Source: Bradyrhizobium lablabi
GTDB lineage: Bacteria > Pseudomonadota > Alphaproteobacteria > Rhizobiales > Xanthobacteraceae
Length of the DNA: 64,000 bases
Assembly: GCF_900141755.1 (NCBI RefSeq)
Contig: NZ_LT670844.1
Coordinates: forward strand, 248,001 to 312,000
Reading direction: 5' to 3'
Made by a program: the position numbers and the translations under genes. The notes beneath the pieces were generated by a model. It worked only from the letters and a program-made list of their open reading frames with translations. It was not told where the DNA came from and searched no databases. Shown here piece by piece: positions 1-64,000 of the stretch (its first letter is position 1; each line of letters begins with the position of its first letter).

Positions 1-333
1 CTGGAAAATCAGTAGCACCTCGTCGCCTTCGACGAGCTTGCGCGCCTGCTCGATCGCCTTCGGCGGACTGTAGGCGTCGTCGTAACTGATAAAGTTGATC
101 TTGCGGCCGTTGATGCCGCCCTCGGCATTGACCATGTTGAAGAAGGCCGCCTCGGTCTTGCCGATCACGCCGTAGGAGGAGGCCGGACCGCTGTAGGGCA
201 TGATGTTACCGATCTTGATTTCGGTATCGCTGGCGCCGGGATCGTATTTCTTTTGCGCGTTCGCCGCGGTCGCGATGGTGAAGGCTGCGGCGAATGCCGC
301 GGCGGCAACAAGGCTACGCATGCAAGCCGGCAT
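1..333 (-). CDS. ABC transporter substrate-binding protein, branched-chain amino acid type (partial, C-terminus outside window)
   Basis: The minus-strand frame from the ATG at 333 stays open to the window edge (111 codons), so only the N-terminus is seen. It reads as a signal peptide ending in an Ala-rich ANAQ cleavage region. It then continues KKYDPGASDTEIKIGN, IMPYSGPASSYG and NGRKINFISYDDAYSPPKA. These are typical of periplasmic Leu/Ile/Val or amide-binding receptors (Peripla_BP_6), which deliver ligand to an ABC permease. A GGGGAGAG ribosome site lies just upstream of the ATG; a second in-frame ATG is at 321. The gene is a close paralogue of the complete gene at 33463-34692 on the same strand. 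The ligand cannot be named. Confidence 0.85.
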   Translation of the reverse strand, partial: MPACMRSLVAAAAFAAAFTIATAANAQKKYDPGASDTEIKIGNIMPYSGPASSYGVIGKTEAAFFNMVNAEGGINGRKINFISYDDAYSPPKAIEQARKLVEGDEVLLIFQ

Positions 334-481
334 CGTTCTCTCCCCTTCGGTATTATTTTAGCGAAGTCTCGCAAGTCGCGCGTGCACTTGCAAGCTTTGC
401 CGCGGCGCGAAACCGTATTGTTGTGCGGCGGCGATTATGATCAGTTCCCCCTGACGCTCCAACCTTTTCGAGGCAGACGGC

Positions 482-2650
482 TTGGACAAACCAGCAATCC
501 GCATCGGACCGCGGCATCCCAAAATTGCGAATTTAGGCTATCGCCTGACGCGCTGGATCTTTGAGCGGACGATGGCGCGCACCGGTTTTCATCGGATCGG
601 CGACGAGTTCGCGAACCAGAAAATTGCCTCGATCAGGGAGCAATTGCAGCGCGGCGAGACAGTCTACATCGTGGGCCTCGGCGCCTCGGGCACCCACAAT
701 ACCGGTGTCGCGCTGATCGAAGTCACGCAGAACACCGGACCCCGGATCATCGTCAATAACGAGGAAGAGCGGTTTTCCGGCAACAAGCACACCACCGAAT
801 ATCCAAAGGTGTCGATCGAAGCCATGGTCGAGACGCTGCGTCAGAGGGGGCGAGCCGTCTCCGATATCGCAGCTTTCGTCACGACCTGGGATTATCCGGT
901 TCTATTTGCGACCATGATGAGAACGGTACTGGAGGAAGTGCCGGCTAGTCTCAAGCTCCTGACGATGCCCATTGTTCCCGCCATCGACCTCCGCCGCCTG
1001 GACCAGGCGCGGCGCACGCCAAAAATTCTTGCCAGGCAACTCGGCCTCGGCGAACGCGTGCCGCTGATCTGCATGCCGCACCACGATAACCACGCGTGGT
1101 TTTCGTTCGCGGCTTCACCCTTCGCCGGCGGCGACGAACCAGTCGCCATCGCAGTGATCGACGGCACCGGCGATCAGGGTTCGATATCGCTGTATGTTGC
1201 AAACGATGGCGCGATGCGAAGGCTTTACTGCAATGACAGCGTGTTCGACTCGCTCGGCTCCTTCTACAGCGTAATCTCCTCGACGCAAGGTGGCTGGACC
1301 TGGCTGTCGAGCGAAGGCCGCTATATGGGCGCGGCCGCCTGGGGCGACATGAACCGCGCCAGCAATCCCTATTACGCGCGGTTGCGAGAGGTTTTGCATT
1401 TCGGCGACGGCGGCGAAATCAAGATCAACCGCGCCATGGCCAATTGGTACTGCGACCCCTTCGATCATCCCTACAAGGCCGTGCTAATCGATCTCCTCGG
1501 CGAGCCCTTAAAGCCCGAACAACTCTGGAATCCCGACGCTGTGCTTCGGGTCGAGGATATCCATCACCGGCCCGAGACAAAGGATCGCCTCGACAAGGCG
1601 GCGGCGACGCAATTGGTGTTCGAGGATGCAATCATCCATGTCGTCGACCATCTCCTGCGCGCAACCGGCGCCAACCGGCTGGTGCTCACCGGAGGCGTGG
1701 CGCTGAACGCGCTCGGCAACATGCGGCTGCTCGAACATTTCGATGAGGCGTGGTTTTCGCAGGCCCAGCAACGCAAAGCCCGCCTGCATCTGTGGGTGCC
1801 TCCGACCCCCGGCGATCCCGGCGTCACTATCGGCGCCGCGTGGCTGTTCGCCCATCTTGCGGGCGCCCCGCGCGGCGCGCCGATGACGCACGCTTTCTAT
1901 TGCGGTTTGCCGCCGGCCCCCGAGGACATCGCGACCGCGCTTCAAGCCTCCGACATCGCCTCGCAACGGATCGGGAATATATCGACGCCCGACGGCCGCG
2001 AGGCGATCGCCGATCTGATGGCGTTCATGGTGGCGCAAAACGGCGTCATCGCGCTGTATCAGGGCGCGGCCGAAACCGGCCCCCGCGCGCTCGGGCACCG
2101 TTCGATCCTGGCTAACCCGTGCGACCCGCAAGCGCGCCAACGTCTCAACGAACGGGTAAAATACCGCGAGGCGATCCGCCCGCTGGCGCCGATGGCGACG
2201 CTTAAAGCAGCGCAGGAGTTGTTTTGGCTGCACGAGGGCGCGTCCGACGCCGACTATAACGCCTACAATTACATGGTGCTGACCGCGCATTCGAAGCCGC
2301 ATGCGCGCGAAAAGATTCCGGCGGTGATTCATGCGGACGGCACCGGGCGGATTCAAATCGTGCGCGCGGAAGACGATCCCCTCACTCACGCCTATCTGAA
2401 GGCGCTCGGCCGCCGCATCGGCGTCGAGATCTCGGTCAACACGTCGTTCAATGTCGCCGGTCCGATCGCGCAGACCCCAAGCCAGGCGATCGATACGCTG
2501 CGCCGTTCCAAAGGCCTTGATGTCGTGCTGCTGGTCGCCAGCGACGGCACGGTGCACGCGGCATGGCACGGAGGTGAGCGCGACAGTGGCCGGTTTACGA
2601 GGTGGTTTTCGGAATGGACGACCGCGGCGGCCGTGGTCAGATCGCCTTAA
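482..2650 (+). CDS. Carbamoyltransferase, NodU/CmcH family
   Basis: The 722-residue frame shows the two-domain family layout. Near residue 60 an ASKHA-type N-terminal domain begins (IVGLGASGTHNTGVAL), with the family motif HHDNHAWFSFAASPF near residue 200 and LTGGVALNALGN near residue 400. The C-terminal YrdC-like/TobZ-type domain carries GPRALGHRSILANP and NTSFNVAGPI. Members transfer carbamoyl from carbamoyl phosphate to a hydroxyl of a sugar, antibiotic or Nod factor. No glycosyl or antibiotic pathway lies next to it, so the substrate is unknown. The frame opens at a TTG (482); an in-frame ATG at 572 (MARTGFHRIGD) is an equally reasonable start. The gene stands alone and faces a small minus-strand gene. 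Confidence 0.88.
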   Translation: MDKPAIRIGPRHPKIANLGYRLTRWIFERTMARTGFHRIGDEFANQKIASIREQLQRGETVYIVGLGASGTHNTGVALIEVTQNTGPRIIVNNEEERFSGNKHTTEYPKVSIEAMVETLRQRGRAVSDIAAFVTTWDYPVLFATMMRTVLEEVPASLKLLTMPIVPAIDLRRLDQARRTPKILARQLGLGERVPLICMPHHDNHAWFSFAASPFAGGDEPVAIAVIDGTGDQGSISLYVANDGAMRRLYCNDSVFDSLGSFYSVISSTQGGWTWLSSEGRYMGAAAWGDMNRASNPYYARLREVLHFGDGGEIKINRAMANWYCDPFDHPYKAVLIDLLGEPLKPEQLWNPDAVLRVEDIHHRPETKDRLDKAAATQLVFEDAIIHVVDHLLRATGANRLVLTGGVALNALGNMRLLEHFDEAWFSQAQQRKARLHLWVPPTPGDPGVTIGAAWLFAHLAGAPRGAPMTHAFYCGLPPAPEDIATALQASDIASQRIGNISTPDGREAIADLMAFMVAQNGVIALYQGAAETGPRALGHRSILANPCDPQARQRLNERVKYREAIRPLAPMATLKAAQELFWLHEGASDADYNAYNYMVLTAHSKPHAREKIPAVIHADGTGRIQIVRAEDDPLTHAYLKALGRRIGVEISVNTSFNVAGPIAQTPSQAIDTLRRSKGLDVVLLVASDGTVHAAWHGGERDSGRFTRWFSEWTTAAAVVRSP

Positions 2651-2660
2651 TTCAGGCGTT

Positions 2661-2939
2661 TCAATTACAAACCGATTGCCATTCGTAGCGTCTGGTCGCG
2701 GGATTCAAGACCTGATGCTGTGAACAGCCGGAGGTCCCGAGCGGAGCGATCACCTGGGGTTGGATCGGCGCGATCGACGGCGGAGCCATGCTGCAGATTG
2801 TCGCCGCGCATATCGGCGGCAGATCGATGGAGCTTGTGCACAGCGGCTGCACCTCGCCGTCAACGCAACGACAGACGCAAGACGCGTCGGCGTGCGTCAC
2901 GAGAAGAGTGAGGAAAACGAGACCGAAGAAAACTCGCAT
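2661..2939 (-). CDS. Small secreted cysteine-containing protein, unknown function
   Basis: A 92-residue protein starts with a clear signal peptide (MRVFFGLVFLTLLVTHADAS). The mature part is about 70 residues with seven cysteines, spaced CVCRCVDG, LCTSS, ICAATICS, SGCSQ and a C-terminal VCN. This suggests a disulfide-bonded periplasmic or secreted protein. I do not recognise a named domain. It is convergent with the carbamoyltransferase, only 10 bp away, and is 36 bp upstream of nothing else on its own strand until the dehydrogenase ends at 2976. It is real by signal peptide and composition; function unknown. Confidence 0.6.
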   Translation of the reverse strand: MRVFFGLVFLTLLVTHADASCVCRCVDGEVQPLCTSSIDLPPICAATICSMAPPSIAPIQPQVIAPLGTSGCSQHQVLNPATRRYEWQSVCN

Positions 2940-2975
2940 ATCGCCGCCCGCCCCGGTCCAACCTTACAAAATATA

Positions 2976-3845
2976 CTATTTCTGCCGCGACACGATCTCG
3001 ATCATCTTGCCTTCATCATCGTCGGGCGCAACCGCCTTCGCCCGCGCATAGGCCTCGACCGCGGCGCGCCCCATCAGCGGAGCATCGGACAAAAGGCTCT
3101 CGGCCAGCGCCACGGCGTAGGCGGCATCCTTGTGGCGCAACGCCGCGGTAAACGTCGCGCCGGAAAAATTCCGCGCCACCATGCGCTTAGAATGACGCAG
3201 CACCTGCGGACTGGCGGCGACGCCAGTCTCGATGGCTTCCAGCACCAGCTTCATGTCGAGGCCGGCCTGCTCGGCGATCGCAAGACCCTCGGCGATGCCG
3301 GCGATCTGGATGGCGCCCATCAGATTGTTGATCAGTTTGTAGACCGTGCCGGAGCCGACCGCGCCGAAGTGGCGGATCGTGGTCGAGAGCGGCACGAGAT
3401 AGGGCCGCGCGCGCTCGAGGTCAGCGGGCTCGGCGCCAACCAGGAGCGTCAGCTTCCCGCTCGCCGCCGCATCGGGCAGGCCGGTGACCGGACTATCGAT
3501 ATAGATCAGACCGCGTCCACGCAGCTCACGCGCCAGATCGAGCGCGTGTCTGTAGGACACGGTGGAGCATTCGATCGCGAGCGTCCCGACTTTGGCCGCC
3601 GCCGCGCCATCCCTGCCGAGCCACACCGCGCGCGAGGCCTCGTCATCGGCAACCATCGTCACGATAGCGTCCGCGCCATCGGCGGCATCCGCAGGCGTAG
3701 AGGCCCATCGCGCGCCACGCGCGATCAGATCCTCGGCCTTTGCCTGGCTGCGATTCCAGACCGCGACCGTAAAACCTGCGTCGAGGTAGCGGCCGGCCAT
3801 GCCGTGGCCCATGCGTCCGAGGCCGATAAAGGCGACATGTGCCAT
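2976..3845 (-). CDS. NAD(P)-dependent beta-hydroxyacid dehydrogenase (3-hydroxyisobutyrate dehydrogenase family)
   Basis: The 289-residue protein has an N-terminal Rossmann fold (VAFIGLGRMGHGMAGRYLDAG), the substrate-binding signature region DSPVTGLPDAAASGKLTLLVG near 130, and the catalytic Lys segment GAVGSGTVYKLINNLMG near 180. Length and order match 3-hydroxyisobutyrate and tartronate semialdehyde reductases, glyoxylate reductases and imine-reductase relatives. These oxidise a beta-hydroxyacid with NAD(P)+ in the cytoplasm. The exact substrate cannot be read from sequence. The start lies only 3 nt after the prfB stop, so it is very probably co-transcribed and translationally coupled to prfB. 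Confidence 0.88.
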   Translation of the reverse strand: MAHVAFIGLGRMGHGMAGRYLDAGFTVAVWNRSQAKAEDLIARGARWASTPADAADGADAIVTMVADDEASRAVWLGRDGAAAAKVGTLAIECSTVSYRHALDLARELRGRGLIYIDSPVTGLPDAAASGKLTLLVGAEPADLERARPYLVPLSTTIRHFGAVGSGTVYKLINNLMGAIQIAGIAEGLAIAEQAGLDMKLVLEAIETGVAASPQVLRHSKRMVARNFSGATFTAALRHKDAAYAVALAESLLSDAPLMGRAAVEAYARAKAVAPDDDEGKMIEIVSRQK

Positions 3846-3848
3846 CGG

Positions 3849-4980
3849 CTAATCCACATCCTCGACCGCGCCCGGCGTGGTGCCGAAGGCGCGCTGCGCC
3901 AATGTCGCCGCCATGAACTCATCGAGGTCGCCGTCGAGCACGCCTGATGTATCCGAGGTCTGCACGCCGGTGCGGAGATCCTTCACCATCTGATAGGGCT
4001 GCAACACGTAAGAGCGGATCTGGTGGCCCCAGCCGATGTCGGTTTTGGCGGCCTGGTCGGCGGCGGCCTGCTCTTCGCGCTTCTTCAATTCAATTTCGTA
4101 GAGCCGCGCGCGCAGCATGTCCCAGGCCTGCGCCTTGTTCTTGTGCTGGGAACGGCCGGCCTGACAGACCACCGCGACCCCGGTCGGGATGTGCGTCAGC
4201 CGAACCGCGGACTCGGTCTTGTTGACGTGCTGGCCGCCGGCGCCGCCGGAGCGCATGGTGTCGGTGCGGACGTCGGATTCCTTGATGTCGATCTTGATGC
4301 TGTCGTCGACCACCGGAAACACCGCGACGCTGGAGAACGAGGTGTGGCGGCGCGCATTGGAATCAAATGGCGAGATCCGCACCAGCCGGTGCACGCCGCC
4401 TTCGGTCTTGAGCCAGCCATAGGCGTTGTGGCCTGAGATCTGGATGGTGGCGGATTTGATGCCGGCCTCTTCGCCCTGGGTCTCTTCCAGATATTCGATC
4501 TTGAAGCCGTGCTTTTCGGCCCAGCGCGTGTACATGCGGAGCAGCATCTCGGCCCAGTCCTGGCTCTCGGTGCCGCCGGCGCCGGCATGCACCTCGAGAT
4601 AGGAATCGAACCGGTCGGCTTCGCCCGACAGCAGGGCTTCGAGCTCGCGACGCGCGACTTCCTTCTTCAAGTTTTTCAGCGCGATCTCGGCTTCGGTGAC
4701 CACGCCGGCATCGCCCTCGGCTTCGCCGAGTTCGATCATGCCGATATTGTCCTCGAGCTCGCGCTCGACCTTGCCGATGCCGGCAAGCGCGTCCTCCAGC
4801 GAGGTGCGCTCCTGCATCAGCTTCTGGGCCTTCTGGGGATCGTTCCAGAGATCGGGGGCTTCGGCGAGCTTGTTCAGCTCCGCCAGACGCGCGGTGGATT
4901 GTTCGACGTCAAAGATGCCTCCTCAGCAGCCCGACCGACTGCTTGATCTCTTCGACTAGACGTTCGACTTCGGCGCGCAT
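3849..4980 (-). CDS. prfB: Peptide chain release factor 2, with programmed +1 ribosomal frameshift
   Basis: RF2 recognises UGA and UAA stop codons and triggers peptide release. Translation begins at ATG 4980, meets an in-frame TGA as codon 24 (4911-4909), and must shift +1 into the long frame, giving 376 residues, the normal RF2 length. The main frame holds the RF2 codon-recognition tripeptide SPF ([13 protein letters not shown]) and the catalytic GGQ ([14 protein letters not shown]). The shift is expected to be autoregulated: low RF2 leaves the UGA unread and favours slippage. The gene lies downstream of mrcA (88 bp gap) and 3 nt before the dehydrogenase. Automated calls starting at 4817 miss 55 N-terminal residues. 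Confidence 0.95.
4908..4923 (-). promoter_or_regulatory. prfB: prfB programmed frameshift signal
   Basis: Read on the minus strand the site is AGGAGG, CAT, CTT, TGA, C. The AGGAGG (codons 20-21) acts as an internal Shine-Dalgarno three bases before the slippery CTT. The TGA is followed by C, a weak termination context. This matches the layout of the well-studied E. coli RF2 site (CUU UGA C). Shifting by one base joins exactly to the frame of the downstream 353 residues. Confidence 0.95.
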
Positions 4981-5068
4981 GGCTTCTCTGATCTGCGGCA
5001 CGGGGCCGCTATGATTGGTGCTGCGAGGGGATGTAGCGGCGGGCGCCGCAAAGCGCAATCGGCTCGCG

Positions 5069-7576
5069 CTAGTAAAGCCCGCCGGTGCCGGGACGGAACA
5101 GGCTACGGTCGGCATCCGGAGCCGGCTGCAGCGATCGGCCGTCGGCATCCGCCACCCCGATCACGCTGTAATTATCCGGCGGCGCTGTGCCCGGCTTGAA
5201 GGCTTCCAGGATGACGCCGCCGGTCTCGCCCGGACCGGCACGCATGCCGGTCTTGGCCACGACCCGGATCAGCTTGATGCCGGCCGGCACCTTGAACGGG
5301 ATCGCCGGCTTGTCGGCGAGCGCGAGTTTCAGGAAATCGCGCGCGATCGGCGCGGCCAGATGACCGCCGGTTGCCGCATTGCCCCGGCCGAGCGGGCGCG
5401 GCTTGTCATAGCCCATATAGATGCCGACGACGATGTCCGGCGAGAACCCGATGAACCAGGCGTCCTTGGCCTCGTTGGTGGTGCCGGTTTTGCCGGCGAT
5501 CGGCTTGCCGACCTCCTTTACCGCGATCGCGGTGCCGCCCTGGACCACGCCTTCCATCATCGAGGTGATCTGGTACGCCGTCATCGCGTCCAGCACCTGC
5601 TCACGGCGATCGACCAGTTGGGGCTCGGGCTGGTTCTTCCAGCCGCCGGGCGCGTCGCAGCCGCGGCATTCGCGCGCGTCATGCTTGAAGATGGTATGGC
5701 CGTAACGGTCCTGAATGCGGTCGATCAAGGTCGGCTTCACGCGCCGCCCGCCATTGGCGAACATCGAATAGGCCGTGACCATCCGCATCGCGGTGGTCTC
5801 GCCGGCGCCGAGCGCATAGGACAGATAGTTCGGCAACTCGTCGTAGACGCCGAAGCGCCTGGCATATTCGCCGATCAGGGGCATGCCGATATCCTGCGCC
5901 AGCCGCACGGTCACCGTGTTCAGCGAGAGCCGCAACGCGTTGCGCAGCGTGGTCGGGCCGTTGAATTTGCCGTTCGAAAAATTCTCCGGCCGCCAGACTC
6001 CCGCCCCCTGCCCCTGATCGATCTCGATCGGGGCGTCGACCACCACCGTCGACGGCGTATAGCCGTTGTCGAGCGCGGAGGAATAGACGATCGGCTTGAA
6101 CGACGAGCCGGGCTGCCGGTAAGCTTGCGTCGCGCGATTGAACTGGCTCTGGTCGAACGAGAAGCCGCCGACCATCGCGAGCACGCGGCCGGTCCATGGA
6201 TCCATCACCACCATGGCGCCGGAGACTTCCGGCAATTGCCTTAAGCGATACTGGCCATCGACCGGATTGCCATCCCTGAACAGCGAATCGGCATAGATCA
6301 CGTCGCCCGGCGCCAGCACCTGTGAGACCGCCGTCGGCGGCCGGCCCTTGGCCGGTCCCGATGCGGCCTTGGCCCATTTGACGCCGTCCAGCGTGATGAT
6401 GCCGGTCTGCCGTTCCTTGGCGACCGCGCCGCCCAGTTCACGGCCGGGCTGGAAGCCGATCCGCGCGGATTGATCGCTGGTCTCTAGCACCACCGCCATC
6501 CGCCACGGCGAGATGTCCGACAGCGATTTGACGTCGGCAAGCTTGACGCCCCAGTCGCCGGATATATCGAGCTTGCTGATCGCGCCACGCCAGCCCTGCT
6601 GCTCGTCATAATTGACGAGGCCGGCCACCATGGTCTTGCGCGCCATCACCTGAATCTTCGGGTCGAGCGTGGTCCGGACCGACAGGCCGCCTTCGTAGAG
6701 CTTCTTTTCGCCGTAGCGCTCGAACAAGTCGCGGCGGACTTCCTCGGCAAAATACTCGCCGGCGAAGATGTGCGCGCCATTGCTCCGGTTGGTGACGATC
6801 AAGGGATCCTTGCGGGCCTTGTCGGCGTCGGCCTGCTTGATCCAGCCGTTTTCCAGCAGCCGGTCGACCACGTAATTGCGCCGCTCGACGGCGCGGTCGC
6901 GGTTGCGCACCGGATGCAGCGCCGTTGGCGCCTTCGGCAACGCGGCCAGATAGGATGCTTCGGCAACCGTGAGCTCGTTCACCGATTTGTCGAAATAGAC
7001 CAGCGATGCCGCGGCGATGCCGTAAGCGCCAAGGCCTAGATAGATTTCATTGAGATAAAGTTCGAGGATCTTGTCCTTCGAGTAAGCACGCTCTATCCGC
7101 ATCGCCAGTAAGGCTTCCTTGATCTTGCGGGTAAGCGACACCTTAGTCTTTTCATCGTCGGCAAACAGGAAGTTCTTCGCGACCTGCTGGGTGATCGTGG
7201 AAGCGCCCTGCGGCCGGCGGTTGGAGCCGTAATTCTGCGCGTAAACGACTGCCGCGCGCGCCATGCCCGAATAATCGATGCCGCCATGCTCGTAGAAGTT
7301 CTTGTCCTCTGCGGCCAGGAACGCGTTGATGACGAGCTTCGGCACCGCCTGGATCGGCAGATAAAGGCGGCGTTCCTTGGAATATTCGCCGAGCAGCGCG
7401 CCGTCGGCCGCATGCACGCGGGTCATGACCGGCGGCTCGTAATCCTGAAGCTGCGAATAATCCGGCAAGTCCTTGGAAAAATGCCAGATCATCCCCGCGG
7501 CTGCGGCGACCCCCACCAGGAACACCACGGTTCCGGCGGCGAACAAGAATCCCATAAACCGCACCAGCAAGCGCAT
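5069..7576 (-). CDS. mrcA: Penicillin-binding protein 1A, bifunctional transglycosylase/transpeptidase
   Basis: The 835-residue protein polymerises lipid II and crosslinks peptidoglycan in the periplasm. It has an N-terminal membrane anchor (residues about 8-32). The GT51 glycosyltransferase domain has catalytic Glu90 in AAEDKNFYEHGGID and GASTITQQVAKN at 124-135. An OB-like insert follows. The transpeptidase domain has the SxxK nucleophile at Ser491 (PGSSFKPIVYS), SLNTVTVRLAQ as the SxN motif, and KTGTTNEAKDAW near 696. Length and motif order are standard for class A PBP1A. It sits between the amidase (208 bp upstream) and prfB, an arrangement I associate with this group of bacteria. Confidence 0.95.
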   Translation of the reverse strand: MRLLVRFMGFLFAAGTVVFLVGVAAAAGMIWHFSKDLPDYSQLQDYEPPVMTRVHAADGALLGEYSKERRLYLPIQAVPKLVINAFLAAEDKNFYEHGGIDYSGMARAAVVYAQNYGSNRRPQGASTITQQVAKNFLFADDEKTKVSLTRKIKEALLAMRIERAYSKDKILELYLNEIYLGLGAYGIAAASLVYFDKSVNELTVAEASYLAALPKAPTALHPVRNRDRAVERRNYVVDRLLENGWIKQADADKARKDPLIVTNRSNGAHIFAGEYFAEEVRRDLFERYGEKKLYEGGLSVRTTLDPKIQVMARKTMVAGLVNYDEQQGWRGAISKLDISGDWGVKLADVKSLSDISPWRMAVVLETSDQSARIGFQPGRELGGAVAKERQTGIITLDGVKWAKAASGPAKGRPPTAVSQVLAPGDVIYADSLFRDGNPVDGQYRLRQLPEVSGAMVVMDPWTGRVLAMVGGFSFDQSQFNRATQAYRQPGSSFKPIVYSSALDNGYTPSTVVVDAPIEIDQGQGAGVWRPENFSNGKFNGPTTLRNALRLSLNTVTVRLAQDIGMPLIGEYARRFGVYDELPNYLSYALGAGETTAMRMVTAYSMFANGGRRVKPTLIDRIQDRYGHTIFKHDARECRGCDAPGGWKNQPEPQLVDRREQVLDAMTAYQITSMMEGVVQGGTAIAVKEVGKPIAGKTGTTNEAKDAWFIGFSPDIVVGIYMGYDKPRPLGRGNAATGGHLAAPIARDFLKLALADKPAIPFKVPAGIKLIRVVAKTGMRAGPGETGGVILEAFKPGTAPPDNYSVIGVADADGRSLQPAPDADRSLFRPGTGGLY

Positions 7577-7708
7577 TATCGAATATCCGTTTCAGCCCGT
7601 GCGCCACAAAAGGCGGCGCGTTCCTCTGCATGGACGCCATTCGCGGAACGGTCCCGTTCCGCGCCGGCACATAATACGTTGGCCGGGAGGGAATTTGGGT
7701 TGATTCCG

Positions 7709-7729
7709 AACACCTCGCGGTGTTTTTTT
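7709..7729 (+). terminator. Rho-independent terminator facing the plus strand between mrcA and the amidase gene
   Basis: The stem AACACC/GGTGTT has a four-base TCGC loop and is followed by a run of Ts. Both flanking genes are on the minus strand, so this terminator serves no annotated gene. A perfect 9-bp inverted repeat (7643-7662, GCGGAACGG...CCGTTCCGC) lies just before it on the plus strand. Confidence 0.5.
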
Positions 7730-7784
7730 ATAGGGTCGCCGCTGTGGCCAAACTAGGGCTTCCAGCATTGCAGGGGCTCCCTTT

Positions 7785-9086
7785 TCAATGCGCCGGCGTG
7801 GCCGTCGCCAGGCGTTTGGCCAGGAAGGCATCGACCGCCTGCGCCATCGATCCGACGGTCCGGGACCGCCAGCTCTCCGATACCAGGTGCTCGAGGTCGC
7901 CCTTGTTGGAGACATAGCCGAGTTCGATCAAGACCGACGGCACGTCGGGAGCCTTGAGCACCCTAAAGCCCGCCGATTTCAGCGGGTGCTTGTGCATCCG
8001 CACGGTATTTTTCATTTCCCCCATCAATAGCCGCGCGAAGCGGTTGGAGAAGGTGCGGGTCTCGCGCTGAGCGAGGTCGATCAGAATGTCGGCAACGTCG
8101 GTCGGCTCCTCGGTCAAATTGACCCCGCCGATGGCGTCCGCCTTGTTTTCGGCCTCCGCGAGCCGTTCGGCCTCGGCGTCGGAGGCCTTGTCGGAGAGCG
8201 TGTAGATCGTCGCCCCCTGGGCATCGCCCTCGCGGCGCGGCAAGGCGTCGGCATGGATCGACACGAACAGCGCCGCGGACTGATTGCGGGCGATTTTGAC
8301 CCGGTCGTTGAGCGGAATGAAGGTATCGTCGTCCCGGGTCATGACGACACGATATTTGCCGCTTTTCTCAAGCCGGTCGCGCAGCGCGAGCCCAAACCCC
8401 AACACCAGGTTCTTTTCCACTATTTCGCCGCCCGACTGGGTGCCGTTGTCGAGACCGCCATGGCCGGGATCGATCACAACCACCGGACGCAAATCCGTAG
8501 GTGCCGCGGGTTTTGCCGGCTCCGCCGCCGGTGCGGGCACCGGCGCGGTTCTGGTCTCGGCAATGGCAGGCTTCAACTCGGGCCGGCTTTCGGGCGAAAG
8601 CGATTGAACGAAGCTGGTACGATCGACTTCTTCCAGTTCGATCACCAGCCGTGGCGGCTGGCCGTTGGCGGCCTCCAGCACCGAGGCGTTTGCGATTTTC
8701 GCCGGCCCGGTGAGGTCGAATACGATTCGCGAACCTCCGGGCATGACCAGCCCGTAACGGAAGGCCTTTACGAGCCCGCGTCCTGCAGCTCCGGTCCCCG
8801 CGGGCAATTGAAAGCTGACCTGGGGAATGTCCACCACCACCCGGTACGGATCGGCCAGCGCAAAGGCGTGAAACTGGATGGTCTTGTCGAGGTCGAGGAC
8901 GAAGCGGGTCTGCTTGGCGTCGCCGGCCAGGCGGGCATCGGAGGCGATCGGAAAATTCGAGGCCGCGGCCGGGCCAGCCGCCTGACTTTCGGCGGCGCGC
9001 AGAATTGTGGCGTCGGAACAAAGCAATGCCGCGGCGCACAATAGCGCCCATCCCAGCAAAAAGCGATGATTTGTGCGGCTCGCCAC
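7785..9086 (-). CDS. amiC: N-acetylmuramoyl-L-alanine amidase with AMIN domain (AmiC-like)
   Basis: The protein cleaves the amide between MurNAc and the stem peptide, splitting septal peptidoglycan in the periplasm. It shows a signal peptide, an AMIN targeting domain (about 45-150, with TRFVLDLDKTIQFHAF and VVVDIPQVSFQL), a Pro/Ala linker, and the zinc Amidase_3 catalytic domain. Motifs in the latter are VIDPGHGGLDNG, SIHADALP, and VLIELGYVSNKGD with the catalytic Glu. No ATG is available. The longest frame opens at TTG 9095, but a GGAGG site is better spaced for GTG 9086. It is followed on the same strand by mrcA. A CtrA-type site lies about 50 bp upstream. Confidence 0.92.
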   Translation of the reverse strand: MASRTNHRFLLGWALLCAAALLCSDATILRAAESQAAGPAAASNFPIASDARLAGDAKQTRFVLDLDKTIQFHAFALADPYRVVVDIPQVSFQLPAGTGAAGRGLVKAFRYGLVMPGGSRIVFDLTGPAKIANASVLEAANGQPPRLVIELEEVDRTSFVQSLSPESRPELKPAIAETRTAPVPAPAAEPAKPAAPTDLRPVVVIDPGHGGLDNGTQSGGEIVEKNLVLGFGLALRDRLEKSGKYRVVMTRDDDTFIPLNDRVKIARNQSAALFVSIHADALPRREGDAQGATIYTLSDKASDAEAERLAEAENKADAIGGVNLTEEPTDVADILIDLAQRETRTFSNRFARLLMGEMKNTVRMHKHPLKSAGFRVLKAPDVPSVLIELGYVSNKGDLEHLVSESWRSRTVGSMAQAVDAFLAKRLATATPAH

Positions 9087-9134
9087 GAATCCCAAGCCTC
9101 CGAGCAGCCCTCTTATCGCAATAGGGCCACAGGG

Positions 9135-9150
9135 TTAACCGAAGCTTAAC
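9135..9150. promoter_or_regulatory. Candidate CtrA binding site upstream of the amidase gene
   Basis: The sequence TTAA-CCGAAGC-TTAAC matches the full alphaproteobacterial CtrA consensus TTAA-N7-TTAAC with no mismatch. It lies about 50 bp upstream of the amidase start (minus strand) and 635 bp before rne (plus strand). CtrA is the cell-cycle master regulator in this class and controls division and envelope genes. Control of the amidase is inferred from position. Confidence 0.5.
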
Positions 9151-9783
9151 GCAGATGTGGCGAATAAGGTCGAGTGTTGCCGGGCTGCGACGCTTCCCTT
9201 GCACGAAGGCCCCAATCCACGTATGTACGAGGGGCTGACGGCTAATACTCCCGGTTGTGTCGCGTTCAGCCTCCCGGTGCAGCGCCGGAACCTTCGAAAC
9301 CTCGGGGATTCCAGCGTCCTTCCGATCCCTCCGCAGCCAGCGCAGCGCGCGGCTGACAAGGAGCGGCGGTTTCGAGCCCGAGCGGCGTCCGGTCCCAGGT
9401 TACCATCTTGTTCCAGGGACGGTTAAAGACACGGCATAACCGATTATCCGGGACGCAAACGTCCCGATAGCGAAGATCAGGCAGGCGCTTTGGCGCTGGC
9501 CTAAGCCAGCAGCAAAAGACAAGGCGGCCTTTTGCCGCCCAGATGTTTTAGACGGGCCGACGCTTGATGCGCCAGACTGTGAAGCCGACCATGATCCACG
9601 GAAGAATCGCGCCAACGCGAAGCGAAAGCTCCGCGCGCCGTCTTGCGGGATCCCGTTCGGCAGGGCGCCCCGGGTTGCGTTTTGGCCTTCCCCTCACCCC
9701 CGAATCAGGTGGACCGTCGCGTCACCCGGCGGCGCGACACGCGCTTACCGTGATACGCGCCCGCCGCCGCCAAGAGTTCCAAA
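9151..9783 (+). promoter_or_regulatory. Long structured 5' region of the RNase E gene
   Basis: No convincing gene lies in the gap between the divergent amidase and rne genes. It holds three successive perfect hairpins within 90 nt: GGGACG-CAAA-CGTCCC at 9450-9465, GCTGGC-CTAA-GCCAGC at 9495-9510, and GGCGGC-CTTTT-GCCGCC at 9523-9539. RNase E mRNAs are known in other bacteria to carry long 5' untranslated regions through which the enzyme autoregulates. That role here is inference. Short open frames in this stretch lack recognisable protein features. Confidence 0.45.
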
Positions 9784-12700
9784 ATGCCCAACAAAATGTT
9801 GATAGATGCCACCCACCCGGAAGAGACCCGGGTCGTTGTGGTCCGCGGCAACCGCGTCGAAGAATTTGATTTCGAAACCGCCCAGCGCAAGCAACTGCGC
9901 GGCAACATCTACCTCGCTAAAGTCACGCGCGTAGAGCCGTCGCTGCAGGCGGCCTTCATCGAATATGGCGGCAACCGCCACGGTTTTCTGGCCTTCAGCG
10001 AAATCCATCCGGACTATTATCAAATTCCGGTCGCCGATCGCCAGGCGCTGATCGAGGCCGACGAACGCGCCCATCGCGAGGCCGAGGAAGAGAGCGAAAA
10101 CCGCTCCAACCGCCGCCGCCCACGCCACCGCAACTCGCGCCGCCGCGGCAATGGCGAGCGCATCCAGAGCGAGATCGTCGAGAGCGCAAGCCCCGACCCG
10201 TCGCAGGCTGCCGCGCCGCGTGACAGCCAGTTCGAAGACCACGACCACGCCGAAGGCGTGCTTGCCGAAGGCTTGCACGCCGGGGACGGCCACCCCCATG
10301 ACGGCGAACATCACCACGCCGATGCGGAGCATCATGGTCACGATCATGATCATGATGACCATGAGCATTCGCACGATCATGACCATGCCCATGGCGATCA
10401 CGACCACGACCATGACCATGATGAGCACGACCATTTTCATGCGAGCGAGACACCGGCGGAAGCTCATGGCGAGCAGCACGCTGCCGCGGCCATCGACGCT
10501 GCGCCGGCGATTACGGCGAGTCTTGAGGCCGACGACGAACACGCCGACCACGAACACGGCGATGACGAGCGCACACACGAAGAGCACGCGCACGAGAACC
10601 TAGCCCATGCCGACGACGCCCCGCATGCCGAACATGGCGGCAGCGAGCATCCGGAACATGCCGACGGCGAGCCCGTCGCCCCGGAGCATGCCGAACATGC
10701 CGCCGCAGCGGTCGGCGACGAGAGCCGTGACGATGACGATGACGGCGACGAGGCCGAGGAAGACGTCGTCGAATCCGTCGGCGGCGACGACGTGCTGGAA
10801 GAAGTGCCCGAGCGCGCCTTCCGCCCGCGCCGGCAATACAAGATCCAGGAAGTGATAAAACGCCGCCAGGTGATGCTGGTGCAGGTCGTGAAGGAAGAGC
10901 GTGGCAACAAAGGCGCTGCGCTCACGACCTATCTGTCGCTGGCCGGCCGCTATGCGGTGTTGATGCCCAACACCGCGCGCGGCGGCGGCATCAGCCGCAA
11001 GATCACCAGCGCCCAGGACCGTTCGCGGCTCAAGGAAGTGGTGCAGGACCTCGACGTGCCGGAAGGCATGGGCATCATCCTGCGCACCGCGGGCGCCTCC
11101 CGCACCAAGCCCGAAATCAAGCGCGACTTCGAATATCTGATCCGGATGTGGGAAACCGTCCGCGACATGACGCTTAAGTCGCAGGCGCCGACGCTGGTCT
11201 ATGAGGAAGGCTCGCTGATCAAGCGCTCGCTGCGCGACCTCTACAACAAGGAAATCGACGAGATTCAAGTCGCGGGCGAAGCCGGCTACCAGGAAGCGCG
11301 CGATTTCATGAAGATGCTGATGCCCTCGAACGTCCGCGCGGTGAAGCAGTATCGCGACGGCCAGCCGCTGTTCTCGCGGATGGGGGTCGAGAGCCAGCTC
11401 GATGCCATGTTCTCACCGACCGTGCAGCTACGCTCCGGCGGCTACATCGTGATCAACCAGACCGAGGCTTTGGTTTCGATCGACGTCAATTCCGGCCGCT
11501 CGACGCGCGAACATCACATCGAGGATACCGCGCTAAAGACCAACCTCGAGGCATCAGAGGAAGTCGCGCGGCAATTGCGATTGCGCGACCTCGCAGGCCT
11601 GATCGTCATCGACTTCATCGACATGGACGAGAAGCGCAACAACCGCGCGGTCGAACGCAAGCTCTCTGATTGCCTGCGGCAGGACCGCGCCCGTATCCAG
11701 GTCGGCCGCATCTCGCATTTTGGGCTACTCGAGATGTCGCGCCAGCGCATCCGCGCCAGCGTGCTCGAAAGTTCGACCGAGCCCTGCCCGCAATGCGGCG
11801 GCAGCGGCCACGTCCGTTCGGTGTCCTCGGTGGCGCTGCAATTGTTGCGCGGGCTGGAGGAGATATTGATGAAGGGCGCGACCCACAATCTCGTGGTGCG
11901 GACCCGGACCGATGTCGCGCTCTACGTCCTCAACCATAAGCGCGGCCATCTGCGCGACCTCGAAAACAGTTTTAAGGTGACGCTGTCGGTGATCGCCGAT
12001 CCGACGGTCAGCGGCCAGCAGTCGTTCATCATCGATCGCGGCGAGCAGGTGCATACGCTGGAGGCGGCGAAAGCGCTGCTGGCGGCGCAGGTCGCGGCCT
12101 TTCCGCCGTCATCGGAGGAAGCGTTCGACGAGGACGAGGCGCTCGACGTCGAAGTCGAATCGGAAGTTGAGACCGACGAGACCGAAGGGCTCGCCGACGA
12201 TGTCGTCGTCAGCGAAGGCAGTGAGGGTCAGGCCGAGGGCGAAGGTCCCCGGCGCAAGCGGCGGCGGCGGCGACGCGGCCGTCCCGGTGAGGCGCGCGAA
12301 GGCGGGCCGGTGCGTGACGAGAATGAGATGGCCCGCGTGCCGTTCGAAGCGGCCACGGTTCCCGGCGTCGTCGCGGAAGACGGTGAAGCCGACGACGATG
12401 AATCAGACGAGCAGCCCGGCCAGGTTCGCGCCGATCAGCCGCAGGGCGAGCGGCGGCCCCGCCGTCGCGGACGCCGTGGCGGACGCCGCCGGCGCGGCGG
12501 GCCGGAGGATGGTCTCCTCGGATCGATCCAGGACGAACTCAGCCCCCCGCCGGCTCCGGAAGCCGCCAGCGCTGTCGCCGATTTCGACGGATATACGCCA
12601 CCAGAGCCATCGCTGCCGATGGTGCAACCGGAATCCATCGCACCGCAGCCGGAGCAACCGCCGGCGGATCGCACTCAACCGGAGCCTGCACGGGCCTCCA

Positions 12701-12945
12701 CCGAAGCGGAGACCGCGCAAGAGGCCGAACGAGCCGCGGCGCGGCGCCGCTCAACCGTGCGCGAAAAGGTGAGCTTCCTGGCCGACGCCCAGCCTGCGGC
12801 ACCGCCACCCGTCAGCCACAGCCAACCCGAGCCCGCGCCGGCCCCCGCCCCTGAGCCGTCCCCGCAGCCTTCTGCCGAGACGGTAACCGACACCCAGCCC
12901 CGGCGCGCCGGATGGTGGTCGCGGCGCTTCGGCAACGGCGAATAG
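9784..12945 (+). CDS. rne: Ribonuclease E with large histidine/acidic-rich insertion in the S1 domain
   Basis: RNase E is the main single-strand endonuclease for mRNA decay and rRNA processing and scaffolds the degradosome. The 1053-residue protein starts MPNKMLIDAT. The S1 domain begins near residue 38 but is split after about residue 100 and resumes at QYKIQEVIKRRQVMLVQV (351). Residues 151-310 carry about 41 histidines in HD/HE repeats. The catalytic DNase I-like part has SIDVNSGRST and VIDFIDM. The zinc link is CPQCGGSGH. The C-terminal third is disordered with two Arg blocks (near 820 and 890). It ends in GWWSRRFGNGE, the alphaproteobacterial GWW motif known in Caulobacter to bind PNPase. 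Confidence 0.95.
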   Translation: MPNKMLIDATHPEETRVVVVRGNRVEEFDFETAQRKQLRGNIYLAKVTRVEPSLQAAFIEYGGNRHGFLAFSEIHPDYYQIPVADRQALIEADERAHREAEEESENRSNRRRPRHRNSRRRGNGERIQSEIVESASPDPSQAAAPRDSQFEDHDHAEGVLAEGLHAGDGHPHDGEHHHADAEHHGHDHDHDDHEHSHDHDHAHGDHDHDHDHDEHDHFHASETPAEAHGEQHAAAAIDAAPAITASLEADDEHADHEHGDDERTHEEHAHENLAHADDAPHAEHGGSEHPEHADGEPVAPEHAEHAAAAVGDESRDDDDDGDEAEEDVVESVGGDDVLEEVPERAFRPRRQYKIQEVIKRRQVMLVQVVKEERGNKGAALTTYLSLAGRYAVLMPNTARGGGISRKITSAQDRSRLKEVVQDLDVPEGMGIILRTAGASRTKPEIKRDFEYLIRMWETVRDMTLKSQAPTLVYEEGSLIKRSLRDLYNKEIDEIQVAGEAGYQEARDFMKMLMPSNVRAVKQYRDGQPLFSRMGVESQLDAMFSPTVQLRSGGYIVINQTEALVSIDVNSGRSTREHHIEDTALKTNLEASEEVARQLRLRDLAGLIVIDFIDMDEKRNNRAVERKLSDCLRQDRARIQVGRISHFGLLEMSRQRIRASVLESSTEPCPQCGGSGHVRSVSSVALQLLRGLEEILMKGATHNLVVRTRTDVALYVLNHKRGHLRDLENSFKVTLSVIADPTVSGQQSFIIDRGEQVHTLEAAKALLAAQVAAFPPSSEEAFDEDEALDVEVESEVETDETEGLADDVVVSEGSEGQAEGEGPRRKRRRRRRGRPGEAREGGPVRDENEMARVPFEAATVPGVVAEDGEADDDESDEQPGQVRADQPQGERRPRRRGRRGGRRRRGGPEDGLLGSIQDELSPPPAPEAASAVADFDGYTPPEPSLPMVQPESIAPQPEQPPADRTQPEPARASTEAETAQEAERAAARRRSTVREKVSFLADAQPAAPPPVSHSQPEPAPAPAPEPSPQPSAETVTDTQPRRAGWWSRRFGNGE

Positions 12946-12971
12946 ACAATCTGATTTGTGAATCGAAAAAA

Positions 12972-12997
12972 CCGCCCGGCAAAACCGGGCGGTTTTT
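12972..12997. terminator. Bidirectional terminator between rne and the convergent hydrolase gene
   Basis: A perfect 8-bp stem CCGCCCGG/CCGGGCGG with loop CAAAA is flanked by A6 on the left and T5 on the right. It can therefore end transcription from either direction. It sits 26 bp after the rne stop. Confidence 0.9.
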
Positions 12998-13021
12998 GTT
13001 TCGGCGGGCGACGGAGAGCGT

Positions 13022-14062
13022 TCAGCGCGCCGCGACGCAGGGCCCCACCTGCATGCTCAGTGGAAAAAGGCTGTTAGTGCTGTGGTCCGCGAGGGTTGGA
13101 CGTTCAGGCGCCCGGCCCCCCGAAGTGAGCTTGCCCAGCGAGTTGAGGGTACCCAGCGCGTCGAGCCAGCCGAGAGATTGTTGATAGCGGTTTTTGGGAA
13201 ACTCTTCTTCGATCACGCAGCCCAGCGTGAAGACCGAAATTCCCTCGGCGTGAGATGTTGCCAGAGAGCGCAACGCGTTCTCGATGGCAAGCGCTCCCTT
13301 GCTGTGACCGACCAGGCGGGTGATCGTCGGAACGGCCTTAAGGATGGCGTGCACATCGTCTGATGCCGCGCTTCCATATCGATAGACCGGCGCACCGGTC
13401 GCCGCCGGATCGCGCCCCGGCGTGCTGAGCGCCAGTTCCTTGCCCATCATCGCGAGCGTCGGAGCGAAACTGGCGAGCCAATTTTGGGTCGCGCTTTGCA
13501 GCGCGTCATATATCTCGAAACCGAACCACCCGCCGAGCGCTTGCGGAACGACATCCGCTAGCCCGTAACCCGGCACCACGGCCGCCACCGGCTCCCCGAT
13601 CGCCTTCGAGACGTCCCAGGCAAAAGCCACGGCACCATAGGCCGAGCTGCCGACGCCGGTGACGGCGAGGGTGTGGAGCGTGTCTCTGCCGGCGTTGTTG
13701 GCGTGATTAATGAACGGCTCCATGTCCAGGAACCAGTCACTGATCAAGCCGCGAAGTTTTGCATCGACGATGACGATGGAGCCGCTCGGATGGGTCGCGG
13801 CGGAGAGATCGATCGTCTTGGGCGGACGAGGCGACGTGCCATCATCGCACGACGCGCCGGTGTTGATGTCGATACCCTGCGCCAGCAAGGTCGTCGCCAG
13901 GGCGCCGACATCGTAGAACAAGGCATCGAGCGCGGTGTTGGTAAGACGGCAGAGCTGCAGCATCGGCTCAACAAAGGGCTTCTGCAAGTCATAGAGCTTA
14001 AGATTGCCATAGGCTGCGAGCGACGAAGCCGCGGCGGATTGCGGGGGTGCGGCGTCCGACAT
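13022..14062 (-). CDS. Lipase-like alpha/beta-hydrolase, unknown substrate
   Basis: The 346-residue protein has no signal peptide. Its best mark is a nucleophile elbow, TRLVGHSKGALAIENAL near residue 245, matching GxSxG (G-H-S-K-G) of alpha/beta-hydrolase lipases. An upstream segment, AVTGVGSSAYGAVAFAWDV, and a following Gly-rich VVPGYGLADVVPQALGGWFG fit a hydrolase core. I cannot place the catalytic Asp and His with certainty. It is convergent with rne and lies 81 bp upstream of dctA's 3' end, not obviously in an operon. A class 3 lipase or PE-PPE-type esterase are alternatives. Confidence 0.6.
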   Translation of the reverse strand: MSDAAPPQSAAASSLAAYGNLKLYDLQKPFVEPMLQLCRLTNTALDALFYDVGALATTLLAQGIDINTGASCDDGTSPRPPKTIDLSAATHPSGSIVIVDAKLRGLISDWFLDMEPFINHANNAGRDTLHTLAVTGVGSSAYGAVAFAWDVSKAIGEPVAAVVPGYGLADVVPQALGGWFGFEIYDALQSATQNWLASFAPTLAMMGKELALSTPGRDPAATGAPVYRYGSAASDDVHAILKAVPTITRLVGHSKGALAIENALRSLATSHAEGISVFTLGCVIEEEFPKNRYQQSLGWLDALGTLNSLGKLTSGGRAPERPTLADHSTNSLFPLSMQVGPCVAAR

Positions 14063-14143
14063 GAGGGTCCTTTCCTGCCCGGCAATGCAACCTACCCTAT
14101 TTTCGGCCGCATGGCGCTCCCCGAAATGGACACCCTCGCTTTA

Positions 14144-15469
14144 CTAACCCGTCGTGACCGCCGTCTCCACATCAGCCGGATCGATCGTCCGATCGAGATT
14201 GGCGTGCAGCCTTTCCTGGTCGAGCTCACCCTCCCACCACGACACGAACACGGTCGCGATGCCGTTGCCGGTGATGTTGGTGAGGGCGCGGACCTCGCTC
14301 ATGAATTTGTCCACCGAGAACACGATCGCCATGCCCGGCACCAGCGCCGGATTGACCACCGACAGCGTCGCCGCAAGCGTGATGAAGCCGGCGCCGGTGA
14401 CGCCACTGGCGCCCTTCGAGGTCAGCATCGCGACCACCAGGATGGTGATCTGCTGGCTGAACGACAGGTCGACGCCGAGCGCCTCCGCGATGAACAGCGT
14501 CGCCAGCGTCATATAGATGTTGGTACCGTCGAGATTGAACGAGTAGCCGGTCGGCACCACGAGCCCAACCACCGGTTTGGAGCAGCCGAGCCGTTCGAGC
14601 TTCGCCATCAATTGCGGCAGCGCGCTCTCGGACGAGCTGGTGCCGAGCACGATCAAAAGCTCTTCCTTGATATAGACGATGAACTTGAAGATGTTGAAGC
14701 CGACCACGCGTGCGATCAGGCCGAGCACGACGACCACGAACAGCGCCGCGGTCGCATAGAACAGCACGATCAGCCCGAACAAATTGAGCAGCGCGGCGGT
14801 TCCGAATTTTCCGACGGTGTAGGCCATCGCGCCGAAGGCGCCGAGGGGAGCGGCCTTCATGACGATGGCAATCACGCCGAAGATCGCATGCGAGGTGTCG
14901 TCGATGATGTCGCGCAGCCGGTGGCCGCGTTCGCCGAGCGCCATCAGCGCAAAGCCGAACAGGATGGCAAACAGCAGCACCTGGAGGATGTCGCCGCGCG
15001 CCAGCGCGCCGACCACGCTGTCCGGGATGATGTTGAGGACGAAATCGACCGATTTTTGCTCTGCCGCCTGTTCGGCATAATGCTGTACCGCCGCGGCATC
15101 GGGCTTCGCGGCGAGCCCGTGACCGACGTGAAACAGATTGCCCATCACAAGGCCAATGATCAGCGCAAACGATGACACGACCTCGAAATAGACCAGCGCC
15201 TTGACACCAACGCGGCCGACTTTTCGGGCATCGTCAATGTGGGAGATGCCCGACACGACAGTGCAAAAGATGATCGGCGCGATCACCATCTTGATCAATT
15301 TGATAAAGCCGTCGCCGAGCGCCTTGATCCAGTCATTGGTCGCGAGATTGGGCCACAGCGCGCCGATCAGGACGCCGAGCAGGATCGCGATCAGCACCTG
15401 AAGATAAAGTATCTTGTACCAGGGCTTTGCCGCACGGACTGGTGCCCCGGTTGCGATCGTTGCCGCCAT
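14144..15469 (-). CDS. dctA: C4-dicarboxylate:cation symporter DctA
   Basis: An SLC1-type inner-membrane symporter that imports succinate, fumarate and malate with H+/Na+; in rhizobia it feeds nodule bacteroids. The 441-residue protein has about eight membrane helices plus two re-entrant loops. The first loop is [18 protein letters not shown]; helix 7 has the substrate/cation motif [17 protein letters not shown]; a third motif is [19 protein letters not shown]. The frame extends to a GTG at 15478, but the ATG at 15469 sits at the right distance from AGGGAG. No dctBD or sigma-54 site was seen nearby. GltP-type amino-acid symporters are the alternative, but the motif set fits DctA. Confidence 0.88.
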
Positions 15470-15602
15470 GACGCTCACTCTCCCTTAACTAAATTCGCGA
15501 ACCCGTCTTTGGCCTTTTTTGCGCCGACGACAGTTCCGCCGCCACAGCTGAGATCAATTGGCGCGGCGGAGTCAATGACGTTGCGCAAGGCCGCCGCTGA
15601 TT

Positions 15603-16220
15603 TTACCTGCGGTGATCGAAGGCGTGCCTGAGCGCCGGCACCAGCGCCGCGCCGAGGGCGTTCTTGATCACCGTCGCGCCGAGGAAGGGCGCGATCCCGA
15701 CCAGCCATGCCTTCGCAAAGCTGAGCTTCATGCCGAGCGCAAGCCACGCCAGTCCGCAGCCGAGAATGATGACGTGCCCGATCCCCATCGCCACAAACAG
15801 CAGCAGCACCGAGCGATCCCAACCGCGCTCGCTCAAATATCCGGTGACGAAGGCCGCGGCGACGAAACCGACCAGGTAGCCCGCTGTCGGGCCGACCAGC
15901 GGCGCGAGACCGCCAACGGGCCCCGCAAACACCGGCAATCCGCTTGCCCCTTCCGCCAGATAGGCCATCACGGTCAGACTTCCGAGCCACCTTCCATAGG
16001 CGGCGCCGATCACCAGGACGACCAGCGTCTGCAGCGTCATCGGCACGTAGGGCAGCGGCAGATTGATCTTGGCCGAAAGCGTCAACAACGCCGTTCCCAG
16101 CGCGATCAGCAGCATCGAGCGCACAAGGCCCGAAATTCCATCGGCGCGACCGGGCCACAGCATCGCGGCAAGCGGAAAATGCGGAGTGTCGACGGGTTGC
16201 GGTATTGACGTGGTGAACAA
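15603..16220 (-). CDS. bioY: Biotin transporter BioY (ECF S-component)
   Basis: The 205-residue integral membrane protein has about six helices and the BioY family signatures: KINLPLPYVPMTLQTLVVL, the biotin-binding loop region, GLPVFAGPVGGLAPLVGPT, and GYLVGFVAAAFVTGYLSERG. It binds biotin and imports it, alone or with the ECF energy-coupling module. The start is TTG at 16220, preceded by AGGAG at good spacing. No bioMN genes follow, so it is a solitary BioY, as is common in alphaproteobacteria. A BioR operator was looked for and not seen. The need for biotin links it loosely to the biotin-dependent accB/accC further along. Confidence 0.92.
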   Translation of the reverse strand: MFTTSIPQPVDTPHFPLAAMLWPGRADGISGLVRSMLLIALGTALLTLSAKINLPLPYVPMTLQTLVVLVIGAAYGRWLGSLTVMAYLAEGASGLPVFAGPVGGLAPLVGPTAGYLVGFVAAAFVTGYLSERGWDRSVLLLFVAMGIGHVIILGCGLAWLALGMKLSFAKAWLVGIAPFLGATVIKNALGAALVPALRHAFDHRR

Positions 16221-16289
16221 GGATGTCTCCTGCTTGAGATGGATATTTGGGAGTGTCTTTTTCCAGAGGGATCGAGCTGGTCGCGTTCG

Positions 16290-17477
16290 CTATCCGAGCC
16301 ACCGCGCGAGGCGCGCGACGGCTTCGCGCATATCGTCGGCCGAGCGCGCATAGGAAAAGCGGATGAACTGATGGCCGTGGATCGGATCGAAATCGATCCC
16401 GGGGGTTGCCGCGACATGCGCCTCGTCCAGCATCTTTTTCGCGAATTCGAAACTGTCCGACGTGAACGCCGAGACGTCGGCATAAAGATAAAACGCGCCG
16501 TCGGCAGGCAGGAATTTGGTGAGACCGGAGCGCGGCAGGCCTTCGATCAGGATGCGGCGGTTCTCCTGGTAACCGTGTTTTACCGCTTCCATCTCGCTGC
16601 GGCCCTCAAACGCCGCTTCGGCTGCGATTTGCGACAGCGTGGGCACTGATATCGCGAGATTCTGCTGCAGCCGCTCGATCGGCCGCACCAATGGTTCCGG
16701 CACCACCATCCAGCCGACCCGCCAGCCGGTCATGCAGAAATATTTCGAGAACGAATTGATGATCAGCGCGTTCGCAGAAAGCTCCGCCGCCGTCACAGCC
16801 GGGAATGCATAGTCGAGGCCATGATAGATTTCGTCGGAAATGAAACGGATGCCCGCGCCTTCGGCCGCCGCGATCAGGCTCGTGAGCGCCTCCTTCGACA
16901 TCATGGTGCCGGTCGGATTGGCCGGACTACCGACCAGCACGCCCTTTAAGGGTGTCTTGCGATGGACGGCCAGCAAGGCCTCGCCGGTCAGCGCATGGCG
17001 GTTCTCGCTCGAGGTCTCGATCAGCACCGGCTCGCAGCCGAGCGCGGTCAGGATATGACGATAGGGCGGATAGCCGGGCACGGTGACCGCAACCCGGTCG
17101 CCCGGCTCGAACAGCGCGAGAAACCCCAGGATGAACGCGCCCGACGAGCCCGTGGTGACCACGATCCTGTCCGTATCCACGCCAAAGCCATAGGCGTCGC
17201 GGTAGTGCCTTGCGATCCGCTCGCGCAGCGAGGGAACGCCGAGCGCCGAGGTGTAATCGATCCGCCCCACATCGAGCGCCGCGTGGGCGGCCGAAATCGC
17301 CGTCTTCGGCGCCGGAGCCCAGGGTTGCCCGACTTCCATGTGAATGACATGGCCGCCAGCCGCCTCGATGCGCGCCGCCGCCGCCATGACGTCCATCACC
17401 ATGAACGGCGGAACATCGCTTCGCCCCGATGCCGTCAGCAGGCGCTTTGCACGTTCTCTCAGTGTCGCTTCGAGCAT
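16290..17477 (-). CDS. Pyridoxal-phosphate aminotransferase, class I/II fold
   Basis: The 395-residue protein has the type I fold order: Gly-rich start MEVGQPWAPAPK, cofactor loop TTGSSGAFILGF near 110, VGSPANPTGTMM near 180, the Asp/Tyr pair FISDEIYHGLDY near 215, and the Schiff-base lysine in INSFSKYFCMTGWRVGW near 245, where Arg binds the cofactor phosphate. A C-terminal Arg region (HQFIRFSYARS) binds the substrate carboxylate. It moves an amino group between an amino acid and a 2-oxoacid in the cytoplasm. The substrate is not determinable; aspartate or aromatic aminotransferases of subgroup I-gamma are likely relatives. Divergent from the protease gene at 17579. Confidence 0.9.
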   Translation of the reverse strand: MLEATLRERAKRLLTASGRSDVPPFMVMDVMAAAARIEAAGGHVIHMEVGQPWAPAPKTAISAAHAALDVGRIDYTSALGVPSLRERIARHYRDAYGFGVDTDRIVVTTGSSGAFILGFLALFEPGDRVAVTVPGYPPYRHILTALGCEPVLIETSSENRHALTGEALLAVHRKTPLKGVLVGSPANPTGTMMSKEALTSLIAAAEGAGIRFISDEIYHGLDYAFPAVTAAELSANALIINSFSKYFCMTGWRVGWMVVPEPLVRPIERLQQNLAISVPTLSQIAAEAAFEGRSEMEAVKHGYQENRRILIEGLPRSGLTKFLPADGAFYLYADVSAFTSDSFEFAKKMLDEAHVAATPGIDFDPIHGHQFIRFSYARSADDMREAVARLARWLG

Positions 17478-17578
17478 CGATATCTGCTATTTGACCCAGC
17501 GCCCCAGACAAGCCGCATTCCACGGTTTGTTAGGGCATATCCCGTATCCGGCCCGCCGCCAATCCTTTATAAATCGAC

Positions 17579-18985
17579 ATGTTGCTTCACATCGCGCACC
17601 GCAAGATATCGTCCAGCCTGATCGCAGTCACCGCCGCGGCAGCGCTTGCGCTTGCGCCGCTGCTCCCCGCCCGCGCCGAGCAGGACAAGGGCCCGCCGAC
17701 GATTCGCGATACTGAGGCCGAGCAATTGCTGCGCGAATATACCAGGCCAATCCTGCGCGCGGCGGGCCTGGAAAAGCAGAACATTCAGATTGTCATCATC
17801 AACGAGAGCGTGTTCAACGCCTTCGTTGCCGACGGCCGCCGCATTTTCGTGAATTACGGCGCCATCATGCAGTCGGAGACGCCGAACCAGCTGATCGGGG
17901 TGCTGGCGCATGAAACCGGCCATTTGGCCGGCGGCCATCTTGCCAAGATGCACGAGCAGCTGGCGCAGGCACAGACGCAGATGATCATCGCCATGCTGCT
18001 TGGCGCCGGTGCAATGGTCGCGGGCTCGAGGGGCGGTGGCAACTCTGGCCTCGCCAATGCCGGCGCGGCCGCGGTCACAGGCCCTCAGGAAATGATCCGC
18101 CGCAGCCTGATCTCCTATGTGCGCCAGCAGGAAGAGAACGCCGACCGCGCCGGGGTGAAGTTCCTGACCGCGACCGGCCAATCCGCCAAGGGGATGCACG
18201 AGACCTTCAAGCGGTTCACCAATGAGAGCCTGTTCGCCGCGCGCGGGTCGGACCCCTATTTGCAGTCACATCCGATGCCCGCCGAACGCGTCGCCGCGCT
18301 CGAAGGACTGGCGCGCTCCTCGCCCTATTGGGACAAGAAAGACGATCCGCCGCTGCAGTTGCGCCACGACATGGTGCGCGCCAAGATCTCGGCCTTCATG
18401 GAGCGTCAGGACACCGTCTACCGACGCTATCCGATGTCGAACGACAGCCTGCCCGCGCGCTACGCGCATGCCATCTCAACCTATCTGCACGGCGATTTGC
18501 GTACCGCGCTCGGCATGATCGATGGACTGATCCAGCTACAGCCCAACAACCCCTATTTCTATGAATTGCGCGGCCAGGCGCTGTTGGAGGGCGGCAAGCC
18601 CGCCGAGGCGATCGCGCCGCTCCGCAAGGCGGTCCAGCTCTCGAATAACGCACCGCTCATCGAGATGTTACTTGGGCAGGCGCTCGTTGCCACGGATAAT
18701 AAGGCCTACACTGAGGAAGCAATTGCGATTCTGCGTGCGGCGGTGGCACGAGAAACCGAGGCCCCGCTCGGCTTTTCCCAACTCGCAATGGCCTATGGCC
18801 GAAAGGGAGATTACGCCGAAGCCGATCTGGCGTCCGCACAGGCCGCCTTCCTGCGCGGCGACAACAAGACCGCGCGCGAACTCGCCTCGCGCGCCAAGAC
18901 CCGCTTCGCCGTCGGTACCCCCGGTTGGGTGAAGGCCGACGATATCGTCGCTGCAAAGATGCCACCCGGCAGAAACAGCAACTAG
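17579..18985 (+). CDS. M48-family metalloprotease with TPR repeats (BepA/YfgC-like)
   Basis: A 468-residue periplasmic zinc protease with chaperone role in outer-membrane protein assembly in relatives. It has a signal peptide (cleavage near ARAEQ, residue 34) and the HExxH zinc site at 111-115 (HETGHLAGGH). The third ligand Glu lies in QQEENADRAG near 184. A TPR solenoid occupies about 300-450 (LRGQALLEGGKPAEAIAPLR and following). Length and order match BepA. It is separated by 63 bp and one hairpin from the DsbA-like gene, so the two may form an operon for envelope protein quality control. Confidence 0.92.
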   Translation: MLLHIAHRKISSSLIAVTAAAALALAPLLPARAEQDKGPPTIRDTEAEQLLREYTRPILRAAGLEKQNIQIVIINESVFNAFVADGRRIFVNYGAIMQSETPNQLIGVLAHETGHLAGGHLAKMHEQLAQAQTQMIIAMLLGAGAMVAGSRGGGNSGLANAGAAAVTGPQEMIRRSLISYVRQQEENADRAGVKFLTATGQSAKGMHETFKRFTNESLFAARGSDPYLQSHPMPAERVAALEGLARSSPYWDKKDDPPLQLRHDMVRAKISAFMERQDTVYRRYPMSNDSLPARYAHAISTYLHGDLRTALGMIDGLIQLQPNNPYFYELRGQALLEGGKPAEAIAPLRKAVQLSNNAPLIEMLLGQALVATDNKAYTEEAIAILRAAVARETEAPLGFSQLAMAYGRKGDYAEADLASAQAAFLRGDNKTARELASRAKTRFAVGTPGWVKADDIVAAKMPPGRNSN

Positions 18986-18993
18986 AAATACAC

Positions 18994-19029
18994 AAAGCCG
19001 GCGTATCAAGGTTTCCAAAAACCGGCTTT
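18994..19029 (+). terminator. Hairpin between the M48 protease and DsbA-like genes
   Basis: The stem AAAGCCGG/CCGGCTTT encloses a 20-nt loop. It has only three trailing Ts inside the stem and ends 20 bp before the next start, so it may be a weak terminator or an mRNA-processing/stability element rather than a full stop. Confidence 0.4.
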
Positions 19030-19048
19030 CACGAAAGAGGATTTGCCA

Positions 19049-19816
19049 ATGCCTTCGTTCCGCTTTCTCGCCCCCGCTTTGCTCATGCTCGCGCTGTGCG
19101 GGATGCCATCTGGCGCATCGGCTCAGAGTTTCAACGACACCCAGCGCGGCGATATCGAGACCATCGTCAGGAATTACCTGATCGCGCATCCCGAGGTGCT
19201 GGAAGAGGCGATGGCTGAATTGAACAAGCGCCAGGCGGCGGCCGACGCCGAAAAGCACGAAGCGAGCGTCGCCAGCAACGCGGACACGATCTTCAATTCG
19301 CCGCGCGGCGTGGTGCTCGGCAACAAGGACGGCGACGTCACCTTCGTCGAGTTCTTCGACTACAATTGCGGCTACTGCAAGCGCGCGATGTCCGACATGC
19401 TCGATCTCCTGAAGAACGACGGAAAACTCAAGGTCGTGCTGAAGGAATTCCCGGTCCTGAGCGAGGGCTCGGTCGAAGCCGCCAAGGTCGCGGTTGCCGT
19501 GCGGATGCAGGACCCCAGCGGCAAGAAATATCTCGACTTCCACCAGAAACTGCTGGGCGGCCGCGGCCCGGCCGACAAGGCGCGCGCGATGGCCGCCGCC
19601 AAGGATGCCGGCCTCGACACCGCGCGGATCGAAAAGGACATCGCGAGCCCGGAAGTAAAGGCCACCATCGAGGAAAACTTCAAGCTCGCCGAAGCGATGG
19701 GCATGAACGGCACGCCGAGCTATGTGATCGGCAAGCAGGTCGTGATCGGCGCCGTCGGCCTTGACGGTCTGAAGGAAAAGATCGGCATCGCCCGCTGCGG
19801 CAAGGCGACGTGCTGA
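19049..19816 (+). CDS. DsbA-family thiol:disulfide oxidoreductase (ScsC/Com1-like)
   Basis: A 255-residue periplasmic thioredoxin-fold protein. A signal peptide ends near ASAQS. An alpha-helical N-terminal arm (FNDTQRGDIETIVRNYLIAH) resembles the trimerisation stalk of ScsC-like proteins. The redox centre is CGYC in EFFDYNCGYCKRAMSDM, and the cis-Pro loop is GMNGTPSYVIG near the end. The C-terminus adds two more cysteines (RCGKATC). It should oxidise or isomerise disulfides in exported proteins. The frame has a TTG two codons upstream; the ATG at 19049 is better placed after AAAGAGG. Followed by a strong terminator. Confidence 0.92.
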   Translation: MPSFRFLAPALLMLALCGMPSGASAQSFNDTQRGDIETIVRNYLIAHPEVLEEAMAELNKRQAAADAEKHEASVASNADTIFNSPRGVVLGNKDGDVTFVEFFDYNCGYCKRAMSDMLDLLKNDGKLKVVLKEFPVLSEGSVEAAKVAVAVRMQDPSGKKYLDFHQKLLGGRGPADKARAMAAAKDAGLDTARIEKDIASPEVKATIEENFKLAEAMGMNGTPSYVIGKQVVIGAVGLDGLKEKIGIARCGKATC

Positions 19817-19858
19817 ACCGTTAGCGGCGCTCATTCTTCCAGCGCTGATCCAACAAAG

Positions 19859-19885
19859 GCCGGCTGCAGCGTAGCCGGCTTTTTT
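19859..19885 (+). terminator. Rho-independent terminator after the DsbA-like gene
   Basis: A perfect 7-bp stem GCCGGCT/AGCCGGC with a 7-nt loop is followed by six Ts, 43 bp after the stop codon. Confidence 0.9.
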
Positions 19886-20021
19886 GCGTAGATTTCGTGC
19901 GATGGTCTCATCGCGCCATCGCAAAACCTTACTCAAAATGATTTGGGCGAGCGGCGACTGAACCTCAGAATGCCGCCGAGCGTCTAACGGCTGGATTGCC
20001 CGTTGACTGCAGGACACAACG

Positions 20022-20957
20022 ATGAGATTGGCGCCGCCCACGCTTGCCTACAACCTTGAACTCTTGAAGATACCGCCGGCGCGCGGCACGGAAAACGACC
20101 ATGGCTGGTGCTATGGCCTGCCGCCCGGGATTACGCAAAGCCAATGGCCGCTGAGCCCGTTTTGCGGCTATCCGATGCAGCCTGGCTTTACGATTAGGGT
20201 TCCCGAGCAATATCGCACGCAGGGACCAGACTTCGTCGCACTCAGCCTGTTCGCGGATCAGCAACACGACGAGCCGGTCGAAGTCGAAGCCATCGCCGAA
20301 TATTTCCGCGCCGATACGCAAGGCCGTCCCGACGACCCAAACCTGTTGCCGTTCTGGAGCTACAAGCAGAACCGGCATCCGATGGAATTTTGCATGGCGG
20401 AGGATGCGATGGGCCGCAGTTTCGCGGCGATCTGGCTGACGGAGGCCGAGTTCGCAGGACCGTTGTGTCAGCCGCCTCGCCTTGCCGGCAATCCGCTGCT
20501 GCGCCAGAACCCGCCGCCGCCCTGGATCGAGAAGGGTTCTGCGCGTGCCGTGTTCGAGCTTCAGATCGGCAGCTACGATGCAATCGAGGAAATCGAAAAG
20601 AAAGACTGGTATCGGGTCTTCGGACAGGTGCCGGAGATCGGTCACCGCGCCTACGCGATCGGGGTATCGTTACGTGAAGGCGATCCCAATGTCGGCAAGG
20701 CCCCGCGCGACCAACACCTGCACCAAAACGACATGGGCGACTACGTTGCGCCCTTCTCTCCGGCAGCCGAGCCGTTCGACTTGAAGCGCCTGTTCGGGCG
20801 CAACCATTTCGGCGGCACCATGTTCCCCGAACAATGGACGCCCAAATACGGCCCGAGCTATCTCGAGTTCGAGGAACACTTTGGCGGATTCAATTTTGGC
20901 GGCGGCAATGCCCAGCTCGATCTGGAGACGATGGCCTTCGAGTGGGCCTGCGGCTGA
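20022..20957 (+). CDS. Conserved-looking protein of unknown function
   Basis: The 311-residue cytoplasmic-looking protein has no signal peptide or membrane helix and is rich in Pro, aromatic and acidic residues. It opens with LAPPTLAYNLELLKIPP and ends with a Gly/Phe-rich tail (EEHFGGFNFGGGNAQLDLE). A distant resemblance to DUF1963/YwqG-type proteins crossed my mind from the Asp/Glu-rich C-terminal strand pattern, but it is too weak to assign. Codon use looks like neighbouring core genes. It is a single gene between two terminators, so probably a one-gene transcript. Confidence 0.7.
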   Translation: MRLAPPTLAYNLELLKIPPARGTENDHGWCYGLPPGITQSQWPLSPFCGYPMQPGFTIRVPEQYRTQGPDFVALSLFADQQHDEPVEVEAIAEYFRADTQGRPDDPNLLPFWSYKQNRHPMEFCMAEDAMGRSFAAIWLTEAEFAGPLCQPPRLAGNPLLRQNPPPPWIEKGSARAVFELQIGSYDAIEEIEKKDWYRVFGQVPEIGHRAYAIGVSLREGDPNVGKAPRDQHLHQNDMGDYVAPFSPAAEPFDLKRLFGRNHFGGTMFPEQWTPKYGPSYLEFEEHFGGFNFGGGNAQLDLETMAFEWACG

Positions 20958-21112
20958 GATTGGCGCGGCTGCGAAACATCTAACGATGATGCCGCGGAAA
21001 TCGATTCACTGATCTAGATCTATCGCAGCACATTAGGCGCGGTTTTTCGGAACGTGCTTCGCTCGTTCATCCTGCGTTCAAAAAACAAAATCGATGGAAC
21101 CTCCGATATCGA

Positions 21113-21137
21113 GGAACATCGCACATCGCCTTTCGTT
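21113..21137 (+). promoter_or_regulatory. Candidate sigma-EcfG (general stress response) promoter
   Basis: GGAAC at 21113-21117 and CGTT at 21134-21137 are separated by exactly 16 nt. This is the alphaproteobacterial EcfG consensus (GGAAC-N16/17-CGTT). It lies 39 bp upstream of the DUF1236 start, a normal distance for a transcription start and leader. Confidence 0.65.
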
Positions 21138-21176
21138 GTCGGCGCGGGCAATGCAGACACTTGAGGAGAGAATTCG

Positions 21177-22010
21177 ATGACTACTCGTTTCATGATTTCG
21201 GTTGCCGCAGCGGCGCTGATCGCCGGAACCGGTTTTGCAAATGCGCAGGGAACCGGGATGAGCCGCGAAGGAACGTCTTCCGGTTCCGCCGTTCAGCAGA
21301 GCGCGCCGTCGTCACCGTCGGCCGCCCCCTCGTCGGCGACGCCGACGAATCGCAATGAGATGAATCGCAGCGATACCCCGGACAAGGGCGCGGCAAAGTC
21401 CACGCAGTCGGAAGAAAAGATGCAGCCCGGCGGCGCCAAGAGCCAGCGCGCTCAGGACGAGATGAAGGCCGGGCAAAAGGGTGAAAAATCGGCCCAGGAA
21501 AATATGAAAGGCGAAAAGTCGAAGAGCATGAGCTCCGAGAACGATAACGCCAAGGGCGCCAAGGACATGAAGTCCGAAGGTCGCGACAGCAAGATGAATG
21601 CCCAGGGCCAGGGCCGCGAGGATCGCAACACCGCCCAGGGCCGCGAGGATCGCAACACGGCGCAGGGTCGCGAGGGCCGCGACACCAACATGAATGCGGA
21701 GACCAAGAGCGGCGCTTCGACCACGACCACCGGCCAGGTCGGCGCCAGCGCCAAGCTTCCGCCCGAGCAGCGCACCAAGATCACGAGCGTGATCAAGGAG
21801 CAGCACGTTCAGCCGGTGACCAACGTCAACTTTGAGATCCGGCCCGGCGTGCGCATTCCGCGCGAGCGTGACGTGAAGTTCTATCCGCTTCCGCGGGAAG
21901 TCGTGACGATTTACCCGCAGTGGCGCGGATATGAGTACATCCTCGTCAAGGACAAGATCGTGGTGGTGGACCCGCGGACGTACGAGATCGTGGACGTGCT
22001 TGACGTCTAA
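21177..22010 (+). CDS. Secreted DUF1236-domain protein with low-complexity middle
   Basis: The 277-residue protein has a signal peptide (cleavage after FANAQ, residue 24). A long Ser/Lys/Glu/Gln-rich disordered middle follows (about 30-190). The C-terminal DUF1236 domain has the motifs VNFEIRPGVRIPRERDVKFY, LPREVVTIYPQWRGYEYI and VVVDPRTYEIVDVLDV. The function of DUF1236 is unknown; the family is abundant in Bradyrhizobium and is usually periplasmic. A well-spaced GAGGAGAG precedes the ATG and a sigma-EcfG-type promoter lies upstream, so a role in envelope stress is a reasonable inference. A shorter paralogue is at 45405-45779. Confidence 0.88.
   Translation: MTTRFMISVAAAALIAGTGFANAQGTGMSREGTSSGSAVQQSAPSSPSAAPSSATPTNRNEMNRSDTPDKGAAKSTQSEEKMQPGGAKSQRAQDEMKAGQKGEKSAQENMKGEKSKSMSSENDNAKGAKDMKSEGRDSKMNAQGQGREDRNTAQGREDRNTAQGREGRDTNMNAETKSGASTTTTGQVGASAKLPPEQRTKITSVIKEQHVQPVTNVNFEIRPGVRIPRERDVKFYPLPREVVTIYPQWRGYEYILVKDKIVVVDPRTYEIVDVLDV
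21609..21689 (+). repeat. Three 27-nt tandem repeats inside the DUF1236 gene
   Basis: Three consecutive 27-nt units (21609-21635, 21636-21662, 21663-21689) encode QGREDRNTA, QGREDRNTA and the diverged QGREGRDTN. The first two differ by only two bases; the third is more diverged. In-frame unit length allows copy-number change without a frameshift. Confidence 0.9.
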
Positions 22011-22033
22011 ATCTTGCAGGCAGTTGCGGGTTC

Positions 22034-22061
22034 GGGGCGGGCAGAAATGCCCGCCCCTTTT
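22034..22061 (+). terminator. Rho-independent terminator after the DUF1236 gene
   Basis: A perfect 10-bp stem GGGGCGGGCA/TGCCCGCCCC with a GAAA tetraloop is followed by TTTT, 23 bp after the stop. Confidence 0.93.
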
Positions 22062-22261
22062 GCCGTGGCATCGCGGCCGGTCCGGATGACCCCGTGGGCC
22101 ATCCCTAAACATTGGTTAATGCGTGTTATCCACAGCTTCTGCGCCGCTTTTTGCAAGCCGGATGAGGCATTTGAGCGCTGTGCCGGGCGCCCTAAAGGCT
22201 TCCCCTTGGCGCTGTAGTTACCTATAACCGCGCCACCTATAGCCCCATTGCCGGGATCTGG

Positions 22262-22744
22262 ATGGCCAAGCCTTCTACTGACAAGACGTCTGCCGATACG
22301 ATTTACGTGCTCAACGGCCCGAACCTCAATTTGTTGGGGACCCGCGAGCCCGAGACCTATGGCCATGCGACGCTCGCCGATGTCGAGAAACTGTGCGCGG
22401 ACACATCGGCGCGGTTCGGCCTCAAGGCCGATTGCCGGCAGTCCAACCGCGAAGGCGAACTGATCGATTTCATCCACGAGGCCCACGCCAAAAAGGCGGC
22501 CGGGATCATCATCAACGCCGGTGCCTATTCGCACACCTCGATCGCGCTGCATGACGCGCTGGTCGCGGTGAAAATTCCGACCGTCGAAGTGCACATCTCA
22601 AACATTCACGCCCGCGAGAATTTCCGTCATCATTCGTTCACCGCCAAGGCCGCGTTCGCGATGCTTTCCGGCTTCGGCATCGATGGTTACCGGCTCGCGA
22701 TCTCCGGCCTTGCCGCCAGGATCGGCGTCAAGGCCAAAGCCTGA
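22262..22744 (+). CDS. aroQ: 3-dehydroquinate dehydratase, type II
   Basis: The 160-residue enzyme performs the third step of the shikimate pathway, 3-dehydroquinate to 3-dehydroshikimate, as a cytoplasmic dodecamer. Signatures in order are [19 protein letters not shown] (with the catalytic Tyr of the lid loop), [34 protein letters not shown], and [19 protein letters not shown] with the catalytic His. Length is standard. It leads an aroQ-accB-accC gene order, 41 bp before accB, which I recall as conserved in relatives. Confidence 0.96.
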
Positions 22745-22785
22745 CGCCTCCGCCCTCATTCATTAGAAAGCCCCGGATCAAGCTC

Positions 22786-23268
22786 ATGGCGCGCCAGCCT
22801 GACGACAAATCAGCCGTAAAAACGGGAAGCAACGACAGCGCGCTCATTCGCGAGCTCGCGCTGTTGCTTGACGAGACCAGTCTCACCGAGATCGAGATCG
22901 AGCGCGCCGGCCTTCGGGTGCGGGTTGCGCGCAACGTGACGATCGCCGCGGCGATGCCGCCGAGCATTCAGGCGGCCGCGGCTGCGGCGCCTGCAGTTGC
23001 GGGCCCGGCTGCGCTCGCCGATATGGCAAAACATCCGGGCGTCGTGCCCTCGCCGATGGTCGGCACCGCCTATTGGGCGTCGGAGCCCGGCGCCAAGCCG
23101 TTCATCGAAGTCGGCGCCAAGGTCTCGGTCGGACAGACGCTTCTGATCATCGAAGCGATGAAGACGATGAACCAGATTCCATCGCCGCGCGCCGGCACCG
23201 TGACGCAGATTCTCGTCGAGGACGGCCAGCCGGTCGAATTCGGCGAACCGCTGGTGATTATTGAGTAA
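22786..23268 (+). CDS. accB: Biotin carboxyl carrier protein of acetyl-CoA carboxylase
   Basis: The 160-residue BCCP carries biotin between the carboxylase (AccC) and carboxyltransferase (AccAD) for malonyl-CoA synthesis. The N-terminal helical region binds AccC ([20 protein letters not shown]). A Pro/Ala linker spans about 60-80. The biotinyl domain has Lys in the classic EAMKTMNQI motif near residue 126 and ends [10 protein letters not shown]. It is followed by accC after 124 bp; that gap contains an unusual repeat pair. Confidence 0.96.
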
Positions 23269-23273
23269 GAGCA

Positions 23274-23381
23274 CGAATAGCGAATGGCGAATGGCGAATA
23301 GGTAAGCAGATGAAGCCGGCGACAAAATTTCTTCTAATCGCTATTCGCTATTCGCTACTCGCCTCTAATTCGCTACTCGCC
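23274..23381. repeat. Short tandem GAATAGC-type repeats in inverted arms between accB and accC
   Basis: The left arm (23274-23302) repeats units such as CGAATAGC, GAATGGC, GAATGGC and GAATAGG. The right arm (23334-23381) contains CTAATCGCTATTCGCTATTC, then GCTACTCGCC and TTCGCTACTCGCC. The arms are largely complementary, so accBC mRNA could form a long imperfect stem enclosing about 30 nt. Confidence 0.75.
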
Positions 23382-23392
23382 CCTGGAAAGAC

Positions 23393-24742
<1,350 letters not shown>

Positions 24743-24869
24743 GCGGCCCCGCCCCAAACATTATCATCGGCCTGGAACCAATTGCGCGGACAAGCGTTTC
24801 GGTCAGTTGGGGCGCTTTTCCCGCCCGGGAGAATGCTTGAATTCCATTCGCTTATGACGCGAGATCATT

Positions 24870-26399
24870 GTGAAGTTTGATGCCACGCGCCGGCGCGCGA
24901 TTGGGCAAATCCTGCTGTTCGCGGCGGGCCTCGTGGTGCTGACCATCATCAGCGCCGGTTCGGTCCATCTGGTGAACCTGGCGCGGGAGGATGCGCGCTC
25001 GGTCGTCCACACCGTGGAAGTCGAAAACCAGATCTCGCTGGTCGAACTGCAGTTGCGTCGCGCCGAAAGCGCGCAGCGCGGCTATCTCTCGACGCTGCTG
25101 CCGGAATTCCAGACCGACTTCGAAGAAGCCGCCTCGAAGCTCACGCCGGCGCTGACGCGGCTCAGCCAATTGACCAGCGACAACCCCGTGCAGAAGCGGC
25201 TGGTCGGTGAGATGGCTCCGCTCTGCGACCAGCGAATCCAGGAATTCCGCAAGACCATCGACCTTGCGCGGATACAGCGCGTCGACGATGCCACCAGGAT
25301 CATCCGCGAGGGCATCGGCCGCGACGCCATGAAGCGGATCGACGATCTCGCCAGCCAGATGCGCGCCGAGGAAAACCGCCTGTTTACCCTGCGCACCAAG
25401 AATGCCGACCGCAGCCAGACGATTGCCGCCTCGCTGACCTGGATCGGCTCGGGCTTCGTCGTGCTGCTGGCCGCGATCTCGATCTTTCTGGTGCGACGCT
25501 CGGCGCGCGCGCGCGACGACGCCGAAGCGCAAATGCGCGACAACAATATCAATCTGGAAGCCACCGTCGACGAGCGCACCGCCGATCTGCGCGAGGCCAA
25601 CGACGAAATCCAGCGCTTCGCCTATATCGTCAGCCACGATCTGCGCTCGCCGCTGGTCAACATCATGGGATTTACCAGCGAGCTCGAAGAACTGCGCGCC
25701 GACATTTTCCGGCGGATCGCCTCGCTCAGCCGCGCGGCCATCCCGGCTTTGCCGGGGCCGCCGGTGGGCGACGACGTCGAGCAGGCGCTCGAGGGCGAAG
25801 ACAAGCAGCTCGCGCAGGATTTTTCCGAAGCCCTCGGCTTCATCAAATCCTCGATCGCCAAGATGGACCGGCTCATCACCGCGATCCTCAACCTGACCCG
25901 CGAGGGGCGGCGCGAGTTCGAACCGGTCAGGATCGACACCCGCGAACTGATTGAAGGCATCGTGGCAACGGTTGCGCACCAGGCCGCGGAGGCCGAGGCC
26001 GAGATCCGCATCGAGCCGCTGCCGCACATCACAAGCGACCGCCTCGCGCTCGAACAGATTTTTTCGAATTTGATCGACAACGCGCTGAAATATCTCAAGC
26101 CGGGCGTTCCCGGCGGCATATCGATCCGGGGCCGCACCAAGCTCGGCTTTGCGATTTTCGAGATCGCCGACAACGGCCGCGGCATCGATCCCCGGGATCA
26201 TCAGCGGATCTTTGACCTTTTTCGCCGCGCCGGCACGCAGGACAAACCCGGACAGGGGATTGGACTGGCCCATGTCCGCGCGCTGGTGCGGCGGCTTGGC
26301 GGGACCATGTCGGTATCCTCAGAGCTTAACAGCGGCTCTACCTTCATCATCACCCTGCCCATCAATTGGACAGCGAGCAACCGGAACAGAGAAAAATGA
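24870..26399 (+). CDS. CHASE3-domain sensor histidine kinase
   Basis: The 509-residue membrane kinase starts at a GTG. It has one helix at about 12-32, a periplasmic CHASE3 domain (about 45-185, with ESAQRGYLSTLLPEF) and a second helix at about 190-212. A cytoplasmic linker leads to HisKA with the phosphoacceptor His in FAYIVSHDLRSPLVNIMGF near residue 257, and HATPase_c with NLIDNALKYL, ADNGRGIDPRDHQRIFDLF and GQGIGLAHV. The ligand of CHASE3 is unknown. Its stop overlaps the start of the next gene (ATGA), so kinase and regulator are translationally coupled. Confidence 0.92.
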   Translation: MKFDATRRRAIGQILLFAAGLVVLTIISAGSVHLVNLAREDARSVVHTVEVENQISLVELQLRRAESAQRGYLSTLLPEFQTDFEEAASKLTPALTRLSQLTSDNPVQKRLVGEMAPLCDQRIQEFRKTIDLARIQRVDDATRIIREGIGRDAMKRIDDLASQMRAEENRLFTLRTKNADRSQTIAASLTWIGSGFVVLLAAISIFLVRRSARARDDAEAQMRDNNINLEATVDERTADLREANDEIQRFAYIVSHDLRSPLVNIMGFTSELEELRADIFRRIASLSRAAIPALPGPPVGDDVEQALEGEDKQLAQDFSEALGFIKSSIAKMDRLITAILNLTREGRREFEPVRIDTRELIEGIVATVAHQAAEAEAEIRIEPLPHITSDRLALEQIFSNLIDNALKYLKPGVPGGISIRGRTKLGFAIFEIADNGRGIDPRDHQRIFDLFRRAGTQDKPGQGIGLAHVRALVRRLGGTMSVSSELNSGSTFIITLPINWTASNRNREK

Positions 26400-26836
26400 G
26401 CAAGCCAGTCACCATCATCATGATCGAGGACGACGAGGGGCACGCGCGCCTGATCGAACGCAACATCCGCCGCTCCGGCGTCAACAACGACATTCTGCCG
26501 TTCACCAACGGTACGGCCGCGGTGAATTATCTGTTCGGCCGCGATGGCACAGGCCTCGCGCAAAAGGGCCAGGCGCTGCTGATCCTGCTCGACCTCAACC
26601 TGCCGGATATGAGCGGCATCGACATCTTGCGGCGGGTCAAGGAAAACCAATATCTCAAATGCGCCCCAGTCGTGGTGCTCACTACCACCGACGACTCCCA
26701 GGAGATCAAGCGCTGCTATGAGCTGGGTTGCAATGTCTACATCACCAAGCCGGTCAATTACGAGAGCTTTGCCAACGCCATACGTCAACTCGGGCTGTTT
26801 TTCTCCGTCATTCAGGTTCCGCCGGCCTCCCCATGA
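26396..26836 (+). CDS. Single-domain response regulator (Rcp1/CheY-like)
   Basis: The 146-residue receiver has no output domain. The acidic pocket is IEDDEGHARLI, the phosphoacceptor Asp lies in LILLDLNLPDMSGIDILRR near residue 68, and the Thr and Lys switch residues are in VVLTTTDD and YITKPVNYESF. The subfamily resembles regulators paired with phytochrome-type kinases. The ATG overlaps the kinase stop by four bases and its own stop overlaps the next start, so all three genes form one tightly coupled unit. As it lacks an output domain, it probably passes phosphate on or acts by protein contact. Confidence 0.92.
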   Translation: MSKPVTIIMIEDDEGHARLIERNIRRSGVNNDILPFTNGTAAVNYLFGRDGTGLAQKGQALLILLDLNLPDMSGIDILRRVKENQYLKCAPVVVLTTTDDSQEIKRCYELGCNVYITKPVNYESFANAIRQLGLFFSVIQVPPASP

Positions 26837-27921
26837 ACCCCGCAATGCCGACGCTGCTCTTTATCGACGATGATGCGGCGCTGGCCCGCTTGGTCGACCG
26901 CGGCCTGACGCGGCTCGGCTTCAAGGTGATCCACGCCGCCAGCGGCACCGAGGGGCTCGACCGGCTCGCGCAAGGCGGCATCGACGTCATCGCGCTCGAT
27001 CAATACATGCCCGGCCTCGACGGCCTTGAGACGCTGGAGCGGATCTTGGCGATCCCGAAAGCCCCGCCGGTGGTGTTCGTCACCGCGGCGCAGGACTCCA
27101 GCATCGCCGTCACCGCCTTGAAGGCCGGCGCCGCCGACTATCTGGTCAAGGATGTGCACGGCGATTTCATCCCGCTATTGCAGGTCGCGATCGACGGCGC
27201 GTTGCGGCAGGCGGCCATCCAGAAAGCCCGCGACGACGCCGAGGCCGAGGTTCATGCTTCCCGCGACCGCTACGCAGCACTTGCCGCCGAGCGCGAGGTG
27301 CTGTTGCGCGAAGTCAACCACCGCGTCGGCAATTCGCTTCAGATCATCGCCTCGCTGTTGCACCTGCAGGCCAATTCCTCAACCCAGGACGACGTCAAGG
27401 CGGCGCTGACCAATGCGATGGGACGGGTCGCCGCGGTGGCGCAGGTGCACCGCAGGCTTTACACGACGCACGACCTGAAGAGCGTGTCGCTGAGCCAGTA
27501 TCTCGAAGCACTATTGGAAGACCTCCGCAGGTCCGCTGAAGGCAACAAGATGTCGCAACTGACGTTGAAGGCCGAACAGATCGAGATCGACCCCGACCGC
27601 GCGGTTGCGATCGGCATCATCGTCAACGAGCTCGTGATGAATGCGGTGAAATACGCCTACCCCGACGGCGCCGGGCCCATTCACGTCGACCTTCATGCGC
27701 AAGGCGACGATGTCGTGCTGTCGATAGCGGACGAGGGCGTCGGGCTCAACGCCAAGAGCGACCCGCGCTCGACCGGGATGGGACAGCGCATCGTCAGCGC
27801 CATGGCGGCCAAGCTCGAGGCAAATCCCGAACGCGATCCGGCCCATCCCGGAACCCGGATCGTGCTGCGCTTTCTCCGCGTCAAGCCCGTGGCAAACGCC
27901 GGCTGCGCGACGACGAGCTAG
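26833..27921 (+). CDS. Hybrid receiver-histidine kinase, HisKA_2/HWE type
   Basis: The 362-residue soluble protein has an N-terminal receiver (LLFIDDDAALARLV; Asp in VIALDQYMPGLDGLE; VFVTAAQD; Lys in DYLVKDVHGDF). A coiled linker (about 130-165) follows. Then comes a kinase of the HisKA_2 family with phosphoacceptor His in LREVNHRVGNSLQIIASLL near 170, and an ATPase with IIVNELVMNAVKYAYP and IADEGVGLNAK. Such kinases feed general stress or light responses in rhizobia, but the phosphotransfer partner here is unknown. It is translationally coupled to the receiver before it, and likely converts a receiver signal into a new kinase output. Confidence 0.9.
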   Translation: MNPAMPTLLFIDDDAALARLVDRGLTRLGFKVIHAASGTEGLDRLAQGGIDVIALDQYMPGLDGLETLERILAIPKAPPVVFVTAAQDSSIAVTALKAGAADYLVKDVHGDFIPLLQVAIDGALRQAAIQKARDDAEAEVHASRDRYAALAAEREVLLREVNHRVGNSLQIIASLLHLQANSSTQDDVKAALTNAMGRVAAVAQVHRRLYTTHDLKSVSLSQYLEALLEDLRRSAEGNKMSQLTLKAEQIEIDPDRAVAIGIIVNELVMNAVKYAYPDGAGPIHVDLHAQGDDVVLSIADEGVGLNAKSDPRSTGMGQRIVSAMAAKLEANPERDPAHPGTRIVLRFLRVKPVANAGCATTS

Positions 27922-28077
27922 GGTGTGAACCCATCATTCCGAGTGGCCGGCGGACGTCCGCTTTGGTGCGCAGTCCGGACTCAAGTCGGATATCGCGTGC
28001 GGTCCGAAAAGTGCAGCGGAAATCGCGGTCGCGGCCTACTCGATCAAATCGCTGGTGCCGCGAGACGGGACGCCGCG

Positions 28078-29894
28078 TCACTCTGGAAGTCCTGCTTTGC
28101 GGAGACCGTCGATATACAACTGAAGCCCCAATACATCGCCGCGCGCTACCCGTTCAGAAATGCGAAAATCGGGTTCGAGTTCGAGCAGACCGGCCACTGC
28201 CTCCCTTGCCTCTGCTTCGCGTCCTAGATGAGCCAGCGCCGACGCAAGGCAGCGATAAGTGAAAGGAAAAAGCGGGTTCTGGCGGACGGCCTTCTTGGCT
28301 GCCGAGACTGCCTCATCGAAACGACCAAGACCGATGAATGCAACGCTCATTCCTGCAAACGTTGCAAAAAGCAACGGGTCAAATGGGCTTAATCGAATGC
28401 GGCGCTCAAAGCTCCGGATTGCCTCTTCGGGCTGCCCCGCTGTTAGGTAAGCCCAACCTCGCTCTTCCCATGCGCGGAATGAATTAGGGTTCAAGGCGAC
28501 CGCGCGGTCCACCATCTCCTTTGCAGTATCGAAATCGCCAGAAAAGCCAGCGGTTGCGCGGCCAAGCATGCTCAATGCCAAAGTGGCGTTCCCGTCGATA
28601 CTGAGCGCCAACCGGAGAAACCGAAATCCTTCCGCAATTTCTGACTTCGGATCGGCCGCCCATCCGTGACGTGCATTTCGGAGGTGGCATTCCCCTGCGA
28701 GGGTAGCAGCAAAGCCGCACCGAGGGTCAATCTCTGAGGGTCAATCTCTAATGCGCGAGAGGCAAGCCGAAGGCTCTCGGCCGATCCGCCCCGGGTCCAT
28801 GACTGGAGGTGTTGTGCTCGAAGACAAAGGTCGTAGGCGCTGAGGTTGTTCGGCCGACGCGCCGCCAAATCCATTTCTGTTTGAAGCAATTTTGGCTGAA
28901 TGGCAGAAACAACATTCACCGTCACCTCGTCCTGCACCGCAAAAACATCGCTTAGATCACCTTCAAATCGATCAGCCCAAAGGTGCGCGCCGGTCATGGC
29001 ATCAATCAATTGGCCGGTAATGCGGACTTTTCCGGCTGCCTTGCGCACACTTCCTTCCAGGACGTAGCGAACACCGAGCTCGCGCCCGACCTGTTTGATA
29101 TCGACGGCCCTCCCCTTGTAAGTAAAGCTCGAATTGCGCGCGATCACGAATAGAGATTTGAACCGCGACAAGGCGGTGGTGATTTCGTCCACCATGCCAT
29201 CCGCGAAATAGTCCTGCTCCGGATCGCCGCTCATGTTCTCAAACGGCAGCACGGCGATGGAGGGTTTGTCGGGGAGCGCGAGGGGCTGCGCAGTCTCGGT
29301 CTTCGGTTTTGTTGTCGGCGAAGAGCTTGGGCCGATGCGCACGCGCCAGGTCCGCATCGGTTCGGCGATATTCTTCAAAGATTGCGAACCCATATCCTCT
29401 AAGGTGCTCTCAACCTTGCCCCGAACCTGCCGGTGAGCATCGTCGGAAATGCAAATCCCACCCGGCTCTGCGATCCCTTCGAGACGCACTGCAATATTGA
29501 CCCCATCACCAAAGATATCATCGTCTGCGATGATAATATCACCGACGTGAATGCCGATGCGGAGCTCGATCCGCTTGTCCTGCGGCACATCGGTATTTTG
29601 TTCTGCCATGCCGCGTTGGATTTCGTCGGCACATCGCACGGCGTCGACCACGCTGGCGAACTCAACGAGCGCGCCGTCCCCGGTATTCTTGACGATGCGT
29701 CCGCGATGATCAGCGATCTTGGGATCGAAAAGCGTCTTTCTGAGAGCTTTCAGTTGCTCCAGCGTGCCTTCTTCGTCCATCCCTATCAAGCGGCAAGAGC
29801 CCGCGACATCCGCCGCCAGAATAGCCGCCAGTCGCCGCTCTACGTGCTCGCTGCTCAAGATGCACCCCCGGGCTCGGGGAAATTGAATGTTCAT
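28078..29894 (-). pseudogene. Class III adenylate/guanylate cyclase with TolB-like and TPR domains, frameshifted
   Basis: Two frames together encode one protein of about 600 residues. The N-terminal CHD cyclase domain has AAILAADVAGSCRLIGMDE, VKNTGDGALVEFASVVDAV and LRIGIHVGDIIIADDDIFGD. A TolB-like segment follows (KPSIAVLPFENMSGDPEQDY, FADGMVDEITTALS). Then come TPRs, which continue in the second frame (28078-28611) as ALNPNSFRAWEERGWAYLTA and following. The break is a 14-nt tandem duplication at 28722-28749; removing one copy restores the frame exactly. The N-terminal 400 residues could still make an active cyclase with a truncated TPR part. Start taken at ATG 29894 (TTG at 29903 possible). 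Confidence 0.88.
28722..28749. repeat. Exact 14-nt tandem duplication that breaks the cyclase gene
   Basis: GAGGGTCAATCTCT occurs twice in direct succession (28722-28735 and 28736-28749). With one copy the minus-strand frame reads on as ...EIDPRCGFAATLAGECHL... into the TPR frame; with two copies it shifts and stops after 59 foreign codons. Confidence 0.93.
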
Positions 29895-30709
29895 ATAGCA
29901 CAATTGTGGGCCGACGTCCGGCTATGCCCCACGTCCGAAATGGGTCAAAAACAGTCCTGACGCCATTGAAATGGGATGTACGTATTACCCCCGACAGCAG
30001 ACATCGTCAGCGCCGCCGCGATGCAAGGTCCCGATCCTGACCCGTTCGACGATTGCGATGTCATCGTCTGCTACGGCGGCGCGAAGGCCACCGACAAGCA
30101 CCTTGCCTCCGCTGTTCATTGCGTTGACGACGAGATTTATCGAATGGCTGAAGCGCCCTGAGCAACGCAGGCGCGACCGCCACGCCACGAAGCAACTAGC
30201 CTGTAGTCGGCAACCGGCGTAATCGGTCATCGGGATTGCGGCCAGCTCGCTGCGACATTCAATGCGCACCGAGCAAATGCAGCCATTGCTACGCGAGATC
30301 GGCCAACTTCGGCAGCTCATATATGATCCCAATTGTGAAATGGCACACAGACAGGAGCCGTTCAGTCTGGTTGTGTTAAGTGGATGGCCGCCCGTCGGTG
30401 GGGAGCGCGCCACACGGTCTCGAAATCGGTTGCGCCATGAAATTGAATTGACGAAAGCACGCAACTCTGCTATCGGCCGTTTTCATCAAAAGCATGCGGC
30501 ATTTTAGGAGTATCGTCATGCGCGGTTTCAATTGCACGGCTACTACTATGGTGTGCACCTCTCTCATTTTTGAGTCCACCTTGAGCGGGTGAACCAAAGA
30601 GGTTTCGCGTGCGCTGAATACTGCGTACAGGGATTTTCTGGGCCCCGCCGGCGACGGACGGGGCTTTTCTATTTCTTTTTTCTGCCCACTGCTGCCTGGC
30701 GGTGCCCCT
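29895..30709. other. Gene-poor stretch with degenerate repeat remnants
   Basis: No convincing gene is seen in these 815 bases. The first part (about 29909-30060) holds a diverged copy of the dispersed hairpin repeat found downstream (GGGTCAAAAACAGTCCTGACG, then CCCCCGACAGCAGACATCGTC). A 24-codon open frame with a good AGGAG site (30518-30592, MRGFNCTATTMV...) lies before a terminator-like hairpin, but is too short to judge. Other open frames here have no domain features. Confidence 0.4.
30642..30668 (+). terminator. Terminator-like hairpin in the accessory region
   Basis: The stem GCCCCG/CGGGGC with an 11-nt loop is followed by TTTTCT. It would end transcripts coming from 30.5 kb just before the next small gene. 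Confidence 0.55.
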
Positions 30710-30730
30710 GTGAAGAAGGACGCAGGGGTC

Positions 30731-30919
30731 ATGTGGTACTTTTGGCCCGATTTAGCATTTGATCTTGTCAAGGGGCTGGTAGCCGGAGGTGCTTCTCTAG
30801 CGCTTCAAGCGGTCGCCCCCATGACGCTTCGCGCCTTGAAGCGGTTTCGAGCGCGTTGGTCTGCTCGGAAAGCCGCAAGAAAAGCAGGCCGCAACGCGTC
30901 CGTGAATGATGGCGGTTAG
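30731..30919 (+). CDS. Small basic protein with one hydrophobic helix, unknown function
   Basis: A 62-residue protein (69 if the GTG at 30710 is used) begins MWYFWPDLAFDLVKGLVAGG. A hydrophobic helix spans about residues 8-28, followed by a strongly basic Arg/Lys/Ala tail (KRFRARWSARKAARKAGR). This looks like a small inner-membrane protein with a cytoplasmic nucleic-acid- or lipid-contacting tail, but that is inference. A Rho-independent terminator 20 bp downstream supports it being a real transcript. No homologue is recognised. Confidence 0.45.
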   Translation: MWYFWPDLAFDLVKGLVAGGASLALQAVAPMTLRALKRFRARWSARKAARKAGRNASVNDGG

Positions 30920-30939
30920 GAGGACAGTCGCATTAAACT

Positions 30940-30973
30940 AGCCCGCCGGGCGCGCTGGTCGGCGGGCTTTCTT
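30940..30973 (+). terminator. Rho-independent terminator after the small basic protein gene
   Basis: A perfect 8-bp stem AGCCCGCC/GGCGGGCT with a 13-nt loop is followed by TTCTT. Confidence 0.8.
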
Positions 30974-31064
30974 ATCAAGATTAACCATGATGCGCGTTGT
31001 GGCTGACAATGCGTCTAGGACGCGCATAGCAATGCCAAGTCGGCTGAATAATCCACCGGATTAT

Positions 31065-31460
31065 TTAGAATGACGTGATTTCGCCCACTCGCTCAACAAG
31101 ATGCGCACGCGAGGGTGCAGGGTCAAACCGATCGGCGAAATATTGCGTTTCATTGGCCACCAGTCCTTCGCGGAATTCCATGATGCTCACCGCGTAAGAT
31201 GGTATGCCGTCATAGGTAAGTACGAATTCAGTGACCCAGAGATCGCCGCTGCCGATAATTCGCCGGACCGTAAAACGCTTCTTGTTTGGCTGGACGAATC
31301 GGCTCTCTTGAATGTTGTGCCGGCCGCGGATCCGCTCGCCCGATTGCGGATAATCAAGCACAGCATCCTCGCGGTAGATTTCATGTTCGACCTTGAAATC
31401 GCTCGCGTCCGAAGCATCCCAATGGCGCTCCAGCGCCGCCCGCACGGTTCGATCATCCAT
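31065..31460 (-). CDS. SnoaL-like / NTF2-fold protein
   Basis: The 131-residue cytoplasmic protein has the SnoaL_2 pattern: VRAALERHWDASDASDFKVE, EIYREDAVLDYPQSGERIRG (the acidic residues that line the pocket), RRIIGSGDLWVTEFVLTYDG and SIMEFREGLVANETQYFAD near the end. The NTF2 fold serves as a small ligand-binding or isomerase/dehydratase scaffold; members with this layout are usually of unknown substrate. It is a single gene on the minus strand within the accessory stretch. No neighbour suggests a pathway. Confidence 0.8.
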   Translation of the reverse strand: MDDRTVRAALERHWDASDASDFKVEHEIYREDAVLDYPQSGERIRGRHNIQESRFVQPNKKRFTVRRIIGSGDLWVTEFVLTYDGIPSYAVSIMEFREGLVANETQYFADRFDPAPSRAHLVERVGEITSF

Positions 31461-31952
31461 CTCAATCTCCCACCTGCGCTTCCGACTATCATTTCGGGAC
31501 CACTGAATTCATTGTGCTGTACGCTATTCTGAAACGTGGGGCTATGCCGGTCGCGCCAGTCGTGCGTCGCCTCGCGATACCTTCGATTGCGGTTTGGTTT
31601 AAGGATACGCCTGTGGGAAGCCCCCGACAATGTGCGGATTTCGTCGGCCAATGGCGCGAAGAACTTCTCGCCTCGATTTGGACAAGTGGCCTAACCGAGT
31701 GTCACCTTCGGGTCAAAAACGGTCCTGACGGCCCCGAAACACCACTTTCGGTCTACCCCCGTCAACGGACATCGTCAGACCGCCCCGGCATGTCTCAAAG
31801 GTGCCAAAACCCGAAATCGTAAACCTAAGTATCATCGTCTCAAACAAATGTAAGGCACTGATGAACGTCTGTGCAATGGTCCGATCCGTCTCTCTGTGAT
31901 TGGTTGTAGTTCGACGGCGTTATGCCGTTCGAACTGGGATTGTGGAGGCGAA
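31461..31952. other. Intergenic stretch holding a dispersed repeat copy
   Basis: Nothing with gene-like features was found here. The second half contains the best-preserved copy of the dispersed hairpin repeat (31709-31813). The only open frame, 31514-31822, translates across the repeat and is regarded as non-coding. Confidence 0.5.
31709..31813. repeat. Dispersed hairpin repeat, copy 1
   Basis: About 105 bp: CGGGTCAAAAACGGTCCTGA, then TTTCGGTCTACCCCCGTCAA, CGGACATCGTCAGACCGCC, and the core GGCATGTCTCAAAGGTGCC at 31787-31805. Cores of the same form occur at 33278, 34962 and 36495. Confidence 0.75.
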
Positions 31953-32150
31953 ATGCTGAGCAAAGAATATTTGGACACGGCACGGACCATACTCCGGGCG
32001 GCCCAAACAATGACCGACCAACACGTTGCGGGTCAGCTTAAGGCGCTTGCTGAGGACTATGAGCGGCGAGCTGAGAAAGCCGCACACGCTGATGCGGCTA
32101 AGGCATTGGCTCGGTCAGCTGCTCGCGAATGTGAGCGTAGGGTGGAGTAA
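31953..32150 (+). CDS. Small helical protein, unknown function
   Basis: A 65-residue protein begins MLSKEYLDTARTILRAAQTM and continues as an amphipathic, Ala/Glu/Arg-rich helix pair. It resembles in layout the many 60-75-residue bradyrhizobial proteins that start ML(S/T)xEYYxxA and are annotated only as hypothetical. The start was chosen at ATG 31953 because of GGAGG nine bases upstream; the longer frame to 31896 has no ribosome site. Probably cytoplasmic and helical. Function unknown. Confidence 0.65.
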   Translation: MLSKEYLDTARTILRAAQTMTDQHVAGQLKALAEDYERRAEKAAHADAAKALARSAARECERRVE

Positions 32151-32398
32151 CGGATCGCGAAACTTGCCTGGAGGTGTAGCATGAGGCGGCGTTGGTTTGC
32201 GCTGATCGGCTTTACCGCCTTGCTTTTCCCCTCCTATCCTTACCGGCGACCATAGCACTAGCCTCTGCGTTCGTGCTCCAGTCCGTTCGCGTTTGCCCGC
32301 ACGGTTGTGTCAGGACATGTAACGGTCGCTTTATGTGCACACTTAACCGGCGGGTTAATTCGTCCACAACACCTCTCAAGCAGGAAGGAAGCACTATC

Positions 32399-32554
32399 AT
32401 GAACGTCATCATCCAGAAGCTTAACGGCTTGTGGCACCTCATCGTCGGGTCGTGTCAGATCCGGACTCCGTTCTTGGAGACACAGGACCGCGCGCTGGTC
32501 GTTGCGTACGCCCGCCGGGTCTACCCGGGCGCCAAGATCCTCGAACGCGACTGA
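32399..32554 (+). CDS. Small protein of 51 residues, unknown function
   Basis: An ATG at 32399, preceded by CAGGAAGGAAG, opens a 51-residue frame: MNVIIQKLNGLWHLIVGSCQ, then a helical ETQDRALVVAYARRVYPGAK segment. The pattern of two strands followed by a helix recalls small DUF2188-like folds, but the match is weak and I do not assign it. It lies 248 bp after the previous small gene. An apparent longer frame back to 32192 lacks a ribosome site. Confidence 0.5.
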   Translation: MNVIIQKLNGLWHLIVGSCQIRTPFLETQDRALVVAYARRVYPGAKILERD

Positions 32555-32770
32555 CGGTCAAGAAGGGGATGGGGCAGCACTCACGCAGGTCAAGTGTGCT
32601 GCGCCGCGAGTTCGGCGCTCGGACCCATGAGGCGCTCTGGGATCAATGAATCTAGTCATTGGCGGCGCCAATCCTAGTGGCGTTGCACGGCGCCACAAAG
32701 CCCGCTGTAATCGGCGCCATGAACGCTACCAAGTCTCGCGAGCGCATTTGGGTGGCCGAGTCCGCCGCTC

Positions 32771-33022
32771 CTATGTCTGGTTCTCGATAGGTAAGGCCGT
32801 TGAGCCGCCAAACTTGGACGGATCGTTGTAGCTAGGTGTGTCGTCGTAGTGAACGGTAGGCGGAGGCGCTGCGTAGGCCCAGCCCGGAACGGCGTAGCCC
32901 GAGAACCCTTGGCTAGGAAGAACGATGACATGATGTCGCGGGATAGTGTGATGCACAGTCGCGGCGCTTGCAGAAGCACACAAGATCATCAACAGGCTTA
33001 AGGCCAAAAGAACGCATCGCAT
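32771..33022 (-). CDS. Small secreted protein with Pro/His/Tyr-rich mature part
   Basis: An 83-residue protein opens MRCVLLALSLLMILCASASA, a clear signal peptide with Ala-x-Ala cleavage. The mature part reads VHHTIPRHHVIVLPSQGFSG, then YAVPGWAYAAPPP, and ends with a conserved-looking DDTPSYNDPSKFGGSTALP. I recall many bradyrhizobial short secreted proteins sharing the PSYNDPSKFGG ending; none has a known function. The start was taken at the ATG (33022), three codons inside a TTG-opened frame, because the GGAG site precedes it. Confidence 0.65.
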   Translation of the reverse strand: MRCVLLALSLLMILCASASAATVHHTIPRHHVIVLPSQGFSGYAVPGWAYAAPPPTVHYDDTPSYNDPSKFGGSTALPIENQT

Positions 33023-33462
33023 TTGCTCCAATCAACTTGTCGGGTGGCGAACGGTCCCGACCTGCACGCGGCGGGCTGGGACGCTGCCGATCAAATGCGT
33101 TCGGGCGGTCGTCTCCCCAAGGGGCACCGGCCTCACGTTCGTTCAAAACAGCAAGATCATGCGCGCATGTCCAAGGGGCCGCGCCTCCGATATCCGCTAA
33201 TGGTCAATCACGTCGGTTTGGCCAGGTGCCGGCCACTTCCGGTCTTCCCCGAACTACGGACATCGTCAGGCCGGCCTGGCATGTCTCAAACGTGCCAAAA
33301 ACCGACGTGAGCCAGGACTTCGTCAGATGCAGTGAACGTTCGCGAGAGCGGGAATTGGAAAATCCGGATGCTGCCGGCTTCCCCCGTCGGCAAAGATCGT
33401 CTCCGTCCCGGTGCGGATCAGCGCGCCGGGGCTGTCCGTTGCTATGAATCGAATAGAACGCT
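33023..33462. other. Intergenic stretch holding a dispersed repeat copy
   Basis: Short overlapping frames on both strands have no domain features. The stretch contains repeat copy 2 and otherwise nothing recognisable. It separates the small secreted protein's promoter side from the 3' end of the solute-binding protein gene. Confidence 0.45.
33175..33308. repeat. Dispersed hairpin repeat, copy 2
   Basis: It contains CACTTCCGGTCTTCCCCGAA, ACGGACATCGTCAGGCCGGCC and the core GGCATGTCTCAAACGTGCC at 33278-33296, ending CCAAAAACCGACGT. The order of blocks is the same as in copy 1. Confidence 0.72.
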
Positions 33463-34692
33463 CTAGCCCCCGATTTCGCTGCTTAGTGTGGGCCCGAACA
33501 ACTCCCATCTGTCGCCCTTGAACCTCCTGAGCTGCACCTGTTTGATCGGCGCGAAATCGATCGGGCTGGTATTGATCTTGATGCCGGGCAGCAGGTTCGT
33601 GGTCTTGAAGTTCTTGAGGTTTGCGGCCTGCTTCATCACACTCTCGCGCGAGAGATTGTCGCCGCACTGCTTCAGCACCTGAACGAGCGTCTGGGCCATA
33701 TTGTAGCCTGCCATCACCAGACTATCGGCCCGATTGCCTTCGGGGAAATCCTTGGCGAGAAATTCGTCGAACGCCTTCATGCCCGGATCATCCTTCCACT
33801 GCGGATCGAGTGCGTCCATCAGATAGGCCACTGAAATGATGTCCTGCGCTTTCTCCACGCCGGCCGGCCTAATCACGGCACCAATGGAGGTGCTGACGTT
33901 GTTGAGGAAGTGTAGTGGCTTCCAACCGATCTCGGCCGCTTTTCTGATCGCCTGCGCCGCGAACTTCGCCGTGGTGATGTCGACGAATACATCGGCATTT
34001 AGCGATTTCATTTTGACGATGTGCGAGTCGATGGTCGGGTCGGACACCTCATAGGCCTCCTCTGCGATGATCATCAACGCGGCCCTGTCGCCGAGGCCGT
34101 CCTTCAGGCCTTTGACATAATCCTTCCCGTAGTCGTCGTTCTGGTAGAGGACGCCGATCCTGGCGTTTGGCTTTTCCATCAGAATGTACTTTGCGTAGAT
34201 CCGTGCCTCGTTCTGGTAGTTGGGGCTCCAGCCAATGGTCCACGGGAAGTTCTGCGGATCATTCCATTTGGTTGCCCCAGTCTGCACGAACAGCTGCGGC
34301 ACTCTCTTCACGTTCATATATTTCTGAATGGCCGTGTTGGACGGCGTGCCAACCGAGCCGAAGATCAGAAAAACCTCGTTGCCCTCGACCAGCCTGCGCG
34401 CCTGCTCGACTGCTTTTGGTGGACTGTAAGCGTCGTCGTAGGAAATGAAGTTGATCTTGCGGCCGTTGATACCGCCTTCGGCGTTTATCTTGCGAAAATA
34501 CGCCGCCTCGGTCCGACCGGTGACGCTGTAGGCCGATGCTGGGCCGCTGTACGGCATGATGTTGCCGATCTTGATTTCCGTGTCGGTAACACCCGGATCG
34601 TATTTCTTCTGGGCAAGTGCGCTGCTTCCGCTGGCAGCTAGCAAAATGATGGCGGTCGAAAACGCCGCCAATCGTCGCGCGACGAAAGACAT
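33463..34692 (-). CDS. ABC transporter substrate-binding protein, branched-chain amino acid type
   Basis: The 409-residue periplasmic receptor has a signal peptide (cleavage near SALAQ, residue 27) and then a Peripla_BP_6 fold: KKYDPGVTDTEIKIGN, IMPYSGPASAYSVTG, NGRKINFISYDDAYSPPKA, SVGTPSNTAIQKYMN, RIGVLYQNDDYGKDYVKGL, and VMAGYNMAQTLVQVLKQCGD. It should bind an amino acid, amide or aromatic acid for import by a Liv-type ABC complex. No permease or ATPase genes lie beside it, so it is an orphan receptor. It is a paralogue of the partial gene at the left window edge. Codon use is close to core genes. Confidence 0.9.
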   Translation of the reverse strand: MSFVARRLAAFSTAIILLAASGSSALAQKKYDPGVTDTEIKIGNIMPYSGPASAYSVTGRTEAAYFRKINAEGGINGRKINFISYDDAYSPPKAVEQARRLVEGNEVFLIFGSVGTPSNTAIQKYMNVKRVPQLFVQTGATKWNDPQNFPWTIGWSPNYQNEARIYAKYILMEKPNARIGVLYQNDDYGKDYVKGLKDGLGDRAALMIIAEEAYEVSDPTIDSHIVKMKSLNADVFVDITTAKFAAQAIRKAAEIGWKPLHFLNNVSTSIGAVIRPAGVEKAQDIISVAYLMDALDPQWKDDPGMKAFDEFLAKDFPEGNRADSLVMAGYNMAQTLVQVLKQCGDNLSRESVMKQAANLKNFKTTNLLPGIKINTSPIDFAPIKQVQLRRFKGDRWELFGPTLSSEIGG

Positions 34693-35168
34693 TTCGTTTC
34701 TCCCTATGAATCAATGAATGTGTCTATTGTTGTTGGAGACCTCTCTCGGATCCCCTCTGCGGTAGTGAACACCCTTCGTCAACAGTTGTCGATCTCCACG
34801 AACGCCACCTCGCGTGCGCTTTCGGCGTCAGTTCGTGCGATTCGTCAATGTAGCTGACCCTAATGGTCAGGAGCCGCGTTACTCCTCTCCGTCGGTTTGA
34901 GGGAAGGTGCACTTGCTCAGCCGCCGGTTAGCCCTGAAAGCGGACATTGCGCGATACAGTCGGCATGTCTCAAAGGTGCCAGTACCGGAAATGGCGCACC
35001 ATTGGTTGCCCAAGGACCTCTCTCAGAGCGATCAGCCGGATTCTCGGAGTTGGGCTTTGGACAGCCGTCACCGAACCGTCTTCGCCGTCGATGACGGAGG
35101 CGGCTTGCACCACATCGCACTAGGAAATCCTACCAAGGGTGTCTGTCCTCGCACTGAGAACAAATGCT
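34693..35168. other. Intergenic stretch with a repeat remnant
   Basis: It probably holds the promoter of the solute-binding protein gene, but I could not fix -35/-10 boxes. A shortened repeat copy lies at 34935-34992. The open frame at 34907-35350 translates across this repeat and overlaps the better-supported minus-strand genes. Confidence 0.4.
34935..34992. repeat. Dispersed hairpin repeat, copy 3 (short)
   Basis: It retains AAAGCGGACATTGCGCGATA and the core GGCATGTCTCAAAGGTGCC (34962-34980), identical to copy 1 over 19 bases. The left block is missing. Confidence 0.7.
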
Positions 35169-35387
35169 CTACCAGTAGATCAAACCCTTTTGAGCCCTTG
35201 CCGCCACGCTGTTTGCAAATGCTGCTGCTGCGAGCCTTTGCTTTTCGGCGCAATGTATCGCCAGAATTTCGTAGAACTGCGCCTCCATGGACGGAACATT
35301 TTCCCCCTTGGTGCACACTGCATCAGCAGTGGTACTCACTAGGGCACTAACCTGACGCACAAGTAAATCATCCATTGATGGTTCCAT
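35169..35387 (-). CDS. Small protein of 72 residues, unknown function
   Basis: The frame begins MEPSMDDLLVRQVSALVSTT after a strong AAGGAGAAGG ribosome site. It is predicted to be largely helical with a central cysteine pair (AVCTKGE, IHCAEK) and an Ala-rich C-terminal helix. It lies 30 bp after another minus-strand small gene and probably shares its transcript. No family is recognised. The strong ribosome site and coherent composition argue that it is real. Confidence 0.5.
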   Translation of the reverse strand: MEPSMDDLLVRQVSALVSTTADAVCTKGENVPSMEAQFYEILAIHCAEKQRLAAAAFANSVAARAQKGLIYW

Positions 35388-35417
35388 AACCTTCTCCTTG
35401 TGCCACGCGAAACCGGA

Positions 35418-35699
35418 TCAACGCCGCTTCGGCCTCAACGCTAGTTCATGTTTCCTATAAAGTTCGAGCCAACGTTTTTCACGGGGAGTTGTCGGTTCGC
35501 CCTCGAATGTCCAGCCAACATTTCCGTTGTCGTCCAGAGGGGGCAGTGCTTCGAGAGCTTCAAACTCGATTGTTTCTTCAAATGAAAGTCCGGCTAAGCA
35601 CCGCCTATTCTCCTGCGGGCAAAAGTGGCGGCCAAAATCCTCTCGCGAAGAAAGCGGCGCAACTTTGTAAAAAGTGTTGCTACGGAACGAACGCGACAT
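35418..35699 (-). CDS. Small protein of 93 residues, unknown function
   Basis: The frame begins MSRSFRSNTFYKVAPLSSRE and has a polar, acidic middle (FEETIEFEALEALPPLDDNG) and a charged helical end (RWLELYRKHELALRPKRR). It looks like a soluble cytoplasmic protein. The gene precedes the 72-residue gene on the same strand by 30 bp. The 5' end overlaps by 20 bp the 3' end of a further possible frame (35680-35916). No family is recognised. Confidence 0.5.
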   Translation of the reverse strand: MSRSFRSNTFYKVAPLSSREDFGRHFCPQENRRCLAGLSFEETIEFEALEALPPLDDNGNVGWTFEGEPTTPREKRWLELYRKHELALRPKRR

Positions 35700-35916
35700 C
35701 GAAGAACCTCCGCGATAAGCCAGTTCCTAAAGGCAGGCTAACCGAAACACCGGTTAGACCTTGTGAACTAGTACACACATCACGAAAACACTCGAACGAC
35801 CTCGTATAGCCGCGCAGAGTATCCACCGACTTGTGCCTCAGTTTCGCGCGGCCCTTGCGCTCCTCTGCATAGCCGCGAAGGAATCGAAGCGCATCCGTAG
35901 CGATATTCATCCGCAA
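35680..35916 (-). CDS. Possible small protein of 78 residues, weakly supported
   Basis: The frame opens MRMNIATDALRFLRGYAEER and is basic overall. Its 3' end overlaps the start of the next minus-strand gene by 20 bp, which could mean coupling or chance. No ribosome site of quality, domain or signal was seen. It is listed because it would complete a three-gene minus-strand unit, but it may well be a random open frame. Confidence 0.25.
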   Translation of the reverse strand: MRMNIATDALRFLRGYAEERKGRAKLRHKSVDTLRGYTRSFECFRDVCTSSQGLTGVSVSLPLGTGLSRRFFDVAFVP

Positions 35917-36056
35917 GTTACGATCGTGACTGCACGGCAGGATACGTCATATCCGCTGACCGATCGAGCCTGTGGCCGTGCCGGGACTGTTGTGGCAAGC
36001 TCAGGCAGGCTTCCTCATGCAAAGTTGCACAGGGTCCTAAACCTAGGAGGACGACC

Positions 36057-36350
36057 ATGGTAACTTATGTCGTGCTGGCGAAGTTCACTGAGCAGGGAAT
36101 CCGCAATGCCAAGGATTCTCCAAAGCGGGCAGATGCCTTCAAGGAAATGGCGAAGACATTCGGCGTGACTGTGAAGGACATCGTCTGGACGCAGGGGCGA
36201 TACGACATTGTGACGATCGTCGAGGCACCGGATGAGTCATCCGCCATGTCGCTGAACTTGAGTCTCGGCGCGCTCGGCAACGTCCGCACCGAAACGCTGC
36301 GAGCCTTTTCAGCGGCTGAGATGACGAATATTGTCGGTAAGATGCTCTGA
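36057..36350 (+). CDS. GYD-domain protein
   Basis: The 97-residue protein matches the GYD family (named for its Gly-Tyr/Arg-Asp motif, here TQGRYDIVTIVEAPDE). It opens VTYVVLAKFTEQGIRNAKDS and has FKEMAKTFGVTVKDIVW before the motif. The fold is a ferredoxin-like dimeric alpha/beta barrel; the function is unknown. A perfect AGGAGG lies seven bases before the ATG. A stand-alone gene in the accessory stretch. Confidence 0.85.
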   Translation: MVTYVVLAKFTEQGIRNAKDSPKRADAFKEMAKTFGVTVKDIVWTQGRYDIVTIVEAPDESSAMSLNLSLGALGNVRTETLRAFSAAEMTNIVGKML

Positions 36351-36447
36351 CACGCGTCCGCGTCTGCCCTTCTGCACGGCCGCCAAGAGGCGCGTTCCGT
36401 GGAGCAACGCGCATTCGCTGTTATGGGCCCCCAATTCAGAACGAGTA

Positions 36448-36530
36448 AATGTCTTCCGCTTTGCTCCCGGACTCGGACATGGTCCGATGCCGCCGGCACG
36501 TCTCAAACGTGCCAATTTCGGAAGTCACGA
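36448..36530. repeat. Dispersed hairpin repeat, copy 4
   Basis: It contains TTCCGCTTTGCTCCCGGACT, CGGACATGGTCCGATGCCGCC and the core GGCACGTCTCAAACGTGCC (36495-36513). In this copy the core arms GGCACGT/ACGTGCC pair perfectly, indicating that the hairpin is the conserved part. Confidence 0.72.
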
Positions 36531-36610
36531 GCGTTGCCTTATTCGAGCATGTTGGCGGGCTCGCTTGAGGCATATTTTTTATTTCCTGTTTTTGATGGAT
36601 ACTAAGCAGC

Positions 36611-37141
36611 ATGTCGCCGAGCGAATCCGCATTGGTGGTCTTGGTGCCGGAAGCAGAGGCCGTCGCGAAGCCATTCCGTGATCGTTACGATCCCTCAGCT
36701 GCTGCCGGTATGCCTGCGCACATCACATTGCTATATCCATTCAAAGCACCTTGCGAGGTCGACAACATAACGCTCGGCAAATTACGCGATTGCTTTGCGC
36801 GCTTCGAACCGATCCGGTTCTCACTTAGCGCGATCCGGCGATTCCCAATCGAGGTATTGTATTTGGCTCCGGAGCCCGATGAGCCGTTCCGCCAACTCAC
36901 TTTGTCGATTTGGAATCTGTTCCCGGAAACGCCTCCGTATCGCGGAAAGTGGTCCGACATTGTTCCTCACCTATCCGTGGCGCAGCTCGTGAACGAACAG
37001 CAGATCGCCGCTGTCGCCGAAGACCTTGCGAAGGCATCTCAAGGAAAATTGCCGATCCGCGCGTTCGCGTCCAAGATAGCTCTGATGGACAACCGGTCTG
37101 GTCGTTGGGGGATTAGGGATTTGTTCAGCTTGGGCGCGTGA
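36611..37141 (+). CDS. 2'-5' RNA ligase / 2H phosphoesterase family protein
   Basis: The 176-residue protein carries the two His-x-Thr/Ser motifs that define the 2H superfamily: H37-I-T39 in AHITLLYPF and H120-L-S122 in VPHLSVAQ, at the expected spacing. Members cleave or form 2'-5' or cyclic phosphodiester bonds in RNA or nucleotides. It is a single cytoplasmic enzyme with no RNA-repair neighbours. The natural substrate cannot be stated. Confidence 0.85.
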   Translation: MSPSESALVVLVPEAEAVAKPFRDRYDPSAAAGMPAHITLLYPFKAPCEVDNITLGKLRDCFARFEPIRFSLSAIRRFPIEVLYLAPEPDEPFRQLTLSIWNLFPETPPYRGKWSDIVPHLSVAQLVNEQQIAAVAEDLAKASQGKLPIRAFASKIALMDNRSGRWGIRDLFSLGA

Positions 37142-37283
37142 CGCTATGACCAACCACGGCGCTATCGCGCGGCTGTGATGACAGCGACCGTCTGTCAAAA
37201 GGGCGACTTCCGGTATGGGTCAAACTGAGAAGAACTCAGTGCGAAGCGCGGTAGGGACGGTCATTGCTGACCGCCCCCCGCCC

Positions 37284-37317
37284 AAATCCGTGCAGGCGGA
37301 ATTCCCGCACACGGCTC
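37284..37317 (-). ncRNA. Group II intron domain V
   Basis: The 34-nt segment reads GAGCCGTGTGCGGG, AATT, CCGC, CT, GCACGGATTT. It has the AGC catalytic triad at positions 2-4, a distal GCGG/CCGC stem and a two-base bulge before the returning strand. It directly follows the RT stop codon. Confidence 0.75.
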
Positions 37318-38796
37318 CTACCTTGGGTGCATGACGGCGAAACGCTTGTCAGGATACGGGTGAAGGATACGCGGTTGAGGGAGCCAGTTGGCGGCGAGCC
37401 CGTGCATTCGTTGCCACGAGAAGCGGTCCTTCTGGCTACGCCGCCGCAGCGTGCGCAACCAGATGCGCTTCACATAATGGTAGAATGCTCTCAGTGCAGG
37501 GCCATTGGTCGGCACGGCATGATAGGCGAAGAAGCCTCTGACCACCTGCTTGAGCCAGGCCCCTTGCTCGGGGATAGGCTCGTGCATGCGCCGTCGCAGT
37601 TCCTCCTTGATCCTCCTGAGCGTTGCCCGCATGCGATCGCGCCGTGTTGTTCTTTTGACAAGGAACTGCCCACGGCTGTTGCGTTCACAGATGAAGGTAA
37701 AGCCAAGAAAGTTGAAGGTCTCCGGTTTTCCGAGCCCGCGACGAGCGCGTCGTTCCGCCGCAAAGCGGCCGAACTCGATCAGGCGGGTCTTTTCCGGATT
37801 GAGCGACAGCGAGAACTCCTCGAACCGCTTGCGCATATCGTCCCAGAAGCGCCGGGCGTCCGCCTCGTGCTCGAAGCCGACGACAATGTCATCAGCATAA
37901 CGCACGAGGATCATATCGCCCGTGGCCTCGTGCCGTCGCCAGCGCTCGGCCCAGAGGTCGAACACGTAATGCAGGTAGACGTTGGCAAGCAGCGGTGAGA
38001 TTACCGATCCCTGCCCCGTCCCCTTTTCACTGACCGTGACAACCCCGTTCTCTAGGACACCCGCCTTCAACCACTTCTGGATCAGGCGGATAATGCGCAG
38101 ATCGCCGATGCGGTGCTCCACGAATCGCACCAGCCAGTCTTTGCTGACTGAGTCGAAAAAGGAGGCCACATCTGCGTCAAAAATGAAGTTCACTCGCCTG
38201 CTCGTGATCCCGACGACCAGCGCATCCAGCGCATTGTGCTGACCTCGCTTGGGTCGGAACCCGTAGCTGAACCCGAGGAAGTCTTCCTCGTAGATGGCGT
38301 TCAGCACGGCCGCGGTCGCTCTCTGGACGATCTTGTCCTCGAGTGCCGCAACCGCCAGCGGACGCTGTTTCCCACCCGCCTTGGGTATGTACGTCCGGCG
38401 TGATGGCAGTGCCCGGTATGCTCCCCGATGAACCCGCTCGTGCAGATCAGTGAGGTTTCGGTCAAGGTCTGCTTCGTAGGTCGGCCACGTCAGTCCATCC
38501 ACCCCGGAGGCGGCATCGCGTTTGAGCGCGAAGAACGCCATCCGCAGGCAGTCGATGCTGATGTGGTGGAGGAGTGCAGTGAACCTCTCCTTCTTCCGTT
38601 GCCTTGCGGCTTGCCGTACGCGCTCCAGCGCCTGTGCCACGCGCTCCCGTCCCTGTGTCCGGTGCGTGCTTTGCTGGCGCGCGTTCCCCTTGGCCCCCGC
38701 CCTTGGCTCCACCGGCTCCGCTGCGGTCGGGACCGCTTTGTTCGTCGGCTTCACAGCTACTATGGCAGAGTCTGACTTCTCGCGACCGTGCATCAT
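37318..38796 (-). CDS. ltrA: Group II intron reverse transcriptase/maturase
   Basis: The 492-residue intron-encoded protein reverse-transcribes the intron RNA and helps its splicing and mobility. Reverse transcriptase blocks are visible: GVDGLTWPTYEADLDRNL, RRTYIPKAGGKQRPLAVAAL, GFSYGFRPKRGQHNALDAL, FIFDADVASFFDSV, GTGQGSVISPLLANVYLHYV, and the catalytic LVRYADDIVVGF near 300. A maturase X-like region follows (WLKQVVRGFFAYHAVPTNGP). It ends in YPDKRFAVMHPR; an HNH endonuclease domain is absent, as in class C. The frame is full length and probably functional. Confidence 0.93.
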   Translation of the reverse strand: MMHGREKSDSAIVAVKPTNKAVPTAAEPVEPRAGAKGNARQQSTHRTQGRERVAQALERVRQAARQRKKERFTALLHHISIDCLRMAFFALKRDAASGVDGLTWPTYEADLDRNLTDLHERVHRGAYRALPSRRTYIPKAGGKQRPLAVAALEDKIVQRATAAVLNAIYEEDFLGFSYGFRPKRGQHNALDALVVGITSRRVNFIFDADVASFFDSVSKDWLVRFVEHRIGDLRIIRLIQKWLKAGVLENGVVTVSEKGTGQGSVISPLLANVYLHYVFDLWAERWRRHEATGDMILVRYADDIVVGFEHEADARRFWDDMRKRFEEFSLSLNPEKTRLIEFGRFAAERRARRGLGKPETFNFLGFTFICERNSRGQFLVKRTTRRDRMRATLRRIKEELRRRMHEPIPEQGAWLKQVVRGFFAYHAVPTNGPALRAFYHYVKRIWLRTLRRRSQKDRFSWQRMHGLAANWLPQPRILHPYPDKRFAVMHPR

Positions 38797-39122
38797 CGGC
38801 TACGGCTCCTCGCCTTCCCGATGCGGACCGACGGCTGTTGCCGAGCGGTCGATCGCGAGATCTCCCGGTTCCCGTGCAAGGAGCGTCTGCACATGCCAGG
38901 GTCTCTGACCACGCCGGGTCGTCCTGGCGCTCGCGATGACGCGCCCGGATGTGTTGCCTTCCGCCAAATGCACGGCGTCGGCACCCAGAATAGGAATCTT
39001 TCGCGGCTCAATGGCTGGCCTATGCGCGCCCCTGTCAACGCTTCGCCGAAACCCTCGCGGGCAACTGCGCATGACTCGGGGCCGATGTGGATCGCTACTC
39101 CTTCATCGTAAGAGACTCGCAC

Positions 39123-39433
39123 TCTCTACTCCTTGCCGGTCTCCCGGCGCTTCGCATATGTTTTCCGCTTCGCCCTCGAACTCGGACATTGCCCGATGAC
39201 GTCGGCACTTCGCATTTGCGGCAATACCGGACATACAGGTCCATGCTGCTGTATGTACGCAGATGGCGGGATTCTGCTCAACCAAAAGCGGTTATGTGTC
39301 GATCTCATTCATGAAGATGAATGGAACTCTATGAGATGTTTCGCATTTTATGGCACAGGTAACCCTTGCGCGCCGGTTTCGCCGAGCGCACGCTTGCCAA
39401 GCGTTTTCACAAGAACTTACGGAGGATGCGACC
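39123..39433. other. Interval between the intron and the Gly/Cys-rich gene
   Basis: It contains a degenerate repeat copy (about 39160-39235: TTCCGCTTCGCCCTCGAACT, then CGGACATTGCCCGATGACG, GGCACTTCGCATTTGCGGC) that is the left part of what the intron interrupted or abuts. It is followed by an AT-richer stretch that must carry the promoter of the next gene. I could not assign the promoter boxes. Confidence 0.4.
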
Positions 39434-39940
39434 ATGCCACGGGTCAAGCAAGCTTCGAAGCAGAAACGCACAACCAAAGCCGCCGCCGTGAAGGTGCTGG
39501 GTGCCGCCGGACTGGGTCTTTCGCTGGTGGGTAGTGCATCCGCATCCACGATGCCCACTGCCGGTATCCCGCAATCTGACAATACCTCGCCCAATCAGCG
39601 CTTCGTTCTTGGCGAAGAGGAAATGGCCGACGTCAGTCTCGCTACGTTCCATCTCTTCGATAGGGAAAACGTTGGCAGCGGCGTGCAGCTAGCCCGCGGA
39701 TGCGGTGGTTGCGGCTGCCGAGGTGGCGGCGGGTGCGGCGGGTGCCGAGGTTGCGGCGGTGGCGGCGGCTGCCGAGGTTGCGGCGGGGGCGGGTTCGGTG
39801 GCTGCCGAGGTTGCGGCGGCGGCGGCGGCTGCGGGTTCGGTGGCTTCTGGTTCGGTGGCTGCGCGGGCTGCGTGGGTTGCGCGGGCTGCGCGGGTTGCGC
39901 GGGCTGCTGCCTATCCTGGGGAGCGTGCCGCTTGTGCTAA
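39434..39940 (+). CDS. Glycine/cysteine-rich exported protein, possible RiPP precursor or metal/redox protein
   Basis: A 168-residue protein in three parts. Residues 1-40 are basic then hydrophobic (MPRVKQASKQKRTTK, VLGAAGLGLSLVGSASAST), like a signal peptide with Ala-x-Ala cleavage. Residues 41-88 are an ordinary leader-like segment with an acidic, hydrophobic block LGEEEMADVSLATFHLFDRE. Residues 89-168 are almost only Gly and Cys with a few Arg, Ala, Phe and Trp, and contain 20 Cys in GGC, RGC and AGC triplets, ending CCLSWGACRLC. The start was set at ATG 39434, after GGAGG. I recall similar bradyrhizobial proteins with a conserved VSLATF block but no known function. Expected to be exported or post-translationally modified. 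Confidence 0.75.
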   Translation: MPRVKQASKQKRTTKAAAVKVLGAAGLGLSLVGSASASTMPTAGIPQSDNTSPNQRFVLGEEEMADVSLATFHLFDRENVGSGVQLARGCGGCGCRGGGGCGGCRGCGGGGGCRGCGGGGFGGCRGCGGGGGCGFGGFWFGGCAGCVGCAGCAGCAGCCLSWGACRLC

Positions 39941-40470
39941 GTCCCACGACCTAACGGCCGGCATCACCAAGGACTCTGCTAAGCTGGGTCTCTAATCGAT
40001 CAGCCTCTCGCTGGTTGCGAGACAGGGCCGTTGATGCGTAGTCGAGTACGCGCTTGGCCGAGCTTTCGGCCGGCGCCACCACTCCATGCTTTTGTGCCGG
40101 GCCTTAAGCCTGAACCCTTACTAACATAAACCCGCTAACATAAACCCGACGCTGAGAAAATTGCGTCCAACGAGTTCAATAGCCGATTTTCCCAAGGTCG
40201 CCTTCGGGTCAATCGCGTCGTCCTGCCTGTCCGCCGGTCACTTCCGGCACCCGATGAACGGACAATTGATGCCAGCTTCGCAGACTATGGCCAATTTGGG
40301 CTGCAATTGTGCGACGCCTTCGGTGCGTGTGAAAACTTGCACGCTCCCGTCGCTCCGTGGCAGATATGGGCGAGTGCTCGGCCTCTTTTGGACCAGAATC
40401 TTTGATCCGGGCGATGACCCAACAGACTTGACGCGGGCATCGGCCGGCTCACAGACATGGGAGCGTTCTT
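39941..40470. other. Intergenic stretch downstream of the Gly/Cys-rich gene
   Basis: It holds a perfect hairpin GGCCGA-GCTT-TCGGCC (40056-40071) without a T-run, a 14-nt tandem duplication (40121-40148), and another diverged repeat remnant (about 40190-40265, GGTCGCCTTCGGGTCAATCG, then CACTTCCGGCACCC). No gene is recognised. Confidence 0.4.
40121..40148. repeat. Exact 14-nt tandem duplication, intergenic
   Basis: CTAACATAAACCCG is present twice in direct succession (40121-40134 and 40135-40148). Unit length equals that of the duplication in the cyclase pseudogene, although the sequences are unrelated. Confidence 0.85.
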
Positions 40471-41094
40471 ATGATTGGCCTGTTCTTCGAGGTCATGCCG
40501 CGCCTTGGTCACGAGCAAGCCTACTTTGATACAGCTGCGGGCTTGCGACCGGAGTTGGACAAGAATCCTGGCCTCTTGTTCATCGATCGCTTCAAGAGTC
40601 TGGTCCGACAACGCATTGTGCTGTCGCACTCTCATTGGCGCGACGAAGCAAGTCTTGCCAGCTGGCGCACCCACGCAAAACATCATGTCGCACAGATTGC
40701 GGGGCGTCAGCAGCACTTCGAGGACTATCGTCTGCGAATCGGCCAGCTCGTTTGCGAGTGGCTTCCTCAGCCCAGCGGTCTCCGCCGGCTGGAAATCAGC
40801 AACAGCTACAACGACCCGCTGCTGCGCCAGGAACGGTACATGATTGCGTCCACCGCCAGGAGACCGCCCGAAGCAGGAGCCGAAAGCGATGTTCTGGCGA
40901 GTGTCTATCGTGACACCGAATACCTCGTCTTGACACCGACCCCATCACTTTCAGACGGCCTTGAGGCGGTCAAGCAGCTCTCGCTGACTGGCGCCATGAC
41001 TTCGGTCCGCATGTATCTCGTTTCGCGCGACTACGGCATGTACGACCGGAAGGAGGCACCGCAATACTATCCGCCAGTGAACGGTGATCAATGA
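40471..41094 (+). CDS. Antibiotic biosynthesis monooxygenase (ABM)-fold protein
   Basis: The 207-residue protein has an N-terminal ABM-like half (residues about 1-95): IGLFFEVMPRLGHEQAYFDT, NPGLLFIDRFKSL, then LSHSHWRDEASLASWRTHAK, and RQQHFEDYRLRIGQ. These are the usual strand-helix marks of dimeric alpha/beta-barrel monooxygenases and HmoA-like haem-binding proteins. The second half (100-207) may repeat the fold in weaker form (TEYLVLTPTPSLSDGLEAVK). It is a soluble single gene. It lies 530 bp after the Gly/Cys-rich gene on the same strand; a functional link is possible but unproven. Confidence 0.72.
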   Translation: MIGLFFEVMPRLGHEQAYFDTAAGLRPELDKNPGLLFIDRFKSLVRQRIVLSHSHWRDEASLASWRTHAKHHVAQIAGRQQHFEDYRLRIGQLVCEWLPQPSGLRRLEISNSYNDPLLRQERYMIASTARRPPEAGAESDVLASVYRDTEYLVLTPTPSLSDGLEAVKQLSLTGAMTSVRMYLVSRDYGMYDRKEAPQYYPPVNGDQ

Positions 41095-41280
41095 GATACA
41101 CATCTGAGCCGCACGGATGTATTGCTCATGGCCCCGATGTCCGGTTCGGGTCGATGGCGTCGATTTTAGCGTGTCCGCGGTATGTCCGGATGGTGAGGAG
41201 CGCGGCAGCGCCGCGCGTCTCGAACCACGAGGCCATGCTACCCGTCGCGAAGTCCTCTTCGCCCTGCTAACCTGCCGCCC

Positions 41281-41958
41281 ATGACGTCACGGGACTCCGC
41301 CTCTTTCGAAATTACCCCCGAGGTGCTGCTGCGCGCGTATGCCTGCGGCATCTTCCCGATGGCCGAGAGCGCCGACGATCCGACCTTGTTCTGGGTCGAG
41401 CCGGAGATGCGCGGCGTGATCCCGCTCGAGGGGTTTCGCATCGCCTCGCGGCTCGCGCGCACTGTGCGCTCCGACGCCTTCACCGTCACCGTCGACACCG
41501 CGTTCAAGGCGGTGATATCGGGCTGCGCGGCGCCGCAGGCCGGGCGCGACGATACCTGGATCAACAAGCGCATCCGCGATCTCTATGTCGGGCTGCATGA
41601 GCTCGGGCATGGCCACAGCGTCGAGGTCTGGGACAAGGACGAATTGGTCGGCGGGCTCTATGGCGTCAGCCTCGGCCGCGCCTTCTTCGGCGAAAGCATG
41701 TTCCACCGCGCCCGCGACGCTTCCAAGGTGGCGCTGGTGCATCTGGTGGCGCGGCTGATCGAAGGCGGTTTTGAGCTGCTCGACACCCAATATGTCACCG
41801 AACATTTGCGCAGTTTCGGCGCGGTCGAAATTTCAAGGCGGCGCTACCGCGCGCTGCTCGACAAGGCGATCGCAGGCGAAGCGAATTTTGGCAAATTGCC
41901 GGTCGATCGGCCGGTGCGTGGCGCCGAGGTGCTTGGGATCATCGCCGCGCGCGGGTAA
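41281..41958 (+). CDS. aat: Leucyl/phenylalanyl-tRNA-protein transferase
   Basis: The 225-residue enzyme adds Leu or Phe to proteins with N-terminal Arg or Lys, marking them for ClpAP (bacterial N-degron pathway). Signatures: [14 protein letters not shown] at 17-30, [72 protein letters not shown] and [19 protein letters not shown]. Length is typical of the short alphaproteobacterial form. It resumes core gene order after the accessory stretch and is convergent with the DUF2155 gene (12 bp between stops). Confidence 0.96.
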
Positions 41959-41970
41959 GCGCCCCCGAGA

Positions 41971-43017
41971 CTATCTGAAAATCCCGAACAGGCCGCCAGA
42001 TTGCGGGGGTGGCGGCGGAGGCGGAGGTGGCTGCTGCTGCAGGGTCTGCTGCTGCGGCGGTGGCGGCGGGCGGACGGCCTGTTTGGGCGGCGCGCGCTTC
42101 TGAGCCGGTGGCGGCGCCGCCACCGGTTTCGGCGCCTCGGGAGGTGGTGCTGCCGTAACCACGGTCGTGTCCGGGGCTTTGCAGTCGGTCAGCCAGATGT
42201 CGTAGATCGGATGCTCGACGCCGTGTAGCCCCGGGCTCGCCGCATACATCCAGCCGGAGAAAATCCGCTTCACCTCGCCCTGCAGCGTGATCTCGTCGAC
42301 CTCGACAAAGGCGTCGGTGTTGGCTGCCTCCGTCGCCGGACGGGTGTAGCAGGCGTCGGTTTTTACCCTGAGCGCACCGAACTGGACGGTCTCGCCGATA
42401 TCCTCATCGAAATTGATGATACGTCCGGTGATCTTGTCGAGGCCCGAGAAGCTCGCTTTCTTGTTGACGATCTTCTGCGCCGGCGGCTCGGAGACCACCT
42501 CGTCGCCCGGCTGCAAAGTAGCCGGCGTCTGCGGCACGCTCTTGGGCTGGCGCTGTCCCGGCGGCAATCCCGGCAGCGGATTGGCGGCGGGAGGTGCGGT
42601 CGCGACGCCCTGGTTCGGACCTTGGCCCGGCTGCGGCGGCGCGATGGCGATATTGGGAGGCACGTTCTGCGGAATCACGGTGGTGCCGGGCGGCGGCGCC
42701 AGCGGTTGCGATTGCACCGAGCCGGGCGGCGGTACGCCCTGCCCCGGCAGCGGACGATTGGGTGTCGGCAGCAGGCGGCCGCCCTGCGGCAGCTCCGGCA
42801 CTTCTTCTTCATCGTCGGGCGGCGGTTGCTGTTGATTGCCACGGGGAATATTGCCGGGCGGGCGCGGTGCCGGATCGGAAAAAATATTGCCGATCTGCGC
42901 GTGCGCAGGCGGCGCAAGCGAGAGCGTCGAAGCGGCCACTAGCGCCGCAAAACCGGTCAGGGCAATGGTTCGAAACATCTCGCGGCTTTTAAAGGCGAAT
43001 CGGGCTCGCGACATCAT
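41971..43017 (-). CDS. Secreted proline-rich DUF2155-domain protein
   Basis: The 348-residue protein has a signal peptide (cleavage near PPAHAQ) followed by a long Pro/Gln/Gly-rich disordered region (about 45-165). The DUF2155 domain spans about 190-285 (FSGLDKITGRIINFDEDIGE, TVQFGALRVKTDACYTRP, EVKRIFSGWMYAASPGLHG, VEHPIYDIWLTDC). A Pro-rich tail follows (PPPPPQQQTLQQQPPPPPPP). DUF2155 proteins are alphaproteobacterial, periplasmic and of unknown function. From memory it usually sits next to aat and near an NDUFA12-type gene; here the latter is 14 kb further on. The true start may be the ATG at 42978. Confidence 0.9.
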   Translation of the reverse strand: MMSRARFAFKSREMFRTIALTGFAALVAASTLSLAPPAHAQIGNIFSDPAPRPPGNIPRGNQQQPPPDDEEEVPELPQGGRLLPTPNRPLPGQGVPPPGSVQSQPLAPPPGTTVIPQNVPPNIAIAPPQPGQGPNQGVATAPPAANPLPGLPPGQRQPKSVPQTPATLQPGDEVVSEPPAQKIVNKKASFSGLDKITGRIINFDEDIGETVQFGALRVKTDACYTRPATEAANTDAFVEVDEITLQGEVKRIFSGWMYAASPGLHGVEHPIYDIWLTDCKAPDTTVVTAAPPPEAPKPVAAPPPAQKRAPPKQAVRPPPPPQQQTLQQQPPPPPPPPPQSGGLFGIFR

Positions 43018-43217
43018 ACAGGGGTAAAGGGCTCTCCGCCGCGCGCAAGCCCCCGGTTAACACGGCGAATACGGCGGGGAAAGGGCGGTTTTGTTCCCGC
43101 GCAGCCCACTGGTCAGCCCGACCGGCGGATGAAATAGTCGCGCCCGAAAGCCGGCTCGGCCGGCACGCCGAACGTCAAATCCGGGACTACCGGAGCAAAC
43201 AGGGGGAAATTTCCAAC

Positions 43218-44165
43218 ATGCCCGTCGTTCTCGACCCCGATGCCGCCGCCGTGTTCACCGCGTTTCAGGAAGCCGGCCGGCCGCCTTATGAGACGGTGTC
43301 GCCCACCGAAGCGCGCGAGCTTTATCTAAAAGGCCGCGCCGTCACCAATCCCGATCCGCCCGAGCTTTTGTCGGTTGCGCCGCTCACGATCCCCTCGCCC
43401 ACCGGACCGATCCCCGCCCGGGTCTATACGCCGAAGACGCTGCGCAAGGCGGGCGGGCTCGCGCCGTGCCTGGTATTCTTCCACGGCGGCGGCTGGGTGA
43501 TCGGCGATCTCGACTCCCACGACGTGGTCTGCCGCAAGCTCGCGCATGAAGGCGAACTTATCGTGATCTCGGTCGACTACCGGCTCGCCCCCGAACACAA
43601 ATTCCCCGCCGCCGTCGACGACGCCATCGCGGCGACGAAATGGATTGCCGCCAACGCCGGCCAACTCGGCATCGACCCCTCGCGTCTGATGGTCGGCGGC
43701 GACAGCGCCGGCGGCAATCTCGCCGCGGTGGTTGCGCTCGCCGCGCGCGACGGCGACGGGCCAAGGATCGCCGGCCAGGTGCTGATCTATCCGGCCACGG
43801 ATTTTGCCATGACGCATCCCTCGCACCGCGAGCCCGAGACCAGCATTCTCTTGACGCATTCCGTGATCAAATGGTTTTGCAATCACTATCTCCGCGGCGC
43901 CAGCGATATCGACAACTGGAAGGCCTCGCCGGCACGCGCCACGACGCTCGCCGGATTGCCGCCGGCCTATCTGCTGACCGCCGGCGCCGATCCCCTGCGC
44001 GACGAAGGCGACGAATACGCAAGGCGCCTGAAAGAGGCCGGCGTCGCCGTGACCTACCGGCACTTTCCCGGCCAATTCCACGGCTTCTTCACCATGGGCA
44101 AATTGCTGCAACAGGCCAATGTCGCGGCAAGCGACATCGGCGTTTGGCTGAAGGCGCTGAATTAG
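43218..44165 (+). CDS. Alpha/beta-hydrolase, hormone-sensitive lipase (acetyl esterase) family
   Basis: The 315-residue cytoplasmic esterase has the HSL oxyanion motif FFHGGGWVIGDLDSHD near 90, a nucleophile Ser in GGDSAGGNLAAVVALAARDG near 160, the catalytic Asp in TAGADPLRDEGDEYAR near 255, and His in FPGQFHGFFTMGKL near 285. Members hydrolyse short-chain carboxylic esters. Length and motif order are standard. It is a single gene divergent from DUF2155 and followed by a membrane transporter after 138 bp. Confidence 0.92.
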   Translation: MPVVLDPDAAAVFTAFQEAGRPPYETVSPTEARELYLKGRAVTNPDPPELLSVAPLTIPSPTGPIPARVYTPKTLRKAGGLAPCLVFFHGGGWVIGDLDSHDVVCRKLAHEGELIVISVDYRLAPEHKFPAAVDDAIAATKWIAANAGQLGIDPSRLMVGGDSAGGNLAAVVALAARDGDGPRIAGQVLIYPATDFAMTHPSHREPETSILLTHSVIKWFCNHYLRGASDIDNWKASPARATTLAGLPPAYLLTAGADPLRDEGDEYARRLKEAGVAVTYRHFPGQFHGFFTMGKLLQQANVAASDIGVWLKALN

Positions 44166-44303
44166 CGCTAGCCGCTTGGGAAACAGAGCGTAACCAGAAG
44201 TTACTTTGTTCCATGCGGCGATTGCCGCATGGTCGCGTCCGGCAACGCCGGTTCGCTTTGCCCGGCAGACTCGTTTCGCCGCCGCGCTCCATTCGAAAGC
44301 CGC

Positions 44304-45308
44304 ATGCCCATCAGCTTGCAAAGGATCGCTGCGCTCCCGGTGCAGGCGCTGAATTGGCTCGGCGGTCAGGGGACCCGCGCGATTGCCGCGCTGGTGTTTT
44401 TCGGCATTGTGCTGCCGCCGCTTGGCGAGCTGCTCAAGCCTTTTGTCACTGAAGCCGTGTTTGTCCTGCTCTGCATATCGTTCATGCGGGTGGATATCGC
44501 CGCGCTGCGCGATCATCTGCGGCGGCCGGGCATCGTGCTGGCGGCAACAGTGTGGACCACGCTCGGCGTGCCGTTAATCGCCGGCGCAAGCTGTGTCGCG
44601 ACCGGGCTCGACGCACACTCGGCGGATTTGTATCTCGCGCTGATGCTCCAGGCCGTGGCGTCGCCGATGATGGCAGCCCCTGCCCTGGTGGCGGTGATGG
44701 GGCTCGATTCGACGCTGGTGCTGATCACGCTGGTGACCAGCACGGCGCTTATTCCATTGACCGCGCCGCTGTTCGCCTACGTTTTCCTCGGCGCGGCGCT
44801 GACGCTTTCGCCGCTCGGGCTCGGATTGAAACTGTTTTCGATCCTCGCCGGCGCATTGTTCGTTGCGGGCGGCATCCGCTGGACGGTGGGCGCCTCCGCC
44901 ATCAAACGGCACAAGGGCCCGATCGACGGCTTCAATATCCTGATCCTGTTCGTCTTTGTCGCCGCAATCATGGGGAACGTGGTTGGCAGTCTGCTGGCCG
45001 ATCCCTTGCGGATGCTCGGACTGACGGGGCTGGCCTTCGCGGTGTTTTTCGCGCTGCTCGGCGTCACCGCGCTGATTTTCCGCAAAGTAGGCCACGAACA
45101 AGCGCTGGCGCTCGGTCTGATGGTCTCACAGCGCAACATGGGACTGATGCTGGCTGCGACCGACGGGGTGTTGCCGGGAACCACCTGGCTATATTTCGCC
45201 CTCAGTCAGTTTCCGATCTATCTGTCGCCGCAACTGCTCAAGCCGATCGTCGGCAGGCTAACGGCGCGGCAGCCTGCGCCCGCCGCGACCGGGACCGGCG
45301 AGGCCTAA
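44304..45308 (+). CDS. Bile acid:sodium symporter-like membrane transporter
   Basis: The 334-residue protein has about ten hydrophobic helices. Marks are VLLCISFMRVDIAALRDHL, the conserved AVASPMMAAPALVAVMGLDS, VTSTALIPLTAPLFAYVFLG and LALGLMVSQRNMGLMLAATD. The last two resemble crossover helices of the SLC10/BASS fold. It probably moves an organic anion with Na+ across the inner membrane; substrate unknown. The start was placed at ATG 44304; the open frame extends to 44229 without a good ribosome site. An arsenite-type ACR3 transporter is less likely because its Cys signature is absent. Confidence 0.65.
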   Translation: MPISLQRIAALPVQALNWLGGQGTRAIAALVFFGIVLPPLGELLKPFVTEAVFVLLCISFMRVDIAALRDHLRRPGIVLAATVWTTLGVPLIAGASCVATGLDAHSADLYLALMLQAVASPMMAAPALVAVMGLDSTLVLITLVTSTALIPLTAPLFAYVFLGAALTLSPLGLGLKLFSILAGALFVAGGIRWTVGASAIKRHKGPIDGFNILILFVFVAAIMGNVVGSLLADPLRMLGLTGLAFAVFFALLGVTALIFRKVGHEQALALGLMVSQRNMGLMLAATDGVLPGTTWLYFALSQFPIYLSPQLLKPIVGRLTARQPAPAATGTGEA

Positions 45309-45404
45309 GCGGCCGACCGCCATTGCATCGCGCCGAGGCGCCCGGCATGATGGAAACATCGCCGATCCGGGTTACTGTGCGCTCGACGAATCAGGGAGAT
45401 TTCC

Positions 45405-45779
45405 ATGCTGAGACGAATTCTTGCCGTGACATTGGTCGTCGGCGGCGTAGCGATGACAAATTCGGCCACAGCGCTCGCGCAGTCCGATGTGGTTGCCGGC
45501 GCCGTGGCGGGCGCCATCGCGGGAGCTGCGATCGCCACCGGCGCGATCGTGCCGTACGAGCATCGCGAGCCGCTGCACGAATATATCGTGCACGAAAACC
45601 GGCCGTCTTATCGCTATGACGATGAAGTCGCGGTGGGGCGGGAATTGCCGCCTGGCGCTTACGAATCCTATCCGGTGCCGGAGCGCTACGGCGTGCCCGA
45701 GCATCACTACGCGATCGTCAACGGCCGCCCGGTGGTGTTCCATCCGCAGACCCGCCGGATCATCCACGTTTACGACTAG
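45405..45779 (+). CDS. Short secreted DUF1236-domain protein
   Basis: A 124-residue protein with a signal peptide (MLRRILAVTLVVGGVAMTNS, cleavage near ALAQ), a Gly/Ala-rich stretch (VAGAVAGAIAGAAIATGAIV) that could insert in membranes, and a C-terminal DUF1236 motif set: REPLHEYIVHENRP, VGRELPPGAYESYPVPERYG and VNGRPVVFHPQTRRIIHVYD. It is shorter than the paralogue at 21177 and lacks the low-complexity middle. AGGGAG precedes the ATG. Function unknown. Confidence 0.85.
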   Translation: MLRRILAVTLVVGGVAMTNSATALAQSDVVAGAVAGAIAGAAIATGAIVPYEHREPLHEYIVHENRPSYRYDDEVAVGRELPPGAYESYPVPERYGVPEHHYAIVNGRPVVFHPQTRRIIHVYD

Positions 45780-45794
45780 CCGCATGATCGCGGC

Positions 45795-47033
45795 GTGGAA
45801 ACGTCGGCCTCGATCGAAATTGCAAAACACACGCTGCTGTCGTGTGGGCTAATTCTGGCGGTCGGCACCCTCGCCGGCCTGTTGGCGCAGAAGATCAGGA
45901 TCCCCGATGTCGCGGTGTTCCTGCTCGCCGGGATCGCGATCGGCCCGCAGGCGCTCGGGCTCGTCCATATCAAATCGGATTCGGCGCTGAACCAGATCAT
46001 CCTGTTGTTCGGTGCGAGCTACATCCTGTTTGACGGCGGCGCGTCGCTGCGCTTTGCCGTCCTGAAGCAGGTCTGGATCACCATCACGGTGATCGCCACC
46101 GTCGGCGTGCTCATCACCGCCGGGGTCACCGGCATCGCCGCCCATTACATCCTCGGCATCCCCTTGGTGACGGCGCTGCTGTTGGGCGCGGTGCTTGCCT
46201 CGACCGACCCGGCCACGTTGGTGCCGATCTTCCGCCAGATCCGGATCAGCGATCGCGTGGCGCAGACCGTGATGAGCGAATCCGCGTTCAACGACGCCAT
46301 GGGCGCGATCTTGACCTTCGGGGTGCTGGCGGTGGCGATGGGCGACGAGAAATTTTCGCTTGTCGCCTTATTGTTCGATCTCTTCAAGCAATCCGTCATC
46401 GGCATCGTCGCCGGGATCGCGCTCGGATATCTCGCGGCGCTGCTGATCGCCCACGAGAAATGGGCGTTCCTTGCCGAATACGCACCGGTCGTGACGCTGG
46501 TCGCCGTCATCGGCGCCTATTTCGCCGCGTCCGGCCTGCACGCCAGCGGCTTCATGGCCGTGTTTGTGTTCGGCATCATGCTCGGCAACAAGGACGCATT
46601 CGGCTTCCAGATGGAGGCCGGCGAAGCGCAAAAGCTCGACGAATTCATATTGACCACGGCCTTCATCATGCGGCTGTTCATTTTCATGCTGCTCGGCGCC
46701 CAGGTCGATTTTGCCCTGATGGGAAAATACTGGCTCGGCGGCGTCGCCATCGTCACCGTGCTGATGCTCTTGGCGCGCCCGCTGACGGTGTTGTTGTGCG
46801 CGCTGCCGGATCGCCGCGCGCGCTGGAACTTTTCTGAGCTGCTGTTGATGTGCTGGACGCGGGAGACCGGCGTCATGCCGGCCGCATTGGCCGGCATCCT
46901 GCTCGGCATCAGGGCCCCCGGGGCGCCGCTGATCGCCTCGGTCACCTTCGTCGCCATCCTGATGACGATCCTGATCCAGGCGCCGACCACCGAGTGGTTG
47001 GGACGCAGGCTCGGGCTATTGGAGGGGAACTAG
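45795..47033 (+). CDS. Cation:proton antiporter, CPA1 (NhaP/Kef-like) family
   Basis: The 412-residue protein has about twelve helices and starts at a GTG 15 bp after the DUF1236 gene. Diagnostic segments: VFLLAGIAIGPQALGLVHIK, ILFDGGASLRFAVLKQ, VLASTDPATLVPIFRQI (the TDP of the unwound helix 4), SESAFNDAMGAILTFG (the ND ion-binding motif of electroneutral CPA1 members) and REGA-like CWTRETGVMPAALAGI near the end. It should exchange Na+ or K+ for H+ across the inner membrane. It has no cytoplasmic TrkA domain. Confidence 0.9.
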   Translation: METSASIEIAKHTLLSCGLILAVGTLAGLLAQKIRIPDVAVFLLAGIAIGPQALGLVHIKSDSALNQIILLFGASYILFDGGASLRFAVLKQVWITITVIATVGVLITAGVTGIAAHYILGIPLVTALLLGAVLASTDPATLVPIFRQIRISDRVAQTVMSESAFNDAMGAILTFGVLAVAMGDEKFSLVALLFDLFKQSVIGIVAGIALGYLAALLIAHEKWAFLAEYAPVVTLVAVIGAYFAASGLHASGFMAVFVFGIMLGNKDAFGFQMEAGEAQKLDEFILTTAFIMRLFIFMLLGAQVDFALMGKYWLGGVAIVTVLMLLARPLTVLLCALPDRRARWNFSELLLMCWTRETGVMPAALAGILLGIRAPGAPLIASVTFVAILMTILIQAPTTEWLGRRLGLLEGN

Positions 47034-47043
47034 GTCTCAGATG

Positions 47044-47790
47044 CTACTTCGCCGCGGCGAGTGTCGCCGCAAAGGCAGTGAGATTGTTGCGCGCCTCCTC
47101 ATCGCCAACCATTTTGGTTGCCTTTGCGAGCAGGCCGATGATCTGGGTTCGATCATCGGGCAGGATGAACGAGGCCCGGAAATCCGCGTTGTCCCTCATC
47201 GCCGCGGTGATCAGGCGCGCGTTGGCAGGCTTGATCACCTTATCAGCGACGGTGCTGATCGAGCCGAACACCTGTTCCGCCGCGCCGCCGCGCGCCTTCC
47301 GAAGTCCGGCCTCGCGAATTGGCGTGCGCTGCTCGGGGCTGAGTTGGTCCATGAACAGATTCAATGCGGGTGCCTCGCGCGCCGTGAAGCGGAGCAGAAA
47401 ATTCGTCGCCGCCGCGTATTGGTCCTGGTATTCCGTCAGATTGCGAAGCGCGGCGACCTGATCGAAATCCGGGCCCGGCTTCGCGCCAAAATACATGATC
47501 AGCTTGTTAGTCTGGTTCGCGGCCCCAAGCCAATCCAGCAGCCAAGGCAGATCGCCGGCCTTGCAAGGCGGCAGCGCGGTCAATTGCTCAAGGTCAAACA
47601 CGCGGTGAAATAGGTCGGAAGCCGGCGGCTTGATGTAGTCCGGCCGTCCCCCTGATTTTGTCACCTCATCGAGATAAAGTCTTAGCGCCGGCACGGCATC
47701 CTTTGCGCTCGCCGAGAGTTTTGGACCGTCCTGGCCGAACGCGGGCGCGATGAGCGCAATCAACAACAGCACCGATCTGATCAATGGCAT
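47044..47790 (-). CDS. Secreted protein of unknown function
   Basis: A 248-residue protein opens MPLIRSVLLLIALIAPAFGQ, a signal peptide. The mature part is mainly helical and polar, with KDAVPALRLYLDEVTKSGGR, ALPPCKAGDLPWLLDWLGAA, LLRFTAREAPALNLFMDQLS and a C-terminal NLTAFAATLAAAK. No named domain is recognised. The frame extends ten codons upstream to 47820, but the ATG at 47790 gives a proper signal peptide. It is convergent with the antiporter (10 bp apart). Probably periplasmic. Confidence 0.7.
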   Translation of the reverse strand: MPLIRSVLLLIALIAPAFGQDGPKLSASAKDAVPALRLYLDEVTKSGGRPDYIKPPASDLFHRVFDLEQLTALPPCKAGDLPWLLDWLGAANQTNKLIMYFGAKPGPDFDQVAALRNLTEYQDQYAAATNFLLRFTAREAPALNLFMDQLSPEQRTPIREAGLRKARGGAAEQVFGSISTVADKVIKPANARLITAAMRDNADFRASFILPDDRTQIIGLLAKATKMVGDEEARNNLTAFAATLAAAK

Positions 47791-48067
47791 CGCCCGTCTC
47801 CAGATTTCAAAACTGCACATTGCGGCATGATTTTATGATCTCAAAATTCCTGCAACAGACATCACGCTCATTCGCGTGCAATTGGGTCGTGCCTGTTGGT
47901 ATGTTTTACGGTGCCCAGCGGGAGTCGCACAGCCCCCCTCGGTCGAGCAAGGCGCCGTCCGGGTTCATGGCGCTTCCGGAAGCGCTGGCACGCCCGCAAC
48001 GCACAACACAATTGACAATATTTTGCCGCCGCCAGAGCGTAGCTTCCTGAGAAAGAGGGAGGCGATC

Positions 48068-48187
48068 ATGGAGGGTTTGGTTGAGACGATTGACGGCCTT
48101 GCGATCCAATATTGGATGTTGTGGGCTATGGCGATCGTTGTCGGCTTTGCGACCTGGAACATCTGGACGGGCAAGCATCATCAATGA
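48068..48187 (+). CDS. Membrane miniprotein of 39 residues
   Basis: An ATG at 48068 with a strong GAGGGAGG ribosome site opens a 39-residue frame: MEGLVETIDGLAIQYWMLWA, MAIVVGFATWNIW, TGKHHQ. It has one transmembrane helix (about 13-33) with flanking Trp residues and a His-rich cytoplasmic or periplasmic end. The size and layout are those of small accessory subunits such as CydX or CcoQ-like peptides, but no oxidase genes are near, so its partner is unknown. It is the first gene of a run of plus-strand membrane genes. Confidence 0.6.
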   Translation: MEGLVETIDGLAIQYWMLWAMAIVVGFATWNIWTGKHHQ

Positions 48188-48363
48188 CGAGCTTGAGGCA
48201 CGCCTGGCCCCTGCACCGCTGCATCTGGCGCGAGGCGTCGTGCCGGCAGGCGGCGCGGACATCGCTTAACTCCAGTTTTGGCTCCTGAACGGTGATACGC
48301 CGCGGGATGGTGGAAAAGGAGACTGTCAGATAGACTTCGCTGCTCAAAACCGAATGGTGGTTG

Positions 48364-48921
48364 ATGATGGCCCGGTTCCCGCAGTCGGATACAACAGGGG
48401 AAAGCGGGGTAAAATTCAAAGCCTCGTTTCGCGAAAAAATAAGCGAAGAATTGACGGAGTTCATTATCCTTACCGCCTATCTCTACGTTTGCTTCGCGGC
48501 GGTGATCTATTTCAAGACGGCAATTCTGCAGGCGCAAGGCGTCGCCTACGCGCCACTGAGCCTGGCAATCATCAAGGCCGCAATCTGCGCAAAATTCATG
48601 CTGGTGGGACGTCTCTTTCACATGGGAGAGCGTTTCAAAAATCGTCCACTTATCATTCCAACGCTGCACCGGTCGTTCGTCTTCCTCTTGCTTTTGGCCG
48701 TCCTGACGTTGATCGAAGAGATCGTGGTTGGGGCGATCCACCGCCGAACGGTCATGGACTCCATTTCCGGAATAGCTGGCGGGACGTTGCATCAGTTCGT
48801 CGCGACAATTCTCCTCATGTTCTTGATCCTCGTTCCTTACTTTGCCTTCCGGTCGCTGGGCGATATCGTTGGTGACAAGATACTCGTGCGGCTGTTCTTC
48901 GAGCGGCGTCGCAGCGCATGA
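48364..48921 (+). CDS. Integral membrane protein with four helices, unknown function
   Basis: A 185-residue protein (TTG at 48361 opens the frame; ATGs at 48364 and 48367). A polar N-terminus of about 30 residues precedes four hydrophobic helices near 33-55, 63-80, 100-120 and 140-165, and a basic tail (RLFFERRRSA). Segments such as KISEELTEFIILTAYLYVCF and TLHRSFVFLLLLAVLTLIEE suggest a compact inner-membrane bundle. No family name is recognised. It lies 176 bp after the miniprotein and before the TAXI-type genes. Confidence 0.72.
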   Translation: MMARFPQSDTTGESGVKFKASFREKISEELTEFIILTAYLYVCFAAVIYFKTAILQAQGVAYAPLSLAIIKAAICAKFMLVGRLFHMGERFKNRPLIIPTLHRSFVFLLLLAVLTLIEEIVVGAIHRRTVMDSISGIAGGTLHQFVATILLMFLILVPYFAFRSLGDIVGDKILVRLFFERRRSA

Positions 48922-49128
48922 GCGGTCATGATCGGTTGCAGCGGCGATCGTGCTTGCTCAAGCGTTGCATCGGATGCAGACTTCGACAGCGGCTTACGAA
49001 TGTCAGGGTGTCTGACCTATATCGGAAGTTGCGGCGGCGGTAAATGGGCGGCATTCGGTTTTGAGCGCGCGCCGCCGGTCACGATCGCGGCTTGGAGCGG
49101 CGATCAATCGACGTGAGGAGTGACGAGC

Positions 49129-49398
49129 ATGGTTTCGCGCAATTTGCCTCTCTGGCTTCGTCTTGTCTTCCTCATCGGTGCTGTTCTCGGAATTGTTGCT
49201 CTTGCCTCGGATGCTGCGGCCCAAGGTACGTCCGGCAGCACCGGGGCCATCGCATCGATTCCCAGCAGCGTCGTGAGGGGCCACGAACAACAGCCCGGTA
49301 TTCTCTCCCTCATCGCCAGCCCGCGTCCGCCCAGCGCTGATGCGGCTTCGAAGCCAAAACCGATCCGCCGCAGTGAAAGGCCGCCACCTTCAAAGTAG
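49129..49398 (+). CDS. Short exported protein sharing its N-terminus with the next gene
   Basis: An 89-residue protein begins MVSRNLPLWLRLVFLIGAVL, nearly the same as the start of the following TAXI gene (MASLKLPLWLRFFLLLGAAA); even the leaders AGGAGTGACGAGC and AGGAGTAACGAGT match. After the signal/anchor helix the sequence is Ser/Pro/Lys-rich and unrelated (SLIASPRPPSADAASK, RRSERPPPSK). It may be the remnant of a duplicated TAXI gene or a new small protein built on a copied signal sequence. Confidence 0.55.
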   Translation: MVSRNLPLWLRLVFLIGAVLGIVALASDAAAQGTSGSTGAIASIPSSVVRGHEQQPGILSLIASPRPPSADAASKPKPIRRSERPPPSK

Positions 49399-49431
49399 CG
49401 GCCTTCAATTGGTGCGTTAGGAGTAACGAGT

Positions 49432-50751
49432 ATGGCTTCGCTGAAATTGCCGCTCTGGCTTCGTTTTTTCTTGCTCCTCGGTGCTGCCGCTCTTGCCTCG
49501 GGCGCAAGCCTCCTCGCCTATCGATATTATACGCGTCCGGCAACGCTGAGCGTGGCGGTGGGCTCGATTGACGGTGAGGCTGCCAAGGCGATGTCGGCCA
49601 TTGCAAGCCGGCTGGTCTCGATCAACGCCCCGGTCCGGCTCAAGGTTGTCGACAGCGGTACGGCGCTGGAAGCCGCCAAGGCGTTTGCGGCGGGAAATGT
49701 GGATCTCGCCGTGGTTCGCGGTGATGTCGGTGACCTCTCGCAAGCCCAGGCCGTCGTTGTTGTCAGCCATGTGGTCGTCCTCATCGTCGCGCCGCCGGGC
49801 TCAACCATCGACAGCGTGGACAAGTTGAAGGGCCGCCGTGTGGGCGTGATCGGCGGCGACGCCAACAGCAAGATCGTCGAGGTGTTGAGCAAGGAATTCG
49901 GGCTCGATCGCGCCAAAGTATTCAAGGATATCGCGTTGCCGGATGCCCGGCGGGCCATTCAATCCAAGGAGGTCAATGCGCTTCTGGTCGTGATCCCTCT
50001 ATCTGAAAAATATTTGTCGCTCGTGAAAGGCTTCCTTCAGCAGGGCCCAAAGGCGTTGCCGGTGCTGATCCCGATCGACTCCGCCGGGGCGATCGCCGAC
50101 GCCGAACGCGCTTATGAAAGCTTCGATGTGCCCAAAGGAACGCTGCGCGGAGCGCCGCCGGTCCCGGAGGATGACCTGACCACCTTGCGGACCTCGCTGT
50201 ATCTGGTTGCGAAGAAAAAACTAAGCTCTGATTTGATCGCAAGCCTCACGCAAACGATCATGAGCGTGCGCAGGGAGCTTTTGGTCGAGCAGCCGATTTT
50301 TGCGCAAATCACCGCTCCCAGCACCGACGCGGATGCGTACCTTCCACTGCATCCCGGAGCGGCGGCCTTCTACAACGGCACCCAGCAGAGCTTTATGGAT
50401 GAATACGGCAACTGGATCTATCTGACGCCCATGATCCTCGGAGGCGCCGCCACCGTGCTGGCTGCGGCCTGGAAATTTCTTGGGCTCGGAAGCTCCAAAA
50501 ATGAGGGCCCCCTGGATTCTCTCTATGCCCTGGGACGCCGGATACGACACGTCGGGACCGAGGCCGAGTTGTCGGATATCGAAGAAGAAATTGACGACAT
50601 TCTCAAGGCGCAACGCGCCAGGTCCGCGGCAGGGGACGAGAGCGCGGTGGATGAGGCGACACTGAATGTGGCGGCGCACCGGCTGGAGAGTCTGATTCAC
50701 GATCGACGAGCGATGCTTGCAAAGAAACCGGCGATCGTCTCCGCGGCATAA
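49432..50751 (+). CDS. TAXI-family TRAP-type solute-binding protein with C-terminal membrane anchor
   Basis: The 439-residue protein has an N-terminal signal/anchor helix and a periplasmic TAXI domain (about 35-330): TLSVAVGSIDGEAAKAMSAI, DSGTALEAAKAFAAGNVDLA, VDKLKGRRVGVIGGDANSK and YLPLHPGAAAFYNGTQQSFM. A second helix lies near 340-360 (WIYLTPMILGGAATVLAAAW), with a cytoplasmic coiled tail (EAELSDIEEEIDDILKAQRA). The tail and second helix make it longer than plain TAXI receptors. No TRAP permease is present, so it may sense rather than transport. Confidence 0.86.
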   Translation: MASLKLPLWLRFFLLLGAAALASGASLLAYRYYTRPATLSVAVGSIDGEAAKAMSAIASRLVSINAPVRLKVVDSGTALEAAKAFAAGNVDLAVVRGDVGDLSQAQAVVVVSHVVVLIVAPPGSTIDSVDKLKGRRVGVIGGDANSKIVEVLSKEFGLDRAKVFKDIALPDARRAIQSKEVNALLVVIPLSEKYLSLVKGFLQQGPKALPVLIPIDSAGAIADAERAYESFDVPKGTLRGAPPVPEDDLTTLRTSLYLVAKKKLSSDLIASLTQTIMSVRRELLVEQPIFAQITAPSTDADAYLPLHPGAAAFYNGTQQSFMDEYGNWIYLTPMILGGAATVLAAAWKFLGLGSSKNEGPLDSLYALGRRIRHVGTEAELSDIEEEIDDILKAQRARSAAGDESAVDEATLNVAAHRLESLIHDRRAMLAKKPAIVSAA

Positions 50752-50789
50752 GTGACGCGGAATTTGGAATCAACCCAAGGAGAAGAACC

Positions 50790-50999
50790 ATGAAACATCT
50801 GATCATCTCCCTCACGCTGGCAGGAAGCTTCATCGCCCTGAGCACGATGGACGCAAGCGCCGTCGTCTGCGCGCGCGGCGTCGTTCGCGCGGGCTGCGTC
50901 GCCACCGGCGGCGCCGTGGTCGTTGCAGCTCCTGTTGTCCGCCCAGCCGTTGTTGTAGCGCCACGGCGGGGTGTTGTTGTCCGCCGCAGGGTGTACTGA
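50790..50999 (+). CDS. Small secreted Val/Ala/Arg-rich protein
   Basis: A 69-residue protein with a signal peptide (MKHLIISLTLAGSFIALSTM, cleavage near DASA) and a mature part of about 45 residues rich in Val, Ala, Gly and Arg with two Cys (VVCARGVVRAGCVATGG) and a basic end (APRRGVVVRRRVY). AAGGAGAAG precedes the ATG. Comparable short secreted proteins are common in bradyrhizobia, with unknown function. It lies 38 bp after the TAXI gene and 45 bp before the DUF4239 gene, so may be in the same transcript. Confidence 0.65.
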   Translation: MKHLIISLTLAGSFIALSTMDASAVVCARGVVRAGCVATGGAVVVAAPVVRPAVVVAPRRGVVVRRRVY

Positions 51000-51044
51000 C
51001 AATCCTTTATCAGTCGCCGAAAATGGCGGGGAGATCTTTGGGGG

Positions 51045-51806
51045 ATGAACGATCTGTGGATCTCGCTCGCTGTGTTCGCCGTGATATTCGGCGGTGCCCT
51101 GGTCGGAGCGCTTGTTCGACCCTTGTTGTCGGAAAGCCATTTGCATCCGGACTCGAAGGACCTTGTAAAAATGGCAACGGGCCTGATCGGCACGTTAGCC
51201 GCGCTGGTGCTGGGTCTGTTGATCGCGTCCGCGAAAAGTTCCTTCGATCAGAAGACAACTCAGGTCAGGCAAATGACCGCTACCATCATCCTTCTGGACG
51301 ATCTGCTTGCGGAATATGGCCCGGAAGCGGCTTCCGTCCGAAATCTTCTGCGGCAGTCCATTCCGCCGCTGGCTAACCGCATTTGGCACGAGGAGCAGCT
51401 TCCGAGCGGCAAGCTCGTTCATTTTGAGTCGACGGCAGAGTCGGCGGCATTCGAAAATCAACTGGAACGCCTGTCGCCGAACAACGACACGCAACGTTCG
51501 CTGCAATCTCGCGCCATTCAGGCATTCACGGAAGGCGCGCAGATCCGGCTGCAGTTGTTTGCGCAGGCCGGCAACTCAATTCCGGTTCCGTTTTTGATCA
51601 TTCTGGTTTTTTGGCTGAGCGCGATCTTCGTGAGCTTCACTTTATTTGCACGAACCAATCTGGTCGTCATGGCCGCTCTGCTTGTTTGCGCGCTGTCATT
51701 TGCCGGCGCGATTTTTCTGGTCCTGGAGCTCGATAACCCCTTCACGGGATTGATGGGGATTTCAAGCGCGACACTGCGGAACGTGCTTTTGCCCTTAAGT
51801 CCATGA
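51045..51806 (+). CDS. DUF4239 membrane protein
   Basis: A 253-residue protein with four helices: about 5-27, 45-65, 185-205 and 210-235. The central periplasmic or cytoplasmic part is helical (SFDQKTTQVRQMTATIILLD, LLAEYGPEAASVRNLLRQSI). The pattern, including DSKDLVKMATGLIGTLAALV LGLLIASAKSSF read across two segments, fits DUF4239, a bestrophin-like family of unknown function. The stop codon overlaps the start of the sensor kinase gene by four bases, strongly suggesting that this membrane protein and the kinase work together. Confidence 0.78.
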   Translation: MNDLWISLAVFAVIFGGALVGALVRPLLSESHLHPDSKDLVKMATGLIGTLAALVLGLLIASAKSSFDQKTTQVRQMTATIILLDDLLAEYGPEAASVRNLLRQSIPPLANRIWHEEQLPSGKLVHFESTAESAAFENQLERLSPNNDTQRSLQSRAIQAFTEGAQIRLQLFAQAGNSIPVPFLIILVFWLSAIFVSFTLFARTNLVVMAALLVCALSFAGAIFLVLELDNPFTGLMGISSATLRNVLLPLSP

Positions 51807-53128
51807 GTATTGTTTCTGAAGCAGGGAGGCATTATTTGTCAAAGAACCCGAATCGTCGCGCAGCCGCCGCGGGCTCATCGCCGATTTTCGGTATGCCGCT
51901 TCCTCAGCAGCCGGCGCTGCAACTGATCTACGATACGGCGCCGATCGGCCTCGCCTTCCTTTCTCCCGACTGCCGCTATCTGCAGATCAACCAGCGGCTG
52001 ACTGAAATCTGCGGTATCTCCGTCGAAGATCATCTCGGACGCTCGGTTCGGGATTGCGTACCGGCGCTAGCCGATGCGGTCGAGGAAATTGTTCGCTCGA
52101 TCATGGATACTGGCGATCCGGTAATAGGCGTCGAGGTCGCCGGCCAGCGCGCCGATCAGGTCGACGAACGTTACTGGATCACTTATTGGCATCCACTACG
52201 CAGTCCAACCGGCGAAATCGTCGGGGTCAACGTCGCCGCCGAAGAAGTCACGGAACGCAAGCGCGCCGAGGCAGCACTGAAGGCCAGCGAACGCGAGATA
52301 CGCAGCGCCAGGGATGCGGCCGAAGCGGCGTTGAGCAATCTGCAGGAGACCCAAAACTTCCTGATCGAAGCGGAAAAACTCGCAGCGCTTGGGCGACTGG
52401 TGGCGGGCGTTGCGCACGAGATCAATAATCCCGTGGGTACCTGCCTGACCGTTGCCTCGTCGCTGGAACTTCGGACCGCCGGCTTCGCGGCGGAAGTAGC
52501 CCTGGGTAATCTCAGGCGATCACGCCTGAATGAATTTCTCAAGATCAGTCGCGAGGCGTCATCGCAATTGGTCGCCAATCTCAATCACGCGGCCGAGCTG
52601 ATCCAGTCGTTCAAGCAGGTGGCGACCGACCGAAACTACTCGGACCAACGCATCTTCGACCTCGGCGACCTGACCGAACAGATCGCCGTGAGCCTGCGGC
52701 CGGGTCTCGGAAAGCAAAATCTGACCCTCAACGTCGCGTGCCAACCCGATCTGACGATGAACAGCTATCCAGGACCGTTCGGACAGGTCTTGACCAACCT
52801 TTTCCTCAACTCGGTCACGCATGCGTTTCCCGACGGCAATGGAGGAGCCATCGATATCAAGGTGCAGGCGTCCGGCAACAACCATGTCGAGATTGTCTTC
52901 TCCGACGATGGCTGCGGCATGAGTCTCGGCATCCGGCGTCAAGCGTTCGATCCGTTCTTCACGACGCGTCGCGACCAGGGCGGCACCGGCCTCGGCCTGC
53001 ATATCGTCTACAGCATTGTCACCAACTGTCTGGGTGGCCGGCTCAATCTCGATAGCGAACCCGGCGAAGGCACAAAAATCCAGCTCATCCTGCCCCGTGT
53101 GGCGCCGCCAGCGCCCGCGGTTCGGTAG
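51803..53128 (+). CDS. PAS-domain sensor histidine kinase (soluble)
   Basis: A 441-residue kinase without membrane helices. A PAS domain (about 35-155: LIYDTAPIGLAFLSPDCRYL, NQRLTEICGISVEDHLGRSV, and a PAC end VGVNVAAEEVTERKRAEAAL) is followed by a coiled coil. HisKA has His in LVAGVAHEINNPVGTCLTV near 207, and HATPase_c has LTNLFLNSVTHAFPDG, FSDDGCGMSLGIRRQAFDPF and GGTGLGLHIVYSIV. It resembles DctB/FixL-type kinases. No response regulator is adjacent, so its partner lies elsewhere. Overlaps the DUF4239 stop (ATGA). Confidence 0.92.
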   Translation: MSIVSEAGRHYLSKNPNRRAAAAGSSPIFGMPLPQQPALQLIYDTAPIGLAFLSPDCRYLQINQRLTEICGISVEDHLGRSVRDCVPALADAVEEIVRSIMDTGDPVIGVEVAGQRADQVDERYWITYWHPLRSPTGEIVGVNVAAEEVTERKRAEAALKASEREIRSARDAAEAALSNLQETQNFLIEAEKLAALGRLVAGVAHEINNPVGTCLTVASSLELRTAGFAAEVALGNLRRSRLNEFLKISREASSQLVANLNHAAELIQSFKQVATDRNYSDQRIFDLGDLTEQIAVSLRPGLGKQNLTLNVACQPDLTMNSYPGPFGQVLTNLFLNSVTHAFPDGNGGAIDIKVQASGNNHVEIVFSDDGCGMSLGIRRQAFDPFFTTRRDQGGTGLGLHIVYSIVTNCLGGRLNLDSEPGEGTKIQLILPRVAPPAPAVR

Positions 53129-53237
53129 CGCGCTCGAGCGGATCGCCGCGATAGCTGAACCGCGCGGCGCCCTGTTGCGACACAGCATGGTCGGGCGAAT
53201 GGCCCGGCCATCTTCGTTTGTGACGACAAGGGGCAAG

Positions 53238-53894
53238 ATGATGTCCGCAAGCGCCGAAGAACCCCTCATCGACACCGCCGGCCGGCTCGCCTTCATGCGG
53301 CAGCACATGCGCCCGTATTGGTTCAGCTCCGAAGCCGGAGGCATTTATCTGGCCACCAGCGGCGATGTGGATGCAAATGCCCGGATATTCAACGAATTCC
53401 TGCGACGCGTGCCGGAAACCGCGGCGGCGACGGAGATGCGGGACCGCTGGGCGATCCTGCAAAACCTCATGGTTGACGACCTCACCCGGTTCTTCGCGAC
53501 CGCCAAGCTCCCACCCGGTCAATATGAGCTCGACAATTACCACCTTGCGGAGGCAGTCGACGGCAAGCTGGCATTCGACATGCACGGACATGCGCCGATC
53601 GAGCTGCCGCCATCCCGGCTCATCTCATTCGTCGTGACGAACGAGCATCTTCGCCTGATTCCACGAATGAATACGCGGATGTGGCAGAACCTCGTCGAGA
53701 TCATGGATGCCAAGCGTCCCTATGGCGACATGTCCAACTACTACGTCGATATCGCGGACGCGCTCGGCGAAAGCCCGCTACCGCGTGACCACGACAACCA
53801 GTTGCAACTAACCCGGACGCAGGAGGACCGTTACCTCGATCTTCATCGCAGCATGCTGTTTGCAGTGCAGGCGTTCTGGCTTCACGCCCGCTGA
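53238..53894 (+). CDS. Protein of unknown function, soluble
   Basis: A 218-residue protein starts MMSASAEEPLIDTAGRLAFM after a GGGGCAAG site; a longer open frame back to 53016 runs in the shadow of the kinase and is not used. It is rich in Arg, Asp and aromatic residues: RQHMRPYWFSSEAGGIYLAT, NEFLRRVPETAAATEMRDRW, VVTNEHLRLIPRMNTRMWQN and DRYLDLHRSMLFAVQAFWLH. No signal peptide, membrane helix or named domain is seen. It lies 109 bp after the kinase. Confidence 0.65.
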   Translation: MMSASAEEPLIDTAGRLAFMRQHMRPYWFSSEAGGIYLATSGDVDANARIFNEFLRRVPETAAATEMRDRWAILQNLMVDDLTRFFATAKLPPGQYELDNYHLAEAVDGKLAFDMHGHAPIELPPSRLISFVVTNEHLRLIPRMNTRMWQNLVEIMDAKRPYGDMSNYYVDIADALGESPLPRDHDNQLQLTRTQEDRYLDLHRSMLFAVQAFWLHAR

Positions 53895-53980
53895 GCGCCA
53901 CCGCCGAACCATGTATCGGGTTCGACGGCCCCCGGCATCTGTGGTTCAATCGCCGCGTTAGAAAAACAGGGGGGATCAAC

Positions 53981-54370
53981 ATGACCAAGTATACAGCGCT
54001 AGGTGCACTCGTTGGCGTGAGCTTGCTTGTATCGGCGACGTCCCACGCTCAATCAAGCAAGAGGACCGAACTGACAAAGGGTGACTTGACCGGCACGAAT
54101 ATGGAAATCGTTGTCGGGACGGTTGAAGTACCGCCCGGAGCGTCCGGAGTGCTTCATACCCACCCGGGCGATGAGGCCTATTATATTATCGACGGCGCCA
54201 CCGCATTGTTGCCCGATGGCAAGCAAATTAACTTCGAACCGGGCGTAGCCAGAATCAACGTTCGCGATGTGCCCCACGGAGCTTTCCAAGTCATCGGCGA
54301 CAAGACGCTTAAACTTCTTACCGTCCATATCGTCGATAAGGGCAAGCCGATGACGGTTCCGGTCAAATAG
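53981..54370 (+). CDS. Secreted cupin-domain protein
   Basis: A 129-residue protein with a signal peptide (cleavage near SHAQS, residue 24) and a single cupin barrel. Motif 1 is SGVLHTHPGDEAYYIIDG, supplying His, His and Glu for a metal. Motif 2 is RINVRDVPHGAFQVIGD with the last His. Periplasmic small cupins may bind or oxidise small molecules; the activity here is unknown. A very strong AGGGGGGA site precedes the ATG. A single gene, convergent with the GlxA-type regulator. Confidence 0.85.
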   Translation: MTKYTALGALVGVSLLVSATSHAQSSKRTELTKGDLTGTNMEIVVGTVEVPPGASGVLHTHPGDEAYYIIDGATALLPDGKQINFEPGVARINVRDVPHGAFQVIGDKTLKLLTVHIVDKGKPMTVPVK

Positions 54371-54424
54371 ACCGCGCGTCAAATGACGCGCGCCGGACCG
54401 CCTCGCCGGTTCATGAGTGCGGGC

Positions 54425-55363
54425 CTAACCCGCCCGCGCCGCGCGGCGCAGCGATTGCGGCGGCTGGCCGAAGGCGCGGATGAAGGCGCGGCGCATCCGC
54501 TCCGGATCGCGAAAGCCGGTGAGTTGCGCGACGCGTTCGATCGCTTCGCTTGAGGACTGCACGCGCTGCCGTGCCACTTCGATGCGCAAACGCTCGACCG
54601 CTTTCGACGGCGTGGTGCCGGTCTCGGCGATGAAGGCGCGGGCAAAATGCCGCGAGCTCATGCCGGCCTGCTCGGCGAGATCCTCCACCGTCAGCGGCGC
54701 GTCGAGATGCTCGCGCGCCCAGGTCAACAGCGGTCCGAAGCGGCCGCTCGGCGCCTTCAATTCCAACAGCGAAGAGAATTGCGACTGACCGCCGCTGCGG
54801 CGGTGATAGAGCACGAGCTGGCGCGCGGTTTTTTGCGCGATCTCCTCGCCTAGATCCTCCGTCACCATGGCGAGCGCCAGATCGATGCCGGCGGTGATCC
54901 CCGCCGAAGTCCAGATGTTTCCGTCGCGGACGAAAATCTGGTCCGCCTCCAGCTTCACCTTGGGATAGGCGGAAAGAAAATGCCGCGTGCGCCCCCAATG
55001 CGTGGTGGCGCGGCGGCCGTCGAGCAGGCCGGCTTCGGCCAGGATGTAGGCGCCGGAGCAGACGCCGGCGACGCGGACGCCGCGTTTTGCAAGTCCCCGC
55101 ACGAACGAAAGCGTCTTCGCGCAGATCGCAGGCGCTCGCGTGCCCATGCCGCCCGCGACGATCAAGGTTGAGATCGCGCCCGACGGCCGAAAGCCGCGTG
55201 CGAGCATCTCAGCGCCTGATGAGCTGCGCACCGGACCCGGCGTCGCGGCAAGAACCTTGATCGACGGAGCGGCACCCGCAAAGCGCGCCGCGATTTCGAA
55301 CACCGAAATCGGGCCGGCCGCGTCCAGCAACTGGAAATCGGGAAATATCAGTACGCCGATCAT
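54425..55363 (-). CDS. GlxA-family transcriptional regulator (DJ-1/PfpI domain plus AraC-type HTH)
   Basis: The 312-residue regulator has an N-terminal DJ-1/PfpI-like sensor domain (about 1-165: MIGVLIFPDFQLLDAAGPIS, VAGVCSGAYILAEAGLLDGR with the nucleophile-elbow Cys). Its C-terminal AraC DNA-binding domain (about 210-305) has two helix-turn-helix motifs (LTVEDLAEQAGMSSRHFARA, AQLTGFRDPERMRRAFIRAF). The frame extends to 55420, but ATG 55363 aligns with the family start. It is divergent from a DJ-1/PfpI enzyme gene. The two share a short promoter region with an inverted repeat, so the enzyme gene is a likely target. Confidence 0.9.
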   Translation of the reverse strand: MIGVLIFPDFQLLDAAGPISVFEIAARFAGAAPSIKVLAATPGPVRSSSGAEMLARGFRPSGAISTLIVAGGMGTRAPAICAKTLSFVRGLAKRGVRVAGVCSGAYILAEAGLLDGRRATTHWGRTRHFLSAYPKVKLEADQIFVRDGNIWTSAGITAGIDLALAMVTEDLGEEIAQKTARQLVLYHRRSGGQSQFSSLLELKAPSGRFGPLLTWAREHLDAPLTVEDLAEQAGMSSRHFARAFIAETGTTPSKAVERLRIEVARQRVQSSSEAIERVAQLTGFRDPERMRRAFIRAFGQPPQSLRRAARAG

Positions 55364-55374
55364 GTTTGGGCTAT

Positions 55375-55407
55375 GTCCTGAAATGAGGGAAATATGCCAT
55401 TTCGGAC
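55375..55407. promoter_or_regulatory. Inverted repeat between the divergent GlxA-type regulator and DJ-1/PfpI genes
   Basis: Left arm GTCCTGAAATG (55375-55385) and right arm CATTTCGGAC (55398-55407) are near-perfect inverted copies with a 12-nt spacer. They lie 12 bp upstream of the regulator start and 53 bp upstream of the enzyme start. The position fits an operator for the AraC-type regulator; direct proof is absent. Confidence 0.55.
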
Positions 55408-55459
55408 AGAGGACGATCATGTCAGGATGTGCGGGTCAAGAAAAACCTTGGAGGCCCCC

Positions 55460-56167
55460 ATGTCCGAACCGCTCCAGATTGGTCTCGTGCTGTTTCCAAA
55501 AGTCACTCAACTCGACTTCACCGGACCGCTGCAGGTGTTTTCGAGCGTGCCCGGCGCCAAGGTGCATCTGATCTGGAAACGGATCGAGCCGGTCGCGAGC
55601 GATACGCCTCTGGTGCTCACGCCCACCGTCAGCTTTGCCGATTGCCCGCAGCTCGACGTGATCTGCGTGCCGGGCGGGATCGGCAGCGATGACATGATCA
55701 ATGACGAGGAGATGCTCGATTTCCTGCGCCGCCAGGCCGTCGGGGCAAAATACATCACCTCGGTCTGCACGGGATCGCTGGTGCTCGGCGCGGCCGGCCT
55801 GCTGCAGGGTTATCGCGCGGCAACCCACTGGACGGCGATGGAATATCTTTCGTCCTTTGGAGCTGTGCCGACGAAAACCCGGGTCTGCGTCGACCGCAAC
55901 CGCGTCACCGGCGGCGGCGTCACCGCGGGGATCGATTTCGCCCTCACCCTGGTGTCGATGATGGTCGACCAGAAGGCCGCCGAGGCGGTCCAGCTCCGGC
56001 TCGAATACAATCCCGCGCCGCCGTTCAACGCAGGTTCGCCCGACACCGCGCCGGCTGAACTGGTCGCGATGTTCAAGGAGAAGATCGCGCCGAGCCGGCA
56101 GCGCCGCGGCGACGCGATCGCCCGCGCGGCGGCGAGGCTCGAGCAACGAAAAATATCGGCGGCGTAA
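55460..56167 (+). CDS. DJ-1/PfpI-family protein (isonitrile hydratase-like)
   Basis: The 235-residue cytoplasmic protein has the flavodoxin-like DJ-1 fold: LQIGLVLFPKVTQLDFTGPL, LDVICVPGGIGSDDMINDEE, and the nucleophile Cys in ITSVCTGSLVLGAAGLLQGY near 105 with YRAATHWTAMEYLSSFGAVP. GGGVTAGIDFALTLVSMMV follows. Layout and length agree with Pseudomonas isonitrile hydratase InhA and related hydratases. GGAGG precedes ATG 55460. It pairs with the divergent GlxA-type regulator. The substrate is inferred from family only. Confidence 0.85.
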   Translation: MSEPLQIGLVLFPKVTQLDFTGPLQVFSSVPGAKVHLIWKRIEPVASDTPLVLTPTVSFADCPQLDVICVPGGIGSDDMINDEEMLDFLRRQAVGAKYITSVCTGSLVLGAAGLLQGYRAATHWTAMEYLSSFGAVPTKTRVCVDRNRVTGGGVTAGIDFALTLVSMMVDQKAAEAVQLRLEYNPAPPFNAGSPDTAPAELVAMFKEKIAPSRQRRGDAIARAAARLEQRKISAA

Positions 56168-56209
56168 CAATGCTCCGTCAGAATGGTCTTCTCAGCATGA
56201 CGGGAATTT

Positions 56210-56323
56210 CGACCTCATCCTGAGGAGCGGCGTCTTCGCCGCGTCTCGAAGGATGGCCGCGAGTCGGTGCGTTGCGGCCATCCTTCGAGACGCTTGCTTC
56301 GCAAGCTCCTCAGGATGAGGTCG
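56210..56323. repeat. Large imperfect intergenic palindrome with side hairpins
   Basis: Left arm (56210-56260) begins CGACCTCATCCTGAGGAGC and ends GCGTCTCGAAGGATGGCCGC; right arm (56274-56323) is its inverted copy, GCGGCCATCCTTCGAGACGC ... GCTCCTCAGGATGAGGTCG. Each arm carries its own small hairpin (GCGGCG-TCTT-CGCCGC; GCTTGC-TTC-GCAAGC), so a cruciform can form. I recall sequences of this type as multi-copy in Bradyrhizobium genomes. Confidence 0.88.
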
Positions 56324-56347
56324 AAGATGCAGAAAGAAGATGCAGAA

Positions 56348-56377
56348 AAAGGCCGCCTGGTTGCCCAGACGGCCTTT
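56348..56377. terminator. Terminator-like hairpin after the DJ-1/PfpI gene
   Basis: The stem AAAGGCCG/CGGCCTTT has a 14-nt loop, with As before and Ts at the end of the stem. It is roughly symmetrical and could act on both strands. Confidence 0.65.
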
Positions 56378-56627
56378 CCTGTCCTACGGTGGCTCCACAT
56401 TGACGGGCGATCTCAGAACATCCGCACCGGGGGCCTATCTCCCGGCCGCATTCTGATCGGCAGCCGCTGCAAATCGGGACAGTCGCGAACTGGAGCCCGA
56501 ACCGACGCGATGGTCTCCCATCTCCGTAAGATGACCCATTGAGCCATCATCGCGTGGAGACGGCAACAGCGCGCTGAAAGCTATCCCCGCTGTCACCGTT
56601 GTTCACAGGGGCTCACGTCGCTTGCGC

Positions 56628-56721
56628 CGTCATTCCCGGGCGCGCGTCAGCGCGAACCCGGAATCTCGACGTTGTCGCGCGGGATTCCGGGTTCACCCCT
56701 GCGGGCTGCCCCGCAATGACG
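56628..56721. repeat. Second intergenic palindrome (CGTCATTCCCGGG type)
   Basis: Left outer arm CGTCATTCCCGGGCGCGCG, inner parts AACCCGGAATCTCGAC and GGGATTCCGGGTT, right outer arm TGCCCCGCAATGACG. It can fold into a long stem with an internal GAACCCGGAATC/GATTCCGGGTTC-like inverted match. It is of the same general kind as known bradyrhizobial multi-copy repeats and lies 10 bp from the end of the NDUFA12 gene. Confidence 0.8.
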
Positions 56722-56731
56722 ATGGTTGGTG

Positions 56732-57142
56732 TCAGCTTCCCGGCGTCCACGGCTGATAGTCGCCGGTCGCCTTGGGGCGGTGGCCGCTGGCAAGCGTCGA
56801 GCCGGGCGGACGGTAGGCAAAGGGCGTTCCCGTCAGGTTCGGAAGGTGCGGCTTTTCCCACTCGCGCGGCGTATAGGCCTCCTCCGTCGGCGGGACATCG
56901 ACGGTGTGATGCATCCAGCCGTGCCAGGATGGCGGTATCCGCGTCGCTTCGGCATAGCCGTTATAGATCACCCAGCGCCGCTCGAAGCCGAGCGACGGAT
57001 CGATCTTGCCGCCCTTGGTGCGGTAATAGCGGTTGCCCTGCTCGTCCTTGCCCACGAGCTCGCCGAAGCGCCAGGTCCACAATTGCGTTCCAAACGTTTC
57101 GCCGTTCCACCAGGTGAATATCTTGAGAAAAAACTGTTTCAT
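56732..57142 (-). CDS. NDUFA12 / 17.2-kDa NADH:ubiquinone oxidoreductase accessory subunit
   Basis: A 136-residue protein begins MKQFFLKIFTWWNGETFGTQ. It has the family hallmarks LWTWRFGELVGKDEQGNRYY, RRWVIYNGYAEATRIPPSWH and GWMHHTVDVPPTE, and ends YRPPGSTLASGHRPKATGDY. It is an accessory subunit of respiratory complex I found in alphaproteobacteria and mitochondria (B17.2), on the matrix/cytoplasmic side. The open frame extends to 57391, but family length and the ATG at 57142 define the start. From memory it is often beside aat/DUF2155. Confidence 0.92.
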   Translation of the reverse strand: MKQFFLKIFTWWNGETFGTQLWTWRFGELVGKDEQGNRYYRTKGGKIDPSLGFERRWVIYNGYAEATRIPPSWHGWMHHTVDVPPTEEAYTPREWEKPHLPNLTGTPFAYRPPGSTLASGHRPKATGDYQPWTPGS

Positions 57143-57405
57143 GGGGCCCGGCCGGTTCGAGACGCGCTGTCGGGCCGTGATGCCATCCGCAAGGCGAATT
57201 GTCCAGTAAAGCCAGGGCATGCGTGCCGATCGGCCCGCGGCCAACGGCGCTCGCGTGACCGATTGCCGCGGAACAGACAAGAATCCGTTCATTCCCCATA
57301 CAGTTCCGCACTGGCAGGCTGATCTCACGCAGGATTGCTGAGGGTTTCCGGAACGTCCGCTCGCTCGGCGGGTTGAGCGACCATGTCCCACAAATGGAGC
57401 CGACG

Positions 57406-57987
57406 ATGATCAATCTTAAGGTATTGAGTAGCGCTGCCGTGATCGCCCTGGCGTTGCCGATGGCCGCCTCGGCGGCTGGCCCGCATCCCGGCATCGGTGC
57501 CGCCTTCCGTGGCGGCGGTGCCGCGCCGATGGCGCATTTCAGCGCTGGCAGTCCGGCCGCACGATTTTACGGCGGCGGTGCCGGCTTCCATCCCGGCGGC
57601 GTCAGCGCGCCGGTTGCGGCGTATAGCGGCATCCGTCCCGGCGTGAGCGGCCCGGTCGCAGCCTATAGCGGCGGCCCCTATCGCGGCGGCTATGGCGGAT
57701 GGCACCACCACGACCACGATCGCGGCCGCTTCGTGCCCGGCCTGGTGGCCGGCGCCCTGGTCGGCGGCGCGCTCGCGGCGGATAGCTACGCCTATTACGG
57801 TGGCCCGGATTACTATTACGGACCCGACTACGCCGATACGTATTACGACGACACCGCGGTGGTTGCAGAGGCTCCGGTGCCGGTGGGTGATGACGCGGTC
57901 ACTTACTGCATGCAGCGCTATCGTTCCTACGATCCCGCGTCAGGAACCTATCTGGGTTACGACGGGTTGCGACACCCCTGCCCGTAA
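57406..57987 (+). CDS. Secreted BA14K-family protein
   Basis: A 193-residue protein with a signal peptide (MINLKVLSSAAVIALALPMA, cleavage near ASAAG), a Gly/Pro/Ala-rich region with two VAAYSG repeats, a His/Asp cluster (WHHHDHDRGRF), a Gly/Ala helix (LVAGALVGGALAA), a Tyr-rich stretch and a C-terminal BA14K motif (YCMQRYRSYDPASGTYLGYD, RHPCP). The prototype is the immunoreactive lectin-like BA14K of Brucella. An imperfect EcfG-type box (GGAAC at 57350, GGTT at 57371) lies upstream. Confidence 0.88.
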   Translation: MINLKVLSSAAVIALALPMAASAAGPHPGIGAAFRGGGAAPMAHFSAGSPAARFYGGGAGFHPGGVSAPVAAYSGIRPGVSGPVAAYSGGPYRGGYGGWHHHDHDRGRFVPGLVAGALVGGALAADSYAYYGGPDYYYGPDYADTYYDDTAVVAEAPVPVGDDAVTYCMQRYRSYDPASGTYLGYDGLRHPCP

Positions 57988-58014
57988 CTGGATGCGTGCT
58001 GTCGCTGGCGCGCG

Positions 58015-58914
58015 TCAGGATCGCGTCGCCAGCGCCACGCCTGCGAGCGTAAAGATCAGCGCCGCGATCTGGCCGGGGCCGAGCGGCTCATGCAGCGCGA
58101 GCGCCGCCGTCACCACGCCGATCACCGGCACCGCCATGGTGCCGATCGCGGCCACCGACGCCGGCAGCCGCGCCAGCGCCGCAAACCAGCTGACATAGGC
58201 GACGCAGAACTGGACCACGGTCGCGCCGATCAAAAGCGTCCAGTCGAACTCGGACAATGTCGCCCAATCCGCCTTCTCGATCACGAGGCCAGCGATCGCG
58301 ACCGGCGTGCAGCCGATCCCGACCTGCCAGGCAGCCGCCGACAGCGGCGGCAGATGGAGCGGCAGCTTTTTTGCCAGAACTGTGCCGAGCGCAAAGCCGA
58401 AGGCTCCGGCGAGCGCCATGATGATGCCCGGCAGCTTTTCCAGGCTCCCCGCAAAGCCGTTGCCGCCCATGATCGCCGCAAGCCCCGCGAACGCCATGGC
58501 GAGCGAAATGACGCGCAGCAGATTTGGCCGCTCGCCGAGGATCGGCCATGCCAGGATCGAGGCCCATACCGGCATGGTGTAGGCGATCAGCGCCGCCTCG
58601 CTCGCCGGCAGCCAGAGCAGCGCCAGTCCCATCAGCACCATCCAGCAGCCGACATTGAGTGTCGCGGCCACCACCAGTCGCGGCCAGAGCTTTGCCGGCA
58701 CGCGCAGGCTCTGGCCGCTCAGGATCGCCAGCAGCGCCAGCAGAACCGCGCCGAACACGCCGGTGGAACCGCGCAAGGTCAGCGGCGGCAGGTCGCTCAG
58801 GAGATATTTTGTGATCGGCCAATTGAAGCCCCAGCCGACCGACGTCAGGGCGAGGAACATCAGTCCCGCGGGCGTGATGCGCGCACGCGCCGGCGTCGAA
58901 TTTTGCAGTGTCAT
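58015..58914 (-). CDS. DMT-superfamily (EamA) exporter
   Basis: The 299-residue inner-membrane protein has ten hydrophobic helices in two EamA repeats (about 15-140 and 160-290). Typical marks are LTSVGWGFNWPITKYLLSDL in the first helix, PASEAALIAYTMPVWASILA near 110, and the matching LPASVAAIGTMAVPVIGVVT near 260. Relatives export amino acids or metabolites. The substrate is not predictable. It is convergent with the BA14K gene (27 bp) and followed on its 5' side by the long nrdJ upstream region. Confidence 0.9.
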   Translation of the reverse strand: MTLQNSTPARARITPAGLMFLALTSVGWGFNWPITKYLLSDLPPLTLRGSTGVFGAVLLALLAILSGQSLRVPAKLWPRLVVAATLNVGCWMVLMGLALLWLPASEAALIAYTMPVWASILAWPILGERPNLLRVISLAMAFAGLAAIMGGNGFAGSLEKLPGIIMALAGAFGFALGTVLAKKLPLHLPPLSAAAWQVGIGCTPVAIAGLVIEKADWATLSEFDWTLLIGATVVQFCVAYVSWFAALARLPASVAAIGTMAVPVIGVVTAALALHEPLGPGQIAALIFTLAGVALATRS

Positions 58915-59189
58915 GGAAAGGGACCAGGTCGGGAATCACCGGCAATGTGGCCGTGATCGCGGCCGCTCGCCATCGATCGCCTTGCATGCCAGGGCGGCCT
59001 TCTCCGTAGCCCTGCGTGAGTCTCCTCAAGGCAACCCCCTCGCCCGCAATAAATAGTTACCCTGTGAACAACGGGACGAAGCCGGAATTGACCAGCCGCG
59101 ACCAATTTTTTTCGCTTGGGAATCCCTGAGGACTCACTGATACTTGGCCACACAGCCAGCGGCGGGTGCCCCCTGGATTTCTCCCTTTT

Positions 59190-59236
59190 CCACCATATTT
59201 AGTATTTGATTCAGGAACTCGTACTAATCCTTGACG
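59190..59236. promoter_or_regulatory. Candidate tandem NrdR boxes overlapping the nrdJ promoter
   Basis: CCACCATATTTAGTAT (59190-59205) matches 12 of 16 positions of the NrdR consensus (ACACWATATATWGTGT). Exactly 31 bp downstream, GTACTAATCCTTGACG (59221-59236) keeps the CTA...TTG core but is degenerate. Tandem boxes at about 31 bp are the usual NrdR arrangement. The second box overlaps the TTGACG -35-like sequence. Confidence 0.45.
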
Positions 59237-59498
59237 GGCGCGAGGGAGTTGTCCTAGCTTTCATCCTGTTCGGCGCGAGTGAGTTTGGGTCCCGCCGGTC
59301 GCTTCCAGAAGGGTTCCAGATTGACCACGCCGGTTGCCGGTCGAGGCAGCCTGTATGGGCTTTTTTGTCCTAAATCCGGGGGGATTTCGGAGCGCTAAAG
59401 CGAGCCAAAAACGGCTCAGGTTTTGTTGAGTTGGGGCGTTGAGAGCATGACCTGAAGACCCGGAACGTGGGGCGTTCCGTCAGGACATGCGGCAGCAA

Positions 59499-59518
59499 GA
59501 TCGATGCGCGCATCGATC
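59499..59518. repeat. Perfect 20-bp palindrome in the nrdJ leader
   Basis: GATCGATGCG followed by CGCATCGATC is a perfect self-complementary sequence with no spacer, 120 bp before the nrdJ start. It could be a dimeric-protein site or an RNA dimerisation element. Confidence 0.7.
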
Positions 59519-59637
59519 AGAGAGCCAGAGAAAAGGGCCGGGTCCACCGGTAGAGCTTGCGGACCAAAAGTTCGCTCAAGGAACATCACCCGGCGCCGTG
59601 ACAAGCGGTCCGGTCAAAAACAACGGGGCATACGAAG

Positions 59638-62600
59638 ATGCGAATCGAACGACGCAACACCACTTCTGGCCAGTCACCCTACGACAGGATTGATTTCAGA
59701 TTGACGACATCTGAGATCCGCAATCCCGACGGCTCGGTGGTTTTCCGTCTCGAAAATGTCGAAGTGCCGGAATTCTGGTCGCAGGTCGCCTCCGACGTGC
59801 TGGCGCAGAAGTATTTTCGTAAAGCCGGCGTCGCGGCCCGCCTGAAGAAGGTCGAGGAAGAGACCGTGCCGTCCTGGCTGTGGCGCTCGGTGCCGGACGT
59901 CGAGGCGCTCGCGGACTTGCCGGAAGCGCAGCGCTATGTCAGCGAGCTCTCGGCCAAACAGGTGTTCGATCGCCTCGCCGGCTGCTGGACCTATTGGGGC
60001 TGGAAGGGCGGATATTTCTCATCCGAAGAAGACGCGCGCGCCTTCTTTGACGAGCTTCGCTACATGCTCGCAAAGCAGATGGTGGCGCCGAACTCGCCGC
60101 AATGGTTCAACACCGGATTGCACTGGGCCTACGGCGTCGATGGCCCCGGCCAGGGCCACTATTATGTGGACTGGAAGACCGGCAAGCTGACAAAATCAAA
60201 GTCGGCCTACGAGCATCCGCAGCCGCACGCCTGTTTCATCCAGGGCATCGAGGACGACCTCGTCAACGAGGGCGGCATCATGGACCTCTGGGTGCGCGAA
60301 GCGCGGCTGTTCAAATACGGCTCCGGCACGGGCTCCAATTTTTCGCGGCTGCGCGGCGAAGGCGAAAAGCTTTCCGGCGGCGGCCGCTCGTCCGGCCTCA
60401 TGAGCTTCCTCAAGATCGGCGACCGCGCCGCCGGTGCGATCAAGTCGGGCGGCACCACGCGCCGCGCCGCCAAGATGGTGGTGGTTGACGCCGATCACCC
60501 CGATATCGAGACCTATATCGACTGGAAGGTGAAGGAAGAGCAGAAGGTCGCGGCCCTCGTGACCGGCTCAAAACTCAACCAGAAGCACCTCAAGGCCGTC
60601 TTGAAAGCCTGCGTCAATTGCGAAGGCTCCGGCGACGATTGCTTTGACCCCGAAAAAAACCCAGCGCTGCGGCGGGAGATAAAGCTCGCGCGCCGTGCGC
60701 TGGTCACCGACGCGATGATCAAGCGCGTGATCCAGTTTGCAAAGCAGGGCTATAAGGAGATCGATTTCCCGATCTACGACACCGACTGGGACTCGGAGGC
60801 CTATCTCACCGTCTCCGGCCAGAACTCCAACAACTCGGTGTCGCTGAAGGACGATTTTCTTCGCGCGGTGGAGACCGATGGCGACTGGAACCTGATCGGC
60901 CGCACCAACAAGAAGATCACCAAGACCCTGAAAGCCCGCGATCTCTGGGAAAAGATCGGCTACGCCGCCTGGGCCTCGGCCGATCCCGGCCTGCACTTCA
61001 ACACCACCATGAACGACTGGCATACCTGCAAGGCGTCCGGCGACATCCGCGCGTCAAATCCGTGCTCGGAATACATGTTTTTGGATGACACCGCCTGCAA
61101 TCTGGCATCCGCCAATCTCTTGACGTTCTATAACACCACCCCCACCCATCCCTCCCCCGCAAGCGGGGGAGGGTCAGGGAGGGGGCGCTTCGACGTGGAT
61201 GCCTATGAGCATCTCTGCCGCTTGTGGACCATCGTGCTCGAAATCTCCGTGATGATGGCGCAATTCCCGTCAAAAGCGATCGCCGAACTCTCGTATGAGT
61301 TCCGCACGCTGGGCCTCGGCTTTGCGAATATCGGCGGTCTCCTCATGACCATGGGTCTGTCTTACGACTCGAAGGAAGGCCGCGCGCTGTGCGGCGCGCT
61401 GACCGCGATCATGACCGGCGTCTCCTATGCGACGTCGGCCGAGATGGCGAAAGAGCTCGGCCCCTTCCCCGGCTACAAGAAGAACGCCAACCACATGCTG
61501 CGGGTGATCCGCAACCATCGCCGCGCCGCGCATGGCGAATCGCGTGGTTATGAAGCTTTGGCCGTCAATCCGGTGCCGCTCGATCACGCCTCGTGCAAAC
61601 AGGCCGACATCGTCGACCATGCAAAGGCCGCATGGGACCTGGCGCTCGAGCTCGGCGAACTCCATGGCTACCGCAACGCGCAGACCACAGTGGTGGCGCC
61701 GACCGGCACCATTGGCCTCGTGATGGATTGCGATACCACCGGCATCGAGCCTGACTTTGCGCTGGTGAAATTCAAAAAGCTCGCCGGCGGCGGCTATTGG
61801 AAAATCATCAACCGCGCGGTCCCCGAGGCGCTGCGTGTGCTCGGCTACCGCGAAAACGAGATCGCCGAGATCGAAGCCTATGCCGTCGGCCACGGCTCGC
61901 TCTCGAATGCGCCCGCGATCAACGTTTCCACCTTGAAAACCAAGGGCTTCACCGACGAAGCTCTCGCAAAAGTGGAAGCCGCCCTTCCGACCGCGTTCGA
62001 CATCAAATTCGCCTTCAACAAGTGGACGTTCGGTGAGGACTTCCTCCGCGATACCCTGAAGATCGACCCCGAAGCCATTGCCGCGCCTAACTTTGACCTG
62101 CTCACCGCGATCGGCTTCACAAAGCGTGAGATCGAGGCCGCCAACGTGCACATCTGCGGCGCGATGACGGTGGAAGGCGCGCCGCATCTCAAGGCCGAGC
62201 ACTACAACGTGTTCGACTGCGCCAATCCCTGCGGCAAGGTCGGCAAGCGCTATCTGTCTGTGGAAAGCCACATCCGCATGATGGCGGCATCGCAGCCGTT
62301 CATTTCGGGTGCGATCTCAAAAACCATCAACATGCCGAACGACGCCACGGTGGAGGATTGCAAGGAAGCCTATCTCCTGTCCTGGAAACTCGCGCTGAAA
62401 GCCAACGCGCTCTATCGCGACGGCTCAAAACTCTCGCAGCCTTTGAACTCGCAACTGATCAGCGACGAGGACGAGGAAGAGGATGCCGTCGAGGCGTTCT
62501 ACGACAAGCCGATGGCCGCGCGCACCGCGCAGATTTCGGAAAAGGTGGTGGAGCGGCTGGTCGAGCGCATCATCGTGATGCGCGAGCGCGAAAAAATGCC

Positions 62601-63414
62601 GGATCGCCGCAAGGGCTACACGCAAAAGGCCGTGGTCGGCGGCCACAAGGTCTATTTGCGCACCGGCGAATATGATGACGGCCGTCTCGGCGAGATCTTC
62701 ATCGACATGCACAAGGAAGGCGCGGCGCTTCGTTCGTTCATCAACAACTTCGCCATCGCGGTGTCGCTGGGTCTGCAATACGGTGTGCCGCTGGAAGAAT
62801 ATGTCGACGCCTTCACCTTCACCCGCTTCGAGCCCGCCGGCCCCGTGCAGGGCAACGACTCGATCAAATACGCGACCTCGATCCTCGACTATGTCTTCCG
62901 CGAACTCGCGGTCAGCTACATGAGCCGGTTTGACCTCGCCCATGTCGACCCCTCCGAGTCGAATTTCGACGCCATGGGTAGAGGCGTCGAGGAAGGCAAG
63001 GTGCCGGAGGGCAACAAGTACCTGTCGAAGGGCCTGACCCGCTCGCGCACGGATAATCTCGTCGTCATGCGCGGCGCCACCGAACCGCAAACCGAAGCGC
63101 GCCCGCCCAGCAACGTCACCTCGATGTCCTCCCACAGCGCATCCGCCCGCGCCTCCGACGCCGTGGAAGGCGCGGTGGCGCTGAAGCAGGAAGCCCTGCA
63201 CGATCTGTCGCCGACGGAAAAGCTGGAGGCGTTGCAGTGGAGCAAGGCGGGAGCCGCGCAACAAGCGGCACCGTCAAAGGCCGAACGCCGGGCGGAAGCC
63301 AAGGCCAAAGGCTATGAGGGCGAGATGTGCGGGGAGTGCGGGAATTTTACGCTGGTGCGGAATGGCACCTGCATGAAGTGCGATACGTGTGGGTCCACGA
63401 CGGGGTGTTCGTGA
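59638..63414 (+). CDS. nrdJ: Adenosylcobalamin-dependent (class II) ribonucleotide reductase
   Basis: The 1258-residue enzyme reduces ribonucleotides for DNA synthesis using coenzyme B12, independent of oxygen. Marks: [40 protein letters not shown], the active-site segment [20 protein letters not shown] near 477, [20 protein letters not shown], and [21 protein letters not shown] Cys-rich tail ([20 protein letters not shown] ... CGSTTGCS) is a likely zinc or redox relay. Length fits the long alphaproteobacterial form. Residues 499-516 are a palindrome-encoded insertion. A perfect terminator follows. Confidence 0.95.
61150..61173. repeat. GC-rich palindrome inserted in frame within nrdJ
   Basis: CCCTCCCCCGC (61150-61160) and GCGGGGGAGGG (61163-61173) form a perfect 11-bp stem with a 2-nt AA centre. 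The surrounding CACCCATCCCT...AGGGTCAGGGAGGGGG extends the purine/pyrimidine bias. It encodes roughly [14 protein letters not shown] within nrdJ. Elements of this look are common between genes in alphaproteobacteria. Confidence 0.88.
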
Positions 63415-63440
63415 GGTAAATACAACAGACAGAATAGCAA

Positions 63441-63464
63441 AAGGCCGCTCTCACGAGCGGCCTT
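63441..63464 (+). terminator. Rho-independent terminator after nrdJ
   Basis: A perfect 10-bp stem AAGGCCGCTC/GAGCGGCCTT with a TCAC tetraloop ends in CTTCGGTTT, 27 bp after the stop. Confidence 0.85.
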
Positions 63465-63470
63465 CGGTTT

Positions 63471-64000
63471 ATGTGCATGATCGACGCGACACGCAAAATG
63501 AATGAAGCCGACGTCCGCGAAGATGTTGCTATGCCACTTCTCCGAGCGTTGGGCTATGCGGCCGGAACTGCAAACGACATCATCCGTGAAAAGGCACTTG
63601 AATATCCAAATAACTTTCTTGGCAGGAAAAAGAAGGCTGACCCGCCTCTCCGCGGCCGGGCCGATTATATATTGACTGTACTCGGCGCAGGCTCTTGGAC
63701 ATTAGAAATTAAGGCAGAGGAAGTCGAAATAGACAGGGACGCAATCGAGCAAGCCATTACATACGCGCGTCACCCACAAGTTTCAGGCAGCTACGCAGCG
63801 GTCCTAAATGGACGACGCTTCGTTGCGTTTCACAACACGCAGCGATCAGACGAACCGCTGCTAATTGACTTGCCAGTAGCGGAGATCACCGAACTCGCAA
63901 AGGCGTTAGAGAATACATTATCGCCGCACGCTGTTCGGCAAAATTGCTCTCCGCCCAAAGTCGATTTGGAAATGCCACTAGCTGCGGGACTTAGGTCCAG
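63471..64000 (+). CDS. HsdR-N-like / PD-(D/E)XK nuclease-domain protein (partial, C-terminus outside window)
   Basis: An ATG at 63471 (or 63477) opens a frame that runs 176 codons to the window edge. It reads EADVREDVAMPLLRALGYAA near the start, then RGRADYILTVLGAGSWTLEI, KAEEVEIDRDAIEQAITYAR and YAAVLNGRRFVAFHNTQRSD. The D...ExK pattern (ADYIL ... LEIKAE) and QAITYARHP resemble the N-terminal nuclease domain of type I restriction R subunits and stand-alone relatives. Base and codon use are more AT-rich (ATA, TTA, CTA) than nrdJ, suggesting horizontal acquisition. What follows it is outside the window. Confidence 0.72.
   Translation, partial: MCMIDATRKMNEADVREDVAMPLLRALGYAAGTANDIIREKALEYPNNFLGRKKKADPPLRGRADYILTVLGAGSWTLEIKAEEVEIDRDAIEQAITYARHPQVSGSYAAVLNGRRFVAFHNTQRSDEPLLIDLPVAEITELAKALENTLSPHAVRQNCSPPKVDLEMPLAAGLRS

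Follow-up and report, generated by a model that had tools for sequence, protein, structure and literature searches.

The window, a stretch of 64,000 nucleotides from Bradyrhizobium lablabi (G000:C1:248001-312000 of a 7.9 Mb genome assembled as a single contig), contains a gene for a Gly/Cys-rich protein whose parts are collected in Table 1, together with the control region in front of it and a related operon elsewhere in the chromosome. An earlier note, made from the letters of the DNA, had described a protein of 168 residues with 20 Cys, and translation of the open reading frame (168 amino acids followed by a stop) confirms this description: all 20 Cys fall inside residues 88-168, a stretch of 81 residues of which 40 are Gly. 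The leader block that the note placed at residues 60-78 is also present, although the letters quoted for it correspond to residues 61-78; its two L(X)4[hydrophobic] elements are L59-M64 and L69-L74. An alternative upstream ATG at 39350 would extend the protein to 196 amino acids. The 168-residue start is favoured because a GGAGG-like sequence precedes the matching ATG in most relatives among 24 aligned upstream regions, with differing sequences in L046, L053, L054 and L059. Neither Pfam nor NCBIfam contains a family that matches the protein at E ≤ 10, which agrees with the note's view that it belongs to an uncharacterised family.

Table 1. Features of the window gene, its surroundings and the related operon. 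Window features are numbered from the first letter of the window, operon features along the contig.
Feature	Position	Strand	Remarks
Strain-variable segment of about 13.4 kb holding the precursor gene	27885..41258	.	Mostly GC-poorer; seven relatives compared
Palindrome TTCATGAAGATGAA, candidate operator common to the operon-linked paralogue	39308..39321	+	126 nt before the ATG
Shine-Dalgarno-like GGAGG	39421..39425	+	8 nt 5' of the ATG at 39434
Putative orphan LAP/TOMM-type precursor gene, 168 aa	39434..39940	+	Translation, homologues, paralogue comparison
Leader, N-terminal part, residues 1-39	39434..39550	+	Basic, then weakly hydrophobic; like a signal peptide by eye; conserved across 74 aligned sequences
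Conserved leader block LGEEEMADVSLATFHLFDRE, residues 59-78	39608..39667	+	Two L(X)4[hydrophobic] elements
Core, residues 88-168	39695..39937	+	20 Cys in GGC/RGC/AGC repeats; end CCLSWGACRLC
VOC (glyoxalase-fold) gene, own-genome operon	164220-165101	-	
Operon precursor (paralogue)	165369-165767		Enzymes downstream on the same strand
Cyclodehydratase (YcaO), own-genome operon	G000:C1:166076-168331		Same strand as the paralogue
SagB-type dehydrogenase, own-genome operon	end near 169815		Same strand as the paralogue

The precursor family: leader, cores and distribution

By sequence, the window protein is a member of a large, Bradyrhizobium-centred family. Homologues at E ≤ 1e-3 number 4344 among 7993 scored candidates, and among the 120 listed, one of which is the window's own record, the leader motif occurs in all 119 others and a CCxSW[GR]xCRxC tail in 111. 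Thousands of homologues, with the leader motif in every one of those listed, argue that the open reading frame is not a chance one, and the doubt raised in the earlier note, that no homologues might share the leader block, is removed. Family members combine a conserved leader (EEExxDV[S/N]LATF), a variable GGC/RGC core and an end that is usually CCxSWGxCRxC. A leader query of 146 genomes of the genus gave 102 matches in 61 genomes, with 1-7 in each and more than one in 19; in G025 a single broken copy contributes two of the matches, and in G015 a short remnant is counted.

The window and 80 fetched regions make up a set of 81 loci. The gene finder applied to them required D[VIL][ST]L[AS]TF and returned 75 genes, missing six of the loci, and the invariance of DVSLATF in the 74-sequence alignment is therefore partly built in by the finder motif. 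Five of the six genes outside the motif search read DVNLATF, while the other, L101, reads DVSLATF and has few Cys; in all, 76 of the 81 loci have DVSLATF and 5 have DVNLATF. An L(X)4[LIM] element is found in 71, and an L(X)4[LIVM] element in 73, of the 74 aligned members. LSEEEL and LSEEEM of the window leader presumably resemble the cyanobactin element LSEEAL; a text search of the literature found no mention of LSEEAL as a leader peptide element, and comparison of the leader with the PDB gave no relevant match.

The cores of the 75 genes are 49-157 residues long and contain 4-21 Cys. Their C-terminal motif, CCx[SR]WGxC[RA]xC, is present in 40 of 41 genes linked to the operon described below and in 24 of 34 orphan genes, which stand apart from it. 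Seven of the 34 orphans have another core, poor in Cys, whose basic, Pro-rich tail ends in HRTN (L101, outside the 75-gene set, is an eighth such basic-tail orphan), and three have a tail ending GGQPQ. One leader with interchangeable cores is typical of RiPP precursors. L094-L101, three of which lie in G053, are near-alike orphans in which the family leader is followed by a brief Cys stretch and by a Pro-rich, basic end in HRTN or HRTS; a basic tail is also seen in L125, which comes from another genus.

Most named loci kept from a leader-profile scan (80 of 110 relatives) are labelled Bradyrhizobium (73), the other seven being MAGs with other or broader labels. Matches to the leader profile were found in 19 of 198 genomes at family level (three Bradyrhizobium; two of the matches at E near 1e-3 to 1e-4), in 5 of 297 at order level at E ≤ 1e-3 (three Bradyrhizobium) and in 4 of 299 at phylum level at E ≤ 1e-6 (again three Bradyrhizobium). 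L174, where a contig of 3.7 kb assigned to an Opitutaceae MAG carries a family gene, probably reflects a binning error. Orphan copies do decay, as seen in L113 (G025:C1:3349619-3349847), a broken copy whose leader is split over two reading frames, and in a short precursor-gene remnant at G015:C1:3208677-3208751, upstream of which the palindrome is still exact.

The maturation operon and its linkage to the precursor

The chromosome contains one clear paralogue of the window gene, 122 kb away, and it is with this paralogue that the maturation enzymes are associated. The operon cyclodehydratase matches the NCBIfam models TIGR03604 (223 bits, cutoff 219.25) and TIGR03882, the leader-binding domain (150.5 bits, cutoff 36.9), with a YcaO match of 1.6e-90. 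Its matches to LynD (9.1e-148) and TruD (2e-147) cover nearly the full length and are accompanied by likeness of fold; MusD (1.4e-136) is a further relative. Judged from these matches and a predicted model, it is a LynD/TruD-type fused enzyme. The AlphaFold model (mean pLDDT 72.4, pTM 0.71) has a strand-helix N-terminal domain, the putative recognition domain, which on its own gives a weak match to LynD (E 0.0072). The SagB-type dehydrogenase matches TIGR03605 (176.2 bits, cutoff 78.4), and the SagB protein of L061 matches CyaGox (3.6e-52) and contains a ThcOx domain. The VOC protein matches Rv0577 (3.9e-29).

By tblastn, 46 of the 81 loci carry all four genes: a divergent VOC gene is followed by the precursor, by a cyclodehydratase no more than 4 kb away and by a SagB-type dehydrogenase (the last in 46 of 46). 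The remaining 35, including the window, are orphans without cyclodehydratase and SagB beside the precursor. Among these orphans, L055 has a VOC-like gene only and L051 lies about 20 kb from the operon of its genome. The named set, which overlaps the first, has enough flank at 66 of 80 loci, comprising 51 full sets, 14 loci without any of the genes and L203, where the enzymes are present and the VOC gene is not. At the 14 loci outside the genus (L120 and L122-L134) the cyclodehydratase lies 3' of the precursor in all except L125. A VOC gene was detected in only four of them (L120, L122, L124 and L132; several flanks are short), so that the VOC link appears to be mainly a Bradyrhizobium trait.

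Precursor and enzyme also occur together across genomes. Among the 146 genomes of the genus, each of the 61 precursor-positive ones contains one close cyclodehydratase gene, defined by 70% identity or more and lying on two contig pieces in G091; one enzyme set thus faces one to several precursor genes. No close cyclodehydratase was found at E ≤ 1e-60 in the 85 precursor-negative genomes, two of which (G062 and G095) hold a relative of 38-41% identity.

Some of the more distant enzymes lie in settings of their own. The relatives in G095 (L115) and G062 (L116) are divergent TOMM cyclodehydratases in genomes without the precursor family, and a simple composition filter found no Cys-rich precursor in either stretch. 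G083 holds an additional cyclodehydratase relative of 35% identity: on its contig C3 (L227) a 352-residue Ser/Thr-rich repeat protein (1643-2701) is followed by this divergent YcaO enzyme (2884-5130) and, downstream, by a SagB-like frame recognised by eye. This genome may hold a second LAP system, of the oxazole type. At L226 (5565-7695, G542) a cyclodehydratase adjoins a distant precursor relative and is split over two overlapping frames, from either a broken gene or a sequencing error.

Apart from the cyclodehydratase, SagB and VOC families, every family recurs within about 10 kb of at most 14 of the 41 operon loci. The earlier note had proposed a RiPP-precursor layout with radical SAM, YcaO or ABC exporter genes as neighbours. 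The layout of leader and Cys core is borne out, whereas the maturation enzymes do not lie beside the window gene: a YcaO partner exists but adjoins the distant paralogue. Radical SAM is absent from the families that recur in most operon loci, and a radical SAM, lanthipeptide or thioamide route was rejected, none being recognised among the recurrent neighbours of these loci. Of the suggested exporter there is no clear sign: an oligopeptide-type ABC ATPase (assigned by eye) lies 6-7 kb off, on either strand, at 15 of 75 loci, and recurs on either side at 7 of 41 operon loci. Among the recurrent neighbours of precursor loci, no protease or macrocyclase and no immunity or exporter gene was recognised.

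Genomic site and shared control region

Comparison with seven relatives places the window gene at a variable site. Conserved DNA stops at about 27.9 kb and resumes at 41.26 kb of the window, and none of the stretches fetched from the seven relatives matches the intervening DNA over more than 120 bases. The segment ends are about 12 (G025), 120 (G053) and 165 (G015) bases apart in three relatives, about 0.5 kb (G006) and 1.2 kb (G012) apart in two more, and 8-9.7 kb apart with other DNA in between in G052 and G054; it is these differing distances and contents that mark the site as variable. GC content per kilobase is 0.54-0.63 in the segment against 0.61-0.68 in its flanks. Among its genes are one for an RVT_1 reverse transcriptase (37318-38796, minus strand), which we take to be of the group II intron type, and others for a GYD protein and for a protein resembling 2'-5' RNA ligases. 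All 60 genomes compared have the downstream aat gene, and inspection by eye, in a collection where many assemblies are split, found a family gene within 100 kb of aat on the same contig in the window's genome only. In 537 of 561 orphan pairs the two loci have no neighbour family in common within 6 kb, and orthologous sites were therefore rejected. A mobile element as their carrier was rejected as well, a search of the flanks of 34 orphan loci having found no common repeat.

A palindrome of the form TTCAT-N4-ATGAA lies upstream of family genes. An exact copy stands at 37 of the 46 operon loci and at 11 of the 35 orphans; allowing one mismatch raises these numbers to 45 and 17, which leaves 18 orphans without it. 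In L059 and L066, two of the 17, it stands at another distance. The flanks contain 2 exact sites in 722 kb, and the window itself 2 against 0.04 expected by shuffling; the window site at 24245 falls inside a long unrelated ORF and was taken as chance. A stricter form, TTCATSAASATGAA, was chosen once these sites had been seen. The own genome, 7.9 Mb in size, has exactly two copies of it, one preceding the operon precursor and the other the window gene, against none of the control pattern. A scan of 12 more genomes with the family gave 15 sites: 13 precede family genes, one adjoins the remnant (G015:C1:3208861) and one lies in an unrelated place in G002; three of these genomes have none. Twelve genomes without the family contain 5 sites, and the control pattern gives one site in each group of 12. 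The palindrome is therefore enriched at the family and not exclusive to it. Sites of the form TTCATGAACATGAA unlinked to the family (G002:C1:4698704, G021:C1:4800389 and G056:C1:4655984) might belong to another gene under the same regulator, or be due to chance. Likeness between orphan copies extends into the control region: when the window copy is aligned with other orphan loci, the five longest matches, at 82-89% identity, start 151-232 bases upstream of the gene and end between 1 base before and 81 bases after the gene end.

Interpretation and relation to known systems

The match of its leader to that of the operon-linked paralogue, the presence of one maturation operon in the genome and the palindrome common to both genes make it highly probable that the window gene encodes a trans-modified precursor of a linear azole-containing peptide (LAP/TOMM). 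The product would be a small modified peptide of Bradyrhizobium, perhaps an antibiotic. In the mechanism we propose, a single regulator, acting through the upstream palindrome, would induce the orphan and the operon jointly. The conserved leader block would then dock on the LynD-like cyclodehydratase at its N-terminal recognition domain, as suggested by the retained L(X)4L elements and by the precedent of the LynD leader. The enzyme would turn the Cys of the GGC/RGC core into thiazolines, which the SagB-type dehydrogenase would oxidise to thiazoles, after which removal of the leader would release a polythiazole-type peptide. A bacteriocin role is the commonest for the LAP class, and we assume that the product most likely acts on related soil bacteria as a bacteriocin of narrow spectrum. 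The VOC gene adjoining the operon may encode a self-protection or tailoring protein. The signal-like N-terminus, a likeness judged by eye and to our knowledge unusual for a LAP, could stand in for an exporter.

Residues 1-40, with their likeness to a signal peptide, the 20 Cys and the want of an enzyme gene adjoining the window gene would all suit an unmodified Gly/Cys protein secreted through a Sec signal, its Cys binding metal or forming disulfides. Such a protein is nevertheless very improbable. The complete co-occurrence of the precursor with a close cyclodehydratase in the 146 genomes and the physical linkage to cyclodehydratase and SagB at 46 of 81 loci led us to reject an unmodified metal-binding or structural protein as the main reading, and the leader block stays constant while the core varies, to the point that eight orphans carry a different core behind it. 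A further alternative, which we regard as unlikely, is that the window gene is a silent or decaying duplicate, a copy scattered by a mobile process that is not, or is no longer, a working precursor. The strain-variable segment holds a reverse transcriptase gene as well, broken family copies exist elsewhere, and the leader dN/dS of the window gene against 13 orphan copies, with a median of 0.47, is at least 1 in five comparisons, so that a recent relaxation of the window leader is possible. Against decay, the frame, ribosome-binding site, palindrome, leader block and CCxSWGxCRxC end of the window gene are all intact, and the tail is kept in 24 of 34 orphan genes.

The chemistry of the trans-modified precursor would be the same if its product served as a metal chelator or a signal and not as a bacteriocin, the poly-thiazole route being compatible with both. 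The extreme Cys/Gly content and the recurrent neighbours devoid of a recognised immunity or exporter gene point in this direction. Against it, most characterised LAPs are antibacterial. Klebsazolicin and phazolicin inhibit the ribosome (PMC6783444). Both are precedents of the class and not of this product, and on balance we hold a chelator or signal to be rather doubtful.

Modification in trans may be part of a wider arrangement, which we put forward tentatively and as a whole, in which one chromosomal azole-forming enzyme pair is the hub of a dispersed precursor regulon. The precursors would be scattered, each with its own control region of about 200 bp and palindromic operator, and their cores (Gly/Cys repeats, a basic Pro-rich tail or a GGQPQ tail) would be swapped behind a fixed leader. 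Precursors with a Sec-type signal of their own may need no dedicated exporter, and immunity may come from binding of the thiazole peptide by the VOC protein. Searches of genomes for azole peptides look for precursors near enzymes, and since the enzymes here adjoin a sister gene about 120 kb away, a search among enzyme neighbours would miss the window gene. Should the orphans be modified in trans, Bradyrhizobium, whose members live in soil and nodules, would have a larger and more strain-variable set of peptides than cluster counts suggest. The family would also provide a natural system for how one azole-forming enzyme handles many cores, and a thiazole peptide predicted for B. japonicum would become directly testable.

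The B. japonicum prediction concerns a Cys-Arg-Gly repeat precursor proposed as the precursor of a thiazole bacteriocin (Lee et al. 2008, mentioned in PMC2674419). It comes from the same genus, has repeats like those of the window family and is most likely the operon-linked form of that family; the mention covers the precursor alone, whereas unlinked copies, the palindrome, the VOC gene and swapped cores are found in the window family. Heterocycloanthracin (HCA) of the Bacillus cereus group, as described in PMC2674419, resembles the window gene in its Cys-Xaa-Xaa repeats and Gly/Cys core, and its precursor is likewise encoded far from the maturation operon. Unlike HCA, the window family has a single-chain LynD-like enzyme, a long signal-like leader and 1-7 matches per genome, one of them still in the operon. 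The HCA model TIGR03601 may be missing from the NCBIfam release in which the window protein had no match.

Cyanobactin systems, with LynD or TruD and the oxidases CyaGox or ThcOx, are close in the near-full-length homology of the cyclodehydratase, the ThcOx-domain SagB and the L(X)4L-type leader element, which in the LynD complex extends a sheet of the recognition domain (PMC12455567). Unlike them, the window system is alphaproteobacterial and has a long Gly/Cys-repeat core, and no PatA/PatG-type proteases were recognised among the recurrent neighbours of precursor loci. The use of one maturation enzyme for several precursors is shared with MprE1-MprE10/MprC, as outlined in PMC12455567, and with the prochlorosins, described as many precursors served by one promiscuous enzyme. 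The leaders of both belong to the Nif11 and NHLP families, unlike the window leader, and the prochlorosins have lanthipeptide chemistry. Phazolicin from Rhizobium sp. Pop5 is a rhizobial LAP, as proposed here, but its account in PMC6783444 gives separate B, C and D proteins and an exporter in one cluster and azoles from Ser and Cys.

The survey of Cox 2015 names HCA and the prochlorosins as cases of precursors encoded elsewhere and states that precursors more than 10 kb away escape detection by its method (PMC4603692); the string 'rhizobi' is absent from its main text. LAP-type clusters are reported in some genomes of the related genus Afipia (2025 paper, PMC12282010). Among the matches listed in our literature search, which covered titles and the starts of abstracts and few subscription journals, none described dispersed precursors of this family. 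The kind of system and the hint of a B. japonicum precursor were thus known already, while the dispersed multi-copy layout, the palindrome and the swapped cores appear to be new.
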